Assembly: GCA_903923925.1 (NCBI GenBank)
Contig: CAIXZF010000042.1
Span: 1-64,000 of the forward strand
DNA length: 64,000 nucleotides
Direction: 5' to 3'
Source of the DNA: an uncultured Bacteroidales bacterium
Lineage (GTDB): Bacteria; Bacteroidota; Bacteroidia; Bacteroidales; CAIXZF01
The notes under the pieces are model-generated. The model was not told where the DNA came from. It saw only the letters and a program-made list of their open reading frames with translations, and made no database searches. Within the stretch, counting starts at the first letter, position 1, and each line of letters opens with the position of its first letter. Both the position numbers and the translations under genes were made by a program. Below, one piece after another: positions 1 to 64,000 of the stretch.

Positions 1-121
1 ACATGTCGTCTAAAGCTATTAACTTTACATAAACCGGTATCTCACCCTAAAAATTGATCAAGAGCTGACATTTTTTGTCATCTTCGTCTCACATGGTAAG
101 GTTTTTTATACGAATTTTGAG

Positions 122-330
122 TTTATGAATTATTCAGGTTAGATTGATCGTTTCCTAAAAAATAGTTGTAATATTCATAATATTTGCGCAAACCAGCGGT
201 GGGCAATTGAGAATTAGAACCATTAAAATGAATTTTAAATGCATGACAATTAATCAGCCAGATGGTAATCATCAAAATGAGGGCACAAAAACGACTGTTA
301 AAGTTGTTCCGGAATAAGCAAATTTGTTCA
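122..330 (-). pseudogene. Decayed N-terminal fragment of a DUF7948/SBBP-type surface protein
   Basis: No intact gene lies here. Read on the minus strand, 251 to 122 encodes NCHAFKIHFNGSN and then YYEYYNYFLGNDQS before a stop. This matches, in the same order and spacing, the CHAINMRFNGAN and EYYNYFIGNDQQ stretches near the N terminus of the intact gene at 347-3886. Upstream, a different frame (about 328 to 252) reads FAYSGTTLTVV and then CPHFDDYHLAD, resembling the neighbour's FTYLITDP and its following His-rich stretch. A frameshift, stops and the loss of the rest of the gene therefore separate the pieces. I infer a degenerate paralogue or a leftover of a tandem duplication. I could not follow homology below position 122 with confidence. 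Confidence 0.6.
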
Positions 331-346
331 AAGAAGTCAATTAGAA

Positions 347-3300
347 TTATCTAAAAACAGTAAGGGATCCTGATTTTTCGAACCAGCTGTTACCCGAGCA
401 AATGGTAGTGTATCTGACAAGGTAAAAATAAACTCCTTCTGGCACAAAGTTATCGTTGTACTTGCCATCCCAGCTGCCATTTATCTCATTTGTTTTAAAG
501 AGAAGTTTGCCCCAACGATTAAAAATACGCATTTCAAGTGATGTAATAGAAGCTCCGCTTCCAAGGAAATAGTCATTTTTACCATCATTATTAGGTGTGA
601 AAACATTCGGAAATTCTATAGTTGACAAGCCAGATTCACCAGTCACGACAGTTGTGTCTCTCTGTGTACATTGTCCTTGAATTACTTCAAGAATATATGT
701 GCCGGCTTTTGTTATTTCGATAGCTGCACTGCTTTCACCACTTGACCATTGGTAATTGTCTGCTTCAATATTCGAAGTAATGTTAACATTAGCTTTCCCG
801 CATAAATCGAGCATTTCAGGTAAATTCAGAAGTCCGGGTTGTTTCACAATAATTGTGTCAGCAATCTGGCAAAGAGTATCATGAATCTGAACCCAATAAT
901 TTCCAGGATAAATTATATTCAGAACCCGGGTAGTATCACCTGTGCTCCATAAATAGAGACAGCCATTCATACCTGGATCAAGAAAAATTGTATCATTCGG
1001 GCAAACTAAAGTATCTGGGGGAAGGTTAGAAATAAGGCTATGCATATGCACAAATATAGAATCAGAACCAATACATCCAAGCGAGTCAACGGAAACATAA
1101 TACAATCCACTGTCGTTAAGTTGAATTTCCGGGCTTGTTGCTCCTGTAGACCATAAATGAGAAAGCGAAGGGTGCCCGGAGCTAAGAGTTAAACTATCTC
1201 CTTTACACAGGAATTTATCCAAACCTAATTCAACAGCAGGAATTGGAATCAGAGTTAATTGAATTGTGTCAGCTGCAAAACAGTTGTCTTTTTCAATGTT
1301 AACCCAATAAATACCTGATGTTATTACATTGATATTCTGAGTTGTATCGCCAGTATTCCATATATAGGAGCCTCCCGAAACACCTGCATTTAATGTAATA
1401 CTATCGGAAATACATAATGTAGAGTCGTTACCCAAAAAGGTACTAAAGCCTCCATTTACTGTTAAAGTCAAAGTTGCAGAATCACTTATTAAACAGGCAC
1501 TTGAATCGATTGCAAAGCATTGAACCTGATAAATACCAGGTATAGAATACGTATGATTAGGAACAGTTAAATTTGAAGTAGGACTGCCATCGCCAAAATC
1601 CCAGATGTAGGAAACTGCATTTGCGGAGTTGTTTGTAAATGAAACCTGAAAAGGAGCACAGCCAGTTATTCCAGGATTGACACCAATAATTGCTTTTGGC
1701 CCGGTTAATTGAAAATCAATTTTAAACACTGCCAGATCCCAGGGAACATTTGATGTGGACATGTATGCACCGGGAGTAGTGGGGAAGTTTTGACTTCCTT
1801 CACAAACAGCCTCATATACAATGCCTTTCTTGTCAAATCTGCTGGTGCCGCCATCTACATGTTCCCATGCATTTGGTGAACCGTAGTAAGTAGCATACAA
1901 CAGGGAAATTGCATCTTTATTTAGCACTATGAGGTAAAAATCCGATCCATCTGTTGTTGACTGTACAGCATTCGGGCTTACAGGGAAATTATCTGTTGAT
2001 CCCCAGCCAGCTGCGTAAACATTCTCGCAAATATCCACCAGAAATGCAGTAGGTGAGATAGAATTTGTAATACCGATATTGCCGAATACAGTCTGGTAAA
2101 TAATTGAATCAAGTTTTGTTGGTAGTTTGGTTATAAATTGAGTACACGCAATATTCCCGTAACACCCCGGAGTTATAGGTAAGTAACCTTCCGTTTGCCC
2201 ATAAACATAGATATTGTCTTCCGAATCGAGTTCAACAAAGAAAACTTCATCAAACGAAGTAGTGCCGTAATATGTGCTTGCCAATATAGCGGACAAGTCC
2301 GGCGAAAATCTGGTGATAAAACCGTCGTAAAACGGTCCCATGAAGTTTGCATTCAAGCAAGCAGGTGTTACGGGGAAATCGATACTCCCGGTTCCACCTC
2401 CGACAATGACTTCATTTAAACTATTAATTTTTATTCCATACGCGGCATCCAGGCTATTTCCTCCAAGAAAGGTAGAATTCACCATAGTTGTGAGATTGCT
2501 GTCTAACTTGAAAACAACTGCATCCTGCATTCCATTCATTGTTTGCCCAAATGTGCCAGCTGTGACAGGAAAATCTGCCGAATAAGTAAAAGAGGCAACC
2601 ATTGGGTTCTCTGCCGAATCAAGAATAATTTCACCCCTGTAAAGATCCCCGTAATTATGGGCAATCTGGTTTTGTCCGTCGACTTGAGTTCCTCCAACAT
2701 AGGTTGAACCGATTAAAGCAGAACCTGCTGCATTAAAGTGAGAAATAAAAATGTCGAAATCGCCCTTATTTTGAATTTGAAACGAATTGGATTTAACAGG
2801 AAAATTTAGCGAATTTGTTGAACCATAGACATATAGTTCATTTTTTGAATTTACAATTAAACTATGGGCAAAGTCGTTTAAGGAACCTCCAAGATAGGAT
2901 GCCCAGATTAATGCGCTGCCGGTTGGATTGAATTTACTTATAACTACATCATTCGTGCCTCCGCCAAACATAGTCATGAATGAGCCGATCGTTGTAGGAT
3001 AACCCTGTCCGAAACTCCTTCCACCTGTATAGATATTTCCATCCTGATCATAAGTGGCAGTATGCCCATACGTTACGGCGGCCAAAGTACCTGCATATGT
3101 AGAAGCCATAACAACAGGATCGATCACAAGTGGAAGGTCTTTCTTATAGCCCTGAGGAAAGTGAAAAGTAACATGTCCGTTCTGCAGCTGGTATTTACAG
3201 GCAACTGTTATTGTATCACCATTAATGATTTGATAAGCATAAGGTTTTTGTTCAATAATGTCGTTTACAGAATTAGAGATGATTAATTTTCCATTGTAAA

Positions 3301-3886
3301 GATTTAGGCTGGAGGCTCCCTCATAAGAAATATTTATAAGATCAGGGTCAGTATCAGGGCTTAAACAGTATTCGTATTTTAAATTCTGACTTTTGCTTCC
3401 GACGTTTAAATTAATACCAGGGTATAGATTACAATAAATGATCTCGTCAAAAAGAGGTACTTCTGATGCCCATTTTTGCTGATCATTGCCAATGAAATAA
3501 TTATAGTATTCCGGAAATTTATTTTTACCAACCACTTCCGCATTCTCATTTGCACCGTTGAAACGCATGTTTATGGCATGACATTTAATTAAATGATTTT
3601 CTGTATCAGTAATTTTTTGATGGTTTCCACAACTGTCGGGATGATGACATTTGCCAATCTCTAAGGGATCTGTGATTAAATATGTAAATGATGCTTTCTC
3701 AAGGAAAACAGCACCAAATGGCAATTCTGCCTTAAAAAGAACAGGTTTTTCCCATTGATTGCGATTAGCAATAAATTTTATTTTAGAATGTGAATCAGGT
3801 GGTTTTCTTAATGAATTACAATAAGTCTCTGAGAAACTCATCAAAGTACAGAAAAACAAATAAATAAGTATAATTCTGACTTTCAT
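347..3886 (-). CDS. Large secreted SBBP/PKD surface protein with type B T9SS sorting domain
   Basis: A 1179-residue exported protein. Residues 1 to about 23 form a signal peptide (MKVRIILIYLFFCTLMSFS). An N-terminal DUF7948-like domain follows (FIANRNQWEKPVLFKAELP), then a long region of SBBP-type beta-propeller repeats (recurrent pattern of STYLGG or ASYLGG, a D/N-rich turn, and NFPVTPG-like strands) to about residue 725. A PKD domain comes next (WDFGDGSPTS), then four Ig-like units with the signature LCxGDSLTL ... W.TG.T...I.....G.YWV. The last about 85 residues (FPNVFTPNNDGKND ... RWGKLLF ... GVYFYLVRY) are the gliding-motility/CHU_C type B sorting domain read by the type IX secretion system. 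The protein is probably displayed at the cell surface or released. The specific ligand is unknown. A decayed copy of its N terminus lies just downstream. Confidence 0.85.
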   Translation of the reverse strand: MKVRIILIYLFFCTLMSFSETYCNSLRKPPDSHSKIKFIANRNQWEKPVLFKAELPFGAVFLEKASFTYLITDPLEIGKCHHPDSCGNHQKITDTENHLIKCHAINMRFNGANENAEVVGKNKFPEYYNYFIGNDQQKWASEVPLFDEIIYCNLYPGINLNVGSKSQNLKYEYCLSPDTDPDLINISYEGASSLNLYNGKLIISNSVNDIIEQKPYAYQIINGDTITVACKYQLQNGHVTFHFPQGYKKDLPLVIDPVVMASTYAGTLAAVTYGHTATYDQDGNIYTGGRSFGQGYPTTIGSFMTMFGGGTNDVVISKFNPTGSALIWASYLGGSLNDFAHSLIVNSKNELYVYGSTNSLNFPVKSNSFQIQNKGDFDIFISHFNAAGSALIGSTYVGGTQVDGQNQIAHNYGDLYRGEIILDSAENPMVASFTYSADFPVTAGTFGQTMNGMQDAVVFKLDSNLTTMVNSTFLGGNSLDAAYGIKINSLNEVIVGGGTGSIDFPVTPACLNANFMGPFYDGFITRFSPDLSAILASTYYGTTSFDEVFFVELDSEDNIYVYGQTEGYLPITPGCYGNIACTQFITKLPTKLDSIIYQTVFGNIGITNSISPTAFLVDICENVYAAGWGSTDNFPVSPNAVQSTTDGSDFYLIVLNKDAISLLYATYYGSPNAWEHVDGGTSRFDKKGIVYEAVCEGSQNFPTTPGAYMSTSNVPWDLAVFKIDFQLTGPKAIIGVNPGITGCAPFQVSFTNNSANAVSYIWDFGDGSPTSNLTVPNHTYSIPGIYQVQCFAIDSSACLISDSATLTLTVNGGFSTFLGNDSTLCISDSITLNAGVSGGSYIWNTGDTTQNINVITSGIYWVNIEKDNCFAADTIQLTLIPIPAVELGLDKFLCKGDSLTLSSGHPSLSHLWSTGATSPEIQLNDSGLYYVSVDSLGCIGSDSIFVHMHSLISNLPPDTLVCPNDTIFLDPGMNGCLYLWSTGDTTRVLNIIYPGNYWVQIHDTLCQIADTIIVKQPGLLNLPEMLDLCGKANVNITSNIEADNYQWSSGESSAAIEITKAGTYILEVIQGQCTQRDTTVVTGESGLSTIEFPNVFTPNNDGKNDYFLGSGASITSLEMRIFNRWGKLLFKTNEINGSWDGKYNDNFVPEGVYFYLVRYTTICSGNSWFEKSGSLTVFR

Positions 3887-3955
3887 TTGGGCTATAATAC
3901 ACGGTAATCAAAGGTCGGAATTATTCGCCGGTATAACAAACCTGTAAGTAATATG

Positions 3956-3985
3956 TTGCTTTTCGTAAAAAGTGCATTATATTTA
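3956..3985 (+). promoter_or_regulatory. Candidate Bacteroidota promoter for the alpha-2-macroglobulin operon
   Basis: TTG at 3956-3958 is followed after 19 bases by TATATTTA at 3978-3985, one base off the Bacteroidota -7 consensus TAnnTTTG. Transcription would start near 3992. That is downstream of the ATG at 3985 and supports ATG 4048 as the true start. Confidence 0.4.
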
Positions 3986-4047
3986 TGGTGGTGTTACGAG
4001 CCAAAATACTACGTTATTGGGTATGGGTAACTTTTAATTCACTTATT

Positions 4048-7000
4048 ATGAGAAAAGTAATCCTCATCCTCTTGGTATGCTGTAGCACCATTTGGACAAT
4101 TCATGCCCAGACGCTTTCCAATTCTCAACGGAACAGCTATTTTACGTATGTATACCGTTTAAGTGCCAAAGAAGTCAAAGGCCTTATTTCGTATAATTTT
4201 GATGAAAACCTTCTTTTAAACCGGCAGGCAATCGACTCTTTTAAAACAAATTCCAGTTACTGCAGAGATCTTCCGATTGGAAACTACCTATTTCTTAAGG
4301 CAGAAGGTGATAATCTTGAATACCAGCTTATTAATAAAAGTAATCTCAGAGCAGAGGCAACAGACAATGGCAGGGATCTGTTGATTTATGTAATAGAAAA
4401 TGAGAATGGTAAAGGAGTTCAGGATGCCGAAGTCTTTGTAAACAAAAAGGTGATTTGCTACGACAAAACACAGGGTGTATATCTTCTGACGAATTCAAAC
4501 AGGCAAGGAACTCTTACAATTATCAAGAATAGTGATACTGCATTTTATGAATTGCACAGGGAGATCTATAATTCAGGATTTCAAAGGGTTTTAAGGAAAA
4601 TCTCATATACTAAGCCAATCTATTATTTAGTTTACCCTTTCCGGACTCTTTATTGGGGAATCCGGCAATATGGATTAGGTTTTGGTATAACTCATCTTTT
4701 TAATAGTCATAGATATTCTGATGGGAATGAGGGATTTATTACTTTTAATAAACCAAAATATCTTCCTGGTGATACAGTAAAGTGGAAAGCCTTCATCCTT
4801 AATAAAAACCACAGGCCATCGAAAAATGAAATTATCGCAACAATTTGTGCCCGGTATTCGGGAAAGGAAAAAGAAATTGCCCGTTTATGGCCGCAAACTA
4901 AGGGTGCTTATGTGCATGAATTCGTTCTGAAGGATTCATTGAAAATTAACTCCTGGTATAATCTGCAGCTAAAAAAGAAGGCCGGTAAGAAAACATTGTT
5001 GCAAGGCGCTTTCTATCTTGAAGATTATCAGCTGGATGAGACTACTTATACATTGAATTCAACTGAAAACAAATACTATTTTGGTGATTCCCTGATATTT
5101 ATTGTAACCGGAAAAGACGCAAATGGCATGAATCTTCTCGATAGTGAGGTTGAAATGAAGGTAAATCCTGAAGAAGTTCATCAATATCTCGATACTAAAG
5201 TTTTTATCCCGGATAAAATCTGGTCTTCATCGAAAGTATTGGAGCCTTCTGGTGAGACCAGGTTTAGCATGCCTTCAAATAACCTTCCTTGTGCAAACTT
5301 AGATCTAACTGTGGTTGCTACTTTCCGTAACAGCAATAATGAGGTACATAAAGAAAGTAAGATCGTTAGTTTTATGGGTAGTAAACAAAGTATTAAAGCC
5401 AGGTTGGATTCAAATATGCTTGTTGCTGAATATCTGGAAAATGGAATTCCAGTTTCAGCAAGTGGGTGGTTGACTGCTTTTTATAAATCTGATACTCTGT
5501 TTAAAAGGGCAGTTAATTTTCCTTTAAGTGAACCTTTCATTGAATCAGTCACAAGATATTGTTTTACTGCTAAAACTGCTAAAACTGAATTGGAACTAGT
5601 TGAAAATAAATCACTTGTTGATATTAATTATTTTAGAACTAAGGATTCTCTGCATATTGAAGTATTAAATCCGAGGAAATTGGAATTCAGATATTGCATC
5701 TACAGGGGAAAAGCCGAAAAATATTTAGAAGGCATTGCCCGCGAATTGAAATGGACAAATCAGGATCCGGGCAAGGATTCATATTTTATTGAATTGAATT
5801 ATTTATGGAATGGAGAGGCTGAAAAAGAATCACGATCTATTCACTTTTATGAGAATAATCTGAATGTGGCTATTGATCAACCTGTAAATGTTTATCCTGG
5901 CGAAAAGGTGAAAGTTAAGGTTAAGGTAACTGATTTTCAATCAAATCCAGTTCAGAATGTTAACCTTACCGCCAACGCAGTAAATGCACAATTCAAAAAT
6001 ATTGAACCTCCTGATGTCCCTTATTTGGGTAAAGGACACAGAGAGCTTCCGGTTTTTAACCATTTTTTTATAGAAAGGCCAGAAGTTAAGCGTAGCTACC
6101 CTTTACGGAAGTCATGGGCTGAAAAGATGCATCTTTCCACAAATCCATATTACCGAATCCATTTTCCGGATAGCTTTATGAGTGTTTTGTATGATTCTCT
6201 AAAATCGACTTCTGCTCAGTTCGCACCTTATGTCTTTAATAATGGAAGAAGGCAAACAGTTTATCTTGTGGTTCTTGACAAGGAACCTCTGTATTATTAC
6301 GATTTATCTCCAACTGGCCCGTATTCCTTTAAAGGTGAAGCTGGATTTCATACAATCAGACTTCGTTTGTGGGATAGGGAAATAAGAATCGACAGTGTTT
6401 TGTTAAAAGTTGGGCAAAAACTTGAACTTTCTCTTGAATTATCAAAAATCCCTGCTTCAATGGTGATCATGAAAGTAAGATGGCAGTTGGATCAGACGGA
6501 TGTTGACAAGTTAAACCGTAAAGTGATGTTTTTGAATGATAATTTCAGGAATCATTTTGCTTACCTATGGCAGAAAGACAATGTTGTTTACTTAAGCGGA
6601 CATACAAGCTGGAATTACCTTGCTGGATTCTTTGATTATGACAGCATTCATTTTGCACTTAAAGACGGATTTCAGACCGATTTTTTCTTTGAACCAGGTT
6701 ACGAGTATACCATTGATAATAAACTGATTAAGATGCGTTCTAAAGACCATAACCTGATTTCAGGCAGATTGTCCTATATATCATTGTTTCCGCCATTTGG
6801 AGAAAAAGCATTAGAAATCTCTGATATTCAGTTTAAATCAAAACCCCAGAAACAAAATTATCTGTATGAGATAAATCCAAAATCAACTACCAGGGGGAAT
6901 GGTACCTTTTTACTTGATTATTCGGGTGATAGTCTGGTTACAAGAGTGGTAATATATTCTTCAAAAGGTGATTTTAATCCGAGGTTTTACAAAGGCAGGC

Positions 7001-9723
7001 CATCGAAGTATTATGACCTGCCTCCCGGATATTACAATTTCCTTTTTCAAACTGAAAGTCTTAACTATCTTCAACTGGATTCTGTTTGTATTATCGCAAA
7101 TGGATTGCTTTTCCAAAGGCTAAGTGATTTGAAAAGCAATACTTTACAAAAATCCACCAGAGATTCCCTTTTGAAATATGAATCCAATTGGACGAAAGAA
7201 ATTCCAATTAAGCAAGTCGGTGTTGAAAAAACATATAGTTCAAACTATACAGGTGGAGGTAAGGGTGCATTAAAAGGAAAAGTGCTGGATAAAGTAACCA
7301 AGGAGCCTATCCCTTTTGCAAATATTATACTTGAAAGTGGAGAAGATATAATGGGCGGAACCACTTCCGATTTTGATGGGAATTTTACTATTAAGCCAAT
7401 TACGCCGGGAAAATATGACCTGAAGGTTACTTTTCTTGGGTATAATACTGTTATAGTAACTGGTATTGTTGTTAATCTTGACAAAATTACTTTTTTTGAT
7501 GTTGAAATGGAATCGACCACAGCAAGTCTCGACGCTGTTTATTGCATAGCTTATAAAGTTCCATTGATTTCGCGTGATAGAACCAGTACAAGTGGATTTG
7601 TGAGTATCTCTGAAATTGCAAAAATGCCGAATCGTTCGGCTGATGCTATAGCTACAACAGTTGGAGGTGTATTTTCTGCAGATGGGGAAAGAGGGTCGGT
7701 GAGAGGGCAGCGATCGGAAGGTACTGTGATGTATATTGATGGAATCAGAGTGCGCGGATCATACAGTTTGCCAGATGAAAATTCTTGGTCTGCAGAAACT
7801 CCCGAGATACCGTTTAGTTCAATTCGTTCGAATTTTAATGATTGTGGGTATTGGGTGCCAAATCTGATCACTGATAAAAACGGCGAGGCCACTTTCGATG
7901 TAAAGTTTCCTGATAATATCACCACATGGAAATCGTGGACATTGGCGATCAATGATAAAAAACAATCAGGTTATGGATATACTGAGACTAAGTCCAGGAA
8001 AAGCCTTGTGGCCAATCTTGCATTGCCCCGCTTCCTGATACAAGGCGACAACTGCAATATCGTCGGGAAATCTTTAAATTATACTCTTAAACCACAGCAA
8101 ATTAAAACAGAATTCAGACTTAATAAACAGCTGCTGAAAACAAGAGAACTGTCACTGGATAAAGTGTATATCGATACTTTAATGATCAGCCCTGGCAATC
8201 AGGATTCTGTGTCGTTACAGTATTCATTGTCCAGACCTGACGGATATTACGACGGAGAAGAGCGGAAAATTTCTGTATTTAAAGTTGGAGTGGAGGAGGC
8301 AAAGGGTGAGTTTCATGTATTAAATAATGATACAACTATCACAATTGACTTAGCTGATGATGCCAAAGAGATTTCGGTTTATGCCCAGGATAACATTTTG
8401 GAAACCATGCTGAAAGAATTGGATTATTTGAAAGACTATCCGTATTGGTGCATGGAGCAGACAGCGTCAAAGTTAAAGGCTTACTTGCTGGAACGAAAAA
8501 TTGCCTCCCGGCTCGGCCAGAAATTCAAACATGAAGGTGAAATCCGTAAACTTGTAACAAAACTCGAAAGAGGCCAAAATGATAATGGATCCTGGGGCTG
8601 GTGGGATCATTCTAATCCCAATATTTGGATGTCAGCTTACGTAATGGAAGTATTGTCAGCGGCGAATGCAATGGGAATCAGGATTTCTTTCCTTGAAAAA
8701 GGAGCTGAGTTTTTGCTCAACCACCGGAATCAGGCTTCAAAGGATGAATTGTTGAAAGTCCTAAATACGCTTATGTTGATAAAGGCTGAATTCCCAGTTG
8801 CCAACGACATTATAAAACTTCAGAGAGACAGCTTGAATATATTTCAGAAACTTCAGGTTCTCAGGCTTAAGCAAATGACAGGTTTACAGGTAGATATCAA
8901 GGAAGTGCTCAGCATGAAAAAGCAGTCTGTTTTTGGCAGTTATTACTGGGGAGAAGAATCCGACCCCTGGTTTAATAACATTACTAATAGCACCCTGATG
9001 GCTTACCATATCATTGAAGCCTCAGACAGCCTCCATCCCGCACTGCAAGCCATTGGAAATTATTTCCTGGAATTGAAATCTGCTAAAAAGTGGCATAATA
9101 CTATCATTACAGCTGAAATACTTTCAACAATATTACCGCTCCAACTAAAGAATACAACTAAGATAAAATCAACGATCTCCGTCGAGTTATCTGGTGCTGT
9201 AAATCAATCGTTTACAAAATTCCCCATGTCTTTTTCATTCGAAACACAAAGTTCAAAGTTGATTGTTCATAAATCAGGAAATGGTCCTTTGTTTATTACA
9301 GCATTTTCGAAAAGCTGGAACTCCCATCCTGAAAAGGTTGATAGCATTTTTGATGTCAAATCCTGGTTTGAAGTTAACCATGTTCGTATCGATTCACTAA
9401 AGGCTGGAGAAGAATCAGAACTTGTTGTGGAGGTAAACATCATGAAAGCAGCAGATTACTGTATGCTTGAGGTGCCGATTCCAGCTGGTTGTTCATATGG
9501 GGATAATGCAAACTCAGGGAATTATGAAGAAGTTCACAGGGAATATTTCAAACATAAAACTTCCATTTTTTGCGAACATGTAAGAATGGGAAAGCATATA
9601 TACAGAATAAAACTGCAGCCAAGGTTCTCAGGAATTTACACTTTAAATCCGGTAAAATTTGAACAAATGTATTTCCCTATTATCTTTGGGCGTGATGAAA
9701 TAAAGAAATCGAGAATTTATTGA
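4048..9723 (+). CDS. Alpha-2-macroglobulin family protein with inserted CarboxypepD_reg and TonB-plug-like segment
   Basis: A 1891-residue envelope protein. An upstream ATG at 3985 is open, but ATG 4048 begins a clean signal peptide (MRKVILILLVCCSTIWTIHA). An MG2-like strand appears near residues 225-250 (KPKYLPGDTVKWKAF). Residues about 1069-1154 are a CarboxypepD_reg-like domain (GKVLDKVTKEPIPFANI). Residues about 1170-1245 resemble a TonB-receptor plug (VSISEIAKMPNRSADAI, then RGQRSEGTVMYIDGIRVRG). The A2M domain follows (GYWVPNLITDKNGEATF, FPDNITTWKSW). The thioester motif C-M-E-Q is intact at residues 1468-1471 (nt 8449-8460) in the context YPYWCMEQTASKL, followed by an alpha/alpha-toroid. 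Bacterial A2M proteins are thought to trap proteases. Here the plug-like insert sits where a bait region would be expected. It is probably co-transcribed with the DUF5686 gene 10 bases downstream. Confidence 0.85.
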   Translation: MRKVILILLVCCSTIWTIHAQTLSNSQRNSYFTYVYRLSAKEVKGLISYNFDENLLLNRQAIDSFKTNSSYCRDLPIGNYLFLKAEGDNLEYQLINKSNLRAEATDNGRDLLIYVIENENGKGVQDAEVFVNKKVICYDKTQGVYLLTNSNRQGTLTIIKNSDTAFYELHREIYNSGFQRVLRKISYTKPIYYLVYPFRTLYWGIRQYGLGFGITHLFNSHRYSDGNEGFITFNKPKYLPGDTVKWKAFILNKNHRPSKNEIIATICARYSGKEKEIARLWPQTKGAYVHEFVLKDSLKINSWYNLQLKKKAGKKTLLQGAFYLEDYQLDETTYTLNSTENKYYFGDSLIFIVTGKDANGMNLLDSEVEMKVNPEEVHQYLDTKVFIPDKIWSSSKVLEPSGETRFSMPSNNLPCANLDLTVVATFRNSNNEVHKESKIVSFMGSKQSIKARLDSNMLVAEYLENGIPVSASGWLTAFYKSDTLFKRAVNFPLSEPFIESVTRYCFTAKTAKTELELVENKSLVDINYFRTKDSLHIEVLNPRKLEFRYCIYRGKAEKYLEGIARELKWTNQDPGKDSYFIELNYLWNGEAEKESRSIHFYENNLNVAIDQPVNVYPGEKVKVKVKVTDFQSNPVQNVNLTANAVNAQFKNIEPPDVPYLGKGHRELPVFNHFFIERPEVKRSYPLRKSWAEKMHLSTNPYYRIHFPDSFMSVLYDSLKSTSAQFAPYVFNNGRRQTVYLVVLDKEPLYYYDLSPTGPYSFKGEAGFHTIRLRLWDREIRIDSVLLKVGQKLELSLELSKIPASMVIMKVRWQLDQTDVDKLNRKVMFLNDNFRNHFAYLWQKDNVVYLSGHTSWNYLAGFFDYDSIHFALKDGFQTDFFFEPGYEYTIDNKLIKMRSKDHNLISGRLSYISLFPPFGEKALEISDIQFKSKPQKQNYLYEINPKSTTRGNGTFLLDYSGDSLVTRVVIYSSKGDFNPRFYKGRPSKYYDLPPGYYNFLFQTESLNYLQLDSVCIIANGLLFQRLSDLKSNTLQKSTRDSLLKYESNWTKEIPIKQVGVEKTYSSNYTGGGKGALKGKVLDKVTKEPIPFANIILESGEDIMGGTTSDFDGNFTIKPITPGKYDLKVTFLGYNTVIVTGIVVNLDKITFFDVEMESTTASLDAVYCIAYKVPLISRDRTSTSGFVSISEIAKMPNRSADAIATTVGGVFSADGERGSVRGQRSEGTVMYIDGIRVRGSYSLPDENSWSAETPEIPFSSIRSNFNDCGYWVPNLITDKNGEATFDVKFPDNITTWKSWTLAINDKKQSGYGYTETKSRKSLVANLALPRFLIQGDNCNIVGKSLNYTLKPQQIKTEFRLNKQLLKTRELSLDKVYIDTLMISPGNQDSVSLQYSLSRPDGYYDGEERKISVFKVGVEEAKGEFHVLNNDTTITIDLADDAKEISVYAQDNILETMLKELDYLKDYPYWCMEQTASKLKAYLLERKIASRLGQKFKHEGEIRKLVTKLERGQNDNGSWGWWDHSNPNIWMSAYVMEVLSAANAMGIRISFLEKGAEFLLNHRNQASKDELLKVLNTLMLIKAEFPVANDIIKLQRDSLNIFQKLQVLRLKQMTGLQVDIKEVLSMKKQSVFGSYYWGEESDPWFNNITNSTLMAYHIIEASDSLHPALQAIGNYFLELKSAKKWHNTIITAEILSTILPLQLKNTTKIKSTISVELSGAVNQSFTKFPMSFSFETQSSKLIVHKSGNGPLFITAFSKSWNSHPEKVDSIFDVKSWFEVNHVRIDSLKAGEESELVVEVNIMKAADYCMLEVPIPAGCSYGDNANSGNYEEVHREYFKHKTSIFCEHVRMGKHIYRIKLQPRFSGIYTLNPVKFEQMYFPIIFGRDEIKKSRIY

Positions 9724-9733
9724 ATGCTACCCA

Positions 9734-12376
9734 ATGAAAAATAGTGCTTACGTGCTTCTGATATTCCTTTTTGGATTAATACTGCCAGTTTCTGGACAAA
9801 ATTTTGTAGTCTCAGGTAAAGTCTCCGACACCCACGGCAAGCCTATTCCGTTTTCTACTGTATTTGTTAAGGAGATTTCCAAAGGCTTGTCGACAGGTGA
9901 AGATGGAGAATTCTCGCTAACACTGCCCCCTGGCGATTATTCAATAAAATTTCAATCGATTGGCTATAAGCTGGAAAATAAGCAAGTTAAGCTTTTGGAT
10001 AAAAATATCAATCTAAAAATAGTACTTCATGTCCTTTCCTATGATCTTAAAGAAGTTGTAATCTCCGGTAAGGATAATCCGGCAAATCGCATAATGCGTT
10101 CTGCTATTGCCAGGGGAGCTTACTACAAAAAGCTGCTTAAATCATACAATGCCGAAGTATATGTAAAATCGGGGCAGAAACTGGAGAAACTCTCTGACCT
10201 GGTTAAATTTATGGCAGGAAAAGATAACGAGATGCCCAAAGTGGGGGAGTTGTATTTTGCAGAGTCCTACAATAAGGTGGATTATCGGTCACCAGATCAA
10301 TATACACAAACAGTTCTCAGAGCTCAATCATCTAAGAATCCAATGGGAGGGAGCGAAGTACCGGGTATTGGTTTTCTGACTACAGATTTCTTTCAGCCAA
10401 TGGTAATGGATGCACCTTCTCCGTTGGGACGAAATGCATTTTCAAACTACGACTTTAAACTTGATGGAATCTCAAATTCCGACAGTCAGGCAGTGTACAA
10501 AATTAAGGTTGTTCCAAAACGCCCTGGTATATTTTTCAAAGGATATATTTATATTGAAAACAGGAATTACCTTCTTAAAACACTTGATCTTGATATGGAG
10601 GCGGCTTTTATGATCTACAATGTTCGAATGGATTATGAAGAAATGAAAGGTGCAGTTATTCTTCCAGGGAGCTTTTATATGAAGTTTAAGTTTAGCATGT
10701 TTGGTAATGATTTTACTGGAAACACCAGTGGATCAATTGATTATAAGAAAATTGTTTTGGATTCAACTTTCCGGTTTCCAGCTGCTTCAGTATTGTATGG
10801 TATTGACCAGAGCGACAGTGCAGCAAAGGCAATTAAGTCGGCCCGTGAACTGAAACTTCAGCAAGATCTCGACAAACTCCTTTCCAAACCTGAAATGAAT
10901 ATGAACGACATGAATAAATTCATGCGGATCATGAAAAAGCAGGAAAAGGAACAGAAAAAGGATAGTACTGTAAGCCTGGAGATTAAAGAAAGGGTAAAAG
11001 TAAAGAAGGATAGTCTTTATAGTCAGCATGATACCACCTGGTGGAAAGCAAAACGACCTGTTCCATTATCCAATGAGGAGGCAAAATCGAAGGATAAGAT
11101 TGATTCCGCTTTTAGTTCAAAAACTAAGCAGAATGGTAAAATGAAATCGGATACTTCGAAAAAGGATCGTCCTTTTGCCTGGTATAAATATCCTCAAAAA
11201 TTATTTTTAGGAGGAGTTCTGTGGGAGGATTCGCTTTGGACATTCAGAACGAACGGCATGTTATTAAGCGCTTCTTATTTTTCCCCGGTCGACGGATTTA
11301 CTTTGGCAGATCATTTTGTTTTCAGTGGGAAATTTAAGCATTCCGGCAATGCTGCTGGGATTTCAATAACACCAATGTATGCCTTTGATCGCAAGGATTT
11401 AATGACTGATGCAAAAATATGGATGAATTATCTGAAACGCAGACCATCTGCTGTAAGTCTTAGATATTTCTCCATGTCAGCAGATTTTAACAATACAAAC
11501 CCGGAGGATCGAACTGTTAATAGCCTGACTGCCTTGTTTTTACATCAGAATCACCTCAAACAGATTCATGATGAAGGGTTTAGCTTCAGAAATGTATCGG
11601 AAATCGTGAATGGTTTCGTTTTCGGCGCTGGTTTCGATGTGCACAAGTACATGCAATTGCAAAATAACAGTACTTATTCGTTCAAATACGGGGATAGTCT
11701 TTATCCGGTAAATATTCCCGACAATCCATTATTCAAACAGATCCAGGGTGAAAGTCTCACGCATACTGTGCTTTACGGCTCTCTGCAATATACTTTCAGA
11801 AATAAATACAGGATGAAGGAAGGACGGAAAATCAATGCCGGATCTGAATATCCAGTTGTTAAACTCGAATATTTTCAGGGTATTCCTGCTTTTTCATCCA
11901 GGTATACTGAATTCACACAATTTGTTTTTACTGTGAACCAGGCAATCGACATGGGAATATTTACAGAATTCCGATATTCTGTAAAGGCTGGTTTTTCTGA
12001 GAATATTTCGGGACAGCAATTCTCAGAGTTTTACCATCCAGCGGTTAATGAAATCCCGTTTTCTTTTCATCCAGCAACAAATTCGTATTACCTGATCCCC
12101 AATTATACTTATAGCACACCCGAAGCTTTTATCGATGCACATGCACAATATGAATCAACTTGCATCCTGCTCAAACGTCTGCCATTTTTAAGTAAAAAGC
12201 TGATGACTGAGAAAATTGGGATTTCCTATTTTCAAAGCTCAGTTCTGCATAATTATAACGAATTATTTTATGGTTTTGGAAAGATCTATTTTGGAGGAGA
12301 AGCATTGCTAGTGGTTGGTTTCAGGAATGCTGTTTACACAAATACAGGTTTAATGCTGAAGTTTAGTTTTAATTAG
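9734..12376 (+). CDS. DUF5686/CarboxypepD_reg-like outer-membrane protein
   Basis: An 880-residue protein with a signal peptide (MKNSAYVLLIFLFGLILPVSGQ). A CarboxypepD_reg-like beta-sandwich follows at about residues 25-110 (SGKVSDTHGKPIPFSTVFVK ... YSIKFQSIGYK). The body is of DUF5686 type, starting with the family-typical ANRIMRSAIARGAYYKK. A lysine-rich low-complexity linker near residues 360-480 precedes a C-terminal part rich in alternating aromatic strands, ending in the aromatic-terminated strand LMLKFSFN, as in outer-membrane beta-barrels. The family is widespread in Bacteroidota with no established biochemical role. It starts 10 bases after the alpha-2-macroglobulin gene, so a shared transcript and a joint envelope role are likely. 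Confidence 0.8.
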   Translation: MKNSAYVLLIFLFGLILPVSGQNFVVSGKVSDTHGKPIPFSTVFVKEISKGLSTGEDGEFSLTLPPGDYSIKFQSIGYKLENKQVKLLDKNINLKIVLHVLSYDLKEVVISGKDNPANRIMRSAIARGAYYKKLLKSYNAEVYVKSGQKLEKLSDLVKFMAGKDNEMPKVGELYFAESYNKVDYRSPDQYTQTVLRAQSSKNPMGGSEVPGIGFLTTDFFQPMVMDAPSPLGRNAFSNYDFKLDGISNSDSQAVYKIKVVPKRPGIFFKGYIYIENRNYLLKTLDLDMEAAFMIYNVRMDYEEMKGAVILPGSFYMKFKFSMFGNDFTGNTSGSIDYKKIVLDSTFRFPAASVLYGIDQSDSAAKAIKSARELKLQQDLDKLLSKPEMNMNDMNKFMRIMKKQEKEQKKDSTVSLEIKERVKVKKDSLYSQHDTTWWKAKRPVPLSNEEAKSKDKIDSAFSSKTKQNGKMKSDTSKKDRPFAWYKYPQKLFLGGVLWEDSLWTFRTNGMLLSASYFSPVDGFTLADHFVFSGKFKHSGNAAGISITPMYAFDRKDLMTDAKIWMNYLKRRPSAVSLRYFSMSADFNNTNPEDRTVNSLTALFLHQNHLKQIHDEGFSFRNVSEIVNGFVFGAGFDVHKYMQLQNNSTYSFKYGDSLYPVNIPDNPLFKQIQGESLTHTVLYGSLQYTFRNKYRMKEGRKINAGSEYPVVKLEYFQGIPAFSSRYTEFTQFVFTVNQAIDMGIFTEFRYSVKAGFSENISGQQFSEFYHPAVNEIPFSFHPATNSYYLIPNYTYSTPEAFIDAHAQYESTCILLKRLPFLSKKLMTEKIGISYFQSSVLHNYNELFYGFGKIYFGGEALLVVGFRNAVYTNTGLMLKFSFN

Positions 12377-12426
12377 CATATTTGCGGTATAATATATTGT
12401 GGATATATTTTGGATGCTGTCCTCTC

Positions 12427-12453
12427 TTTAAGGTCACATTTTGTGACCTTAAA
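12427..12453. repeat. Perfect 12-bp inverted repeat between convergent genes
   Basis: The arms TTTAAGGTCACA (12427-12438) and TGTGACCTTAAA (12442-12453) pair perfectly around a TTT loop. Neither side has an unpaired T-tract, so this is not a classical intrinsic terminator. It may still fold in RNA and mark the boundary between the convergent DUF5686 and polymerase genes, or be a protein-binding palindrome. Confidence 0.6.
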
Positions 12454-12488
12454 ATAGTATATTCATCTAAAGTTAGTTGAAACATATA

Positions 12489-12503
12489 TCCGATTTAATC
12501 GGA
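12489..12503. repeat. Second perfect palindrome in the same convergent gap
   Basis: TCCGATT (12489-12495) and AATCGGA (12497-12503) are perfect inverted 7-mers around a single T, 36 bases right of the longer palindrome. The rest of 12377-12620 shows no gene. Confidence 0.4.
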
Positions 12504-12620
12504 AAGTATCAATTCGTTGTCAGATGGAATGCTACAATTCTATTCATCTTTATCAGAAATGAAATCCATTGTTTGTCAGCATTACTATTATTTTTATGTT
12601 GCTGATAGCTAGTTACTTCG

Positions 12621-15587
12621 TTAGCCGTTCCTCGGATCCCGTTGTATCGGCAACTTCGCCATCTTCATCACATTAATGCTCGGAAATCCAAACTCTTCTA
12701 CCACCATGCCAAGGATGAGGTAAACGCCATGCCCCCGAAACGGGTACTTCTTCACCGAATCCGGGAAATGAACAGTGTCGAAAAATTCCCCTTCATGGTC
12801 GAAGAAAGCTCCGAAGTGCATCCATTCCTTCTTCACCGTCCGCACATATTTTATAGATATCAGTTCGCCCACCAGCCGAACGGTCTTGCCAATATTATTC
12901 ACCAGGTCACCGGCCATGATCTCCCCGCGAAAGCTGGTAATCAGCATGTCGAAGTACTTCATGCTCACCGGAAAGCCAAGCAACTCAACTTCGTCATACG
13001 CATCCTCCAGCGGGTTGTACTCCAGTTCCGGTAAGATGAAAGGCTTAATGGAAGTATGAAAGAGAAGTAGGGCAGAAGGAGGATGCTGTGAAGTCTGTGC
13101 CGGTTTTTCTTTCGATTTGCCCACCAGATGTGCCTCCCACAGCAACTGTGCTTTGCTTCGCCCGGTGAACCGCAAGGCTCCGATCCGGACAAGGATGATA
13201 AGCTGCTCCATCGCAGGATTCATGCGGTCAATGAAGTCCTGAAGCCCGGCAAAAGGACCGTTTTGTAACCGCTCCTCCGGAATGGCCTTTCCGCTATCGC
13301 GTTCCAGATTGGCAATATGAATGAAGCCCATATAGATATTATCCCCGCTGATACAGGTGGTGTAAAGGCTGTTGTTCACGCAGGGCAGCAGGATGTTGGC
13401 TCCGCAGCGCCTTGCTTCGTTGAAATACACCCAGCCTGGATAAAATCCCCCGAAGTTGTTGATCACCGCCACCATAAACTCCCTGGGATAGTGTGCCTTA
13501 AGCCATAAACTCTGAAAACTCTCCACAGCATAAGATGCTGAATGTGCCTTGGAAAAGGAATATCCCGCAAACGATTCTATCTGCCGCCATACCTCTTTTG
13601 TGATCGAATCCGGATAACCATAGCTCTTGCAATTGGTGAAGAATTTCTCCACAATACGCTCCAGCTCTTTTTTCGACCGGTGTTTCCCACTCATGGCCCT
13701 GCGTAACACATCGGCATCTCCCAGGTCGAGGCCGGCAAAATGATGACAAATCTTCAGCACATCTTCCTGATAGACCATTACACCATAAGTTTCCCCGAGT
13801 TGCTGCTCCATTACCGGATGTATATAGCTGAATCCCTTTGGGTTATGAAATCGCTGTATATATTCCCGCATCATCCCCGATTTAGCCACTCCCGGACGAA
13901 TAATAGAACTCGCAGCCACAAGGCTTAAGTAGTTGTCGCAGCGTAATTTGGTGAGTAATCCCCGCATCGCAGGGCTTTCGATGTAGAAGCAACCATTGGT
14001 TTCTGCCCGTTTTAGCTGATCCTTTACTTTGGGGTCGTGTTTGAACTTTTCCACCTGGTGTACATCCACGCTGATGCCCTGATTCTGCCGGATAATATCG
14101 ACAGCCTCTTTAATATGCCCTATTCCACGTTGACTGAGAATGTCAAGTTTCTCAAAACCAATGTTTTCGGCCACGTACATATCGAACTGGGTGGTGGGGA
14201 AGCCCTTGGGTGGCAGATCCATGGCCACATAGCTGGTGATGGGCTCCTCACTGATGAGGATACCACCGGCGTGGATACTGCGGATATTCGGGAAATCCTG
14301 CATTCTCAGCCCGATCTGCTTGATCTTTGTTGCAATGCTGTTTGCATTCGTGGGTTTGTCGGGTTCCTTCAGAAGGTCGTCGATTTCCTGTTTTGGCAGT
14401 CCGTGAACCTTGCCAAGTTCCCGGATAATAGATTTTCCTTTAAAGGTAGACATGGCTCCCAGCAGCGCAGTATGCTTATGTCCGTAACGTTTGAAGATAT
14501 AATCCTGCACCTCGTCGCGCTCTTTCCAGCTGTAGTCGATGTCGAAGTCGGGCGGACTGGTACGTCTGGGGTTGAGGAAACGTTCGAAATACAGGTCGAG
14601 TTCTATAGGGTCCACATCTGTTATTTTCAGGCAGTATGCCACGATACTGTTGGCTCCGCTGCCTCTTCCCACGTGGTAAAACCCACGGCTCATGGAATAA
14701 CGGATAATGTCCCAGGTGATGAGAAAGTAGGCAGAGAATCCCAGCCTGTCGATAATCTCAAGTTCATGATTGACGCGGGCTGTAGCTGTCTTGTTGTACT
14801 TTCCGTAGCGGTAAGCCAGGCCATCCATTGCCAGCTTCTCAAGCAATTCCTTGTCGTCGTAGCGATTGCCGGTGAAGGTCTTTCGATTCTTGATACTACG
14901 GAAGTCCATAGCGATGCCGCATTCATCCAGCAACCTCTCGCTGTTACGGATGAGCTGCGGGTAAAGCTCGTAATAGGGCAGGAGCTTGTCGGGTGGAATC
15001 ATCCATTGTTGGGGAGAGCCTGCCTGTGCGGGAAGTAGTTTGCTGATGAGGCAGTTGTTATCGATGGCGCGTAGGTTAAGATGAAGATCATAATCCTCGC
15101 GTTTGGCAAAGCTTACAGGCTGGCGAATGAGCAGTTTTGAAGGATGCTTGTTCCATCGCAGCGACATCAGTTTCGAAACCTCTGCCGGACTGATCCCCAC
15201 GAATTCCTGGTCGAGCAAGCGGTTGAGCGGCTTGCCCCCCAAAGGGTAAACAGTATAAACATCCGACAGAACAGCTGCTTCAGGAGGGTATTCTGTTTCG
15301 TTGAGGTTGTGGCGGGTGATAAATTCGTTGATTGCGCGAAATCCCTCATTATTTCTGGCAATGAGCGTATACAAATGCGTATTGCCGTTACGGATATCAG
15401 CTCCGGCAATGGGTTTGATACGATGTTCGCCACATTCGCGGATAAAGTCCATCATCCCGGTACTGTTGTTGATATCCGTAAGGACCAGCGCAGATACACC
15501 CCTGGCAGCTGCCTCTTCCACAAGCTGCTCCACAGAAAGGGTTCCGTAGCGGAGGCTATAGTATGAATGACAATTGAGGTACATCAA
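12621..15587 (-). CDS. DNA polymerase III alpha-family polymerase (DnaE2-like, SOS cassette)
   Basis: A 988-residue C-family DNA polymerase, shorter than replicative DnaE (about 1160). The order is: N-terminal PHP domain (LNCHSYYSLRYG, LVLTDINN), polymerase core with GRGSGANS, the catalytic acidic motif PDFDIDY and the later FEKLDIL, then HAGGILIS, the finger motif YQEDVLKICHHFAG ... DVLRRAMSGK, FAGYSFSKAHSASYA, and a C-terminal OB-fold (RLVGELISIKYV). The catalytic Asp residues are present. PHP metal ligands are lost: canonical LHxHS reads LNCHS and TDHGN reads TDINN, so proofreading by PHP is unlikely. Its start overlaps the stop of the upstream Pol IV-like gene as ATGA, implying translational coupling. 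With the adjacent LexA-like regulator this suggests a damage-inducible translesion polymerase rather than the main replicase. GC content is visibly higher than in the flanks. Confidence 0.85.
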   Translation of the reverse strand: MMYLNCHSYYSLRYGTLSVEQLVEEAAARGVSALVLTDINNSTGMMDFIRECGEHRIKPIAGADIRNGNTHLYTLIARNNEGFRAINEFITRHNLNETEYPPEAAVLSDVYTVYPLGGKPLNRLLDQEFVGISPAEVSKLMSLRWNKHPSKLLIRQPVSFAKREDYDLHLNLRAIDNNCLISKLLPAQAGSPQQWMIPPDKLLPYYELYPQLIRNSERLLDECGIAMDFRSIKNRKTFTGNRYDDKELLEKLAMDGLAYRYGKYNKTATARVNHELEIIDRLGFSAYFLITWDIIRYSMSRGFYHVGRGSGANSIVAYCLKITDVDPIELDLYFERFLNPRRTSPPDFDIDYSWKERDEVQDYIFKRYGHKHTALLGAMSTFKGKSIIRELGKVHGLPKQEIDDLLKEPDKPTNANSIATKIKQIGLRMQDFPNIRSIHAGGILISEEPITSYVAMDLPPKGFPTTQFDMYVAENIGFEKLDILSQRGIGHIKEAVDIIRQNQGISVDVHQVEKFKHDPKVKDQLKRAETNGCFYIESPAMRGLLTKLRCDNYLSLVAASSIIRPGVAKSGMMREYIQRFHNPKGFSYIHPVMEQQLGETYGVMVYQEDVLKICHHFAGLDLGDADVLRRAMSGKHRSKKELERIVEKFFTNCKSYGYPDSITKEVWRQIESFAGYSFSKAHSASYAVESFQSLWLKAHYPREFMVAVINNFGGFYPGWVYFNEARRCGANILLPCVNNSLYTTCISGDNIYMGFIHIANLERDSGKAIPEERLQNGPFAGLQDFIDRMNPAMEQLIILVRIGALRFTGRSKAQLLWEAHLVGKSKEKPAQTSQHPPSALLLFHTSIKPFILPELEYNPLEDAYDEVELLGFPVSMKYFDMLITSFRGEIMAGDLVNNIGKTVRLVGELISIKYVRTVKKEWMHFGAFFDHEGEFFDTVHFPDSVKKYPFRGHGVYLILGMVVEEFGFPSINVMKMAKLPIQRDPRNG

Positions 15588-16735
15588 ATTGTAGTAATTG
15601 CGCGGTGTACTGCATCCGATCCGTATCGTATTCTTAGCCTGTCAAGCGCCTGGTATAGCCTTATCAGCTGTGGCGATTCCTCGAAAAGATCTAGCTGCTG
15701 TACTCCATGCACCAGCCCGCTCAGCCTCACGCCAATCAGCCTGATAAGCATCCGGCGCTGGTAAAGCCGCTCAAACAGATCTTTTACCACAGCAAGTATA
15801 ACATGGTCGAGCGAAGTATATGCAATCTGTTTCTGCAGGGTGTGGGTGTCGAAGTTGGAATACCGGATCTTAACAGTTATACATGAAGTGAGTTTCTGCT
15901 TTTTACGTAGCTGAAAACAAACTTTTTCCACCATTCCGGTAAGAATTTGCCGCATAAAGCTGATATCTATGGTGTCCTGTTCAAAGGTGTTTTCTGTGCC
16001 AATCGATAGCCGCTCGTGATACGCTATTACCGGCGTATTATCGATGCCATTGGCTTTCTTCCAGATCATATTCCCATTCTTTCCCAACACCCTTTCCATC
16101 ATTTCCATGGGGATCTGACTGAGGGTATGTATATTGGATATTCCCATAGAACGAAGGGTCTGGTAGGTCTTGTCGCCTATCCCCGGAATTTTTTTAATTG
16201 ACAAAGGATCAAGGAAGGGTTTTACCCTTTCTCCGGTAATTTCCAGCAGCCCGTTAGGCTTAGCCTCTCCGGTAGCAATTTTAGAAACAGTTTTATTGGG
16301 AGAAAGTCCGAATGAAATCGGCAATCCTGTATTGTCGATGATGGATTTTCTCAGCTCTTGTGTCCATTTCAGGCAGCCGAAGAAACGGTCCATGCCGGTA
16401 ATGTCAATGTAATGCTCATCGATTGAGGCCTTCTCAAACAGAGGTGCCCGTTCCGCAACAATCTCCGTGACCATCTTTGAGTATTTGCTGTACATCTCCA
16501 TGTCGCCCCTTACGATAATAGCATCGCGGCAGAGTGTGCGTGCCAGCTTCATCGGCATACCCGAACTTGCCCCGAATTGCCGCGCTTCATAACTGCAACT
16601 TGAGACTACTCCGCGGTCGGAGGTGCCTCCGATGATTACAGGCTTTCCTATCAATTTGCTGTTTAGCAGCCGTTCCACCGATACAAAAAATGTATCAAGA
16701 TCCAGGTGAATAACGTGCCGGTTCGCGGTGTCCAT
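15584..16735 (-). CDS. Y-family DNA polymerase (Pol IV/DinB-like)
   Basis: A 383-residue translesion polymerase. The N-terminal palm carries the metal-binding HLDLDTFFVSVE. The catalytic SIDEHYIDI contains the Asp-Glu pair of SIDEAYLD in DinB, so the enzyme should be active, unlike ImuB-type relatives that lose these residues. YEARQFGASSGMP and the helix-hairpin-helix IKKIPGIGDKTYQTL are typical. The little-finger domain follows, and near the C terminus QLDLF (residues 347-351) is a textbook beta-clamp binding pentapeptide. The stop codon overlaps the start of the DnaE-family gene by 4 bases. The gene diverges from the HTH-S24 regulator across 138 bases. Known biology of such cassettes is SOS-induced error-prone synthesis. 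Regulation here is inferred from context. Confidence 0.88.
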   Translation of the reverse strand: MDTANRHVIHLDLDTFFVSVERLLNSKLIGKPVIIGGTSDRGVVSSCSYEARQFGASSGMPMKLARTLCRDAIIVRGDMEMYSKYSKMVTEIVAERAPLFEKASIDEHYIDITGMDRFFGCLKWTQELRKSIIDNTGLPISFGLSPNKTVSKIATGEAKPNGLLEITGERVKPFLDPLSIKKIPGIGDKTYQTLRSMGISNIHTLSQIPMEMMERVLGKNGNMIWKKANGIDNTPVIAYHERLSIGTENTFEQDTIDISFMRQILTGMVEKVCFQLRKKQKLTSCITVKIRYSNFDTHTLQKQIAYTSLDHVILAVVKDLFERLYQRRMLIRLIGVRLSGLVHGVQQLDLFEESPQLIRLYQALDRLRIRYGSDAVHRAITTI

Positions 16736-16777
16736 GTTGTTTTATTAATTAATGGTGTAAAAAAAATCAAATATTTC

Positions 16778-16847
16778 TTGACTTCTCTGGTATGATAATA
16801 TATCTTTGACGAAAAATTAATCAAAAATATGATTACAATTTAATCAT
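16778..16847. promoter_or_regulatory. Divergent promoter with three-half-site operator of the SOS cassette
   Basis: On the plus strand, TTG (16778-16780), 20 bases, then TATCTTTG (16801-16808) is an exact Bacteroidota promoter for the regulator gene, with initiation expected near 16815. On the minus strand TATTTTTG (16829-16822) is a -7 element facing the polymerase genes, but no good -33 was found. Three alternating half-sites overlap or follow these: TTAATCA (16817-16823), ATGATTA (16829-16835) and TAATCAT (16841-16847). The last two form a perfect 7-5-7 inverted repeat, and the first two form a TAATCA-N6-TGATTA repeat. The position suits repression of both directions by the HTH-S24 protein. 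Binding itself is inferred. Confidence 0.6.
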
Positions 16848-16873
16848 TTCTCGAATATAAAAACAAGAAAAAA

Positions 16874-17674
16874 ATGTTTTTTTCATCAAATATTAAAATC
16901 CTGCGCAAGCGCCGGGGCCGTACACAGGATGAATTATCTTCTGCCCTGGATTTAAAGCGTTCTACCTTAAGTGGCTATGAGAATGGTATTGCTCAACCGG
17001 ATATCGCTACCCTTATGGCTTTCTCGAAATACTATACTATTTCTATTGATACCCTTGTTAAAGAAGATCTTTCGCAACTTCCTGAAAGCCAGTTGTCGCA
17101 GCTTGAGAGAGGTTTCGATATCTTTATTACCGGCAGCGATTTGCGCGTACTTGCCACTACAATTGATAACGAAAACAATGAAAATGTAGAACTCGTCAGC
17201 GAAAAGGCAAAAGCAGGATACCGCACAGGTTACGCCGATCCGGAATTTATAAGCGTGTTACCTACATTTTATCTCCCTTTTCTTAACAAAGAACGGAAAT
17301 ACAGAGCTTTTCAGGTTAGTGGCGATTCAATGCTCCCCATTCCCGATGGTGCCTGGGTTGTTGGAGAGTATCTGCAGAACTGGAAACTGCTGCGAAACAA
17401 ACATGCCTACATCGTCCTCACCATCGACGACGGTATTGTTTTTAAAGTGGTGGAAAACCTGATCGGGAATTCAGGGAAACTCTTGCTCCATTCGCTGAAT
17501 ACTTTGTACGAACCGTATGATGTCCTGGTGAAGGATGTAAGAGAAATCTGGAAGTTTGTTCATTACATAAGCAACGAAATACCGGAACCTAATCCCAAAG
17601 AAGATGGGGTACACAAAGCACTTCAACAGCTTCAGAAAGAGATGAAGGTGATTCAGACCCGGCTGCAGTTATAG
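16874..17674 (+). CDS. LexA-like transcriptional repressor (XRE HTH + S24 autoprotease)
   Basis: A 266-residue regulator. Residues about 6-65 form an XRE-type helix-turn-helix (LRKRRGRTQDELSSAL, STLSGYENG). After a linker, KAKAGY places an Ala114-Gly115 pair at the usual self-cleavage position. The S24 peptidase fold then shows Ser152 in QVSGDSMLPI and Lys191 in IVFKVVE, the LexA/UmuD-type Ser-Lys dyad at expected spacing. A short amphipathic C-terminal helix (ALQQLQKEMKVIQTRLQ) may extend dimerisation. By family knowledge, RecA-ssDNA would stimulate cleavage and derepress target genes. The divergent polymerase pair and its own promoter are the obvious targets. It is not a canonical LexA because its DNA-binding domain is XRE rather than winged helix. 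Confidence 0.85.
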   Translation: MFFSSNIKILRKRRGRTQDELSSALDLKRSTLSGYENGIAQPDIATLMAFSKYYTISIDTLVKEDLSQLPESQLSQLERGFDIFITGSDLRVLATTIDNENNENVELVSEKAKAGYRTGYADPEFISVLPTFYLPFLNKERKYRAFQVSGDSMLPIPDGAWVVGEYLQNWKLLRNKHAYIVLTIDDGIVFKVVENLIGNSGKLLLHSLNTLYEPYDVLVKDVREIWKFVHYISNEIPEPNPKEDGVHKALQQLQKEMKVIQTRLQL

Positions 17675-17729
17675 CCTCAAGCAGGTTGTACTTAATCTCA
17701 ATACTGGCAACTGAGGATTGCATGGGGAA

Positions 17730-17909
17730 TTAAGGATAAAACGTGTATATATCTTTCCTGTGCAAAACTCTTTCGAAAACTAAATTATTATTTGTAAATC
17801 TGAATCCAACCCGGTAATTACCAAATCTGATTTTGTAATAGTGTGCATATCCTTTTAATTTCCCGGAATTTGGGATCAGATCCGGTGATTTTAGAAGTTC
17901 AGCTTCTAT
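17730..17909 (-). pseudogene. RelE/ParE-type toxin remnant, N terminus missing
   Basis: The minus strand reads about 59 codons ending in TAA at 17732-17730. The protein is clearly the C-terminal half of a RelE-family mRNA interferase: KLKGYAHYYKIRFGNYRVGF, then VFERVLHRKDIYTFYP, where the Y-K-I-R-x-G-x-Y-R and H-R-x-D-I-Y-x-x-x-P pattern is diagnostic. An in-frame stop lies immediately upstream at 17912-17910, and the antitoxin gene ends only 17 bases further. The first 30 or so residues are therefore absent by deletion, not merely out of frame. The product is expected to be inactive. The family is cotranslated with its antitoxin, whose remnant lies just upstream in the expected order. Confidence 0.75.
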
Positions 17910-17928
17910 TTACCCTAATAATCATCTC

Positions 17929-18128
17929 CTATTTTTCCTGAATGATTTTATAGAACTCTTTAGCTTCTTGTAATGATAGGCTATCCGCATGATCATTTTC
18001 TTCAATAAAATGTGCCAGAGCATAATCTTCAAGCAAAGTTTCCATTTTCTCAAAGGTTTTTATGTTAATCTGCACTGCAACAGGGCGTTTTTGCTCGTTT
18101 GTGACGTATGTTTTCTTAATTTAAGCAT
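17929..18128 (-). pseudogene. Phd/RelB-like antitoxin remnant, frameshifted near its start
   Basis: The minus strand encodes KTYVTNEQKRPVAVQINI, then FEKMETLLEDYALAHFIEEN and finally SLQEAKEFYKIIQEK before TAG (17931-17929). The VTNEQKxPVAVQI opening and E-D-Y-A-L/FIEEN middle are those of small antitoxins paired with RelE toxins. No usable start is in this frame: TAA precedes at once. An ATG at 18128-18126 opens another frame (MLKLRK) that would join exactly if a run of four A residues were five, so a single-base deletion probably broke the gene. The rest of 17675-18340 holds no other gene that I can see. Confidence 0.7.
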
Positions 18129-18340
18129 AATATCAAATTTCCTCAGTAAAGGTACTGATTGTTCTAAAGCTTGTCTGCATATGTTGATGAAAATGAAACA
18201 GAAATACGCAATCGAAAGTGAAAAAAACTGCAGGACACTTGTCTCCTGTCAATGCAACTTCTATCTGCCGGCTGACTTTGTTGAAAACTAATTTCCGCAA
18301 AATATCCCTTCCCCGAGACTTTTATCTCTATTTTTGGGGC

Positions 18341-19870
18341 ATGGATGAAATACAGGATAAACCCAAGGAAACGATCAGAAGGAGAGGCTTTAAGCCAAAT
18401 TCACAGTCGGATCAAAACTTCTTTGAGCACGGAAAAATACCACCTCAGGCTATCGATATTGAAGAAACTGTGCTGGGGGCATTGATGCTTGAACAGAATG
18501 CACTTACTGCTGTAATCGATATTGTTAAAGCAGATATTTTTTATAAGGATGCCCATAAAATGATCTTCAGGGCTATTTCCAATCTTTTTGGGAAGTCGGA
18601 ACCCGTTGATATTATTACAGTTACAAACGAACTTCGAAAAACTGGCGAACTTGATATCGTTGGTGGCCCTTATTATATTACTCAGCTTACCAGCAGAATT
18701 GCCTCAGCAGCAAATATTGAATACCATGCAAGAATTCTGCATCAGAAGTTTATCCAGCGAGAATTGATCCGTATCTCAACTGAGGTTATTAAAGATGCTT
18801 ATGAAGATTCCAGCGATCCTCTGGATTTGCTCGATATGGCAGAGCGGAATCTTTTCCAGGTGAGTGATAATAATTTTCGCCGGGATTATTCCAGTATGCA
18901 GGAAATGGTTAAAGAGGCAATTTCTGAAATTGAAAAAGCCCGTTCTCATGAAGGGAGCCTGCGTGGAGTTCCTTCTGGATTCACAGCCCTCGACCGCTTA
19001 ACTTCTGGTTGGCAAAAATCGGATCTTATAATTATTGCTGCTCGTCCAGGTATGGGTAAAACAGCTTTTGTGCTTTCAATGGCCAGAAATATCGCTGTCG
19101 AATTAAAGAGGCCAGTAGCTTTGTTCTCACTTGAAATGTCAGCTATTCAGCTTGTTACACGTCTTATCTCATCAGAATCTTCACTGCCTTCCGATAAGCT
19201 TAAAAAGGGTACTTTGGAAGATTACGAATGGGAGCAACTTCATGCAAAAATTAATGACCTTATAGAAGCCCCGCTTTTTATTGATGATACACCTGCACTT
19301 TCGGTTTTTGAGTTGCGCGCAAAATGCCGCCGCTTAAAGTCTCAGCATAAAATTGAACTTATCGTGATCGACTACATACAACTTATGTCTGGTGGCGATA
19401 ATAAAGGGAATCGTGAACAGGAAATCAGTACTATTTCACGTTCGCTGAAGAGTCTGGCAAAAGAACTTAATGTTCCTGTTATTGCACTTTCGCAGCTGAA
19501 TCGTTCAGTTGAAACACGTGGTGGGACAAAGCGACCTATCCTTTCTGACCTTCGTGAGTCTGGTGCTATCGAACAGGATGCCGATCTTGTGGCTTTTATT
19601 TATCGCCCTGAGTATTACAAACTCGATGTTTATGAAGATGGTACTCCAACTGCTGGCCTTGCTGATATCATTATTGCGAAACACCGTAATGGTCCACTCG
19701 ATGAAGTTCGGTTAAGATTTATCGGACATTTTGCAAAATTTGCTGAACTCGACCAGGATTTTGGTCAGGGAGGCAATATTTCTCCTAATCAAAACTTTGA
19801 TAATGGATTGAATATTAGAACATTACAATCCAGAATGAACGATGATGAGGTAGAAGATGTACCATTTTAA
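18341..19870 (+). CDS. dnaB: Replicative DNA helicase DnaB
   Basis: A 509-residue hexameric 5'-3' replication-fork helicase. The start is placed at ATG 18341 (MDEIQDKPKETIRRRG). An open extension back to 18218 lacks family similarity. The N-terminal primase-interaction domain begins PPQAIDIEETVLGAL. The RecA-like core has GVPSGFTALDRLTSGW, Walker A ARPGMGKTAF, the Walker B region ELIVIDYIQLM, SRSLKSLAKELNVPVIALSQ and DLRESGAIEQDAD. Length is normal and no intein interrupts the core. The C-terminal tail is acidic (NDDEVEDVPF). A TATTTTTG -7-like element ends 4 bases before the ATG, which could mean a leaderless transcript, but no -33 partner was found. Confidence 0.95.
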   Translation: MDEIQDKPKETIRRRGFKPNSQSDQNFFEHGKIPPQAIDIEETVLGALMLEQNALTAVIDIVKADIFYKDAHKMIFRAISNLFGKSEPVDIITVTNELRKTGELDIVGGPYYITQLTSRIASAANIEYHARILHQKFIQRELIRISTEVIKDAYEDSSDPLDLLDMAERNLFQVSDNNFRRDYSSMQEMVKEAISEIEKARSHEGSLRGVPSGFTALDRLTSGWQKSDLIIIAARPGMGKTAFVLSMARNIAVELKRPVALFSLEMSAIQLVTRLISSESSLPSDKLKKGTLEDYEWEQLHAKINDLIEAPLFIDDTPALSVFELRAKCRRLKSQHKIELIVIDYIQLMSGGDNKGNREQEISTISRSLKSLAKELNVPVIALSQLNRSVETRGGTKRPILSDLRESGAIEQDADLVAFIYRPEYYKLDVYEDGTPTAGLADIIIAKHRNGPLDEVRLRFIGHFAKFAELDQDFGQGGNISPNQNFDNGLNIRTLQSRMNDDEVEDVPF

Positions 19871-19941
19871 TACTATTTTTGCTTTTCACTTGTTATATAG
19901 ATTAGCAAATTGATCAGTTAAATTAATATCATTTTATTTGT

Positions 19942-21210
19942 ATGCCGAGAATTTATAGAACCCTGATAATCACTCTTCTACTTACAGTTTCTGCTTATAA
20001 TACCTTTGCTGCGTATATTTTAATACCAATGGACGAGGTTCAGAAAAACCATCTGAAAGCCTACGGAATTACTTTTTGGGTCCTCAAAAATAATGTTGAT
20101 GTCTACTGGCTATTAAACTACAGGGGTGGAAGTTTTATGTGCAAATTTGGGAAAACTATTGAAAACGAATGTGTTATACGTGGAGTTACCTATCAGGTTA
20201 TTGCTGATGCGCAATCCACAGCCATTCTGACCGAAATTTCAGATCCTTCAACAAACATGGATGCTGTTGAACTTAATAAAGTTCCGAAAATCGCTGTTTA
20301 TACTCCTCCCGGTAAACGCCCTTGGGACGATGCCGTAACTATGGCTTTGACATATGCCGAAATACCTTTCGATAAAGTTTATGATGAAGAGGTAATGCAG
20401 GGAAAACTTCCATTATATGATTGGTTACATCTTCATCATGAGGATTTTACTGGTCAATATGGGAAATTCTGGGGAGCCTACAGGAATGCTGCCTGGTATC
20501 AGGAAGATGTTCGCCTTCAGGAGCAGATTGCTCAGAAATTAGGATTTTCAAAAGTATCACAATGTAAATTGGCTGTAGTTAAAAAAATTCGTGATTTTAC
20601 TGCGGGTGGTGGTTATCTTTTTGCAATGTGCTCAGCACCTGATAGTTACGATGTTGCTTTGGCAGCTGATGGTATAGATATTTGTGATGTCCCTTTCGAT
20701 GGTGATGCTATGGATGCAAATTCCCAGTCAAAATTAAATTACGAAAACTGTTTTGCGTTTACAAATTTCAAAATAGTTACTAATCCTTATGAGTATGCAA
20801 TATCCAATATTGATGTAACTCATTCCAGGAAAGTACCTAAAACCAGCGATTTCTTTACGTTGTTTGATTTTTCAGCAAAATGGGACCCGGTTCCAACAAT
20901 GCTGTGTCAGAGCCATGAAAGAATTTTAAAAGGCTTTATGGGGCAAACCACTTCATTTCGTGCATCCTGCATTAAACCAGGTGTGCTGGTAATGGGTGAG
21001 AACAAATCTGCAGCTGAAGTAAAATACCTTCATGGTGAATTCGGCAAAGGAACGTTTACCTTCTATGGTGGTCACGATCCTGAAGATTATAACCATTTTG
21101 TCGGTGATCCGCCAACGGATCTTAACCTGCATCCGAATTCAGCCGGGTATCGGCTAATTCTTAACAATGTATTATTTCCTGCTGCGAAGAAAAAGAAGCA
21201 AAAAACATGA
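19942..21210 (+). CDS. Exported conserved protein often labelled asparagine synthetase B
   Basis: A 422-residue protein with a clear signal peptide (MPRIYRTLIITLLLTVSAYNTFAA). It opens YILIPMDEVQKNHLKAYGI, a sequence type I recall from Bacteroidota proteins annotated asparagine synthetase B. I see no ATP-pyrophosphatase domain or N-terminal Cys nucleophile that would justify that name. GGGYLFAMCSAPD (Cys230) resembles the nucleophile elbow of class I glutamine-amidotransferase/ThuA-like folds, and the C terminus has GKGTFTFYGGHDPEDY, also reminiscent of that fold. The likely location is periplasmic or outer-membrane associated. The lysine-rich tail (AAKKKKQKT) is noted. Function is unknown. 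Confidence 0.65.
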   Translation: MPRIYRTLIITLLLTVSAYNTFAAYILIPMDEVQKNHLKAYGITFWVLKNNVDVYWLLNYRGGSFMCKFGKTIENECVIRGVTYQVIADAQSTAILTEISDPSTNMDAVELNKVPKIAVYTPPGKRPWDDAVTMALTYAEIPFDKVYDEEVMQGKLPLYDWLHLHHEDFTGQYGKFWGAYRNAAWYQEDVRLQEQIAQKLGFSKVSQCKLAVVKKIRDFTAGGGYLFAMCSAPDSYDVALAADGIDICDVPFDGDAMDANSQSKLNYENCFAFTNFKIVTNPYEYAISNIDVTHSRKVPKTSDFFTLFDFSAKWDPVPTMLCQSHERILKGFMGQTTSFRASCIKPGVLVMGENKSAAEVKYLHGEFGKGTFTFYGGHDPEDYNHFVGDPPTDLNLHPNSAGYRLILNNVLFPAAKKKKQKT

Positions 21211-21352
21211 TTTTGGTCTGGAATTGAATTTAAAAACCTGCTGATCAAATCCTTGTATAAGATCTCATTGTAAACGCGCTTCAACAGCTCGTTTACTCTA
21301 TTAATTACATATTCAGGATTATCTCTTTGCTCTTCAGGTGTTTAAGTGTATA

Positions 21353-21859
21353 TTATGAACTCTTGATCCTTTCCCATATCTGGTAAGTAAACTCAAATCC
21401 TGCAGTTTCCTTTGCTTCCGGATGCTTCTCTTCTGAAATTAATTCCCAATCTTCGAAATTGATTTCCGGAAAAAAAGTGTCTGCATTAAAATCTTTGTGA
21501 ACCCGTGTTAAATAAAGCTTATCTGCAAGTGGAAGGAATTGCTTGTAAATCATTCCGCCGCCGATTATAAAACTCTCTTTTTCCGGATCCGCTTTTTGAA
21601 CAGCATCTTCAATAGAATAAGCCATGAGGCAGCCGTCTTCAAGTTCTTCGTCGGGAACATCAGTAATAACCATATTAACACGATTGGGTAACGGACGATT
21701 AGGCAAAGAGTACCAGGTACGTTTACCCATTATAACCATATGGCCAGTTGTAATCTCTTTGAAATGCTTCAGATCTCCCGGGATTTTAACAAGGAGTTCA
21801 TTATCCTTTCCGATTCCCCAATTCTCAGCAATTGCTACTATTATAGACAGATGAGGCAT
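21353..21859 (-). CDS. folA: Dihydrofolate reductase
   Basis: A 168-residue enzyme reducing dihydrofolate with NADPH. N-terminal SIIVAIAENWGIGKDNELLV carries the Met20-loop Trp-Gly, followed by DLKHFKEIT with the substrate-contacting region. GHMVIMGKRTWYSLP and the NADPH-loop FIIGGGMIYKQFLP are typical, as is DADTFFPEI-like NADTFFPEI. It is the last gene of a minus-strand run, 17 bases after thyA. This suits recycling of the dihydrofolate made by thymidylate synthase. Confidence 0.95.
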   Translation of the reverse strand: MPHLSIIVAIAENWGIGKDNELLVKIPGDLKHFKEITTGHMVIMGKRTWYSLPNRPLPNRVNMVITDVPDEELEDGCLMAYSIEDAVQKADPEKESFIIGGGMIYKQFLPLADKLYLTRVHKDFNADTFFPEINFEDWELISEEKHPEAKETAGFEFTYQIWERIKSS

Positions 21860-21876
21860 AATAATTTATTCAGACT

Positions 21877-22671
21877 TTAAATTGAAATTTCACCTTTAAT
21901 ATGTGGATGGAATTGATAATCAGTAAGTTCAAAATCTTCGAAAATGAAATCATCAATATTTTTTCGTGAAGGATTTATTCTCATTTTTGGCAATGGGAAA
22001 GGTTCACGGGACAGCTGTAACCTACATTGTTCAATATGGTTGTTATAAATATGTGCATCACCGAAAGAATGTACGAAATCTCCTGCCTCCAAACCACAAA
22101 CCTGGGCTATCATCATGGTAAACAAGGCATAAGAGGCAATATTAAACGGAACGCCCAGGAAAATGTCAGCACTTCTTTGGTACATATGGCATGATAACCT
22201 TCCATTGGCGACATAAAATTGAAAAAACATATGACAGGGAGGCAAAGCCATATCATCAAGCTGACCTACATTCCAGGCTGAAATAATATGTCGTCTGGAA
22301 TCAGGATTAAGTTTGATATCCCTAATAACATTGGCAAGCTGATCAATGTAACCACCATTATAGTCCGGCCAGGATCTCCATTGATATCCATAAACAGGAC
22401 CGAGGTTCCCATCCGGGTCTGCCCACTCATCCCATATACTTACTTTATTGTCCTTTAGATAATTAGTGTTAGATGATCCTTTAATAAACCAAAGTAATTC
22501 ATGAATTATCGACCGTAAATGCAACTTTTTGGTTGTCATAACAGGAAATCCATCTGAAAGATTAAAACGCATCTGGTAACCGAAAACGCTTAATGTACCT
22601 GTCCCAGTTCTGTCAGCTTTCTGAACACCGTTTTCGAGTACATGCTGTAATAGGGATTTATATTGAATCAT
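21877..22671 (-). CDS. thyA: Thymidylate synthase
   Basis: A 264-residue enzyme, the same length as E. coli ThyA, converting dUMP and methylenetetrahydrofolate to dTMP. Seen motifs include the N-terminal [20 protein letters not shown] (folate and phosphate contacts) and the catalytic Cys in [12 protein letters not shown]. The phosphate-binding [19 protein letters not shown] and the C-terminal [11 protein letters not shown] are also present. It lies between a nucleoside transporter (19 bases upstream) and folA (17 bases downstream), an operon for thymidine supply. Confidence 0.97.
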
Positions 22672-22690
22672 TATTTTAAAATCTACTTAA

Positions 22691-23941
22691 TCAATGAGTT
22701 ATGGTTTGCATTTCCTTAGGATCATGTTTGTGTTTAAACAAAATAGCAAAGAGAACTGCCACTACAAGTGAATACGCTGCAAATGCAAGCCAGATTCCAT
22801 GCCAGTCATTATGAAGTCCATTTTTAAAATACTTATCAATTATAATACCACTAATTGTGCTTCCCAGTACAGCTCCAATCCCATTTGTCATCATCATAAA
22901 TAATCCCTGTGCACTGGCACGAATGGTGGGATCGCTCTGAGTTTCAACAAAAAGAGAACCTGAAATATTGAAAAAATCGAATGCCATTCCATAAATAATG
23001 CATGAAAGGATGATCATCCACAAACCTGCACCGGGATCACCATAGGCAAACAAGCCAAAACGCAGAATCCAGGCTACCATGCTGAACAGCATAACATTTT
23101 TTATTCCAAATCTTTTCAGAAAGAATGGAATAGTAAGAATAAACAGGGTTTCTGAGATTTGTGAAATAGACATTATTATCGCAGGATATTTTACAGTAAT
23201 AAGGTCTGAAAATTTTGGAATAAGTGCAAAATCATGTAGAAAGGAGTCACCATAAGCATTGGTTAATTGTAATGATGCGCCCAATAATAAAGCAAAAATG
23301 AAAAAGATCGCCATTTTTGTATTTTTAAAGAGAGCAAAGGCATTTAACCCAAGTTCATCGACAATACCTTTTTTATGACCTTGAGCAAGAGGGGGACATT
23401 TAGGCAACGTAAATGAATAAATTCCAAGGAAAAAAGATGCAATTGAAGCAACATAAAATTGTGCAGAAGTAGTTTCAAATCTGCTGAGACTGATAGTCCA
23501 AAGAGCAATAATAAACCCGATAGTTCCCCATACACGGATTGGCGGATATTCTTTAATAATATCAAGACCTTTACCTTTCAACGCAGAATATGCAACAGTT
23601 ATCGACAGTGAAATGGTAGGCATATAGAAAATCATATTTACCATCATTACCCAAAACATCGTACTTGGATCCTTTACCATTGGTACACAAAAAAGAATAA
23701 CTCCTCCCATAATATGAAATGAGCCATACAACCGTTCAGCATTGATCCAACGGTCAGCAATAATGCCTGCAATTGCTGGCATAAATAATGAAGCATATCC
23801 CATTGTAGAGAAAATTGCCCCGAACTCTGTAAAAGACCAGTGTAATGTATTAACGCAGTAGACACCAATTGTTATAAGCCATGATCCCCAGATAAAAAAC
23901 TGAAGAAAATTCATCAGTATTAAACGATGCTTGATAGTCAT
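22691..23941 (-). CDS. Nucleoside:H+ symporter-like MFS transporter
   Basis: A 416-residue, roughly 12-helix inner-membrane permease. The N terminus (NFLQFFIWGSWLITIG, then the loop MPAIAGIIADRWINAERLYG) is characteristic of the NupG/XapB nucleoside:H+ symporter branch of the major facilitator superfamily. The C-terminal half includes GMAFDFFNISGSLFVE. Placement directly upstream of thyA and folA supports nucleoside import feeding pyrimidine or thymidylate metabolism. Substrate preference cannot be read from sequence. Confidence 0.8.
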   Translation of the reverse strand: MTIKHRLILMNFLQFFIWGSWLITIGVYCVNTLHWSFTEFGAIFSTMGYASLFMPAIAGIIADRWINAERLYGSFHIMGGVILFCVPMVKDPSTMFWVMMVNMIFYMPTISLSITVAYSALKGKGLDIIKEYPPIRVWGTIGFIIALWTISLSRFETTSAQFYVASIASFFLGIYSFTLPKCPPLAQGHKKGIVDELGLNAFALFKNTKMAIFFIFALLLGASLQLTNAYGDSFLHDFALIPKFSDLITVKYPAIIMSISQISETLFILTIPFFLKRFGIKNVMLFSMVAWILRFGLFAYGDPGAGLWMIILSCIIYGMAFDFFNISGSLFVETQSDPTIRASAQGLFMMMTNGIGAVLGSTISGIIIDKYFKNGLHNDWHGIWLAFAAYSLVVAVLFAILFKHKHDPKEMQTITH

Positions 23942-23972
23942 AGGTTTTTATTTTTTGATGGCAGAGAAGTTA

Positions 23973-24548
23973 TTATCTCCGCCGCTTAATTTCGTCCCTG
24001 ATTAGTGAGGCCTTCTCATAATCCTCATTCTCAATTGATTTTGTAAGGAGTTCTTCTAACTCAGCAAGACTTAAACCAGAATAACCTTCCTCAATATTTT
24101 CTGTTTCACTTGGGAGTTCTTCAATTTCCTCCTGATCATCTTTCATTTCCACACCAGCTGTTGACATTATACTCTCATAGGTGTAAATCGGACAATGAAA
24201 CCGTAAGGCTAGCGCTACAGCATCAGAAGTTCTTGAATCAATTTCAACTTCTTTTTCCCCGTCAAAACAACTTAGTTGAGAATAAAATACGCCTTCATGG
24301 AATTTGTTAATCAGAACTTCGGTAATCATAATGCCAAATGTTGAGGCAAAATTCCTGAACAGATCATGTGTTAATGGCCGGGTAGGTTTTATTCTTTCAA
24401 GTTCTATTGCAATTGCTTGAGCTTCAAATCCACCAATTATTATTGGAAGCCTTCTTGCTCCTTCTACTTCACCCAAAATCAATGCATACGCTCCGCTTTG
24501 GGATTGGCTGTAAGACATTCCAACGATCTCTAACTTAATCTTCTCCAT
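23973..24548 (-). CDS. Bifunctional nuclease (DUF151) with C-terminal UVR motif
   Basis: A 191-residue cytosolic protein. Residues about 5-125 form the BFN/DUF151 domain (MEKIKLEIVGMSYSQSQSGA, LPIIIGGFEAQAIAIEL, SRTSDAVALALRFHCPIY), known in some relatives as a nuclease acting on RNA and DNA. An acidic linker leads to a UvrB/UvrC-type helical hairpin at the end (LAELEELLTKSIENEDYEKA). This BFN-UVR fusion is common in Bacteroidota. It is the first gene of the operon with the nucleoside transporter (31 bases), thyA and folA. Confidence 0.85.
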   Translation of the reverse strand: MEKIKLEIVGMSYSQSQSGAYALILGEVEGARRLPIIIGGFEAQAIAIELERIKPTRPLTHDLFRNFASTFGIMITEVLINKFHEGVFYSQLSCFDGEKEVEIDSRTSDAVALALRFHCPIYTYESIMSTAGVEMKDDQEEIEELPSETENIEEGYSGLSLAELEELLTKSIENEDYEKASLIRDEIKRRR

Positions 24549-24730
24549 TCAGTATTTTATAGTCAACTATGCCCCTTGCATTACGGAAATTAAGGGAATA
24601 TAAAATTATGAAAAATTCTTTAAGCTGCATCTTTCATTTTTACTAAGTTCTGAAAAATACAGAAAGATATAGATAAAGTCTTCACATTCTGGTAATTAGT
24701 AGTGTACATATTTATGTTTCTTCATAAGAA

Positions 24731-24761
24731 TTTGAATAGCTTGGAAAATATGGTACATTTG
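24731..24761 (+). promoter_or_regulatory. Bacteroidota promoter of hppA
   Basis: TTTG at 24731-24734, a 19-base spacer, and TACATTTG at 24754-24761 match the -33/-7 consensus fully. The predicted start near 24768 leaves a leader of about 86 bases before ATG 24854. The remaining part of the 24549-24853 gap shows no gene. Confidence 0.65.
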
Positions 24762-24853
24762 CACCCCGATTATCTGTACATAATGGTCGCATATATGTTT
24801 AGTAATCTGCCTTTGTTTTTGTTAAAACATTGTTAACCAATAAAATCCGATTT

Positions 24854-27259
24854 ATGAAAAAAATCTATGCAGCGTTAGGTATCCTTTTGATGCCATTTAT
24901 CACTTTTGCCAGTGAAGCCGATCTTAAAATCCCGGACCTTGGTCCTGAACAAAACAATCTCCTTTTGATGGGGTTTGTGATTTGCGTTTTGGGATTGCTT
25001 TTTGGTTATTACCAGTTTGTTAAGGTAAAAAAATTGAAAGCACACAAAAGTATGCTGGATGTTGCAAATATCATTTTTGAAACCTGCAAAACATACCTGA
25101 TTCAGCAAGGTAAATTCCTGGTGATTCTGTTTGTTTTTATCGCAGCTTGTATTGGTTTCTACTTCGGATTCCTTGAGCATATGGGTTTTGGGGGAGTTCT
25201 GCTTATTCTCATGTGGTCTGTTATTGGAATTCTGGGATCATATGGCGTTGCTTGGTTTGGTATCCGCATGAATACGCTTGCTAACAGCCGTATGGCATTT
25301 GCTTCACTCGAACGCAAACCGATTAAATTACTCAACATTCCCCTGGATGCTGGTATGAGCATTGGAGTTTTGCTTGTAAGTGTTGAACTAATTATGATGC
25401 TTATTATCCTTTTGTTTATCCCACGCGAATTTGCCGGAGCCAGTTTTATTGGATTTGCTATTGGTGAATCACTTGGAGCTTCTGCCTTACGTATTGCAGG
25501 TGGTATTTTTACCAAAATCGCTGATATTGGAAGCGACCTGATGAAAGTGGTTTTCAAAATTAAAGAGGACGATCCTCGTAATCCTGGAGTAATTGCAGAC
25601 TGTACCGGCGATAACGCTGGTGATAGCGTTGGCCCAACTGCCGATGGTTTTGAAACATATGGTGTTACTGGTGTTGCTCTTATTAGTTTTATTGTTCTGG
25701 CAGTTATGCAGGTTGCAGATCAGACCCTTTTGCTTACCTGGATTTTTGTTATGCGCATTCTGATGGTTGTTACTTCAATTGTTGCCTTCTACATAAATAA
25801 ACTGTATACAACTGCGAAATATAAAGACGCTTTAGATATGGACTTTGAAAAACCATTGACTTCACTCGTTTGGATTACTTCAATTATTTCTATATTAGTT
25901 ACTTTCGTGGTTAGTTATGTTATGCTAAGCCAACTTGCCAATGATTTATGGCTTACATTGTCCATTATCATAAGCTGTGGAACTCTGGGCGCTGCTCTTA
26001 TTCCTGAATTTACCAAGATCTTTACCAGTCCTAAATCTGACCACGTAAACGAAATTGTTACAGCTTCACGCGAAGGCGGAGCTTCACTCAATATCCTATC
26101 TGGTTTAGTAGCAGGAAATTTCAGTGCTTTCTGGCAGGGTATGGTATTTCTTGTTCTTATGTTTGTGGCTTATTTTGCTTCGACTTATGGTCTGTCTGAG
26201 CTTATGATTTATCCTTCCATTTTTGCTTTCGGCCTTGTGGCATTTGGCTTTCTTGGAATGGGCCCTGTAACTATTGCTGTAGATAGTTATGGTCCTGTTA
26301 CTGATAATGCTCAAAGTATTTATGAACTTTCTTTAATTGAAGAGAGGCCAAATATTGCTGCTGAAGTTGAAAGAGATTTTGGCTTCAAACCTGATTTCGA
26401 AAATGCAAAACATTTCCTTGAAGCTAATGATGGAGCTGGTAATACATTCAAAGCTACTGCAAAGCCTGTACTTATTGGTACTGCTGTTGTTGGAGCTACA
26501 ACAATGATCTTTTCTCTGATTCTGGTTATCAAACAGAAATTTGGAATCGAACCTGAAACTATTCTCAATATCCTTAATCCATATACTATTCTTGGCTTCC
26601 TCGCAGGAGGTTCTGTAATTTATTGGTTTACCGGAGCTTCGATTCAGGCCGTTACAACTGGTGCCTATCGTGCTGTGGAATATATTAAGAAGAACATTAA
26701 ACTTGAGGAAGGTGCTGATAGCAGTGCTTCAATCGAGACCTCAAAGGAAGTTGTAAAAATCTGTACTCAATATGCACAGACTGGAATGTTCAACATTTTT
26801 ATTGCAATCTTTTCTTTTGCTTTAGCTTTCGCGTTTATGGCAGGTTATCGCGACATGGCTGCTTCAACTCCAGCTCATATGTACGCAGCTGCATCTTTCT
26901 TTGTTAGCTATCTGATTTCTATTGCTGTGTTTGGCTTATTCCAGGCTCTCTTTATGGCTAATGCCGGTGGTGCATGGGACAATGCTAAAAAAGTAGTTGA
27001 AGTTGACCTCCGAGAGAAAGGTACTCCTTTGCATGAGGCTTCTATCGTTGGTGATACAGTTGGAGATCCTTTCAAAGATACTTCTTCTGTTGCGCTCAAT
27101 CCAATTATTAAGTTCACCACTCTTTTTGGTCTTCTTGCAATGGAAATTGCTATCTCTGATAGTTTCTACTCCATTGCTCCATATGTGGGAGGAGTATTCT
27201 TTGCTGTAGCTTTATACTTCGTCTGGAGATCGTTCTATAAAATGCGTATTGTAAAATAA
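24854..27259 (+). CDS. hppA: Membrane-bound ion-pumping pyrophosphatase
   Basis: An 801-residue, about 16-helix inner-membrane pump coupling PPi hydrolysis to H+ or Na+ export. The start chosen is ATG 24854 (MKKIYAALGILLMPFITFAS). The active-site region near residue 239 reads DDPRNPGVIADCTGDNAGD, and a second acidic cluster appears in ANAGGAWDNAKK and GDTVGDPFKDTSSVALNP. The determinant of K+ dependence (GNTTA in K+-dependent enzymes, GNTTK in independent ones) reads GNTFK with Lys533. This suggests K+ independence, although the companion Thr three residues on is Ala. Divergent GDSVGPTADGFETYG is usual for Bacteroidota forms. Promoter and bidirectional terminator flank it, so it is monocistronic. 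Confidence 0.95.
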   Translation: MKKIYAALGILLMPFITFASEADLKIPDLGPEQNNLLLMGFVICVLGLLFGYYQFVKVKKLKAHKSMLDVANIIFETCKTYLIQQGKFLVILFVFIAACIGFYFGFLEHMGFGGVLLILMWSVIGILGSYGVAWFGIRMNTLANSRMAFASLERKPIKLLNIPLDAGMSIGVLLVSVELIMMLIILLFIPREFAGASFIGFAIGESLGASALRIAGGIFTKIADIGSDLMKVVFKIKEDDPRNPGVIADCTGDNAGDSVGPTADGFETYGVTGVALISFIVLAVMQVADQTLLLTWIFVMRILMVVTSIVAFYINKLYTTAKYKDALDMDFEKPLTSLVWITSIISILVTFVVSYVMLSQLANDLWLTLSIIISCGTLGAALIPEFTKIFTSPKSDHVNEIVTASREGGASLNILSGLVAGNFSAFWQGMVFLVLMFVAYFASTYGLSELMIYPSIFAFGLVAFGFLGMGPVTIAVDSYGPVTDNAQSIYELSLIEERPNIAAEVERDFGFKPDFENAKHFLEANDGAGNTFKATAKPVLIGTAVVGATTMIFSLILVIKQKFGIEPETILNILNPYTILGFLAGGSVIYWFTGASIQAVTTGAYRAVEYIKKNIKLEEGADSSASIETSKEVVKICTQYAQTGMFNIFIAIFSFALAFAFMAGYRDMAASTPAHMYAAASFFVSYLISIAVFGLFQALFMANAGGAWDNAKKVVEVDLREKGTPLHEASIVGDTVGDPFKDTSSVALNPIIKFTTLFGLLAMEIAISDSFYSIAPYVGGVFFAVALYFVWRSFYKMRIVK

Positions 27260-27274
27260 AGCGCATTTGATTTG

Positions 27275-27318
27275 AAAAAAAAGAGGCTGATTCAATTTTT
27301 GATCAGCCTCTTTTTTTT
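27275..27318. terminator. Bidirectional intrinsic terminator hppA / acyl-CoA synthetase
   Basis: An A-run (27275-27282), GAGGCTGAT, a loop, ATCAGCCTC, then eight T (27311-27318) form a GC-rich hairpin working in both directions. It separates the two convergent genes, and its T-run includes the first bases of the minus-strand gene's stop codon. Confidence 0.9.
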
Positions 27319-29374
27319 ACTTTTTGATTTGTATTCGGGCATCAACAGCCACTATTTTATCGCCTTTCCCTAGCAATGGATTCAAATCCAGTTCAGTAAT
27401 CTCAGGTGCAGCTTCCAATAAGGCTGATAAACGGAGAATAATATCTGCATAACGTTCTTCGCTTATTCCTTCCTGTCCGCGTACTCCTTGTATAATCTTG
27501 TAACTCTTTAAATTATGAATCATTGAAAGTGCCTCATCCCTGCATAAAGGAACAAGTCCGGCGCTTACATCTTTTAATACCTCAATAAAAATACCACCAA
27601 GACCACATAAAATCATATGGCCGAATTTGGGCTCGGACTTCGCTCCAACAAACAGTTCTGTGCCGGAAAGCATTGGTTGAATCAGGATTGCAGTAGTATC
27701 TTTTATCTGAATCATCCTTTCAAATTGAATTCCAACTTCTTGCTGTGTTTTGACGTTAAGCACAACTCCGCCAACATCAGATTTATGAACCGGACCAACA
27801 ACTTTCATTACAACAGGGAAGCTTAGTTTTTCCGACTCTTCCATTGCACTTTCTTTGGAATTTACCACTGCTTCCCCAGCTCTTGGAATACCAGCAGCAT
27901 CCAGTAATTTCTGAATAGAGCCGGGCGAAATATATCCATCTTCGGAACTTTCAATTATCTTCCGAATCGTCATTTTATCAATGGTAAAAGGGTAGGGGAT
28001 AAACTCAGCCGGTTTTGGAGTATTGTAAACTTTGCAAAGAGCACTCCCGAATGCTACTTCATCGGGGAAATTTATTCGTCCAAGCGACAGAAAATAGCCG
28101 ATTTCATCCTTCACATTAATAATAGATGGAAGAATTGGAAAGATCGGCTTCTTACATGTGTTCATCTTCTCATCAAGAAGTTTATATACATCATAAACTT
28201 CAAAAAGGCCGGGGCTGCCAAATATTACAGCCATCCCATCAATACTTTCAAACTGATTATCAGCATAGTCGATAATCGTTCCAAGTTGTTCAGCCGTTCC
28301 TGTTGCCAGAAAGTCGATCGGATTGGCTACAGATGAACCCGGGAATAACTTTGATAATAATTCAGGTGCACCGTGATGGTCAATATGAGGAACTTCCAGT
28401 CCACCATTTGAAAGCGAATCTGTAAGCATCACTGCCGGACCTCCTGCATGCGTTATAATTGCTATATTTCTGCCTTTCAGTTCTTTATGCATAAAAATAC
28501 TGGCTACAGTTGTAAGCTCTTCACGTCCATAACATCTTACGATGCCAGCTTTTCTGAATAATGTGTCAACAGCAACATCTGAACTTGCAAGTGCTCCTGT
28601 ATGTGATGATGCTGCTCTGCTTCCTGCTGTTGAACTGCCTGCTTTTATTGCAGCAATTCTACAACCCTTCTTTATCAATGAAGTAGCATGCTTCAGTAGT
28701 TTCTGTGGTTTATTTATACTTTCAATATAGAGAAGTTTAACTTTTGAAGAAGTATCCGGATCAAAACTCTTATCAAGGTACTCCAGTATATCTTCAACTC
28801 CCATTTGAGCACTGTTGCCAACTGAATATACACTGGAAAATGTGAGCCCTTTTGGAGTTCCAGCCTCAATAATAAAAACTGCTGTCGCACCTGAACCAGA
28901 AATAAAATCACAACCCATGTTGTCCAGTTTTGGAATAGGAGTTGTGAAAATACCGGCATAATTTTGGTTAAGCATGCCAATGCAATTTGGTCCTATCAAA
29001 CTTCCACCAACATTATTAATTGTTTCAACAATTTGATGCTCAAGTTCTGCACCAGCTTCGCTTTCTTCTGAGAATCCTGCAGATAGAATAATAAATGCCC
29101 TGGTATTCTTTTCTTTAGTGAGAAATTCAATTGTGTCAGGACAAAATTTTGCAGCAATAGCGAGTATTGCAAGATCTACCTGGGGTAATTCAGCTGGGTT
29201 TGAGAAAGACTGGATTCCCTGAACTTCCGATTCTTTCAGGTTCACCACATACAATTTGCCTTTATACCCGCCATCAATAATATTCTTAAGAATTTTTCCA
29301 CCAGGTTTGCTGATATCCGCAGAGCCTCCAACCACTACAATACTTTGTGGGTCAGTTAGTTGTTTATTAATCAT
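27317..29374 (-). CDS. ADP-forming acetate/acyl-CoA synthetase (fused alpha-beta)
   Basis: A 685-residue acyl-CoA synthetase (NDP-forming), converting acyl-CoA, ADP and Pi to acid, CoA and ATP. The N-terminal CoA-binding Rossmann part opens PQSIVVVGGSADISKPGGKI. The ligase part holds the expected phospho-His loop ASSHTGALASSDVAVDTLF, and the ATP-grasp part holds FPVVMKVVGPVHKSDVGGV and the terminal ELDLNPLL. Both subunits are fused, as in many anaerobes. In fermenters this enzyme makes ATP from acetyl-CoA or other acyl-CoAs. It is the last gene of an unusual run behind a hybrid histidine kinase (14 bases) and a FIST protein. Confidence 0.9.
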   Translation of the reverse strand: MINKQLTDPQSIVVVGGSADISKPGGKILKNIIDGGYKGKLYVVNLKESEVQGIQSFSNPAELPQVDLAILAIAAKFCPDTIEFLTKEKNTRAFIILSAGFSEESEAGAELEHQIVETINNVGGSLIGPNCIGMLNQNYAGIFTTPIPKLDNMGCDFISGSGATAVFIIEAGTPKGLTFSSVYSVGNSAQMGVEDILEYLDKSFDPDTSSKVKLLYIESINKPQKLLKHATSLIKKGCRIAAIKAGSSTAGSRAASSHTGALASSDVAVDTLFRKAGIVRCYGREELTTVASIFMHKELKGRNIAIITHAGGPAVMLTDSLSNGGLEVPHIDHHGAPELLSKLFPGSSVANPIDFLATGTAEQLGTIIDYADNQFESIDGMAVIFGSPGLFEVYDVYKLLDEKMNTCKKPIFPILPSIINVKDEIGYFLSLGRINFPDEVAFGSALCKVYNTPKPAEFIPYPFTIDKMTIRKIIESSEDGYISPGSIQKLLDAAGIPRAGEAVVNSKESAMEESEKLSFPVVMKVVGPVHKSDVGGVVLNVKTQQEVGIQFERMIQIKDTTAILIQPMLSGTELFVGAKSEPKFGHMILCGLGGIFIEVLKDVSAGLVPLCRDEALSMIHNLKSYKIIQGVRGQEGISEERYADIILRLSALLEAAPEITELDLNPLLGKGDKIVAVDARIQIKK

Positions 29375-29388
29375 AAATTGGATTTTGA

Positions 29389-31560
29389 CTAGTTTATTTT
29401 AGTCGATTTAGAATTATTTGTGTAGAATTCAATAAGCATATTCTGTACTACATCTAGTTTAATAGGCTTACTCATATAGTCATCCATTCCGACTTTTAAA
29501 CAGACATCCCTGTCGCCTGCCATGGCATTAGCCGTCATAGCAATTATATATGGACGTTTTTTACCCCAAAGATTAATAATCTCAGCAGTAGCTTGAAGAC
29601 CATCCATTTCTGGCATTTGAATATCCATGAAAATAATGTCATAATGTTGTCTTTCAAGGGCTTCAATAACTTCTAATCCATTGGCTGCAACATCTGGTGT
29701 ATATCCCATTATCGAAAATACTTTTCCTATAAGTTTCTGATTAATAACATTGTCCTCAGCAATAAGAATGTTCATTGGATAGATATCAGCAATATGTCGC
29801 AAATGATCTCCTGCCTTTCTATCAGCTATTTGTTCTTTCTGTTTTCCTGTTATTGTTTCGCCAAGAATTTCAAATAATTGAGAGTGACGGATTGGTTTAT
29901 TGATAAAATGTGCAAAAACCCCTGCTGATATAAGAGCAGGATGTTTATTGCCCATCGATGTAAGCATTATCATTGGCAACTCTTCTCTGGTCCTTATCTT
30001 TCTGATTTCAATCCCGAGTGCCAAGCCATCCATTACTGGCATTAACATGTCGATAACAGCAACATCATATTGTTCGCCTTTCTTTAAATAGTCCAGAGCT
30101 TCTATACCATTGATAGCGGTTGTGGGAATCATACCCCAATACCTGCATTGAGTTTTTAGTATTTCAAGGTTTGTAAGATTATCGTCAACAATTAAAATAT
30201 TTTTGCCAGTTAAAGTCGCAATTTTTACTGGTTCATGTGGCGGTATAAACTCAGGAAGAGCATAACTAGTAGTTATTGTAAAGCTAAATGTTGATCCTTC
30301 GCCTAGTTTACTTTCAACTAAAATTTGACCACCCATCATTTCCACCAGTTTTGCACAAATTGCAAGACCTAATCCTGTCCCTCCGTATTTTCTACTAGTC
30401 GAAGCATCAATTTGCGAAAAAGGTTTAAATAAATTCCGTTGTTTTTCAATAGGGATACCGATTCCCGTATCTTTTACAGAAAACTCAATTATAACCTCTT
30501 TGTCAGTAGAGTGTTTTTCTGTTACATAAGTTATTATTTCACCCTTTTCAGTGAATTTTATTGCGTTACCAATCAGATTTACAAGAATTTGCCTTAATCG
30601 GGTCAAATCACTAACTATGTGTGAAGCTATTTTTTGGTCGACAGAGAAGAATAATTCAATGTTTTTTTCTGTTGATTTAGATGCAAGCAAGTCTATTACT
30701 TCTTCAATAGTTGTGCGAATATCTACAGGATGAATTTCAAGATCCATTTTTCCTGACTCAATCTTTGAAAAGTCCAGAATGTCATTTATTATGGATAAAA
30801 GATTTTCACCGCTTAGTCTTATCGTTTCAGCATAATCCTTTTGTTCGCCAGAAAGAGTTGTTTGTAATAGTAAACTGGTCATTCCAATTACGCCATTCAT
30901 TGGTGTTCTGATTTCATGACTCATTGTTGCTAAAAACTCAGATTTGGCTCTTGTTGCAGATTCAGCTTCCTCTTTTGCTTTTATTAACTCAGAAAACACG
31001 GCTCTTCGGTCGGTTATATCTGTCAGAATTCCTGTTGTACCAATTATATTAGCGTTCTCATCATAAGCAAGACGAGCATTTACTTCAATCCACTTTATGT
31101 TGCCAGAAAGTGTTAAAAACCTGATTTCATGGTTGCAACTATCTTTTTCTTTAGAAATTAATGGCAGGAAATAGATTCTATTGAGTTCTCTGTCATCCGG
31201 ATGGATAAACTCAGAAAAATCTTTTCCCAGACTTTCTTTAATTTTAAATCCTGTAATTTCTTCCCATGCGGGATTAAGAAATAAATATAATCCATCAATA
31301 TCAGTTGTAAAAAGTACATCATTAACGTGATCAACTATAACTTTATAACGCTTTTCACTTTTTGTAAGATCATCCGAGATCGTTTTAAGAATGGAATATG
31401 CAACGCCTTTTTCTTTATTAGCCCTGTTGTATTTAAATTCAGTTTGCTGGATAATTGCATCAATTTTTTCAATAGAAACCATTAAGTCTGATATTATTAG
31501 ATCAGAAACGTTAGAATCAGCTAATTGCCTGATTTGTTCCTTAAGGTGTTCTGTTTTCAT
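29389..31560 (-). CDS. Hybrid histidine kinase PAS-HisKA-HATPase-REC-REC
   Basis: A 723-residue signalling protein with no membrane segment. Residues 1-70 are helical. A PAS domain lies at about 70-190 (LFLNPAWEEITGF, FIHPDDRE). HisKA has the phospho-acceptor His215 in ATMSHEIRTPMNG. HATPase_c shows LVNLIGNAIKFTEKG, VKDTGIGIP and KYGGTGLGLAI. Two receiver domains follow: one with ILIVDDN and the phospho-Asp in VIDMLMPVMDG, the other with ILIAEDN and MDIQMPEMDG, each with a later Lys-Pro. No output domain is fused, so it acts by phosphorelay to another protein. It lies 16 bases after a FIST gene, likely the sensory partner. Confidence 0.93.
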   Translation of the reverse strand: MKTEHLKEQIRQLADSNVSDLIISDLMVSIEKIDAIIQQTEFKYNRANKEKGVAYSILKTISDDLTKSEKRYKVIVDHVNDVLFTTDIDGLYLFLNPAWEEITGFKIKESLGKDFSEFIHPDDRELNRIYFLPLISKEKDSCNHEIRFLTLSGNIKWIEVNARLAYDENANIIGTTGILTDITDRRAVFSELIKAKEEAESATRAKSEFLATMSHEIRTPMNGVIGMTSLLLQTTLSGEQKDYAETIRLSGENLLSIINDILDFSKIESGKMDLEIHPVDIRTTIEEVIDLLASKSTEKNIELFFSVDQKIASHIVSDLTRLRQILVNLIGNAIKFTEKGEIITYVTEKHSTDKEVIIEFSVKDTGIGIPIEKQRNLFKPFSQIDASTSRKYGGTGLGLAICAKLVEMMGGQILVESKLGEGSTFSFTITTSYALPEFIPPHEPVKIATLTGKNILIVDDNLTNLEILKTQCRYWGMIPTTAINGIEALDYLKKGEQYDVAVIDMLMPVMDGLALGIEIRKIRTREELPMIMLTSMGNKHPALISAGVFAHFINKPIRHSQLFEILGETITGKQKEQIADRKAGDHLRHIADIYPMNILIAEDNVINQKLIGKVFSIMGYTPDVAANGLEVIEALERQHYDIIFMDIQMPEMDGLQATAEIINLWGKKRPYIIAMTANAMAGDRDVCLKVGMDDYMSKPIKLDVVQNMLIEFYTNNSKSTKIN

Positions 31561-31576
31561 ATTGATAAAAGTAGGT

Positions 31577-32707
31577 TTATTGTTCCTTTAAAGTGACTAA
31601 TGTAAAAGTCTCATTAAAAAAATCGCAATTTCCAACCATATTTTTTCCAATTTCGCCATAAGTAAAGAAACCAGTTACCGGAAGATTCCACAATCTGGCA
31701 GCTTCAACTATTTCTTCCTCAACCATTGGCCCTACTGCCATATGTCGAGCCATGCAAGAGAAGAGTAATAATAAATCTGATTCAGGGAAGATTTCGAAAT
31801 ATTTTTTCAAATCTTTCTTTACAAAATCTACCACTTCAAATCCAGGAGAACTTGAAAATTTAACTTTAGCACCCTCAGGCACAGTGCCGGCAAAGATTAA
31901 AGAGCGAACTTCGAGATCTACCATCATAACGGCTCTTAAAACATTTGCGCCGTCAGGACGCATTACAAGCATTGGATATTCCACTCCAATCTCGGGCAGA
32001 TCATGCTCATCAACTCCCAGGTATTTTATGTAAAAATCAAGAGCGCTTTCATTATCAATAGTATAAACAACATTCCCCTCAGCTCTGGTCACTGTTTTTT
32101 CTGCACCTAAGCCAATCCATCCGCTTGTTGCAATACCATCTACTTTAATCCTGGTATTATCAAAGATGAGTGCAAGAGCACCATTAGTTAAGAAAAAGCC
32201 ATTCCCAAAAACAAAGGTTTCCTTGAATAGACTATCATCTCCAGCTAATCCTCCAAAAATAGGAACTTCTGGCCCGCAACTATCAACTAATCCTTTTACC
32301 AACTGCTCCCCATCTGTATTTAAACTACTGCAAACTATAATAAATGCAGGAGATTCAAAAAGTTGTTTGCCTGATTTACCAACTTCCTTTCCAAGATCAA
32401 ATGAAGTTTTCCCTTCGCCATTTACACTTACAATTTTATAAAAATTCTTGTCAATTTCAAGCAAGGTAACAACGCATGAGCCTTCAAAAACTGAGGACTT
32501 TTCATTTATCGATAATATCTCACCACATGAGCTACTACCAATAAAGTCAATAGTATAATTGTTCATTGCTCTAGCAAGTTCAGGTATTCCAATTTTAATT
32601 GAAGAAAACACAATACCAACATTTGGTTTGAAATCCACTGTAAGTATTTCGTCCATTGAACTGCAAAAACTTTCAATTGAGTCTACAACAAAGGAATGAT
32701 GCTTCAT
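31577..32707 (-). CDS. FIST N/C domain sensor protein
   Basis: A 376-residue cytosolic protein with the FIST_N and FIST_C arrangement: VGIVFSSIKIGIPEL, SCGEIL near the N terminus, GLAGDDSLFKETFVF in the middle and MAVGPMVEEEIVEAA, TGFFTYGEIG at the end. FIST modules are predicted small-ligand (amino-acid) sensors usually encoded beside histidine kinases or chemotaxis genes. Here the kinase follows after 16 bases and the acyl-CoA synthetase after that. It heads this three-gene operon. The ligand is unknown. Confidence 0.85.
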   Translation of the reverse strand: MKHHSFVVDSIESFCSSMDEILTVDFKPNVGIVFSSIKIGIPELARAMNNYTIDFIGSSSCGEILSINEKSSVFEGSCVVTLLEIDKNFYKIVSVNGEGKTSFDLGKEVGKSGKQLFESPAFIIVCSSLNTDGEQLVKGLVDSCGPEVPIFGGLAGDDSLFKETFVFGNGFFLTNGALALIFDNTRIKVDGIATSGWIGLGAEKTVTRAEGNVVYTIDNESALDFYIKYLGVDEHDLPEIGVEYPMLVMRPDGANVLRAVMMVDLEVRSLIFAGTVPEGAKVKFSSSPGFEVVDFVKKDLKKYFEIFPESDLLLLFSCMARHMAVGPMVEEEIVEAARLWNLPVTGFFTYGEIGKNMVGNCDFFNETFTLVTLKEQ

Positions 32708-32771
32708 GATTATTTTGGGTTTTAAATTATAAAAAAATTACCAAAAAAAAGCAAGCAAGATAGTTAATTTT

Positions 32772-34664
32772 TTAGATTAATTGTTCTTTTTCTGCAAGAA
32801 TCATCCAACGCTCGGTTTTCTCTTCAATCATGTTTTCGACAATTGAATACCGACCCGACCAACTTTGTAGCTCAGCAACTGTACTGTTTCCACTGCTCAA
32901 CTTTTTTAATAGATCGTCTTTCTCTTCCTCCATAGAAGCAATTTCTGTTTCTAATGTTTCGTATTCAACTTTTTCCTTATAGGATAATTTCTGCTTGGTG
33001 TCCTTACTCCTGAACTCTTCTTTTTTTGGTTTTTCAGCAGCAATTTTTTTTCGTTGTATGGACTCTGTTTTGGCTTTTTGAACTCTGTATTCTGAATAAC
33101 TTCCGTAAAAATCTTTTATCTTTCCGTCCCCTTCGAAAATAAAAATATGATCTGCCAATTTGTCTATAAAGAACCTGTCGTGTGAGATAAACATTATGCA
33201 ACCTCCAAAATTACTCAAAAAATCTTCTAATATGTTAAGGGTAAAGATATCAAGATCATTTGTTGGCTCGTCAAGTAGCAGGAAATTCGGGTTCTGAATA
33301 AGTGTCATCAGTAAGGATAATTTTCGTCTTTCTCCTCCACTTAAACTGTAATAGTAATTATACTGTGTATCAAAATTAAATCCAAAATGAAAAAGGAATT
33401 GAGCAGCCGACATCTCTCTTCCATCTCCCAAAGGAATAACTTCAGCTACTTCTTTTACAATCTCAAGTACCCTTTTATCACCCGATGGTTGAATTCCTTC
33501 CTGAGAAAAATGCCCGAAAACCATCGTTAAACCACGTTGAATCTTACCTTTATCAGGATTAGTTCTTCCTGAGATCATTTCCATCAGGGTAGTTTTTCCT
33601 GCACCATTCCGGCCAACTATACCAATCTTTTCACCTCGTTTAAAAATATGAGAAAAATCATCAACGATCATTTTGGGGCCATAACTCTTACAGATATTAT
33701 TTAACTCTAAAATTTTATTTCCAATTCGTTGAGTTTTAACCTGTAATTCAGCAGGTTTTGAAGCAAGTTTTTTTGAAACTTTATCTTTCAGACCATAAAA
33801 AGAATCTATTCGGGCTTTGGATTTTCCAGTTCTTGCTTGTGGCGATTGCCGCATCCAGTCGAGCTCTCTTCTGAATAATCCTTTTGTTTTATCAAGTTCA
33901 GCTGCCTCGTTGTACTCTCTTTCAGTTTTTTTCTCAAGATAGTAATCGTAATTCCCATTATAACGTCGCATTTCTCCCCCTTCAAGCTCAAATATCGTAT
34001 CACAGATAGAGTCAAGGAAATACCTGTCGTGTGTAACCAATAATAAACTAAGTTTTTCCCGTGTAAGATATTCTTCCAGCCATTCAATCATCTCTATATC
34101 GAGATGATTTGTAGGTTCATCAAGAATCAGAAAATCAACTTCCTCTATCAACGTTTTCGCAAGAGCAAGTTTTTTTTTCATCCCGCCGGAGAGTTCGGAA
34201 ATTTTCTGCTCAAGATCTTCAATCAGGAATCGCCCAAGAATTTCTTTGACCTTAGACTCAAAATCCCAGGCACTCAGCCGGTCCATTTCTGCTATACAAA
34301 CTTCAAAAATTTTGTGGTTTTCAGAAGTATCCTCATGCTTTATAAGGTTTAGTGCACTTTCGTAGTTCCGGATAGCATTTATAAAATCATTCTCCGAAGC
34401 AAACAGAACTTCAAGAACTGTGGCATTATCATCAAACAATGGGTTCTGAGGTAAATATGAAACTTTTAGTTCCTTGCGGATTGTTACATTTCCTGAATCA
34501 GGACTGTCAATGCCAGTTATTATATTGAGAAGGCTTGTTTTGCCTACTCCATTCCTGGCAATTAAAGCTGCTTTCTGGCCAACCTCCATTCCAAAAGTAA
34601 TATTTTCAAAAAGGATCTTATCCCCGAAAGACTTTGATACACAATCAACAGCTAAACAATTCAT
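32772..34664 (-). CDS. ABC-F family ATPase
   Basis: A 630-residue soluble protein with two ATP-binding cassettes and no membrane segment. Walker A motifs are ARNGVGKTSLL and GRNGAGKTTLM, signatures LSGGMKKKLALAK and LSGGERRKLSLL, and Walker B motifs FLILDEPTNHLD and FLLLDEPTNDLD. A basic interdomain linker (RMQSPQARTGKSKARID-like, residues about 270-290) and a C-terminal coiled coil (TLETEIASMEEEKDDLLKKL) resemble Uup. ABC-F proteins act on the ribosome or in DNA-related housekeeping, and which applies here is open. A TACATTTG element (34676-34669) ends four bases before the ATG, hinting at a leaderless or very short leader. Confidence 0.9.
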   Translation of the reverse strand: MNCLAVDCVSKSFGDKILFENITFGMEVGQKAALIARNGVGKTSLLNIITGIDSPDSGNVTIRKELKVSYLPQNPLFDDNATVLEVLFASENDFINAIRNYESALNLIKHEDTSENHKIFEVCIAEMDRLSAWDFESKVKEILGRFLIEDLEQKISELSGGMKKKLALAKTLIEEVDFLILDEPTNHLDIEMIEWLEEYLTREKLSLLLVTHDRYFLDSICDTIFELEGGEMRRYNGNYDYYLEKKTEREYNEAAELDKTKGLFRRELDWMRQSPQARTGKSKARIDSFYGLKDKVSKKLASKPAELQVKTQRIGNKILELNNICKSYGPKMIVDDFSHIFKRGEKIGIVGRNGAGKTTLMEMISGRTNPDKGKIQRGLTMVFGHFSQEGIQPSGDKRVLEIVKEVAEVIPLGDGREMSAAQFLFHFGFNFDTQYNYYYSLSGGERRKLSLLMTLIQNPNFLLLDEPTNDLDIFTLNILEDFLSNFGGCIMFISHDRFFIDKLADHIFIFEGDGKIKDFYGSYSEYRVQKAKTESIQRKKIAAEKPKKEEFRSKDTKQKLSYKEKVEYETLETEIASMEEEKDDLLKKLSSGNSTVAELQSWSGRYSIVENMIEEKTERWMILAEKEQLI

Positions 34665-34736
34665 AGTGCAAATGTAATTGAAAAAACGGGGATTGAAGTT
34701 AATGTGGTGAACTGCTAATGCATTTTACTGAAATAC

Positions 34737-34766
34737 AAAGGACGTCTCCATAATGAGACGCCCTTT
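34737..34766 (-). terminator. Terminator-like hairpin downstream of pckA
   Basis: The arms AAAGGACGTCTC (34737-34748) and GAGACGCCCTTT (34755-34766) pair with one mismatch around a 6-base loop. On the minus strand the stem ends in TTT followed by GTATTTC, 41 bases past the pckA stop. Confidence 0.6.
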
Positions 34767-34806
34767 GGCATAAGAAAAGTAATATAAAGTAAAATACCAA
34801 ATATAA

Positions 34807-36456
34807 TTAAATCTTTGGTCCAGCTGCTATCAGCCGTTTGCCTTCATCATTGTCAGTGAAATTTTCAAAATTTGTTATAAATTTTCCACCAAGATTCAGT
34901 GCTGAGGCATCCCATCCTGTTGGATCAGTCCATAGGTTACGTGGATTAAGGATTTTGGAATCTACATTGTTACAGCTCTTTGGAATCTGTAAGCCAAATA
35001 CTGGGAGTTCTTCATATTCAGCCTCCAAAAGAGAGCCATCAAGAATTGCATCAATTATTGCGCGGGTTGAAGGAATATCAATACGTTTCCCTGTTCCATA
35101 AGCTCCACCTATCCATCCGGTATTTACTAACCAAGCTGACGAGCCATGTTCTTCCATTTTCTTAGCAAGCTCCTGAGCGTATTTTGTAGGATGCAACATC
35201 AAGAATGCCTGCCCAAAACATGATGAAAAGGTTGGTGATGGTTCTTTGATACCACGCTCCGTACCTGCAACTTTCGCAGTATAACCACTTAGGAAGTGGT
35301 ACATTGTTTGGTCGTAACTAAGTTTAGATACCGGTGGCAAAACGCCAAAAGCATCAGCCGTGAGAAAAATAATATTTTTCGGATGCCCACCTTTAGAAAC
35401 TGGTTTTACAATATTATTTATAAAATGAATTGGATATGAAACACGGGTATTTTCTGTTTTTGCATTGCTGGCAAAATCGATAGCGCCATTTTCGTCGTAA
35501 ACTAAGTTCTCTAATAGTGCATCCTTCCGGATAGCATTGTAGATATCTGGTTCATTTTCCTTAGAAAGGTTAATACACTTTGCATAACAACCGCCTTCAA
35601 AATTAAACACACCTTCATTATCCCAGCCATGTTCATCGTCACCAATTAAGTTACGTTTAGGGTCGGCACTTAATGTAGTTTTTCCTGTTCCGGAGAGGCC
35701 AAAGAATATTGCAGTATCACCATCAGAGCCCATGTTTGCTGAGCAATGCATTGATGCAATTCCATGAAGAGGAAGGTAATAATTCATTATGGAGAACATC
35801 CCTTTTTTCATTTCTCCTCCATACCAGCTACCACCAATTACAGCCATTTTTTCTTTCAGATTGAAAACTACAAATACTTCACTGTTCATTCCCATTTCCT
35901 TGAAATCAGGATTTACAGTTTTGCATGAGTTCATTAATACATAATCTGGTTGAAAATCAATAAGTTCTTCTTCTGTAGGTCTTATAAACATATTTTTAAC
36001 AAAATGTGATTGCCAGGCAACTTCTGAAATTACCCTGATCTTTAATCTGGTATTTTCATTAGCTCCACAAAAAGCATCTGTTACATATAGTTTTTTGCCA
36101 CTGAGTTGTGTCTGGGAAAGACCAACTAATTCTTTCCAGGTTTCTTCAGAAACTGCCTTATTATCAGAGCTTTTCCGACCAGGAGTTGCCCACCAGATAT
36201 TGTCTTCAGAAGTTTCTTCCTGAACAATATATTTGTCTTTTGGCGACCTTCCTGTGAAAATCCCAGTATCAACATTTATTGCACCTGTGTTTGTTACGAA
36301 CCCTCTGTCAAAACCCTCTAATGCAGGGTCTGTTTCATGTTCGTAAAGTTCATCATAAGAGAGGTTGTAATAAATCTCATCTGCACTGTTAATGCCATAT
36401 TGAGAGAGATTCAATTTTTGTGAAAGTTCTTTTAGCAGACTGTTGTTTGATTCCAT
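34807..36456 (-). CDS. pckA: Phosphoenolpyruvate carboxykinase (ATP)
   Basis: A 549-residue enzyme interconverting oxaloacetate + ATP and PEP + CO2 + ADP. Visible motifs are [11 protein letters not shown] (substrate Arg), [15 protein letters not shown], the kinase-1 P-loop [14 protein letters not shown], the metal site IGDDEHGW and the adenine-binding region near [13 protein letters not shown]. In saccharolytic Bacteroidota it normally runs in the carboxylating direction, fixing CO2 and making ATP on the route to succinate. It is followed by a hairpin and preceded by the ppdK terminator, so it is probably monocistronic. Confidence 0.97.
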
Positions 36457-36510
36457 GCTATTGATGTATTGGTTATATTATTTATTCACACACATTCCTT
36501 AAGAAACAAG

Positions 36511-36537
36511 GCAGACAACATGATTAATGTTGTCTGC
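36511..36537 (-). terminator. Terminator of ppdK
   Basis: GCAGACAACA (36511-36520) and TGTTGTCTGC (36528-36537) pair perfectly over 10 bp with a 7-base loop. On the minus strand the stem is followed by the T-rich CTTGTTTCTT, 45 bases after the ppdK stop. Confidence 0.75.
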
Positions 36538-36581
36538 TAATTTACCGGACAAAATTCAGATTTGCCCACAATATTATGAAA

Positions 36582-39374
36582 TTATTTTGACTTTTTAACA
36601 GTCTTCTTTTTAGGTTCAACCTTGGTCTTTTTACCTTTTTCTGCAGTCAATTTTTCACGTACTACTGCCTTAGCAGCTGCTAGTCGTGCTATTGGAACGC
36701 GGAATGGTGAACAACTTACGTAGTTAAAACCTAACCTATGACAGAATTCAACCGATGCTGGTTCTCCTCCATGTTCTCCACATATACCGATCTTCAGATC
36801 TTTTCTTGAGCTGCGGCCTTTATCCACTGCTATCTTCATAAGTTCGCCAACTCCTTCAAAATCAATTACCTGAAATGGATCAACCGGCAATATGTTTTTT
36901 GAAATATAATCTGGAAGGAAGCCACCAATATCATCTCTTGAAAAACCAAAACTCATTTGAGTAAGGTCATTGGTACCAAAAGAGAAGAATTGAGCTGTTT
37001 TTGCAATTTTATCTGCAGTTAAAGCAGCTCTCGGGATTTCTATCATCGTTCCCACCAAATGTGGAATTTCTTTCATTTTAAATTTGGCAAGCACTTCAGC
37101 ATAAACTCTGTTAACGATTTCATACTGATGGTTAATTTCTGCATCAACACAGGTAACTGGAATCATGATTTCAGGAAGGACCTTCTTTTTTTCTTTAAGA
37201 AGTTCAGCTGTAGCTTCAAGAATTGCGCGAACCTGCATTTCTGTAATTTCAGGGTAGGTAATCCCTAGCCTAACACCACGATGCCCCATCATTGGATTGG
37301 TTTCATGAAGTAATTTTGCACGCCGGTCAAATTCTTCTGATGAAATATTCAATGCTTTTGAAAGTTTGTTCCGTCCTTCTTCACTTTCAGGAATAAACTC
37401 ATGTAGCGGTGGATCGAGTGTACGGATTGTAACCGGGAATCCATCCATTGCTTCAAGTGTACCTTTAATATCTGATTTTACGAATGGGAAAAGTTCATCA
37501 AGCGCTTTTCTTCGTTCTTCCAATGTACTTGCAGCAATCATTTTTCTGAGGATGAATAATGGTTCTTCCGCATTTTTACCATAAAACATATGCTCTGTGC
37601 GGAAAAGCCCGATTCCTTCTGCACCGAAGGCACGCGCACGTGCTGCATCTTCTGGAGTATCAGCATTGGTTCTTACTTTAAGTTTACGAACCTGATCACA
37701 AAGTGCCAGGAATCCATGTAAACTTGGATTTTCTGTGGCATCTATCATTTCTAATGCGCCTTCATAAGCATATCCTTTAGAACCATTGAGGGAAATAAAG
37801 TCTCCTTCATTGAATACCTGAGTGCCTGCAGTCATTGTTTTGGCAGCAGCATTAATTTTTAGTCCTCCTGCACCAACGATGCAACATTTCCCCCAACCTC
37901 TGGCAACTAATGCTGCATGGCTGGTCATCCCTCCTCTGGCGGTAAGTATTGCAAGAGCTGAACGCATACCTTCAATATCTTCCGGATTTGTTTCTTCACG
38001 AACAAGGATTACTTTTTTTCCATTCTTAGCCCACTCAACAGCATCGGTTGAATTGAATACAATCTGGCCTGATGCACCACCAGGACCTGCTGGTAAACCG
38101 CTTCCAATTTTATTCGCTTTTTTCTCAGCAGCCGGATCGAGCACAGGGTGAAGTAATTCATCAAGTTGTGCAGGTTCTACCCTCATGATAGCTTGCTCTC
38201 TGGTGATCAGCTTTTCTGTGTACATATCAAGAGCCATTTTAACTGCTGCCGGACCATTACGTTTTCCAACGCGGCATTGAAGCATGTATAACTTCTGATC
38301 CTGAATAGTAAATTCAATATCAAGCATATCATGATAATGCTTTTCAAGTAATCGCTCTATTTTATGCAATTCTTTGTAAACCTTTGGCATTGCGGTTTCC
38401 AGAGAATCGAGATGTTGTGTATGCTCATTTTTGCCAATCTCATTGATAGGATTTGGTGTACGGATACCGGCAACAACATCTTCTCCCTGAGCATTAGCAA
38501 GCCATTCGCCATAAAAATAATTATCTCCTGTTGCAGGGTTCCTGGTAAAAGCAACTCCAGTAGCTGAACTATCTCCCATGTTCCCGAAAACCATACTTTG
38601 TACATTTACAGCTGTACCCCAATCGTCTGGAATGTTTTCAAACCTACGGTAAGAAATTGCCCGTTTACCCATCCAACTCTGAAAAACAGCACCAATTGCT
38701 CCCCATAATTGCTCAAATGGATCTTCGGGGAAGGGCTTACCTAGTACTTTTTTTACTACTTTTTTATATGTCTCAATTAGTTCCTTAAGGTCGTCAGCAC
38801 TTAAATCTGTATCCAATTTAGCACCTCTTGCAACTTTCATTTTTTCAAGTTCATGTTCAAGCTGAACTCTAACACCTTTACCCTCTTTTGGCTCTATTCC
38901 TGCAGCTTTTTCCATAACTACATCTGAATACATCTGAATTAGACGACGCTGTGAGTCATATACGAAACGAGGATTTTTTGATTTTTTTATCAGGCCTTCG
39001 CGTGTATCATTGTTAAGACCAACATTAAGAACAGTTTCCATCATTCCTGGCATGGAACTTCTGGACCCTGAACGTACTGAAAGAAGCAATGGATTAGATT
39101 TATCACCAAATTTTGCTCCCATTTCCTTTTCAACTTTCTTCAAGCTTTCTTCAACTTGTTTTTGCAATTCCTTTGGATAGTTCTTCTTATTATTATAAAA
39201 AGCAGTACAAACTTCAGTGCTAATCGTAAAACCTGCTGGAACAGGGAGTCCGACATTTACCATTTCAGCAAGGTTAGCGCCTTTTCCACCAAGCAATTCT
39301 TTCATGGTGGTCTCACCTTCGGCTTTAGTGCCACCAAAATAGTATACGAATTTGTTGGATTTTTCTTTGCTCAT
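36582..39374 (-). CDS. ppdK: Pyruvate, phosphate dikinase
   Basis: A 930-residue enzyme interconverting pyruvate + ATP + Pi and PEP + AMP + PPi. The N-terminal nucleotide-binding domain reads GGKGANLAEM, LSVRSGSRSSMPGMMETVLN. The swivelling domain has the catalytic phospho-His in GGMTSHAALVARGWGKCC. The C-terminal PEP domain has GIGLFRTEHMF, MGHRGVRLG, FFSFGTNDLTQ and the catalytic CGEHGG. A Lys-rich tail (KGKKTKVEPKKKTVKKSK) extends it beyond the usual 870-910 residues. An AGGAG box at 39384-39388 precedes the start. With the pyrophosphatase in the same window this fits PPi-linked glycolysis. A TACATTTG -7-like element is at 39446-39439. Confidence 0.97.
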   Translation of the reverse strand: MSKEKSNKFVYYFGGTKAEGETTMKELLGGKGANLAEMVNVGLPVPAGFTISTEVCTAFYNNKKNYPKELQKQVEESLKKVEKEMGAKFGDKSNPLLLSVRSGSRSSMPGMMETVLNVGLNNDTREGLIKKSKNPRFVYDSQRRLIQMYSDVVMEKAAGIEPKEGKGVRVQLEHELEKMKVARGAKLDTDLSADDLKELIETYKKVVKKVLGKPFPEDPFEQLWGAIGAVFQSWMGKRAISYRRFENIPDDWGTAVNVQSMVFGNMGDSSATGVAFTRNPATGDNYFYGEWLANAQGEDVVAGIRTPNPINEIGKNEHTQHLDSLETAMPKVYKELHKIERLLEKHYHDMLDIEFTIQDQKLYMLQCRVGKRNGPAAVKMALDMYTEKLITREQAIMRVEPAQLDELLHPVLDPAAEKKANKIGSGLPAGPGGASGQIVFNSTDAVEWAKNGKKVILVREETNPEDIEGMRSALAILTARGGMTSHAALVARGWGKCCIVGAGGLKINAAAKTMTAGTQVFNEGDFISLNGSKGYAYEGALEMIDATENPSLHGFLALCDQVRKLKVRTNADTPEDAARARAFGAEGIGLFRTEHMFYGKNAEEPLFILRKMIAASTLEERRKALDELFPFVKSDIKGTLEAMDGFPVTIRTLDPPLHEFIPESEEGRNKLSKALNISSEEFDRRAKLLHETNPMMGHRGVRLGITYPEITEMQVRAILEATAELLKEKKKVLPEIMIPVTCVDAEINHQYEIVNRVYAEVLAKFKMKEIPHLVGTMIEIPRAALTADKIAKTAQFFSFGTNDLTQMSFGFSRDDIGGFLPDYISKNILPVDPFQVIDFEGVGELMKIAVDKGRSSRKDLKIGICGEHGGEPASVEFCHRLGFNYVSCSPFRVPIARLAAAKAVVREKLTAEKGKKTKVEPKKKTVKKSK

Positions 39375-39547
39375 TGTTTTAATCTCCTAATTTTAAGGTA
39401 ATTACGTCAAGTTATCTATTCAGTAGTAAAAAAGAGTGCAAATGTAGAAAATATCTTTATACTACTTCTTATTTTTCATGCCGATTTAAACCTGAAATGT
39501 GGTTTTTAATTCAAATTCAAGAATTGGTTACGTAATAATTATTTTTT

Positions 39548-39579
39548 TTTGAATGGAGTTCAGTTTTAAATTATATTTG
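39548..39579 (+). promoter_or_regulatory. Bacteroidota promoter of the SRPBCC/GyrI-like gene
   Basis: TTTG (39548-39551), 20 bases, then TATATTTG (39572-39579) is an exact -33/-7 match, 24 bases before the start codon. Confidence 0.65.
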
Positions 39580-39603
39580 TAAAGTAACTAATTTGCATTC
39601 ATT

Positions 39604-40593
39604 ATGAGAGTCTTAAAAATCATTGGATTGTCATTGTTAATAGTCATTGTTATTCTGTTAATTGTTTCATTTCTGCTACCACGAAATGTTATCATTGAAC
39701 GTTCCATTTTCATAAAATCAGACAATTCTGTTGTCTTCGAAGAAATTAACACACTTAAAAATTGGGAAAAATGGTCTCCCTGGCATAAGATTGATTCAGC
39801 AATGAAATTAACTTATTCTGGGCCTGTCTCCGGCCTTGGAGCATCGTATAAATGGAAATCCGAAAATGATAAAGTGGGTAATGGCAGCATGATAATTACT
39901 AAATGTGTCCCATACGACACACTACTAATTGAAATGAATTTCATGGAGCAGGGGAAATCTGGCGGCGGCTTTTTTATTTCCAAAGCCGACTCAGGTGTTA
40001 CTTTGAGATGGACATTGGAGAGTGATTTGGGAAACAACCCAATTAGTAGATATTTTGGATTATTTATTGATAAAATGGTCGGATCTGATTTTGAGAAAGG
40101 ATTGAAAAGCATAAGGGAAATTGCAGAATCAACACCTAAGTATAAAATTATTGAGACCAGAATCGGTCAAACTGAATACCAATATATCCGTGATACTTGT
40201 TCCATGGCAACAATTAGCAAAAAAATGGGCAATTACTTTGTTGAGCTAATGGCATTTGTCGGAAAAAATAAATTGAAAATGAAAGCTTATCCTTTTACAA
40301 TATATCATTCCTGGGATAATAATATTTTCGATATGGAGGTTGCTATTCCGGTTGAAAAGGTTAAAGAGGATAATAGAGTCCTGAGTGGTTCTCTAAAAGC
40401 TACAAAAGTTGTAATGGTTGATTATTATGGATCCTATGAAAAAGTTGGCGGTGCTTACAATGCAATAACTAATTGGATTAAACAAAACAATAAAAAATCT
40501 GCTGGTTTTCCATGGGAATCTTATGTAACAGATCCAATGACTGAAAAAGACCAGAGTAAATGGCTTACAAAAATCTATTGGCCTATTGAATAA
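39604..40593 (+). CDS. Membrane-anchored SRPBCC + GyrI-like domain protein
   Basis: A 329-residue protein. Residues about 5-27 are one hydrophobic anchor (IIGLSLLIVIVILLIVSFLL). An SRPBCC/polyketide-cyclase-type domain follows to about residue 165 (NTLKNWEKWSPWHKID, LTYSGPVSGLGASYKW). A GyrI-like small-molecule binding domain covers about 180-329 (YQYIRDTCSM, MEVAIPVEKV, VDYYGSYEKVGGAYNAI). Both domains bind hydrophobic or cationic small ligands in relatives. Here neither a DNA-binding domain nor an enzyme is attached. It stands alone with its own promoter, and the ligand is unknown. Confidence 0.8.
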   Translation: MRVLKIIGLSLLIVIVILLIVSFLLPRNVIIERSIFIKSDNSVVFEEINTLKNWEKWSPWHKIDSAMKLTYSGPVSGLGASYKWKSENDKVGNGSMIITKCVPYDTLLIEMNFMEQGKSGGGFFISKADSGVTLRWTLESDLGNNPISRYFGLFIDKMVGSDFEKGLKSIREIAESTPKYKIIETRIGQTEYQYIRDTCSMATISKKMGNYFVELMAFVGKNKLKMKAYPFTIYHSWDNNIFDMEVAIPVEKVKEDNRVLSGSLKATKVVMVDYYGSYEKVGGAYNAITNWIKQNNKKSAGFPWESYVTDPMTEKDQSKWLTKIYWPIE

Positions 40594-40650
40594 TAGTTAG
40601 TGATTTTGAATTTGCTAAAGATTATTGGCTATTCTGACTGTTATATTTAT

Positions 40651-43600
40651 TTATCTGAGCAAAGTTACTGTACCACGAATTATCTTTTTAAATGGGGTAG
40701 TGTAAGTTTTAATTTCTTCATATTCAATTACCCAGACATAAAGGCCTGAAGGCATTTCAATGCCACCATCAGTGCCATTCCAGCCTTCACCAATATTGCT
40801 GGTTTTAAATATAAGCTTCCCCCAGCGGTCAAAAATACTCATTTCCAACCATTTTATATCTGAAGTATTAGCTCTGAAAATATCATTCCTTCCATCATCA
40901 TTAGGTCTGAAAGCATTAGGTACCCAGATCTCTGAACAGGGTACTAATGTTACAGTATCTGTTGATATACAACCGTTTCGACTAACTTTAACCCAGAATA
41001 TACCGGGGGACTCAGTAGTAAATATCTGGCCATTCGATCCATCGCTCCATTGGTAATAATCTCCATCAATACCGGCATCCAGTGAGAGTGTCATTCCTGC
41101 ACACAATGGCTTGTTAATACCTAAATCAACAATTGGGAAAGGGAACACGCTTACACTGAAACTTGTATCAAATTCGCAGCCATAGTTTTTTGCTTTAAAA
41201 GAATAACCTGTGGTTTCAAGTGGTTTTATTGTAATAATTGGCAAAGTAGCCCCATTATTCCATGTAATACTTGAATTCGGCGGACTAAGAACTACCTGAA
41301 TTGTTAGACTGTCACCTTCACATAATTTGAGATCATCTGGAATTAGTGTTGCTGTCGGAACCTGATGAACAACAACTGCAATACTGTCTTTGGCCCTACA
41401 AAAACCTGTGGTAGATGTAGCAAAAAACGTTGAATCCTGCTGAGGATTTACCAATATAGAGTTACCCACTATGCCAGTATTCCATTGAAAACTTGTTGTT
41501 GCTATCGAACTCTGAATATTCAGTGTGATGGAATCACCTGAACAAATTATCGGGCTGTTTGGTAGAAATGTGATTGTTGGAGGTAAATCTACATGGATGT
41601 TGCTATAAGTTGTATCAAAACAGCCATTCAATTCGCCAATAATTGTGTAAACAGTAGAAATTAAAGGTGTTGCAACAATTGAGTCATTTGTTCCCCCTGG
41701 AATCCACATAAAATTAGTCCCAATGAGGTCAGATGTAGCAACAATAATTACACTATCCCCTTTGCATAGTGTATCTCTTATTGGAGTTATTGTAATATTG
41801 GGTATTGGTTTTACGAATATTGTTAATGTGTCATTATTTTTACACCCGAAATTATCTGTACCTACAAGATTAAAGAGCGTTGTCGTGGAAGGTGATACTA
41901 ATATTTGTGAAAAAAAACTACCAGTTGGTTGCCAATTATAATTTGTAGCTCCAGTGCCTGTAAGCCAGATACTGTCACCACTGCAAATGGTATTACTTGA
42001 ATAATTAATTACAACATTAGGAAGTGGAATAACAGTGATAAAAATTGTATCAGATGACTTACAATTGTTATTATCGGTTCCAGTGATATAATAAGTAGTA
42101 TTTATTATTGGTGCGATAGTATATTGATTACCATTATAAGACGGACTTGACCATATATAAGTTAATGCTCCGTTTCCAGATAGTAATAAACTATCGCCGA
42201 TGCATAAAGAGTCATTGGGTGAGAAAATTTGAACATTTGGGGTGGGATTAACTATTATTCTGATAGAATCAACGTCACTACAACCATTATACGTACCTGT
42301 ACAAACATAGGTGTTACTGGTATTAGGCTGAACTGTTAATGGATTATTTGTTAATCCTCCTGTCCAAATATATCCTGTTCCGTTAATAGAAGAGGTGACA
42401 GATATAGAGGTAGTTTCTCCTGCACAAATTGTATCTTTAGTTACTATTAAACTGATATCAGGTTTTGGTTTAACAGTTATTGGTAAATTCAATGATAACT
42501 GACAACCAAAATTTGTACTCCCTGTTACGGTTACAGTTATTGTTGAGCTGGGAGTAACAGTAATTGTTGGAGTTGTTTGATTAAAAGGAGCCCAATTGTA
42601 TGTAGTTGCACCATTCGCGCTTAAGTTAACAGTTTGGCCGGGACAGATGATATTTGGTGTTGCATTTGCATTAAGCGTTGGCAATGGCATAACAATTATT
42701 AAAAGTGAGTCTTTGGAAAAGCATCCATTTAAAGTACCTGTAACCGTATATTTTGTGTTTACTAAAGGACTTACTGTAATTGTATTTCCAGTCTGTGTTG
42801 TGCTCCAATTATATTGAGTGCCAGCAAGTGATGAGTTTGCAGTTAATATTGCTGAAGAATTTTTACATATACTATCCTGAGTTGCAGTGATTCCAATTGA
42901 TGGAACTGGTTTTACTGTATACGAAACAGTATCTTTTGCCTGACATCCGAAGGTCCCGGTTCCAGTTAAATAAGCGTCACCTGAAACGATTGGGGCAACT
43001 GTTACAGATTGCCCGTTCAGGTTGAATGGTGTCCAGGAATAAGAAATTGCTCCTGTTGCTGAAAGGACAATGTTTTGGCCAACACAAATTATTGATGGTG
43101 TTGCGGTTGCATTCACTACCGGCAATGGTACTACTGTGAGTAGAAATGAGCTTGTGCCTTTGCACCCGTTAACATCTGTACCTGTAACATAATATGTTTT
43201 TGAACTACTCGGAGTAACTGTATATTGAGTTCCGTTAAATATTGGTGTGCCCCAACGATAGGTAGAAGCGCCCGTACCAGTAAGAATCATTGAACTGCCT
43301 TTGCAAATAGAATCATTTGTTGCCTGAATCTGAACTATTGGCAATGGGTTAACAACTATTGTTTTTGTAATTGAGGATGTACATCCCTGATAGGTTCCAA
43401 TGCAGGAGTATTGTGTAGTGACTGAAGGCGATACATTAATAATCTGGGAGGTGGAATTGGTATTCCATAAAAATGATGTTCCAGGTAAAGATGATGAAAT
43501 GTTGAGTGATACATTCGTACCTACACAGATAGTATCATCGGAAAAAGATAGATTCAATGCAGGCTTGGGCGAAACAGTAATATTAAAATTATCAGTAGCC

Positions 43601-46600
43601 GAACAGCCAAAATTACTATATCCTGTAACAATGCAATTAACAGATATCGTGGGGTTTATGTTAATCTGCTGTGTATTCAGGTTAAAAGGCTGCCATGAGT
43701 AGGAAATTGCTCCGGTAGCATTTAATGTTACCGGAGCACCTGGGCAAATTGTATCGGTTGTTCCTGTGGCAATAACTATTGGAAGCGGCATTACTGTGAT
43801 TAAAACAGAATCTTTTGATGAGCAATTATTTACGGTTCCAGTAACTGTATACCAGCTGTTTAATGCAGGACTGACATTTATTAGCGCTGTTATTTCATTG
43901 CTGCTCCAATGGTATTGTGTTCCGGTAATAGTACTATTTGCAGTCAGAGCTGTTGAACCATTTAAACATATACTATCGTTACTTGTGCTAATGGACAATA
44001 CTGGCAATGGTTTAGTATTAAAAGAAACCGTACTCTGAGCGTGGCACCCAAAGGTACCGAATCCTGTTACTGTGGCACTTCCTGTTCCAGGATTAGAAAG
44101 CGTAATTTGTTGGGAATTAATGTTGTAAGGCGACCAAAAATAAGAATTCCCTCCAGTAGCTGATAAAGTAATTGGCTCTCCCGGGCAAACACTTTGAGGG
44201 TTGGCAGCCGAACTGATTATTGGCAATGGAATTACTGTGATACTTATTGAAGTGTCAGATTTACATCCATTTATTGCAGTTCCTGTTACGTTATACGTGG
44301 TTAATGATGAAGGTTTTATCCATACTCCGGGAGAACTGATGTTTTGAGGTGCCCAATAATAGCTAAGCGCTCCATTGCCTTGAAGGAAAATGCTATCATT
44401 AAAACATAAGGTATCATTGGATGCAATTATACTTGTAATAGGCAAGGCTTTAACTATAATTGTCTGGCTAACTGATGATTCACAGCCAGCATATGTGCCT
44501 GTAACAGTATATGATGTGGTTGATAAAGGTTTAACAGTAATTGTAGGGGATGTTTCACCTGTATTCCAAATGAATTGAGCATTCGGATATACTGAACTTA
44601 CAGTTATTGTTGTGCTGTCGCCTTTGCAAATTGAAGCAAACGCTGGTTGAGTAGTAAGATTTAAAGTTGGTATAAGTAAAATGTTTGCTGAATCTGTTGC
44701 TGAACATCCCAGTGAATCGGAGACTTTAACCCAATAAAGACCACTACTCTGAATATTAATACTTTGAGTTGTTTGCCCGTTATTCCATAAATAATGGAGA
44801 TAGCCTGTTGTACCTGAAAGGTTTAACTGATTTTGCAGACAAACAGTTGTGTCTTGAATTGTATCAGTCAGGTGATGAACTACAAGGATATTGAGAGAAT
44901 CTGAACAAGTAAGAGCTGGTGATGCTGAAGTTGATCCGTCGTAACTTGATGTAATATAGTAAGTTGTTGAAATTTTCGGAAAAACAAATGGATTTTGAGA
45001 ATTTGGATTCGAGATATTTAAAACAGGGAGCCAATTCCAGGAATTGGCCGTCGATGTAAATAATTGCAATGTATCTCCGTAACAAATTGTATCTGAATTT
45101 GACAGCAGTTTAAATTTATTGATGTGCAGATTTATTGTGTCAGTATAAGTACAATTGTTTGCATCAATGGTCTTGACCCAGTATTCCCCTGTTTGAGTGG
45201 CTACAATCGAATTTCCTGTTGTTCCGGTATTCCACAAATAACTGATAAACACAGAATTTACTGTTAATGGAAAAGGATCATTATTGCAGTATGATGTGTC
45301 ATTGCCCAGCTTAAAACTATTGTCGGGAAGATTGTGGATAATTATCGTATCTGTTAACGAGCATTCGTAATTAGTCGCTTTAACCCAATACGCGCCACTG
45401 TCGTATGCATTTAGCGGAGCAATAGTATCTCCAGTAGAATAAAGAGAAGAGTTCCATGAAGGCCCGGGATCAATTATATATGGAATATTTGCGCATTTTG
45501 TAACATCCGGACCAAGATGTAAATTACTGTAATTTGTCAAATAACCATACCTGCATCCTTGTCCATTAGCAATTAATAAACCAAGAATAAATGTTCCAGA
45601 TGTATTACTGATAGTAGCAGAAGCTCCCAGGGCAATTGAGGCGGAAAGATTCACTTTGGCTGCCATCCACTTATTGTTAGTACCAGGAACCACACTAAAC
45701 ATCGAGGCCTGGATAATTCCAGCATTGTTGTTAAAAAGAAAATTCCCCTCATTCCCGCTTCTGGTAACAATCAATGTATAAATATTCCCGCTTTCAAGGT
45801 AGGATATCCTTGTTTTAGAATCACAACATCCTGTTAATGATGGTAATACAGGACAGCCATACTCGCACCCCTGACCTGTTAAATGCATTAGATAAAATGG
45901 TTTGCCAGAATTTATATAGGTGGAAAACTGGCTTATATCCAGAGTGTAAGTCTGTCCAGTATTTAAAGTTGTTATGGGAGTTGAATTGCCATTGATATGA
46001 ATATCAGTATTATTTTCAATCGCCATTACATATGCTTTATCATTACCAGAAAGGAAACCTTTAATTACAATATATTCATTGTCAATATTTTGAACTGGTA
46101 TTATCTGATCACCTACCAGGTCGGCACAATTACCATAAAGCCCTTTAATGCTATCATCTTTTAAAGTAACTGCAATCGGTTTATCAGCAACTATTAATGT
46201 GCCACTTAAGCGATCAACAATCTGAACGCCCATTGCTCTGGCCGAATAGGTTTCACCTCTGTTAAGGACTATTGTGAAAGGAATATTAGCAGCATGACCA
46301 ACAATGGCTTTTGTCGGAGTAATTGTAATCGTTGTATTATCCTCGGTTGCAATAATGTCGATACTACTGTACGCTGGAGTAGGAGTCACAGGTGCATTAT
46401 AGGCAGATGCTTGAAAAAGTGTAAAAAACCTTTTCCCTAATGCGTGCCGGCCTTTTAAAACAAAAATATCGGGATTGGGTCCATTCCTTATGTTGTAAAT
46501 AACCGTTGCAGGGCCTGAAGTTGATATGTGTAGGCCATAATTGAGAATAGTGTTGGCTGGCTTATTTTCAAAAATATCAATAAAAGCTGTCACATCCCTG

Positions 46601-46866
46601 GAAACAGTGCTATTTGCCGGAATTGAACCCGTTATTGGAATAAAACCTGGATTAGCAGGTTGAGTTATTGTATAGGTAATAGGTTCATCATGCGAAATAA
46701 TTTCAAAGGAAATGGGTCTGTCGCCATGATCTACAGTAACTTCAGGTACAACAAACCAAAATGAAGTATCTACCTGAGCAAAAATGCTTAAATTAAGACA
46801 AAAATACAGAATGAATCCAATAAATAGATGCTTCAAAAGTTTCAGAAAAGAACTATTAATATGCAT
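40651..46866 (-). CDS. Giant type B T9SS-sorted Ig-like repeat surface protein
   Basis: A 2071-residue secreted protein. An upstream ATG at 46899 is open, but ATG 46866 starts a better signal peptide (MHINSSFLKLLKHLFIGFIL). A TAACTTTG -7-like element at 46892-46885 supports it. The N-terminal about 450 residues resemble IgGFc-binding-like adhesin domains (TSFWFVVPEV, GPATVIYNIRNG). About 20 Ig-like units of 70-75 residues follow, each with I/LCxG-S at the start, W at the core, and V/ITG...GC before a Pro-rich junction (MPLP, KPKP, NPLP). The C terminus (VPNAFRPNDDGRNDIF, RWGKLIFKT, SGLYVWVIEY) is a CHU_C type B sorting domain. The Cys-spaced repeats suggest an adhesive stalk. No catalytic domain is seen. 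Confidence 0.85.
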   Translation of the reverse strand: MHINSSFLKLLKHLFIGFILYFCLNLSIFAQVDTSFWFVVPEVTVDHGDRPISFEIISHDEPITYTITQPANPGFIPITGSIPANSTVSRDVTAFIDIFENKPANTILNYGLHISTSGPATVIYNIRNGPNPDIFVLKGRHALGKRFFTLFQASAYNAPVTPTPAYSSIDIIATEDNTTITITPTKAIVGHAANIPFTIVLNRGETYSARAMGVQIVDRLSGTLIVADKPIAVTLKDDSIKGLYGNCADLVGDQIIPVQNIDNEYIVIKGFLSGNDKAYVMAIENNTDIHINGNSTPITTLNTGQTYTLDISQFSTYINSGKPFYLMHLTGQGCEYGCPVLPSLTGCCDSKTRISYLESGNIYTLIVTRSGNEGNFLFNNNAGIIQASMFSVVPGTNNKWMAAKVNLSASIALGASATISNTSGTFILGLLIANGQGCRYGYLTNYSNLHLGPDVTKCANIPYIIDPGPSWNSSLYSTGDTIAPLNAYDSGAYWVKATNYECSLTDTIIIHNLPDNSFKLGNDTSYCNNDPFPLTVNSVFISYLWNTGTTGNSIVATQTGEYWVKTIDANNCTYTDTINLHINKFKLLSNSDTICYGDTLQLFTSTANSWNWLPVLNISNPNSQNPFVFPKISTTYYITSSYDGSTSASPALTCSDSLNILVVHHLTDTIQDTTVCLQNQLNLSGTTGYLHYLWNNGQTTQSINIQSSGLYWVKVSDSLGCSATDSANILLIPTLNLTTQPAFASICKGDSTTITVSSVYPNAQFIWNTGETSPTITVKPLSTTSYTVTGTYAGCESSVSQTIIVKALPITSIIASNDTLCFNDSIFLQGNGALSYYWAPQNISSPGVWIKPSSLTTYNVTGTAINGCKSDTSISITVIPLPIISSAANPQSVCPGEPITLSATGGNSYFWSPYNINSQQITLSNPGTGSATVTGFGTFGCHAQSTVSFNTKPLPVLSISTSNDSICLNGSTALTANSTITGTQYHWSSNEITALINVSPALNSWYTVTGTVNNCSSKDSVLITVMPLPIVIATGTTDTICPGAPVTLNATGAISYSWQPFNLNTQQININPTISVNCIVTGYSNFGCSATDNFNITVSPKPALNLSFSDDTICVGTNVSLNISSSLPGTSFLWNTNSTSQIINVSPSVTTQYSCIGTYQGCTSSITKTIVVNPLPIVQIQATNDSICKGSSMILTGTGASTYRWGTPIFNGTQYTVTPSSSKTYYVTGTDVNGCKGTSSFLLTVVPLPVVNATATPSIICVGQNIVLSATGAISYSWTPFNLNGQSVTVAPIVSGDAYLTGTGTFGCQAKDTVSYTVKPVPSIGITATQDSICKNSSAILTANSSLAGTQYNWSTTQTGNTITVSPLVNTKYTVTGTLNGCFSKDSLLIIVMPLPTLNANATPNIICPGQTVNLSANGATTYNWAPFNQTTPTITVTPSSTITVTVTGSTNFGCQLSLNLPITVKPKPDISLIVTKDTICAGETTSISVTSSINGTGYIWTGGLTNNPLTVQPNTSNTYVCTGTYNGCSDVDSIRIIVNPTPNVQIFSPNDSLCIGDSLLLSGNGALTYIWSSPSYNGNQYTIAPIINTTYYITGTDNNNCKSSDTIFITVIPLPNVVINYSSNTICSGDSIWLTGTGATNYNWQPTGSFFSQILVSPSTTTLFNLVGTDNFGCKNNDTLTIFVKPIPNITITPIRDTLCKGDSVIIVATSDLIGTNFMWIPGGTNDSIVATPLISTVYTIIGELNGCFDTTYSNIHVDLPPTITFLPNSPIICSGDSITLNIQSSIATTSFQWNTGIVGNSILVNPQQDSTFFATSTTGFCRAKDSIAVVVHQVPTATLIPDDLKLCEGDSLTIQVVLSPPNSSITWNNGATLPIITIKPLETTGYSFKAKNYGCEFDTSFSVSVFPFPIVDLGINKPLCAGMTLSLDAGIDGDYYQWSDGSNGQIFTTESPGIFWVKVSRNGCISTDTVTLVPCSEIWVPNAFRPNDDGRNDIFRANTSDIKWLEMSIFDRWGKLIFKTSNIGEGWNGTDGGIEMPSGLYVWVIEYEEIKTYTTPFKKIIRGTVTLLR
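41578..44667 (-). repeat. Five-domain super-repeat (about 1.1 kb period) inside the Ig-like protein
   Basis: Consecutive Ig-like units fall into types that recur in the same order. Type 1 has GTY.GC and ends NPLP or similar. Type 2 has GTD..NCK or GTAINGCK and ends PLP. Type 3 has FGC and ends KP.P. Type 4 has TGTQY.WS and ends VMPLP. Type 5 has NFGC and ends PKP. Blocks begin at 44667, 43560 and 42459, that is at distances of 1107 and 1101 bases. The third block keeps four units and ends at 41578. The order can only be explained simply by duplication of a five-unit block. Confidence 0.75.
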
Positions 46867-47028
46867 AGCTATCAGAATATTCGACAAAGTTACAAACACT
46901 CATTATACAAATATGCACTGCTGCATTGACTTGTCAACAAGGAACTTTTAATGAAGACAGCATATATGACTTTATAGTTGCTTAATAAAATCCACAAGCT
47001 TTAATAAAAATGGAAATATTGTGTTTTT

Positions 47029-48570
47029 CTATTTGGCAAATGTTACTGCTCGTGTTTCACGAATAACCGTTATTTTAATCTGTCCAGGGTAGGTCATCTC
47101 ATCCTGAATCTTTCTACTAAGATCAAATGACAATTGGGTAGCTTCTGTATCGTTGACTTTATCAGCTCCTACAATAACACGAAGTTCTCTTCCTGCCTGA
47201 ATAGCATATGTCTTTACAACACCGGGGTAGGATAGAGCCATTTCTTCAAGATCTTTTAATCGTTTGATATACGCTTCAACAACTTCACGTCTTGCCCCTG
47301 GTCTTGCCCCTGAAATAGCATCACAAACCTGCACTATAGGCGCAATTAAAGTTTCCATCTCTACCTCATCATGATGGGCGCCTATTGCATTGCAAACCTC
47401 AGCCTTCTCTTTAAATTTCTCAGCAGTTTTCATCCCAAGGATTGCATGTGGCAATTCTGGTTCTGTATCAGGTACTTTTCCAATATCATGCAGCAAACCC
47501 GCTCTTTTAGCGAGTTTTGGGTTTAGCCCAAGTTCAGCTGCCATTGTAGCACAAAGGTTGGCAACCTCTTTACTATGTTGAAGCAGGTTCTGCCCATAAG
47601 AAGAACGGTATTTCATTTTACCCACCAAACGAACTAATTCAAGGTGCATCCCGTGAATTCCGAGATCGATGGTAGTTCTTTTCCCAATCTCAATAACTTC
47701 CTGTTCAATCTGTTTTTTAGTTTTTGCAACAACTTCTTCGATTCTGGCCGGGTGGATGCGTCCATCGGTTACGAGTTTATGAAGGCTTAAACGTGCAATT
47801 TCTCTGCGCATAGGATCAAAACCTGATAAAATAATGGCATCAGGTGAATCATCTATTATAATTTCCACACCAGTTAATGCTTCAAGGGTCCGGATATTTC
47901 TGCCCTCCCTGCCAATAATCCTACCTTTAATCTCGTCATTTTCAATGTTGAAAACAGAAACAGAATTTTCAATAGCATGCTCTGTAGCAGTACGTTGTAT
48001 AGTCTCAATTACAACCTTCTTTGCTTCCATGTTAGCTGTCATTTTAGCTTCTTCAACGATATCTTTAACGTATATCATTGCTTCTGTCTTTGCCTCTTCT
48101 TTAAGAGATTCAATAAGTTCTGATCTTGCATCGGAAGCACTAAGCCCTGAAATTGTCTCGAGCTTATCAACTTGTTGCTTATGGGCTTTATCTATTTCAA
48201 CTTGTTTCTTATCAAGAAGTTCTGCCTGTGTTGTAACTTGCTGTTTCTGAGTTGCAAATTCTTTCTGCTTACGCTGAAATTCATCAAATTTTACAGCAAA
48301 TGCTTTTTCCCGTTGCTCAACACGAAATTCATTTTTCTGAAGCTGATTCGTTTTGTCGTTGATTTCCCGTTCGTGTTCTCCTTTTAATTGAAGAAACTTT
48401 TCTTTAGCCTGAAGGATTTTTTCTTTTTTTAAGACTTCTGATTTCTCTTCTGCTTCTCGTAATAAGCTGTCGCTCTTACGTAAAATTGTTTTACGTAAAA
48501 CATTAGTAGTCACAAACACCCCTGCTGAAAGGGATACAATCGCAACAAGTACAAAATATATAGATAACAT
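47029..48570 (-). CDS. rny: Ribonuclease Y
   Basis: A 513-residue membrane-anchored endoribonuclease initiating mRNA decay. The start is set at ATG 48570 ([20 protein letters not shown], the single N-terminal membrane helix). The longer open frame to 48669 would translate the 3' part of the 6S RNA gene and is rejected. A long charged coiled coil runs over residues about 30-170. The KH domain carries [19 protein letters not shown], and the HD metal site reads [13 protein letters not shown] ... [13 protein letters not shown] and later [11 protein letters not shown]. The chosen length matches the family's 510-520 residues. It lies directly downstream of 6S RNA and zapA. Confidence 0.95.
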
Positions 48571-48602
48571 GGTCGTAAATTTTACAACCATTAAAAAAAA
48601 GT

Positions 48603-48800
48603 AAAAAAAACCCGCAAAGTTCAGAGGGTTTAGGAAACCCCAGATAACATTTTTAGGGCTGCCTGCCATCTCGAAAGTCCACCGTCTTCATGTAGAAGAA
48701 CCACAAGGGTTGAGGCCTTTTCTTAATGTCAATGAGCTTAACCCTAATTGGAAATATGTTGAGTTTCCAAACAATGCTCGAACTTGCGGGTTATCTTGAA
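48603..48800 (-). ncRNA. ssrS: 6S RNA (regulator of RNA polymerase)
   Basis: An untranslated gap between zapA and rny folds into one long rod on the minus strand. Nested pairs are 48781-48792 with 48609-48621 (AACCCGCAAGTT with AACTTTGCGGGTT), 48761-48772 with 48628-48640 (GTTTGGAAACTC with GGGTTTCCTAAAC), 48756-48760 with 48646-48650, and 48742-48747 with 48653-48658. The closing stem is followed by eight T (48610-48603), so it doubles as the terminator. The length of about 195 bases, interrupted-rod shape and position beside zapA, as in E. coli ssrS, all fit 6S RNA, which binds housekeeping RNA polymerase holoenzyme. The 5' end is approximate. Confidence 0.82.
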
Positions 48801-48825
48801 TGCTTTTGTCAAAGAACGGTGAGAT

Positions 48826-49119
48826 TTATTTTTCCATCAGTATGTTGGTAAGTACTTCGTCAATTGCTGCCAATTTCCCAATCAAATCGTCTGGCGTCTT
48901 CTTATTCTTGTTTTCCTCGTTAAGCAGTGTAGTTGTAAATTGCAATGTAATCATTGCCAACAAATCCTGTTTATCCTGAAACGCATAATTTCTTGAATAC
49001 TCCTTAGTCTTTTGATCAATTAACTTAGCAGCCTTTTGTACTACCTCTTCCTCTTCTTTATCTATTGTCAGACGATATGGCCTGTCCGCAATCATTACTG
49101 TTATGGCTTTTTCTTCCAT
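48826..49119 (-). CDS. zapA: Cell division protein ZapA
   Basis: A 97-residue FtsZ-ring stabiliser. The N-terminal beta part (KAITVMIADRPYRLTI) and following helix (EEVVQKAAKLIDQKTKEY) are typical, then a long C-terminal helix for tetramerisation (FQDKQDLLAMITLQFTTTLL). It lies 21 bases after a small coiled-coil gene, sharing its promoter, and just upstream of the 6S RNA gene. Confidence 0.9.
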   Translation of the reverse strand: MEEKAITVMIADRPYRLTIDKEEEEVVQKAAKLIDQKTKEYSRNYAFQDKQDLLAMITLQFTTTLLNEENKNKKTPDDLIGKLAAIDEVLTNILMEK

Positions 49120-49140
49120 AGGAAAATTGAATCTCTTTTA

Positions 49141-49428
49141 TCAGGAATTTAACATTCCAATGCATTTATCTATCTCCCGCAACATTTCATTGATTTTAAG
49201 CTTTGCATCAATGTTTTCTTTACCCTTCTCTAATGATTTAGTGATTTTTAAAATTTTAATTCTATCTTCTAATTCTATTATAGTTTTCTTTTGGTCGTTT
49301 ACAATAGCTTGAAGCTCTCCTGTCTTAAGAATAAGATTCCTCAATACTAATTTATCCTCTTTTCTTAAAGCATTGATTTGCAGCAGTTTTTGCTCAATAT
49401 TTAAAATCAGCTGCTTTGCATCTTCCAT
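49141..49428 (-). CDS. Small coiled-coil protein upstream of zapA
   Basis: A 95-residue protein that is almost entirely helical, with heptad-like hydrophobic spacing (LRNLILKTGELQAIVNDQKK, TIIELEDRIKILKITKSLEK). It has no signal peptide or membrane segment. It is first in a transcription unit with zapA, and a consensus promoter sits 32 bases upstream. Position and shape suggest a ZapB-like division partner, but sequence alone does not prove it. Confidence 0.75.
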   Translation of the reverse strand: MEDAKQLILNIEQKLLQINALRKEDKLVLRNLILKTGELQAIVNDQKKTIIELEDRIKILKITKSLEKGKENIDAKLKINEMLREIDKCIGMLNS

Positions 49429-49459
49429 CTAAAATCTCATTTTACCGCAATTGAATATG

Positions 49460-49490
49460 CAAATATAGGTTCAGAAGGTTTGTTAAGCAA
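49460..49490 (-). promoter_or_regulatory. Bacteroidota promoter of the coiled-coil/zapA/6S region
   Basis: On the minus strand TTG (49490-49488), 20 bases, then TATATTTG (49467-49460) match the consensus exactly, 32 bases before the start codon. Confidence 0.7.
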
Positions 49491-49637
49491 GTTTTTTAAT
49501 TGCCAACCAGCTATTTATTTGAATTTTAATGAATAAAATAGATAGTTTTCAATTAATAGGTCTTTTTTTTTGCATTTGCTTCCGACATGGCTATCCTGAT
49601 TCGTCTATATTATTGAGTAGTTCAAATTGTGGATGAG

Positions 49638-50939
49638 ATGAAAGAAGAATTTCTACATTATTTGTGGCGTTACAGCTTGTACCGTGGAGATTTATTGACA
49701 ACAAAAGGGGAAGCTGTTTCTGTTATAAAACCAGGTTGGCCAAATTCTGATTCAGGACCTGACTTCTTCAATGCTATGGTCAAAGTTGGAGATACAATCT
49801 GGGCAGGAAATATTGAAATACATGTTAATTCTTCAGAATGGTTTGTTCATAAGCACCAGAATGACCCCGCTTATGATAATGTAATTCTTCATGTTGTGTT
49901 TTATTGTGACATGGATGTTACAAGGAGGGACAGCAGTTTTATTCCTACTCTTGAACTTAAAGAACGAATTGATTTAACACTTTATTCATATTACACTAAA
50001 CTACTATTATCTATGAATTGGATCCCATGTGAAAATCAGATTGAAATGGTTGACAAAGTAAAGGTTAACCTTTGGTTAGAAAGAATACTTATTGAGCGCT
50101 TCGAGAGGAAAGCTGCATTATTGGAGAATTCTTTTTCTATAGCTGGAAATAATCTTGAAGAGTTGTTGTACCATCGTTTGGCTGCTGGATTTGGCCTGAA
50201 AGTCAATTCTGATGCATTTGTTATGTTGGCGAGAAGTCTTCCGCTTAAAATTATTTCCAGACATTATCAAAATCCGCAGTTTCTCGAGGCATTGTTATTC
50301 GGACAGGCTGGTATGCTTGAGAAAAATTTCAGTGAAAAATTTCCAAACGAATTGAAAGAAATTTACATATACTTTAAAAACAAGTATAAATTGATATCAG
50401 TTCCTGAACATAATTGGAAATATTTGAGAATGCGACCAGTAAATTTTCCAACAATACGGATTTCCCAGTTTGCAGCATTATTAGGGAAGAACAACAGAAG
50501 TATTCAGCTCTTCACGGAAGCTGGTGATGTGAACCAATGGAGAGAACTTCTGTCTGTTAAATGCTCAAAGTATTGGGAAGAGCATTATTTGTTTGATAAA
50601 CTCTCTGCTCGTTCAGAAAAAAGACTAGGGCATGAAGGCCTTAATTCTATCATTATTAATGAATTGATTCCGTACCGTTTTTTTACAGCCAGAAGGTTTG
50701 GAATGGTTCAAGAAGCCGAAGATGTTTTGCAATTACTTCATGAACTCGATTTTGAAACAAATTCGATCACAAAAAACTGGGTAAACCTTAAACTTTCAGC
50801 AGGATCCGCTTATGAAAGTCAGTCACTTATTGAATTAAAACATAATTACTGCGACATGAAGAAATGCCTGGATTGCAGCATCGGTCACAATCTGCTAAGA
50901 GAACAACCTGCATTGAATGTTATTGGGCAGTTTCCTTAA
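49638..50939 (+). CDS. DUF2851 family protein
   Basis: A 433-residue cytosolic protein of a Bacteroidota-rich family. ATG 49638 (MKEEFLHYLWRYSLYRGDLL) fits the family start, and an in-frame GTG at 49629 is less likely. The N-terminal part has SDSGPDFFNAMVKVGD, then WAGNIEIHVNSSEWFVHKHQ, and YDNVILHVVFY: invariant-looking Asp42, Glu60, His62, His71 and His73. The middle has LLYHRLAAGFGLKVNSDAF, and the C terminus carries a CDMKKCLDCSIGH Cys cluster. Function is not established. The D...ExH layout could be a nuclease-like core, which is my inference. Its last 20 bases overlap the convergent permease gene. Confidence 0.8.
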   Translation: MKEEFLHYLWRYSLYRGDLLTTKGEAVSVIKPGWPNSDSGPDFFNAMVKVGDTIWAGNIEIHVNSSEWFVHKHQNDPAYDNVILHVVFYCDMDVTRRDSSFIPTLELKERIDLTLYSYYTKLLLSMNWIPCENQIEMVDKVKVNLWLERILIERFERKAALLENSFSIAGNNLEELLYHRLAAGFGLKVNSDAFVMLARSLPLKIISRHYQNPQFLEALLFGQAGMLEKNFSEKFPNELKEIYIYFKNKYKLISVPEHNWKYLRMRPVNFPTIRISQFAALLGKNNRSIQLFTEAGDVNQWRELLSVKCSKYWEEHYLFDKLSARSEKRLGHEGLNSIIINELIPYRFFTARRFGMVQEAEDVLQLLHELDFETNSITKNWVNLKLSAGSAYESQSLIELKHNYCDMKKCLDCSIGHNLLREQPALNVIGQFP

Positions 50940-52374
50940 TATCCTTTGCATTCCATAAATAATAAACAGGAATTCCAATCAGAACGATTATTAATCCTGG
51001 CCAGGTGTAATTTGGTTTGTAGATCAGAAGGTCAATCATGATTAAGCATGCAAGAATAATATATATGGCTGGTAAAACAGGATAGCCAAATGCTTTATAG
51101 GGTCGTTCTGCATCTGGTTGTTTTTTTCTCAATATAAAGATTCCAAAGATTGTCAAACAATAGAAAATAAGAACTGCAAATATTACATAATCAAGAAGAT
51201 CTCCATATTTTCCTGATAAGCAAAGAATGCTCGCCCAAATCCCCTGAAGGATAAGCCCACTGGATGGCACACCTTTAGCGTTAAGATTTCCGACTCTTTT
51301 AAAAAAAAGTTTATCCATTGCCATCGCATAATACACTCTTGCACCTGCGAATATCAGCCCATTATTACAACCGAATGTAGAAATCACAACAAAAGCTGCC
51401 ATAATCAGAGCAGCAGAATTTCCGAACAGTCCAAAGATCGCTGCACTTCCAAGTCTGTCATTTGTAGCAAATTGAATACCTCTTTCCATTACTCCTGAAC
51501 CGTCGGCTATGCCGCGCAACGGCAAGGCCTGAAGATATACAAGGTTTGCGCAGATATAAAAAACTGTTACAATCGAGGTTCCAATAAACAAGCTTAAAGG
51601 AATGTTCTTCTTCGGATTAATTACTTCACCAGCTGTAAATGTTATATTGTTCCAGGCATCAGAGGAAAATAATGAACCAACCATTGCTGTCCCTATACCT
51701 GTAATAATGGCAAGAGTAGTTAATTGAACAGGATTTGTTCTTGTTCCACCTGCAGCATCCCAGAAAATACTTTTGTTGAACGAAATTGCATCGAAATTCC
51801 TGGCAAGTAATAAGCCAACAATCAGAAATATAAGCACTAATAAAACTTTGAAAATGGTAAAGGTGTTTTGGATAACTTTTCCCTCCTTTATGCCGTTCGT
51901 ATTAATCCATGTAAGAAATGCAATCGAGCCAATTGCTACAAGCTGAGCAATATTAATTTTCAGAAAGCCAATGCTGAAGATTACATTTTGTTCAGAAAGG
52001 GATGGAATGAGTACTCCCAGAAATTTTGCAAATGCCATCGCCACAGCAGCAATTGTTCCGGTTTGAATTACCAGAAAGAATGTCCATCCGTATAAAAAAC
52101 CAGTAAGTGGATTATATGCCGCCCTAAGGTAAACATATTGTCCACCTGCTTTTGGCATCATCGAAGCAAGCTCTCCGTAACTGAGTGCTGCAATTATTGT
52201 AAGCAAACCTGTAATTAGCCAGGTTACAAGTAACCAACCGGGCGAACCAAGCGTTCGCGACATATCAGCACTGACAATGAAAATTCCGGAACCAATCATC
52301 GATCCAACAACAATTGCTGTGGAATCAAATAAATTCAGACTTTTTCTGAAACTACCCGTATTCTGATGCACCAT
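50920..52374 (-). CDS. Amino acid permease (APC superfamily, LAT-like)
   Basis: A 484-residue, 12-helix inner-membrane transporter. The first helix holds the APC substrate motif GSMIGSGIFIVSADM. The next region (GGQYVYLRAAYNPLTGFLYG) and the conserved loop RKQPDAERPYKAFGYPVLP resemble the heterodimeric L-type amino acid transporter branch. It lies 12 bases after a second APC permease, so both are probably cotranscribed. Substrate is not predictable. The gene ends inside the convergent DUF2851 gene (20-base overlap). Confidence 0.88.
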   Translation of the reverse strand: MVHQNTGSFRKSLNLFDSTAIVVGSMIGSGIFIVSADMSRTLGSPGWLLVTWLITGLLTIIAALSYGELASMMPKAGGQYVYLRAAYNPLTGFLYGWTFFLVIQTGTIAAVAMAFAKFLGVLIPSLSEQNVIFSIGFLKINIAQLVAIGSIAFLTWINTNGIKEGKVIQNTFTIFKVLLVLIFLIVGLLLARNFDAISFNKSIFWDAAGGTRTNPVQLTTLAIITGIGTAMVGSLFSSDAWNNITFTAGEVINPKKNIPLSLFIGTSIVTVFYICANLVYLQALPLRGIADGSGVMERGIQFATNDRLGSAAIFGLFGNSAALIMAAFVVISTFGCNNGLIFAGARVYYAMAMDKLFFKRVGNLNAKGVPSSGLILQGIWASILCLSGKYGDLLDYVIFAVLIFYCLTIFGIFILRKKQPDAERPYKAFGYPVLPAIYIILACLIMIDLLIYKPNYTWPGLIIVLIGIPVYYLWNAKDIKETAQ

Positions 52375-52386
52375 CTGCCAAACAAT

Positions 52387-53946
52387 TTAGTTACCTGATT
52401 TGCTTTCTAGTTGTATTTTACTTTTTCTTTTTCCATATGTAAAATAGATAACGAATCCAATTGCCATCCAGGCAATTAACCTTATCCAGGTGTCAAGTGG
52501 TAACGAAAGCATCTGTAATATGCAAATTCCGGCCCCAAGTATTGGAATGAAAGGTACCCAGGGTGTTTTAAAAGGCCTGTGGAGTTCTGGTCTTTTGTAT
52601 CTGAGGAAAATGATGCTAATGCAAACGATCGCGAACGCTAACAACGTACCTATTGAAACAAGTTCTCCAAGTATACTTATTGGTAAAATTCCTGCAATTA
52701 CCATCGCAACTGCTCCTGTCAACAAAGTACTTACATAGGGTGTCTTATATTTAGGATGAACCTTTGAAAAAATCGGAGGAAGGAGCCCGTCTTTTGCCAT
52801 TGTGAAAAATATTCTTGGTTGCCCCATTAACATTACCAGAATTACAGAACTTAATCCAGCAATTGCAGCAATTTTTATTATTGGTCTTAGCCAGAACATG
52901 CTTTTCCCCATTGCATCTACCCCAACAGCCACCGGATCAGATACATTTAACTGAGTGTAGCTAACGATACCTGTTAAAACTATTGCCACCAGAATGTATA
53001 AAATAGTCGAAATACCCAATGACCCAAGAATCCCTATTGGCATGTGCTTTTGTGGATTTTTTGCCTCTTGAGCTGCTGTGGAAACAGCATCAAAACCAAT
53101 ATAGGCAAAGAAAATTACTGCTGCACCTCTGAATATTCCAGACCAACCAAATTGTCCCCATGTACCTGTGTTTTTAGGAATGAAAGGATGCCAGTTTCCC
53201 GTTTTAATGAAAGCAAAACCAATTGCAATAAATAATATTATCACAGAAACTTTTACAATTACCATAACATTATTGAAGTTAGCACTTTCGCGGATTCCAA
53301 TAATTAACAAGGCAGACAGCAGAGCCACAATAAACATTGCTGGCATATTTATCAGGCTTGTAACGTGATTTAAACTTTCTGGCAGAATTCCCCCTGCCGC
53401 AAGCTGATCCATTAATCCATCTGTCATTGGTTTCCAACCGACTCCGGGTACATCATATAACACAGTTCCAGTGGCTGCAGTTAAGTTCGTAGGAAGAAAT
53501 ATCCCAAAATCTTTCAGAAAACTTACCATATAACCTGACCATCCTACCGACACAGTAGAAGCTGCAAACAAATACTCCAGAATTAAATCCCAACCAATTA
53601 TCCAGGCTAGAAACTCGCCTAAAGTAGCATAAGCATAAGTGTATGCACTTCCAGCTATTGGTATCATCGAAGCAAATTCTGCATAACATAACCCGGCAAA
53701 CGCACATGCTAATCCTGATATAATAAACGAAATAACAATGGCGGGACCAGCATATTGAGCTGCTGCCTGACCTGTAAGGACAAAAATTCCGGCGCCAATA
53801 ATAGCCCCAATGCCTAGGGTTGTGAGGTTTGTTGCAGTTAATGCCCTTTTAAGACCTTGCCCGGAGTCTTGTGTCTCCTCCATCAGCTTAGTCATTGATT
53901 TCGTAAGAAACAGTTTAGATGCCATGGGTTTGCTCGAATTTGACAA
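52387..53946 (-). CDS. Amino acid permease (APC superfamily, cationic transporter-like)
   Basis: A 519-residue inner-membrane transporter. The core motif GAIIGAGIFVLTGQAA and FAYIGFDAVSTAAQEAKNP are those of the CAT/YfnA-type permeases. The C terminus has RYKRPELHRPFKTPWVPFIP. The N-terminal cytosolic tail contains MEETQDSGQGLKRALTATN, normal for the group. It is the first gene of the permease pair and has an exact consensus promoter 20 bases upstream. Confidence 0.9.
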   Translation of the reverse strand: MSNSSKPMASKLFLTKSMTKLMEETQDSGQGLKRALTATNLTTLGIGAIIGAGIFVLTGQAAAQYAGPAIVISFIISGLACAFAGLCYAEFASMIPIAGSAYTYAYATLGEFLAWIIGWDLILEYLFAASTVSVGWSGYMVSFLKDFGIFLPTNLTAATGTVLYDVPGVGWKPMTDGLMDQLAAGGILPESLNHVTSLINMPAMFIVALLSALLIIGIRESANFNNVMVIVKVSVIILFIAIGFAFIKTGNWHPFIPKNTGTWGQFGWSGIFRGAAVIFFAYIGFDAVSTAAQEAKNPQKHMPIGILGSLGISTILYILVAIVLTGIVSYTQLNVSDPVAVGVDAMGKSMFWLRPIIKIAAIAGLSSVILVMLMGQPRIFFTMAKDGLLPPIFSKVHPKYKTPYVSTLLTGAVAMVIAGILPISILGELVSIGTLLAFAIVCISIIFLRYKRPELHRPFKTPWVPFIPILGAGICILQMLSLPLDTWIRLIAWMAIGFVIYFTYGKRKSKIQLESKSGN

Positions 53947-53965
53947 TACGTATTGAATAGAAGAA

Positions 53966-53996
53966 CAAACCTAAAGTATTTTTCTGCAAAAGACAA
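53966..53996 (-). promoter_or_regulatory. Bacteroidota promoter of the permease pair
   Basis: On the minus strand TTG (53996-53994), 20 bases, then TAGGTTTG (53973-53966) match the consensus exactly. Confidence 0.65.
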
Positions 53997-54084
53997 TAAA
54001 ATCGAAAAATGATAAAAAAATAATACATTTTACTTCCGACTTGATACTCCACTTTCATCTATATAAGTAAAAACTATAATTACC

Positions 54085-54819
54085 ATGAAAACAGAACAGC
54101 TTAAAAGTTTTTTCTATTTCAGCAAAAGTGAGCGAAGAGGAATCCTATTACTGATTTTCTTCATCTTACTATCTGTTATTTCACCTCGTATTGCTGGAAT
54201 GCTGATTAAAAATGAGGAAGAATTAACTCCCGAATTATCAAAAGAAGTAGCTGCCTTTTTGAATGAAATGGCTGATACTTCCTCCCTAAGTAATCTTGAA
54301 AATAGGGAAGAATCAGCAAGCTTTAAGTTTTCGCCAATTTCGAATAAGAAATCGGAGTTTTCCAGGAATGAAAGTCCGAAGAGGAATGATAATTCACAGA
54401 TTAATAAAAAGTTAACAATACAGCCAATGAATTTGAATAAAATTGATTCATCCGATCTTTTAAAAGTTACAGGTATTGGACCTTCATATGCTCATCGTAT
54501 TTTAAAATACAGAGAGCGCTTAGGAGGTTTTGTAAGAATAGACCAATTAAAGGAAATTTATGGAATGACAATTGAGAAATATGACCAGATAAAACCTCAG
54601 TTTATTATTGAACTTTCTGATATTAAGAAGGTTGATCTTAATAATGCAAGCTTTAAAGATTTGATGCGACATCCTTACAGTAGCTATGAACTTGCTAAGG
54701 CAATTTGCAGGTTCAGAACAAAATATGGAAAGATTGATAATGTTGATGATATTCTGAAAGCGGGTGTAATTGCTGATACCAGCTTTCGCAAACTTCAACC
54801 TTACCTTGCAGTGAATTGA
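54085..54819 (+). CDS. Membrane-anchored helix-hairpin-helix (ComEA-like) protein
   Basis: A 244-residue protein. One membrane helix at about residues 17-36 (ERRGILLLIFFILLSVISPR) is followed by a polar low-complexity linker. Two helix-hairpin-helix units come next: LNKIDSSDLLKVTGIGPSYA with the GIGP hairpin, and a second DLNNASFKDLMRHPYSS in which the Gly hairpin is replaced by HPYSS. The fold binds DNA backbone in ComEA, the periplasmic DNA receptor of competence. The topology here (anchor then external HhH) agrees, but a role in uptake is inferred only. Confidence 0.8.
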   Translation: MKTEQLKSFFYFSKSERRGILLLIFFILLSVISPRIAGMLIKNEEELTPELSKEVAAFLNEMADTSSLSNLENREESASFKFSPISNKKSEFSRNESPKRNDNSQINKKLTIQPMNLNKIDSSDLLKVTGIGPSYAHRILKYRERLGGFVRIDQLKEIYGMTIEKYDQIKPQFIIELSDIKKVDLNNASFKDLMRHPYSSYELAKAICRFRTKYGKIDNVDDILKAGVIADTSFRKLQPYLAVN

Positions 54820-54867
54820 TCATGCTTCGTTTTTTTTAATACTTTTGACCTTCAATTATATTATTCA

Positions 54868-55554
54868 ATGGCTGCTGAAACAATTATTGACCTCCAAAAA
54901 GTATCCGTTTATCAGAATAATATTTTAATTCTGGCAAATGTAAATTTTGAAATTCAAAAAGGCGAATTTGTTTACCTGGTAGGTTCCACAGGAAGTGGAA
55001 AATCAAGCCTTCTTAAAACGTTGTATGCCGACTTGCCTCTCATTGATGGTTCAGCTGTTGTTGCAGGTTATGATCTGAAAAATATTAAAAGAAAAGATGT
55101 TCCTTATTTACGCCGCAAACTTGGAATTGTTTTTCAGGATTTTCAGTTGCTTAGCGACAGAAGTATTAATGAAAATCTTCTCTTTGTAATGAAGGCAACT
55201 GGTTGGAAAGATAAATCCGCAATGCAGGATAAATTACAGGACATCCTCACAAAAACGGGGCTTTCGACAAAAGGATTTAAAATGCCGAATCAATTATCTG
55301 GTGGCGAGCAGCAAAGAGTTGGTATCGCACGGGCTTTGATTAATGATCCTGAAATTATTTTAGCTGATGAACCAACCGGTAATCTCGATCCGGCAACTTC
55401 AGAAGGGATTGTTCAACTGCTTAAGGAAATTAGCTCATCTGGACGGGCTGTTCTGATGGCTACGCATGATTATGCTTTATTCAAACGTTTTCCTTCAAGA
55501 ACTATCCGCTGCGAAACTGGTAATGTTTTTGAAGGGGTTCAGGGTTCTAATTGA
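54868..55554 (+). CDS. FtsE-like ABC transporter ATPase
   Basis: A 228-residue ATPase with Walker [13 protein letters not shown]-loop [17 protein letters not shown], signature [15 protein letters not shown], Walker [13 protein letters not shown] and switch ATHDY. The DFQLL/INENL stretch and short length are typical of FtsE, which with FtsX couples division to cell-wall hydrolysis. No FtsX-type membrane gene is beside it. It follows the HhH gene by 48 bases and overlaps the convergent glycosyltransferase by 8. A LolD/MacB-type role remains possible. Confidence 0.82.
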
Positions 55555-56680
55555 AAATCAAATCAATGAGTTTGTTGACGTTGTAATCATTTGAAAATCC
55601 TTCGTTTTCCAAAATGTTCTTACGTTTCGTGATTTCTTCATCGTTAAAATCAACCAACATCAACTGATTTACTTTGGAAATCATTTCTTCCGCAGTATTT
55701 GCAATATTGCAAAGTGTTTCAAGCCCGGTATCTCTAACCATAGGTTCATTCACAATACAAAATCGCCCTGCAAACAAAGCGGCCAGTAATTTTAGCTTAA
55801 TTCCAGTTGCCTGAAAAGTTGGCAAAATATTAATTTGCGCTTGTAAAACTAATTGATAAATTTCTTCAGTTGTTAATGAGGATCGGATTTCAATATTTGA
55901 ATATTTTGAAGCAGTTTCAATTAATTCCCTGGATGCCTTATTGCCTGCTATGATCAGTGGAATAGTTGTATTGTTAAATACCTTATTCACCAAAAAAAGT
56001 GCAGCTTCATTATTTTCACCTACTTCCAGACTACCATGGTATAAAACAAAGTTACCCCTCCCTTTTGATGGTTTTACTCCATTGAAGGGATGAAAAGCTG
56101 AGACGCGTTCAACATTCGGGAATTCGCTGCTGAAGTGATTTTTATCATTAAATGAAATTGCAGCTATCCCTTTAGCATAATGTAATATTTTTTCAAATTT
56201 TCGTAATTTTTTAGCCTCTCTAAAAAAATATTGACGACGAAAAAAGTTCTTCTCAACTTTTCCGAGACATGTGTAATAATCGTGTTCAATATTATGTGTT
56301 CTTACAATTTTGATCCTATCAGATAAGTCCGGATGATCCAGCAAATAACAGGAATGCAATCCTTCAAATACAATTGGATTAGAATCTTTCAGCAAATTGT
56401 GAAGTAATTGATCAGACTGTCTGGAATTAACAATATAAGGCAGTGAACCTAGAAAATGAATGGGGTTTTGTTTGCGGGGATAATAGTGTACCTCTGAACA
56501 TAATTTTGATAGCTCAGGTGATTCGGCCCTTCCGTATTGAAAACAATGCAGATAAACTCCAATACCTTGCTTTTTTAGCGCAGTAATCTTGTGAAAAATG
56601 TCTATTGCTCCTCCATAATTCACCGGAACTGGAATATCAAATGCTACCAGGTGAATTATTTTCTCATAAGTACTTTGCAT
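55547..56680 (-). CDS. Glycosyltransferase, GT4-like
   Basis: A 377-residue cytosolic or membrane-associated protein with a two-Rossmann (GT-B) layout. The N-terminal half has FDIPVPVNYGGAIDIFHKI and VRTHNIEHDYYT. The C-terminal half has NFVLYHGSLEVGENNEAALF, PLIIAGNKAS and the acceptor/donor region IKLKLLAALFAGRFCIVNEP. This is a group 1 pattern, though the usual E-x7-E motif is weak. It is second in a pair, overlapping the upstream glycosyltransferase by 17 bases. It probably adds sugars to a surface glycan, with donor and acceptor unknown. Confidence 0.75.
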   Translation of the reverse strand: MQSTYEKIIHLVAFDIPVPVNYGGAIDIFHKITALKKQGIGVYLHCFQYGRAESPELSKLCSEVHYYPRKQNPIHFLGSLPYIVNSRQSDQLLHNLLKDSNPIVFEGLHSCYLLDHPDLSDRIKIVRTHNIEHDYYTCLGKVEKNFFRRQYFFREAKKLRKFEKILHYAKGIAAISFNDKNHFSSEFPNVERVSAFHPFNGVKPSKGRGNFVLYHGSLEVGENNEAALFLVNKVFNNTTIPLIIAGNKASRELIETASKYSNIEIRSSLTTEEIYQLVLQAQINILPTFQATGIKLKLLAALFAGRFCIVNEPMVRDTGLETLCNIANTAEEMISKVNQLMLVDFNDEEITKRKNILENEGFSNDYNVNKLIDLIFN

Positions 56681-57806
56681 AAACCTCCCTTAAAACGATT
56701 TCTTCATTTTCCCAGCAGAGTTCGCGGGCTGCAATTTTAAGATTTTCCTTCCAAATATCAATTTGGTTTTTTTCAACAAGCATTTTCTGGATACACTCTG
56801 CAATATGTTTCGGGTCATGGCTTTTGGTTATCATCCCTATTTGGTAGCCCTCAACAATTTTTTGAATCTCTGGTAGCGCAGATGCAAGTATTGGAATTCC
56901 TGCCTGTATGTAATCAAACAATTTATTTGGAAGACTGAATTTGTAATTGATATTTGTGTCTTTATCAAGGGTAAGTCCGATGTCACCGCATTTTGTATAT
57001 AAAACCAACGTATTCATTGGTTGCTTCGGTATGAGCTGTACTTTCTCTCCCAGTTGATTTTCAATTATTAAAACTTTAAGATTATCAATAACATCGCCTC
57101 CTCCGATTATCAGCAATAATACATTATCAAGGTATTTCATGGCCAATACTGCTTCTTCAGCACCTCTGTCAACATTAATTCCTGCACCTTGAAGAATAAT
57201 AATCGATTTATTTATTGAAATTCCCAGAGAAACCTTGTCTGCAATATCTGGGTTAGTTATTGTTTCAGGAACATTCCGCACAACTCTGGCTAATATTCCG
57301 TATTCTGCTGAATATAAATTAGCAATCGACTCATTAACAGTTATTACATCATGTAGTTTAGGGAAAATATATCTCTCAATTATTTTCCATATCCGTTGAA
57401 CTTTGGGTCTGCTTGTTAATTCAGGAACTCCTGTGAAATACTCATGGCTATCATAAACGAGAGGAATGTTTTTTAGCAAGTGTATGAAGTAATTGGCTGG
57501 AAGAGTATCAAGATCATTTGCTACAAGAAGGTGAGATTTGTTGAAAATCAGGTATATAAACAACCAGATATTATAACATGCATAAAACAGAGGTCCTTTT
57601 TCGAAAGGGAGAGAAAACCTCTGTGTTGAATACAACCTGGTCGAAAGCAATGAGCTATCCTTCTTTTTGCGACCAATAAGAACTACCTTAAAACCTAATC
57701 TGCTTAGAGTTTTTGCTGTTTTATCAACGCGCTTGTCTGTAACAAGATCATTAGTTACAGATATTCGAACAATTTTTTCAGGCAGATTTTGTATTAAGTT
57801 GGTCAA
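56664..57806 (-). CDS. Glycosyltransferase family 4-like
   Basis: A 380-residue GT-B protein. The N-terminal half has KTLSRLGFKVVLIGRKKKDS, DLDTLPANYFIHL and PLVYDSHEYFTGVPEL. The C-terminal half has IILQGAGINVDRGAEEAVLA and the nucleotide-sugar region KFSLPNKLFDYIQAGIPILA with following LPEI. It is first of the two-gene unit. The pair shows no nearby export or nucleotide-sugar genes. Confidence 0.82.
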   Translation of the reverse strand: MTNLIQNLPEKIVRISVTNDLVTDKRVDKTAKTLSRLGFKVVLIGRKKKDSSLLSTRLYSTQRFSLPFEKGPLFYACYNIWLFIYLIFNKSHLLVANDLDTLPANYFIHLLKNIPLVYDSHEYFTGVPELTSRPKVQRIWKIIERYIFPKLHDVITVNESIANLYSAEYGILARVVRNVPETITNPDIADKVSLGISINKSIIILQGAGINVDRGAEEAVLAMKYLDNVLLLIIGGGDVIDNLKVLIIENQLGEKVQLIPKQPMNTLVLYTKCGDIGLTLDKDTNINYKFSLPNKLFDYIQAGIPILASALPEIQKIVEGYQIGMITKSHDPKHIAECIQKMLVEKNQIDIWKENLKIAARELCWENEEIVLREVYAKYL

Positions 57807-57934
57807 AAGAGTGCAAGTTCTACAAAATTTATGGATGTGTTTTTATCATATGGATTTGACTCTACTCATTATCAAATCTGCTTATCTTTTTACTTTATAA
57901 CTTTAACACAAGAAAAGAATTGCTTCTATAATAG

Positions 57935-57969
57935 AAAAAGGCTGTTTCTAAAATTGAAACAGCCTTTTT
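57935..57969. terminator. Strong bidirectional intrinsic terminator
   Basis: AAAAAGGCTGTTTC (57935-57948) and GAAACAGCCTTTTT (57956-57969) are perfectly complementary with a 7-base loop. On the minus strand it ends the T9SS gene at 57987, insulating it from the glycosyltransferases. Confidence 0.9.
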
Positions 57970-57986
57970 CCTCTTATGACCAATTA

Positions 57987-59366
57987 TTACTCAATAACGA
58001 TTTTTTGTTGTTTGGTAGTTTTGCCACTTAAAATTTCTGCAACATATACTCCTTTTGCAAGTTGAGTCAAATCAAGATTCATGTTATAAGAAATAAGATT
58101 TGATGATTCGTTTGAAGAATAAACAATACTTCCAATTGAATTGTAAACATTAACTTTAACATTCTGATTTTCGCAACCTACAACTGCAAGTTTAAATTGA
58201 CCGTTACTTGGGTTTGGATAAATACTAAATCCACCCTTTGCAGGATTAATATTTAGAATATCAGTTAAAATACCACCGAATTTATACATTCCTCCAACTG
58301 TTGATGGAGTTGTTGCATCATTAAAAGCTCCTGCCCAGCCTGTTGCATTATCAACCCATGCTGTTGCAAGAAACTGAACACCAGAAGTTGCATCAAAGTC
58401 AGTCCATGTATGTCCGCCATCATAACTGTAAGAACAACCAGCCAGATTTGTATTTGCTCCGGTAGATACGTATGTATTTGCAGTACCAGGAACATATGCC
58501 AGGCTACCACCGTAACAAATACCATTAGCTGTAATTGGAGCCCAAGTGGTACCCCCATTTGAAGTTTCAAATAAATCTAATTCAAAAGCAGCATTTAAAT
58601 GACCTACAATACCGTGGTTTGAGTCTTTAAAGGAAATTTCATTAACACCAGCAAGTGTTCCTGAAGCAGGAGCACCAGTTTGAGATGCAACCCAGGTTAC
58701 ACCATGATCTTCTGATTTGTATAGTTTGCCTTTGTTGGTTCCAAACATAACAGTAGATGTACCGGTAACTTCAATAACACCTGTCCATCCACCCTCTCCG
58801 GATGCTACAGCAGCACCGGTAAAGTTTGTCTGAGGAGATCTTGTCCAGGTTGTGCCACCATTAGTAGTGGTATAACACTCAAAATAACCATCTTTAACAT
58901 CACCATGACACATACCAATATTTGCATCCCAAAAATATACATTGTCTGCAAAAGAGGCAGCTCCCTGTAATGCACCTGTTTGATGAACCCAGGTAGTTCC
59001 ACCATCGGTTGTTTTGTAAACACCGCAATTATCGTCCTGAACGCCACTAGCAAGCCCACTATATACTGCTGCCCATGCTGTAGTTCCATCTATTCCGCAG
59101 ATGTTACCAATTCCATAAGTGTTTCCACCTAAAATTTCACCAGGTACCCATAAATTTCCGCCATCAACGGTTTTAGTGAATTCATTAATTGTTAAGCCCC
59201 CGCCGGATCCATCATAACCTGAAGCCCATACTGTATTGGCATTAACAGCATGTACATATTGAATTCCTCTTGAGCCGGTTGCGAATCCAGAAGCTTGTGG
59301 CATCCATTGAGCAAATGTTGCAGAACAGATTCCTAAAAATGCTAAAAGTGTAAATAGTTTCTTCAT
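57987..59366 (-). CDS. Secreted BNR/VPS10-like repeat protein with type A T9SS sorting domain
   Basis: A 459-residue exported protein with signal peptide MKKLFTLLAFLGICSATFAQ. At least six Asp-box-like strands (TVDGGNLW, TTDGGTTW, TTNGGTTW, SEDHGVTW, TSNGGTTW, SYDGGHTW) predict a beta-propeller as in sialidases or photosystem-stability-like proteins. No sialidase FRIP or catalytic triad was seen. The last about 85 residues (GGFSIYPNPSNGQFKLAV, LDLTQLAKGVYVAEILSG, QKIVIE) are a Por_secre_tail type A sorting signal. Own terminator downstream. Confidence 0.87.
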   Translation of the reverse strand: MKKLFTLLAFLGICSATFAQWMPQASGFATGSRGIQYVHAVNANTVWASGYDGSGGGLTINEFTKTVDGGNLWVPGEILGGNTYGIGNICGIDGTTAWAAVYSGLASGVQDDNCGVYKTTDGGTTWVHQTGALQGAASFADNVYFWDANIGMCHGDVKDGYFECYTTTNGGTTWTRSPQTNFTGAAVASGEGGWTGVIEVTGTSTVMFGTNKGKLYKSEDHGVTWVASQTGAPASGTLAGVNEISFKDSNHGIVGHLNAAFELDLFETSNGGTTWAPITANGICYGGSLAYVPGTANTYVSTGANTNLAGCSYSYDGGHTWTDFDATSGVQFLATAWVDNATGWAGAFNDATTPSTVGGMYKFGGILTDILNINPAKGGFSIYPNPSNGQFKLAVVGCENQNVKVNVYNSIGSIVYSSNESSNLISYNMNLDLTQLAKGVYVAEILSGKTTKQQKIVIE

Positions 59367-59468
59367 TTTTTTAATTGATTTTAGTTTAACTTTTATTTTA
59401 ATTCACGAAACTACATGTTTTTTTAAACACTGCGTCAGATAAAGTTTTAATTTTTTACTTTTACCTAA

Positions 59469-59476
59469 TAAATTTG
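59469..59476 (+). promoter_or_regulatory. Candidate -7 element of dnaN
   Basis: TAAATTTG matches TAnnTTTG and would place initiation near 59483, 17 bases before the start codon. No clear TTG lies at -33. Confidence 0.35.
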
Positions 59477-59499
59477 CTATCGAAAATAAATCCAAAAAT

Positions 59500-60624
59500 A
59501 TGAAATTTATAGTTTCCAGTATCCAGTTGTTAAAAAGCCTCCAGGCTATTAGCGGTGTTTTAAATTCAAGTAACACACTTCCAATACTTGATGATTTTTT
59601 ATTTAAACTGAATGAGGAGTCGCTTGTAATCACTGCGTCTGACCTCGAAACAACGATGACGGTAACCGTGCCTCTTAACCAGGCCGAAGAGCCGGGATCC
59701 ATTACTGTTCCTGCAAAAAAACTGCTTGAAACCTTAAAAACGTTCCCCGATTTACCGCTTACTTTCATTATTAATGAAGAAACCCAAAGTATTGAGATTT
59801 CTACTGGTGAAGGTAAATACAAACTTACCGGACACAGTGCCGATGAATTTCCAAAAATTCCGGAACTCGAAAATACTGCTTCAATTCAGATGGCTTCAGG
59901 TGTTATTGCTACTGCTATAAATCGGACACTCTTTGCCGCCGGAAATGATGACCTCAGGCCTGTTATGTGCGGAGTTTTCTGTCAACTCTCGCCCGAAGAT
60001 GTTATTTTTGTTGCAACGGATGCCCATAAATTAGTCAGGTATACCAGAAAAGATACTCAGTCAGCTGAAGTTGCCTCATTTATTTTACCAAAAAAACCAC
60101 TAAATCAGATTAAAGGGCTGCTTTCTCACATTGATGAATCGGTAACCATCGAGTATAATCAAACAAATGCTGCTTTTACGTTTAGCAATATCAAACTTGT
60201 TTGTCGACTTATTGATGGCAAATATCCTAACTATGATGCTGTTATTCCAAAGGTGAATCCCAATGTCCTTACTATAGAACGTTTACCTTTTTTATCTTCG
60301 CTGAGACGTGTAGCCATATTTGCTAACCAGTCAACGAATCAAGTCAGACTTAAAATCTCCGGCCAGGAACTTGTACTTTCTTCTGAAGATATCGACTATG
60401 CAAACGAAGCTAAAGAAAGATTAACCTGTAATTATCTCGGTGATGATCTTGAAATTGGATTTAATTCCAAATTCCTCCTCGAAATGGTGAATAACCTTGA
60501 CACTGATGAGATTAAACTCGAAATGTCTGAGCCAAACAGGGCAGGAATTTTATTACCTGTAAATGCAGAAAGTTCAGATGAAGATGTTCTGATGCTTGTA
60601 ATGCCTGTAATGCTTGCCTCTTAA
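59500..60624 (+). CDS. dnaN: DNA polymerase III beta sliding clamp
   Basis: A 374-residue ring-forming processivity factor. N-terminal MKFIVSSIQLLKSLQAISGV, NTLPILDDFLFKL, then SDLETTMTVTVPL are typical. Domains 2 and 3 show ATDAHKLVRYTR, LIDGKYPNYDAVIPK and the C-terminal LVMPVMLAS forming the ligand pocket. Length is normal. The QLDLF peptide of the Pol IV-like enzyme at 15.6 kb is a predicted partner. A hairpin follows the gene. Confidence 0.97.
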   Translation: MKFIVSSIQLLKSLQAISGVLNSSNTLPILDDFLFKLNEESLVITASDLETTMTVTVPLNQAEEPGSITVPAKKLLETLKTFPDLPLTFIINEETQSIEISTGEGKYKLTGHSADEFPKIPELENTASIQMASGVIATAINRTLFAAGNDDLRPVMCGVFCQLSPEDVIFVATDAHKLVRYTRKDTQSAEVASFILPKKPLNQIKGLLSHIDESVTIEYNQTNAAFTFSNIKLVCRLIDGKYPNYDAVIPKVNPNVLTIERLPFLSSLRRVAIFANQSTNQVRLKISGQELVLSSEDIDYANEAKERLTCNYLGDDLEIGFNSKFLLEMVNNLDTDEIKLEMSEPNRAGILLPVNAESSDEDVLMLVMPVMLAS

Positions 60625-60664
60625 AGAAATTAATTAAGAATTTGTAAAAAATGATATTGTCCTT

Positions 60665-60691
60665 GGCCGGAATGGGTGAACCATTCCGGCC
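60665..60691 (+). terminator. Hairpin downstream of dnaN
   Basis: GGCCGGAATGG (60665-60675) and CCATTCCGGCC (60681-60691) form a perfect 11-bp stem with a GTGAA loop, 40 bases after the dnaN stop. The following T content is weak. Confidence 0.6.
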
Positions 60692-60819
60692 TGTTCAATA
60701 AATTTATCTTATAGAGTTATCAACTTTGAGTCTTTTCATCCTAATCCTAAATAATATTTTTTTCCGGGTAGAGATTTATTAATGGAATTCAATTAGATTT
60801 GTTACCAAATCATGCCGAA

Positions 60820-62382
60820 ATGAAAAAAATAATTTCAGTTTTAATTTATTCGATATTATTTTGCGGGATTGCTCACAGCCAGCCTGTTATTACAAAGAAT
60901 GATATGCCAGTTTCCGGTGATACGATCCGATGGCGTTCATCAATGTTTGCTGCAGGATTAAATTATCAGCAAACAGGTTTGAATTTTACCTGGGATTTTT
61001 CAACACTAATTGGAACTAATACAGGGGCAGATACATTTGTTGCAATGAATACAACACCCTTAGTTTATCAATTTGTATTTCTTTTAGGATCAAACAATGC
61101 GAATCTTGCATCTCCTCAAACCGATATTAATTTTATTCCGGGTTTTGCAATGACAGACATCTATAATTTTTACAAAAACACTACAGCTAGTTATAATATG
61201 GCTGGAATGGGAGTAAAAATTACAGGCTTGCCAATTCCTATCAAATATAATGCTCCGGATGTTGTATACAAATTCCCAATTTCTGTCGGAACTGAAGATT
61301 CATGCCAGGTTTCTTTCGCTCAGGGGGTTCCTGGTTTAGGATATCTCAGAATTCAAAAGCAAAGACATAACTATGTAGACGGTTGGGGAACGTTAATTCT
61401 GCCAACTGGCTCATTTCAGGTAGTCAGAGTTAAGTCGGTTATAACTGAAACAGATTCGCTTCAAATTGATACGTTGGGAGTTGGATTTTCAATACCAAGA
61501 AATAGTATAGAATATAAATGGTTAGCTACTGGTAAAGGCCTCCCTGTTTTACAAGTAACCAATTCTCAACTTTCAACTAACTGGCAGTGGTTAGATAATA
61601 CTGCTACTCCCAGTAATTTTCAGGTTACTCTTCCTTCTGATACTTCTATTTGTGTTGGTGAAAGCATTACGCTCCATGCAATCGCTTCAGGTGGTACACC
61701 TCCTTATACCTATTTGTGGAGCACTTTCCAAACAGGTCAGAATCTAACAGTTGTACCAAATGCAACGACTACTTATTCGGTGACAGTTTTTGATGCTGGT
61801 TTTGCAACAACTTCAGCTTCTGTTACGATTAGTCTTACAGCTGGATTAGAGCCTAACCTAATAACTTCCGACACCGTTGTTTGTATAAGTATGTTTCCGA
61901 GTCCACCTTTTACAACAACTGCAATTCTAACAGCAGCCAATGGTTTCAATAATTATTTATGGTCGACTGGGCAGTCAGGAGCCAGTCTGAATACTATTAG
62001 TGTTCAATCTCCTTTTGAAGGTTATATCAACTATTATGTTACTGTTACAAATTCTACTTGTACTGGGGTAGATTCAGTCCGGATTCATTATGAGATTTGC
62101 GAAGGAATTCAGGATAACTCACTATTATCCAATATTAATGTGTTTCCGGTACCAACAATTGATAATCTGAATGTTTCATTTTCTTCATTAAAAACTACAG
62201 ATTTAAATTTTGAAATTTTAAACGCTCAGGGAATAGTACTTTTAAATTCCACACAATCAATTAATAGTGGTTTGAACTCTTTTGAGATTGATGTTAAGGA
62301 TATGAACCTATGCCCGGGGTTTTATTTGATTCGGTTTACTACCAAAGAATTTAATCTGACAAAACGACTAATTCTGGAATAA
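60820..62382 (+). CDS. Secreted Ig-like protein with type A T9SS sorting domain
   Basis: A 520-residue protein. ATG 60820 starts the signal peptide MKKIISVLIYSILFCGIAHS. A TAGATTTG -7 element at 60794-60801 places transcription start downstream of the alternative ATG 60799. Residues about 25-270 form an uncharacterised beta-rich domain (WDFSTLIGTNTGADTFVA). An SprB/PKD-like Ig repeat follows (SICVGESITLHAIASGGTPP, YLWSTFQTGQNLTV), then a second LWSTGQSGASL unit. The end (INVFPVPTIDNLNVSFSS, LCPGFYLIRFTT, KRLILE) is the type A sorting domain. Function unknown. Confidence 0.85.
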   Translation: MKKIISVLIYSILFCGIAHSQPVITKNDMPVSGDTIRWRSSMFAAGLNYQQTGLNFTWDFSTLIGTNTGADTFVAMNTTPLVYQFVFLLGSNNANLASPQTDINFIPGFAMTDIYNFYKNTTASYNMAGMGVKITGLPIPIKYNAPDVVYKFPISVGTEDSCQVSFAQGVPGLGYLRIQKQRHNYVDGWGTLILPTGSFQVVRVKSVITETDSLQIDTLGVGFSIPRNSIEYKWLATGKGLPVLQVTNSQLSTNWQWLDNTATPSNFQVTLPSDTSICVGESITLHAIASGGTPPYTYLWSTFQTGQNLTVVPNATTTYSVTVFDAGFATTSASVTISLTAGLEPNLITSDTVVCISMFPSPPFTTTAILTAANGFNNYLWSTGQSGASLNTISVQSPFEGYINYYVTVTNSTCTGVDSVRIHYEICEGIQDNSLLSNINVFPVPTIDNLNVSFSSLKTTDLNFEILNAQGIVLLNSTQSINSGLNSFEIDVKDMNLCPGFYLIRFTTKEFNLTKRLILE

Positions 62383-62405
62383 TCCAGCAATATTAAGCCT
62401 GAAAT

Positions 62406-64000
62406 TTGAATTTCACTGTCTACAAATCCTCCGCTGGATCTGGAAAAACTTTTACTTTAGTAAAGGAGTACCTTAAGCTCGCACTCAGGCAACCTGAGCT
62501 TTTCAGGCACATTCTGGCAATTACCTTTACTAACAAAGCTGCCAATGAGATGAAGGAAAGAATAATTTCTAACCTTACGTTTCTTTCTCAATACAACCCT
62601 GAAAATAGTCGAGATCCTGCAAAGTCAATGATGTGTGCTTTGATTGAAGAATCAGAGCTGGATGAAAGCCAGGTAATTAAAAACGCTGAACTCACTCTTC
62701 AATTAATTTTGCACCAGTATTCAGATTTTTCAGTTTCCACTATCGATAGCTTTGTGCATCGGATAGTGAGAACCTTTGCAAGAGATTTATTACTTCCCAT
62801 CAACTTTGAAATTGAACTTGACCAGGAAAAGTTAACCAATGAATCTATTGATGTCCTTATTGGTAAAGCGGGAACAGATGAAGAATTGACCAATACATTG
62901 GTTCTCTATAGTCTGTCTCGTGCAGAAGAAGACAAAAGCTGGAATATTGAAGCTGATCTGAAAATATTTGCCAAATTATTATTTCAGGAGGAAGGTCAGA
63001 TAAATATTAAAAAGCTTAACAAACTTAAGCTGAAAGATTTTTTTGAGATAAATAAAAAACTGTCTTCCAAAATTAAAAAGTTTGAAGCAGAAATAAAAAT
63101 ATATGGGAATCAGGGAAAAAAGTTGATTCTTTCAAATCACATTAACCCCGCTTCGTTTTACAGAGGAGCATCTGGTGTTCCTAATTATTTCAGTTACCTA
63201 TCCGAATGTTTGATAGATAAGTTACAGCCAAATTCTTACGTCAAGGATACATTCGAACAAAATAAATGGTTTTCTGCAAAGGTTGACGAAAAAGACAAAG
63301 GTTTAATTGATTCGATTAAAGGAGAACTCACTGATATATATAACAAAGTTTCTATTCTTATTGAGACTCAACTAGAAGATTATCTTATTAATAGATCTAT
63401 TTCCGGGACTATTTATCAAGTTTCTGTTTTAAGCGAAATTGGAAAAGTACTTGATGAAATTACACGCGAACAAAATCTTGTCCACATTTCTGAGTTTAAC
63501 AGAAAAATAGCTCAAGTAGTAATGAATGAGCCTGCTCCATTTATTTACGAAAGAATAGGGGAGAAGTATCACTCTTTTTTGATTGATGAATTTCAAGATA
63601 CCTCTATGTTACAGTGGCAAAATCTTTTGCCATTAATTGACAATGCTCTCGCCCTTGGATATCCGAATATCATCGTTGGAGATGGTAAACAGGCGATATA
63701 CAGATGGCGCAATGGAGAGGTGGAGCAGTTTGCCGTACTTCCGGAAATTTATCACAGACCTGAAGGACTACTTTATAAACAACGGGAAGAGGCATTAGAA
63801 AGAAATTACAAAGAAAACCACCTTGCTTTTAATTATCGGACTCGTAAAGAAATTGTAAATTTCAATAATCGTTTTTTTTCTTCTGCTGCCAAAAACCTGA
63901 TCCCCCCATTAGATCGTATTTATAATAATATTGAACAGAAAGCTCTTGATAATAAACCAGGTGGTTATATCCATTTCGATTTTTGTGATAAACAGGAACT
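62406..64000 (+). CDS. UvrD/RecB-like helicase (AddA-type), cut by the window end
   Basis: At least 531 codons, open to the window edge. In frame, TGA at 62400-62402 is followed by AAT and then TTG 62406, and the first ATG comes only after the Walker A motif. TTG is therefore the only sensible start, giving (M)NFTVYKSSAGSGKTFTLV with Walker A at residues 8-15. Then come ITFTNKAANEMKER (motif Ia), SVSTIDSFVHRIVR-like FSVSTIDSFVHRIVRTFA, the DEAD-like box LIDEFQDTSMLQWQ (Asp394-Glu395), IVGDGKQAIYRWRNGE and NYRTRKEIVNFNN. This is the N-terminal half of an AddA/RecB-type superfamily 1 repair helicase. A partner nuclease gene would be expected beyond the window. It starts 23 bases after the preceding gene. 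Confidence 0.88.
   Translation, partial: MNFTVYKSSAGSGKTFTLVKEYLKLALRQPELFRHILAITFTNKAANEMKERIISNLTFLSQYNPENSRDPAKSMMCALIEESELDESQVIKNAELTLQLILHQYSDFSVSTIDSFVHRIVRTFARDLLLPINFEIELDQEKLTNESIDVLIGKAGTDEELTNTLVLYSLSRAEEDKSWNIEADLKIFAKLLFQEEGQINIKKLNKLKLKDFFEINKKLSSKIKKFEAEIKIYGNQGKKLILSNHINPASFYRGASGVPNYFSYLSECLIDKLQPNSYVKDTFEQNKWFSAKVDEKDKGLIDSIKGELTDIYNKVSILIETQLEDYLINRSISGTIYQVSVLSEIGKVLDEITREQNLVHISEFNRKIAQVVMNEPAPFIYERIGEKYHSFLIDEFQDTSMLQWQNLLPLIDNALALGYPNIIVGDGKQAIYRWRNGEVEQFAVLPEIYHRPEGLLYKQREEALERNYKENHLAFNYRTRKEIVNFNNRFFSSAAKNLIPPLDRIYNNIEQKALDNKPGGYIHFDFCDKQE

Follow-up and report, generated by a model that had tools for sequence, protein, structure and literature searches.

The A2M Gene and Its Domains

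The window analysed here, i.e., the whole 64,000-nucleotide stretch at positions 1–64,000 of contig CAIXZF010000042.1 (assembly GCA_903923925.1, uncultured Bacteroidales bacterium), harbors, in a single ORF (3985–9723, + strand), a 1912-aa alpha-2-macroglobulin (A2M) of the thioester type. Its likely start is residue 22 (position 4048), judged by eye from a signal-peptide-like stretch (4048–4110) which ends in Ala-Gln and, according to inspection and a regular-expression search, lacks a lipobox. All the parts of this gene described below lie on the same (+) strand.

The N-terminal part includes a putative MG2 domain (residues 250–333, 4732–4983; Pfam 26.1 bits, E 1.1e-5, under the cut-off of 32.8), and residues 53–471 align with an ordinary A2M of the same genome (hhalign, probability 97%). 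The probable first half of the bait-bearing macroglobulin (MG) domain (residues 627–672, 5863–6000) was placed by a weak hhalign match covering residues 565–657 and, for the remainder, by eye. It is followed by a region of unassigned fold (residues 673–1090, 6001–7254), with no Pfam match listed and alignable in three members of the family described below. Downstream of the insert, the Pfam A2M match (residues 1289–1374; 55.5 bits vs. a cut-off of 21) falls in the stretch 7822–8106, which comprises the closing half of the bait-bearing MG domain plus the start of the next one. Then come the thioester domain (matched part at residues 1469–1581, 8389–8727; Pfam TED, 28.5 bits vs. a cut-off of 22), whose CMEQ motif (residues 1489–1492, 8449–8460) is intact, as the first-pass annotation had stated, and a bMG10 domain (residues 1802–1898, 9388–9678; 41.2 bits). 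Single-sequence structure prediction of the protein yielded a pLDDT of 32, and no reading given here rests on that model. The next gene (9734–12376), 10 bases downstream, codes for a DUF5686 protein which, according to Pfam, also begins with a CarboxypepD_reg-like domain.

A Receptor N-Terminus in the Probable Bait Slot

The first-pass annotation had pointed to a CarboxypepD_reg and plug-like stretch inside the A2M. The stretch is real, and the motifs quoted for it (e.g., MPNRSADAI) are present in the translation. The insert (approximately 7264–7779, residues 1094–1265) corresponds to the beginning of a TonB-dependent receptor (TBDR): it comprises an NTE, or CarboxypepD_reg-like, domain of the TBDR type (residues 1094–1178, 7264–7518), a linker with the diverged TonB-box position (residues 1182–1190, 7528–7554, located by comparison with TBDRs), and the first half of a plug (residues 1210–1263, 7612–7773). 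A short linker (7777–7821), delimited by sequence and alignment, connects it with the downstream half of the bait-bearing MG domain.

A profile check with PF07715 and PF13715, proposed earlier, scored above the cut-off for the first part of the insert and below it for the plug. CarboxypepD_reg (57 bits, residues 1096–1175) and CarbopepD_reg_2 (53.5 bits) both exceeded their Pfam cut-offs. The Pfam Plug profile, matched over positions 12–70 of 107, scored 15 bits (E 0.036; cut-off 23.9) in the full protein and 18.2 bits (E 0.0036) in a 308-aa segment taken alone, still under the cut-off. Hence, Pfam alone would not settle the identity of the plug; direct homology to TBDRs does. Residues 1093–1265 share 71% identity with a 1230-aa TBDR encoded in the same genome (G000:C95), in which both NTE and Plug are over the Pfam cut-off, and 70% with a TBDR of the family-mate genome G001. 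In the same search, the A2M core showed 34–37% identity to other A2Ms; the nearest A2M, found later (L071), shares 45% over the core. Homology to the receptor ends within the plug at SYSLP: the remaining plug and the barrel are absent from the window protein, no outer-membrane barrel family occurs among its Pfam matches up to E 1, and the A2M domains come directly after.

In the tree, the window insert clusters with the TBDRs of its own genome and of G001 (SH-aLRT 97) within a larger receptor clade. By this grouping, the donor is a receptor family other than SusC, so the SusC-type origin initially assigned to this piece does not hold for the window protein, while SusC-type inserts are found in other members of the A2M family. 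Since 24 of the 59 searched genomes contain an ORF of 1099–1272 aa matching the segment at 41% identity or more, the donor-type receptor family is widespread in the order. A scan of the genome contigs gave, in addition, two weak matches, to the insert part only.

The claim that the insert occupies the place of a bait stands on firmer ground at its downstream than at its upstream border. A profile of 24 family members, aligned with the ordinary A2M of the same genome (L039, represented by a two-sequence profile), opens at window residue 1278 and L039 residue 1262, just past the stretch read as the L039 bait, so that the insert runs up to the strand that comes after the bait in an ordinary A2M; a downstream border of the bait slot at the end of the insert is thus well supported by the alignment. 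The human A2M match (profile positions 1317–1399, chain residues 747–830) likewise lies downstream of the insert; the human bait ends shortly ahead of that stretch. On the upstream side, residues 565–657 align with the pre-bait MG stretch of five ordinary A2Ms (hhalign, probability 26%, E 7e-4), a weak match that places the border tentatively near these residues. If this alignment is right, the slot would span about 600 residues, of which about 420 unassigned ones come first and the receptor piece follows. Overall, it is very probable that the insert derives from a receptor and occupies the bait slot of an A2M.

The resulting protein combines traits of two well-known systems. With the type I bacterial A2Ms (E. 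coli YfhM, whose thioester domain is matched by the family profile at E 6e-22, and S. enterica A2M) it shares the A2M domain, the CxEQ thioester domain and, probably, the bait position, but differs from them by the TBDR N-terminus and the ca. 420 unassigned residues in the slot and by the lack of a lipobox (regular expression). With TBDRs (SusC/RagA and the 1230-aa family of its own genome; the solved SusC structure 8aa4 is matched by the family profile at E 2e-44) it has in common the NTE domain, a linker with a diverged TonB-box position, and an opening portion of the plug that Pfam scores under its cut-off; unlike them, it has no barrel, its plug is truncated, and the piece is embedded in another protein. 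Complement C3/C4/C5, which also have the A2M fold, likewise carry an extra domain, the anaphylatoxin, at their MG6 bait site; that domain is unrelated, and the C5 stretch matched here lies downstream of the insert.

A Family of A2Ms with a Variable Insert

Within the order, a search with a C-terminal profile (E 1e-40) detected this A2M family in at least 27 of 393 genomes, and within the class in at least 35 of 395; these counts are lower bounds, since the first looks scored at most three candidates per genome. From 64 distinct A2M places, 59 members including the window protein were retained, and five at contig ends were left out (three of these five ORFs may contain the site); a stray ORF of L102 was discarded as well. 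Member L042 is fragmentary, and of L103 the part ahead of its stop was used. No neighbor gene recurred in more than 7 of the 59 loci, several of which are cut by contig ends.

The proposed survey of the same architecture confirmed that it is recurrent. Within the 300 aa ahead of the MG half (E 0.01), CarboxypepD_reg was found in 53 of the 59 members and Plug in 25. A model built from the 27 plug matches of the window genome gave a plug signal of at least 8 bits in 31 members, in every one of them at the bait site; L068 possesses an extra plug piece near its N-terminus (residues 237–290), outside that site. Six members had no match to a receptor N-terminus model at 8 bits. The SusC/RagA model matched 35 members, a match for which the NTE domain alone suffices, and the SusC signature was present in 20. 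Most of one A2M clade harbors SusC-type plugs; in the half of the tree to which the window protein belongs, some members have plugs of other types and many show no clear plug. The CxEQ motif is kept in 58 of the 59 members, including all 31 with a plug signal. By eye, the L077 insert seems to be chimeric, combining two receptor types; that of L041 contains a nearly complete plug.

Receptor pieces of several types have been captured at the same A2M site more than once. When 30 A2M plugs were placed on one tree with 57 TBDR N-termini (a quick-type tree, like the others used here, with some long branches), the A2M plugs required 11 label changes, at least four of them forced by the branches starred for support. 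The A2M-core tree names L071 and L074 as the nearest relatives of the window protein (support 88, not starred), and the plugs of both fall outside the starred receptor clade containing the window's plug. This disagreement between the kinship of the cores and the separate plugs implies that one line or both captured or replaced the insert after the split.

Three origins were considered and set aside. A single ancient insertion for all the plugs was rejected (one A2M-plug clade, p-AU 9e-34). The own TBDR as source of a recent gene conversion was ruled out, with only 26 of 63 fourfold sites identical and a dS of 1.3 in the plug block. A donor from the own genome was not supported as a general rule. 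Among the matches listed for the full-length insert of G003, identity to receptors peaks at 46% within its own genome and at 51% in another genome; its plug part, among the matches listed, is 64% identical to own- and other-genome receptors alike. The plug piece in an ordinary A2M of G431 is about as close to two A2M inserts (49 and 53%) as to receptors. For the G186 insert, a receptor-like ORF in the same genome, truncated at a contig end, is closer (59%) than the A2M insert of a congener (52%), which fits a swap; the insert of that congener has no closer receptor (52% to the A2M, 48–53% to receptors).

Receptor Pieces in Other A2Ms and Unrelated Proteins

Plug-like pieces are occasionally found in ordinary Bacteroidota A2Ms. 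The own-genome plug model matched 3 of 50 such proteins at 8 bits or more (L152 with 46.8 bits) and, with the threshold lowered to 5 bits, 5 of 50, all the matches lying within about 100 aa preceding the MG half. None of 20 A2Ms of a third type was matched, and fivefold shuffles gave nothing at 5 bits. A plug fragment was also noticed by eye in the bait of L044, a locus outside the set of 50.

The same kind of piece occurs outside A2Ms. In DUF4139/DUF4140 proteins it is located inside DUF4139. The DUF4139 protein of the window genome contains an NTE domain, and those of two congeners show a plug without an NTE match. The sample comprised 50 loci: in a set of 30, a receptor N-terminus scored over 60 bits in five and weakly in two; in a further 20, receptor pieces were present in all 15 chosen for their length and in none of the other five. 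By eye, the insert of L299 contains receptor pieces out of order. Two YfbK-type vWA proteins start with an NTE domain, followed in one of them by a sub-threshold plug match. Barrel-less TBDR N-termini are in this way an exchangeable module found here in three families unrelated to one another (A2M, DUF4139 and YfbK-type vWA).

According to BLAST, similarity to the N-terminal part of receptors was present in 46 of 59 family A2Ms, 6 of 50 ordinary A2Ms, 0 of 20 third-type A2Ms and 21 of 50 DUF4139 proteins; in 12 family A2Ms, some of the alignments extend beyond the bait site. These figures bear on a rival account, namely that disordered loops pick up N-termini of TBDRs, a much-repeated gene family, by chance recombination and with little functional consequence. 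The abundance of source sequences (27 plug matches in the window genome alone) agrees with it, as does the appearance of the pieces, which are truncated or, by eye, chimeric (L077) or out of order (L299) and turn up likewise in DUF4139 loops, at vWA N-termini and once near an A2M N-terminus (L068). The low conservation of the segment described in the next section would also be expected of a filler. On the other hand, matches centred on the barrel were limited to three DUF4139 proteins, with alignments beginning inside the plug, although the barrel makes up 33,068 of the 51,205 aa in the database (65%); this control is imperfect, since barrels are less conserved. The lack of any such match in the 20 third-type A2Ms and the constraint on the window half-plug (see below) speak against mere filling as well, and we regard it as an unlikely explanation.

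Constraint, Drift, and the TonB Box

In the window protein, the half-plug (54 residues) is under strong constraint and the TonB-box stretch and linker have drifted. None of the 26 half-plug positions invariant among other TBDRs has changed, and comparison with the own TBDR yielded a dN of 0.065 and a dS of 1.3 (NG86), or 0.049 and 2.1 with YN00; these figures refer to one lineage, and dS relative to G001 is saturated. By the same count, one of two invariant positions has changed in the TonB-box stretch and three of nine in the linker (together 4 of 11); the TonB-box position is present but diverged. The NTE domain has changed at 3 of 19 invariant positions, and that of single TBDRs at 0 or 1 of 19–20.

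Across the family, all 12 sister pairs compared show lower conservation in the segment of plug and linker than in the C-terminal core (by a margin of 3 points or less in three), as is expected of baits. Compared with the NTE domain, the segment is the less conserved of the two in eight pairs and the better conserved in four, and the same split was obtained relative to the N-terminal MG stretch; the comparison used segments of fixed length with the linker included. The congeners L058 and L061 are 81–84% identical outside the segment and 53% within it, with the SusC plug motifs retained in both.

The main rival to a bait function assigns the role to the TonB box: TonB-ExbBD would grip the NTE domain and TonB box of the A2M (or of the DUF4139 or YfbK-type protein) and pull it to position, open or reset it, the plug remnant being a passenger. 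It owes its rank to Bt1763 of B. thetaiotaomicron, in which an NTE domain (PF13715) is followed by a flexible TonB box required for function; the authors of that study suggest that the NTE may confer TonB specificity (PMC7782687). A strict TonB-box pattern was found in 22 of the 59 family inserts, compared with 0.6 in shuffled sequences, and TonB-box motifs are enriched in the baits of ordinary A2Ms: 8 in 5,500 aa of bait vs. 1 in 42,588 aa elsewhere (Fisher 2e-7, an optimistic value, since the pattern was written after some baits had been viewed). In third-type A2Ms, the pattern occurred once in 2,200 aa of bait (L174) and not at all in 13,459 aa elsewhere. Moreover, all 16 NTE-bearing DUF4139 inserts reach beyond the TonB-box position (model position 106–112, hand-counted). 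This agreement is weakened by 11 of the 59 family inserts, which stop ahead of the box and consist of the NTE domain only, by inserts whose match covers the plug only and includes no TonB box (L302, L306, L307, L308, L236, L239) and, above all for the window protein, by the drift of box and linker next to an unchanged half-plug. Hence, a TonB handle suits the DUF4139 proteins better than the window protein, and as a general explanation it seems rather doubtful.

The conserved block being the plug core, the half plug might instead let the A2M dock onto a receptor barrel or the receptor-assembly machinery, and the nearly complete plug of some inserts (L041) would suit such an interaction in trans. 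The window plug, however, lacks its C-terminal part and many members have no plug at all, which makes this possibility highly improbable. The earlier set of options (bait, anchor to TonB-type machinery, or decoy) is thereby narrowed but not decided: a constrained half-plug next to a drifted TonB box and linker favors a bait or decoy over an anchor.

A Proposed Bait Resembling the Receptors of Its Own Cell

Given the location of the insert, the intact CxEQ motif and the receptor identity of the piece, the most economical reading is a bait that mimics receptors: the insert may imitate the cell's own receptors and so trap proteases that attack them. We assign this reading a probability of roughly 0.4. 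The receptor pieces and enriched TonB-box motifs in the baits of ordinary A2Ms, the constrained half-plug and the low conservation of the plug and linker segment relative to the core also count in its favor. The A2M would be secreted, probably to the periplasm, with its bait slot filled by a captured TBDR N-terminus. Deprived of the barrel and of the remaining strands, the half plug would be loose and cleavable, and a protease attacking the cell's receptors in the periplasm would cut the look-alike. The cut would elicit a change in the A2M, and the protease would become bound via the thioester. In the E. coli A2M, cleavage of the disordered bait causes a structural change that exposes the thioester, and the CXEQ motif captures the protease (PMC4498604; see also PMC5764988).

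The presence of the same pieces in DUF4139 and vWA proteins means that captures need not concern a bait, which weakens the bait reading and keeps the filler account alive. The six family members with no receptor signal, the eleven with the NTE domain only, the small conservation margins in some sister pairs, the extra plug piece of L068 and the weak upstream border count against the bait reading as well. To our knowledge, neither DUF4139 nor YfbK-type vWA proteins are protease traps, and we know of no protease targeting TBDR plugs in these bacteria. Among the matches listed in the open-access literature, no plug pieces in A2M baits have been reported; the combination of CarboxypepD_reg and A2M in Bacteroidota may already appear in domain listings.

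A broader and more speculative proposal, which we consider unlikely as it stands, is that Bacteroidota A2Ms have their baits rebuilt time and again out of parts of TBDRs from the same cell (TonB box, plug). Such baits would form an integrated-decoy defence sprung by periplasmic attackers of receptors, and the same pieces would arm DUF4139 and YfbK-type vWA proteins as sensors or lures. Whatever its function, the exchangeable receptor module bears on the annotation of these proteins and on the use of the TonB box and plug beyond transport. If the baits do copy the receptors of their own cell, the sequence of a bait would name the target it protects, and the class of attacking proteases would become searchable.

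Neighborhood of the A2M Gene

In the alpha-2-macroglobulin (A2M), the stretch of about 420 residues encoded at window positions 6001-7254, extending from the probable MG half to the CarboxypepD_reg-like N-terminal domain (NTE) of the TonB-dependent receptor (TBDR) type, matched no Pfam family. The next gene on the same strand (9734-12376), starting 10 bases 3' of the A2M gene, encodes a DUF5686 protein, itself carrying an N-terminal CarboxypepD_reg-like domain. Positions 12621-15587 encode a DNA polymerase III alpha-type polymerase of 988 aa, which, judging by its size and the adjoining ORFs (15584-17674), might belong to an error-prone polymerase set. Secretion signal domains of the CHU_C type occur in two large proteins encoded elsewhere in the window (347-3886 and 40651-46899), one combining DUF7948, PKD and SBBP, the other IgGFc_binding and Ig_7.

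Other A2Ms of the Family

The same genome harbors a second A2M of this family (L037:4231-10026, contig C35), where all that is left at the insert site is an NTE domain scoring below threshold and the decayed remnant of a plug-like stretch. In the A2M L068 of genome G151, a second plug-tail piece of the SusC type, 50% identical to a receptor, lies near the N-terminus (residues 237-290), far from the bait site.

Receptor Pieces in Other Proteins

TBDR pieces (NTE, TonB-box and/or plug) also occur inside the DUF4139 domain of DUF4139/DUF4140 proteins, namely in L253 from the window's own genome (contig C92) and in the loci L236, L239, L269, L273, L283, L288, L294 and L295-L309; by eye, the order of the plug pieces in L299 seems scrambled. 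Two YfbK-type vWA proteins (L254:2058-4232 and L262:760-2658) begin with a TBDR NTE domain, the former displaying an additional, sub-threshold plug match (20.9 bits). Finally, a barrel-less stand-alone protein of 234 aa (L263:1172-1873) combines a sub-threshold NTE-like domain with a full-length plug match.
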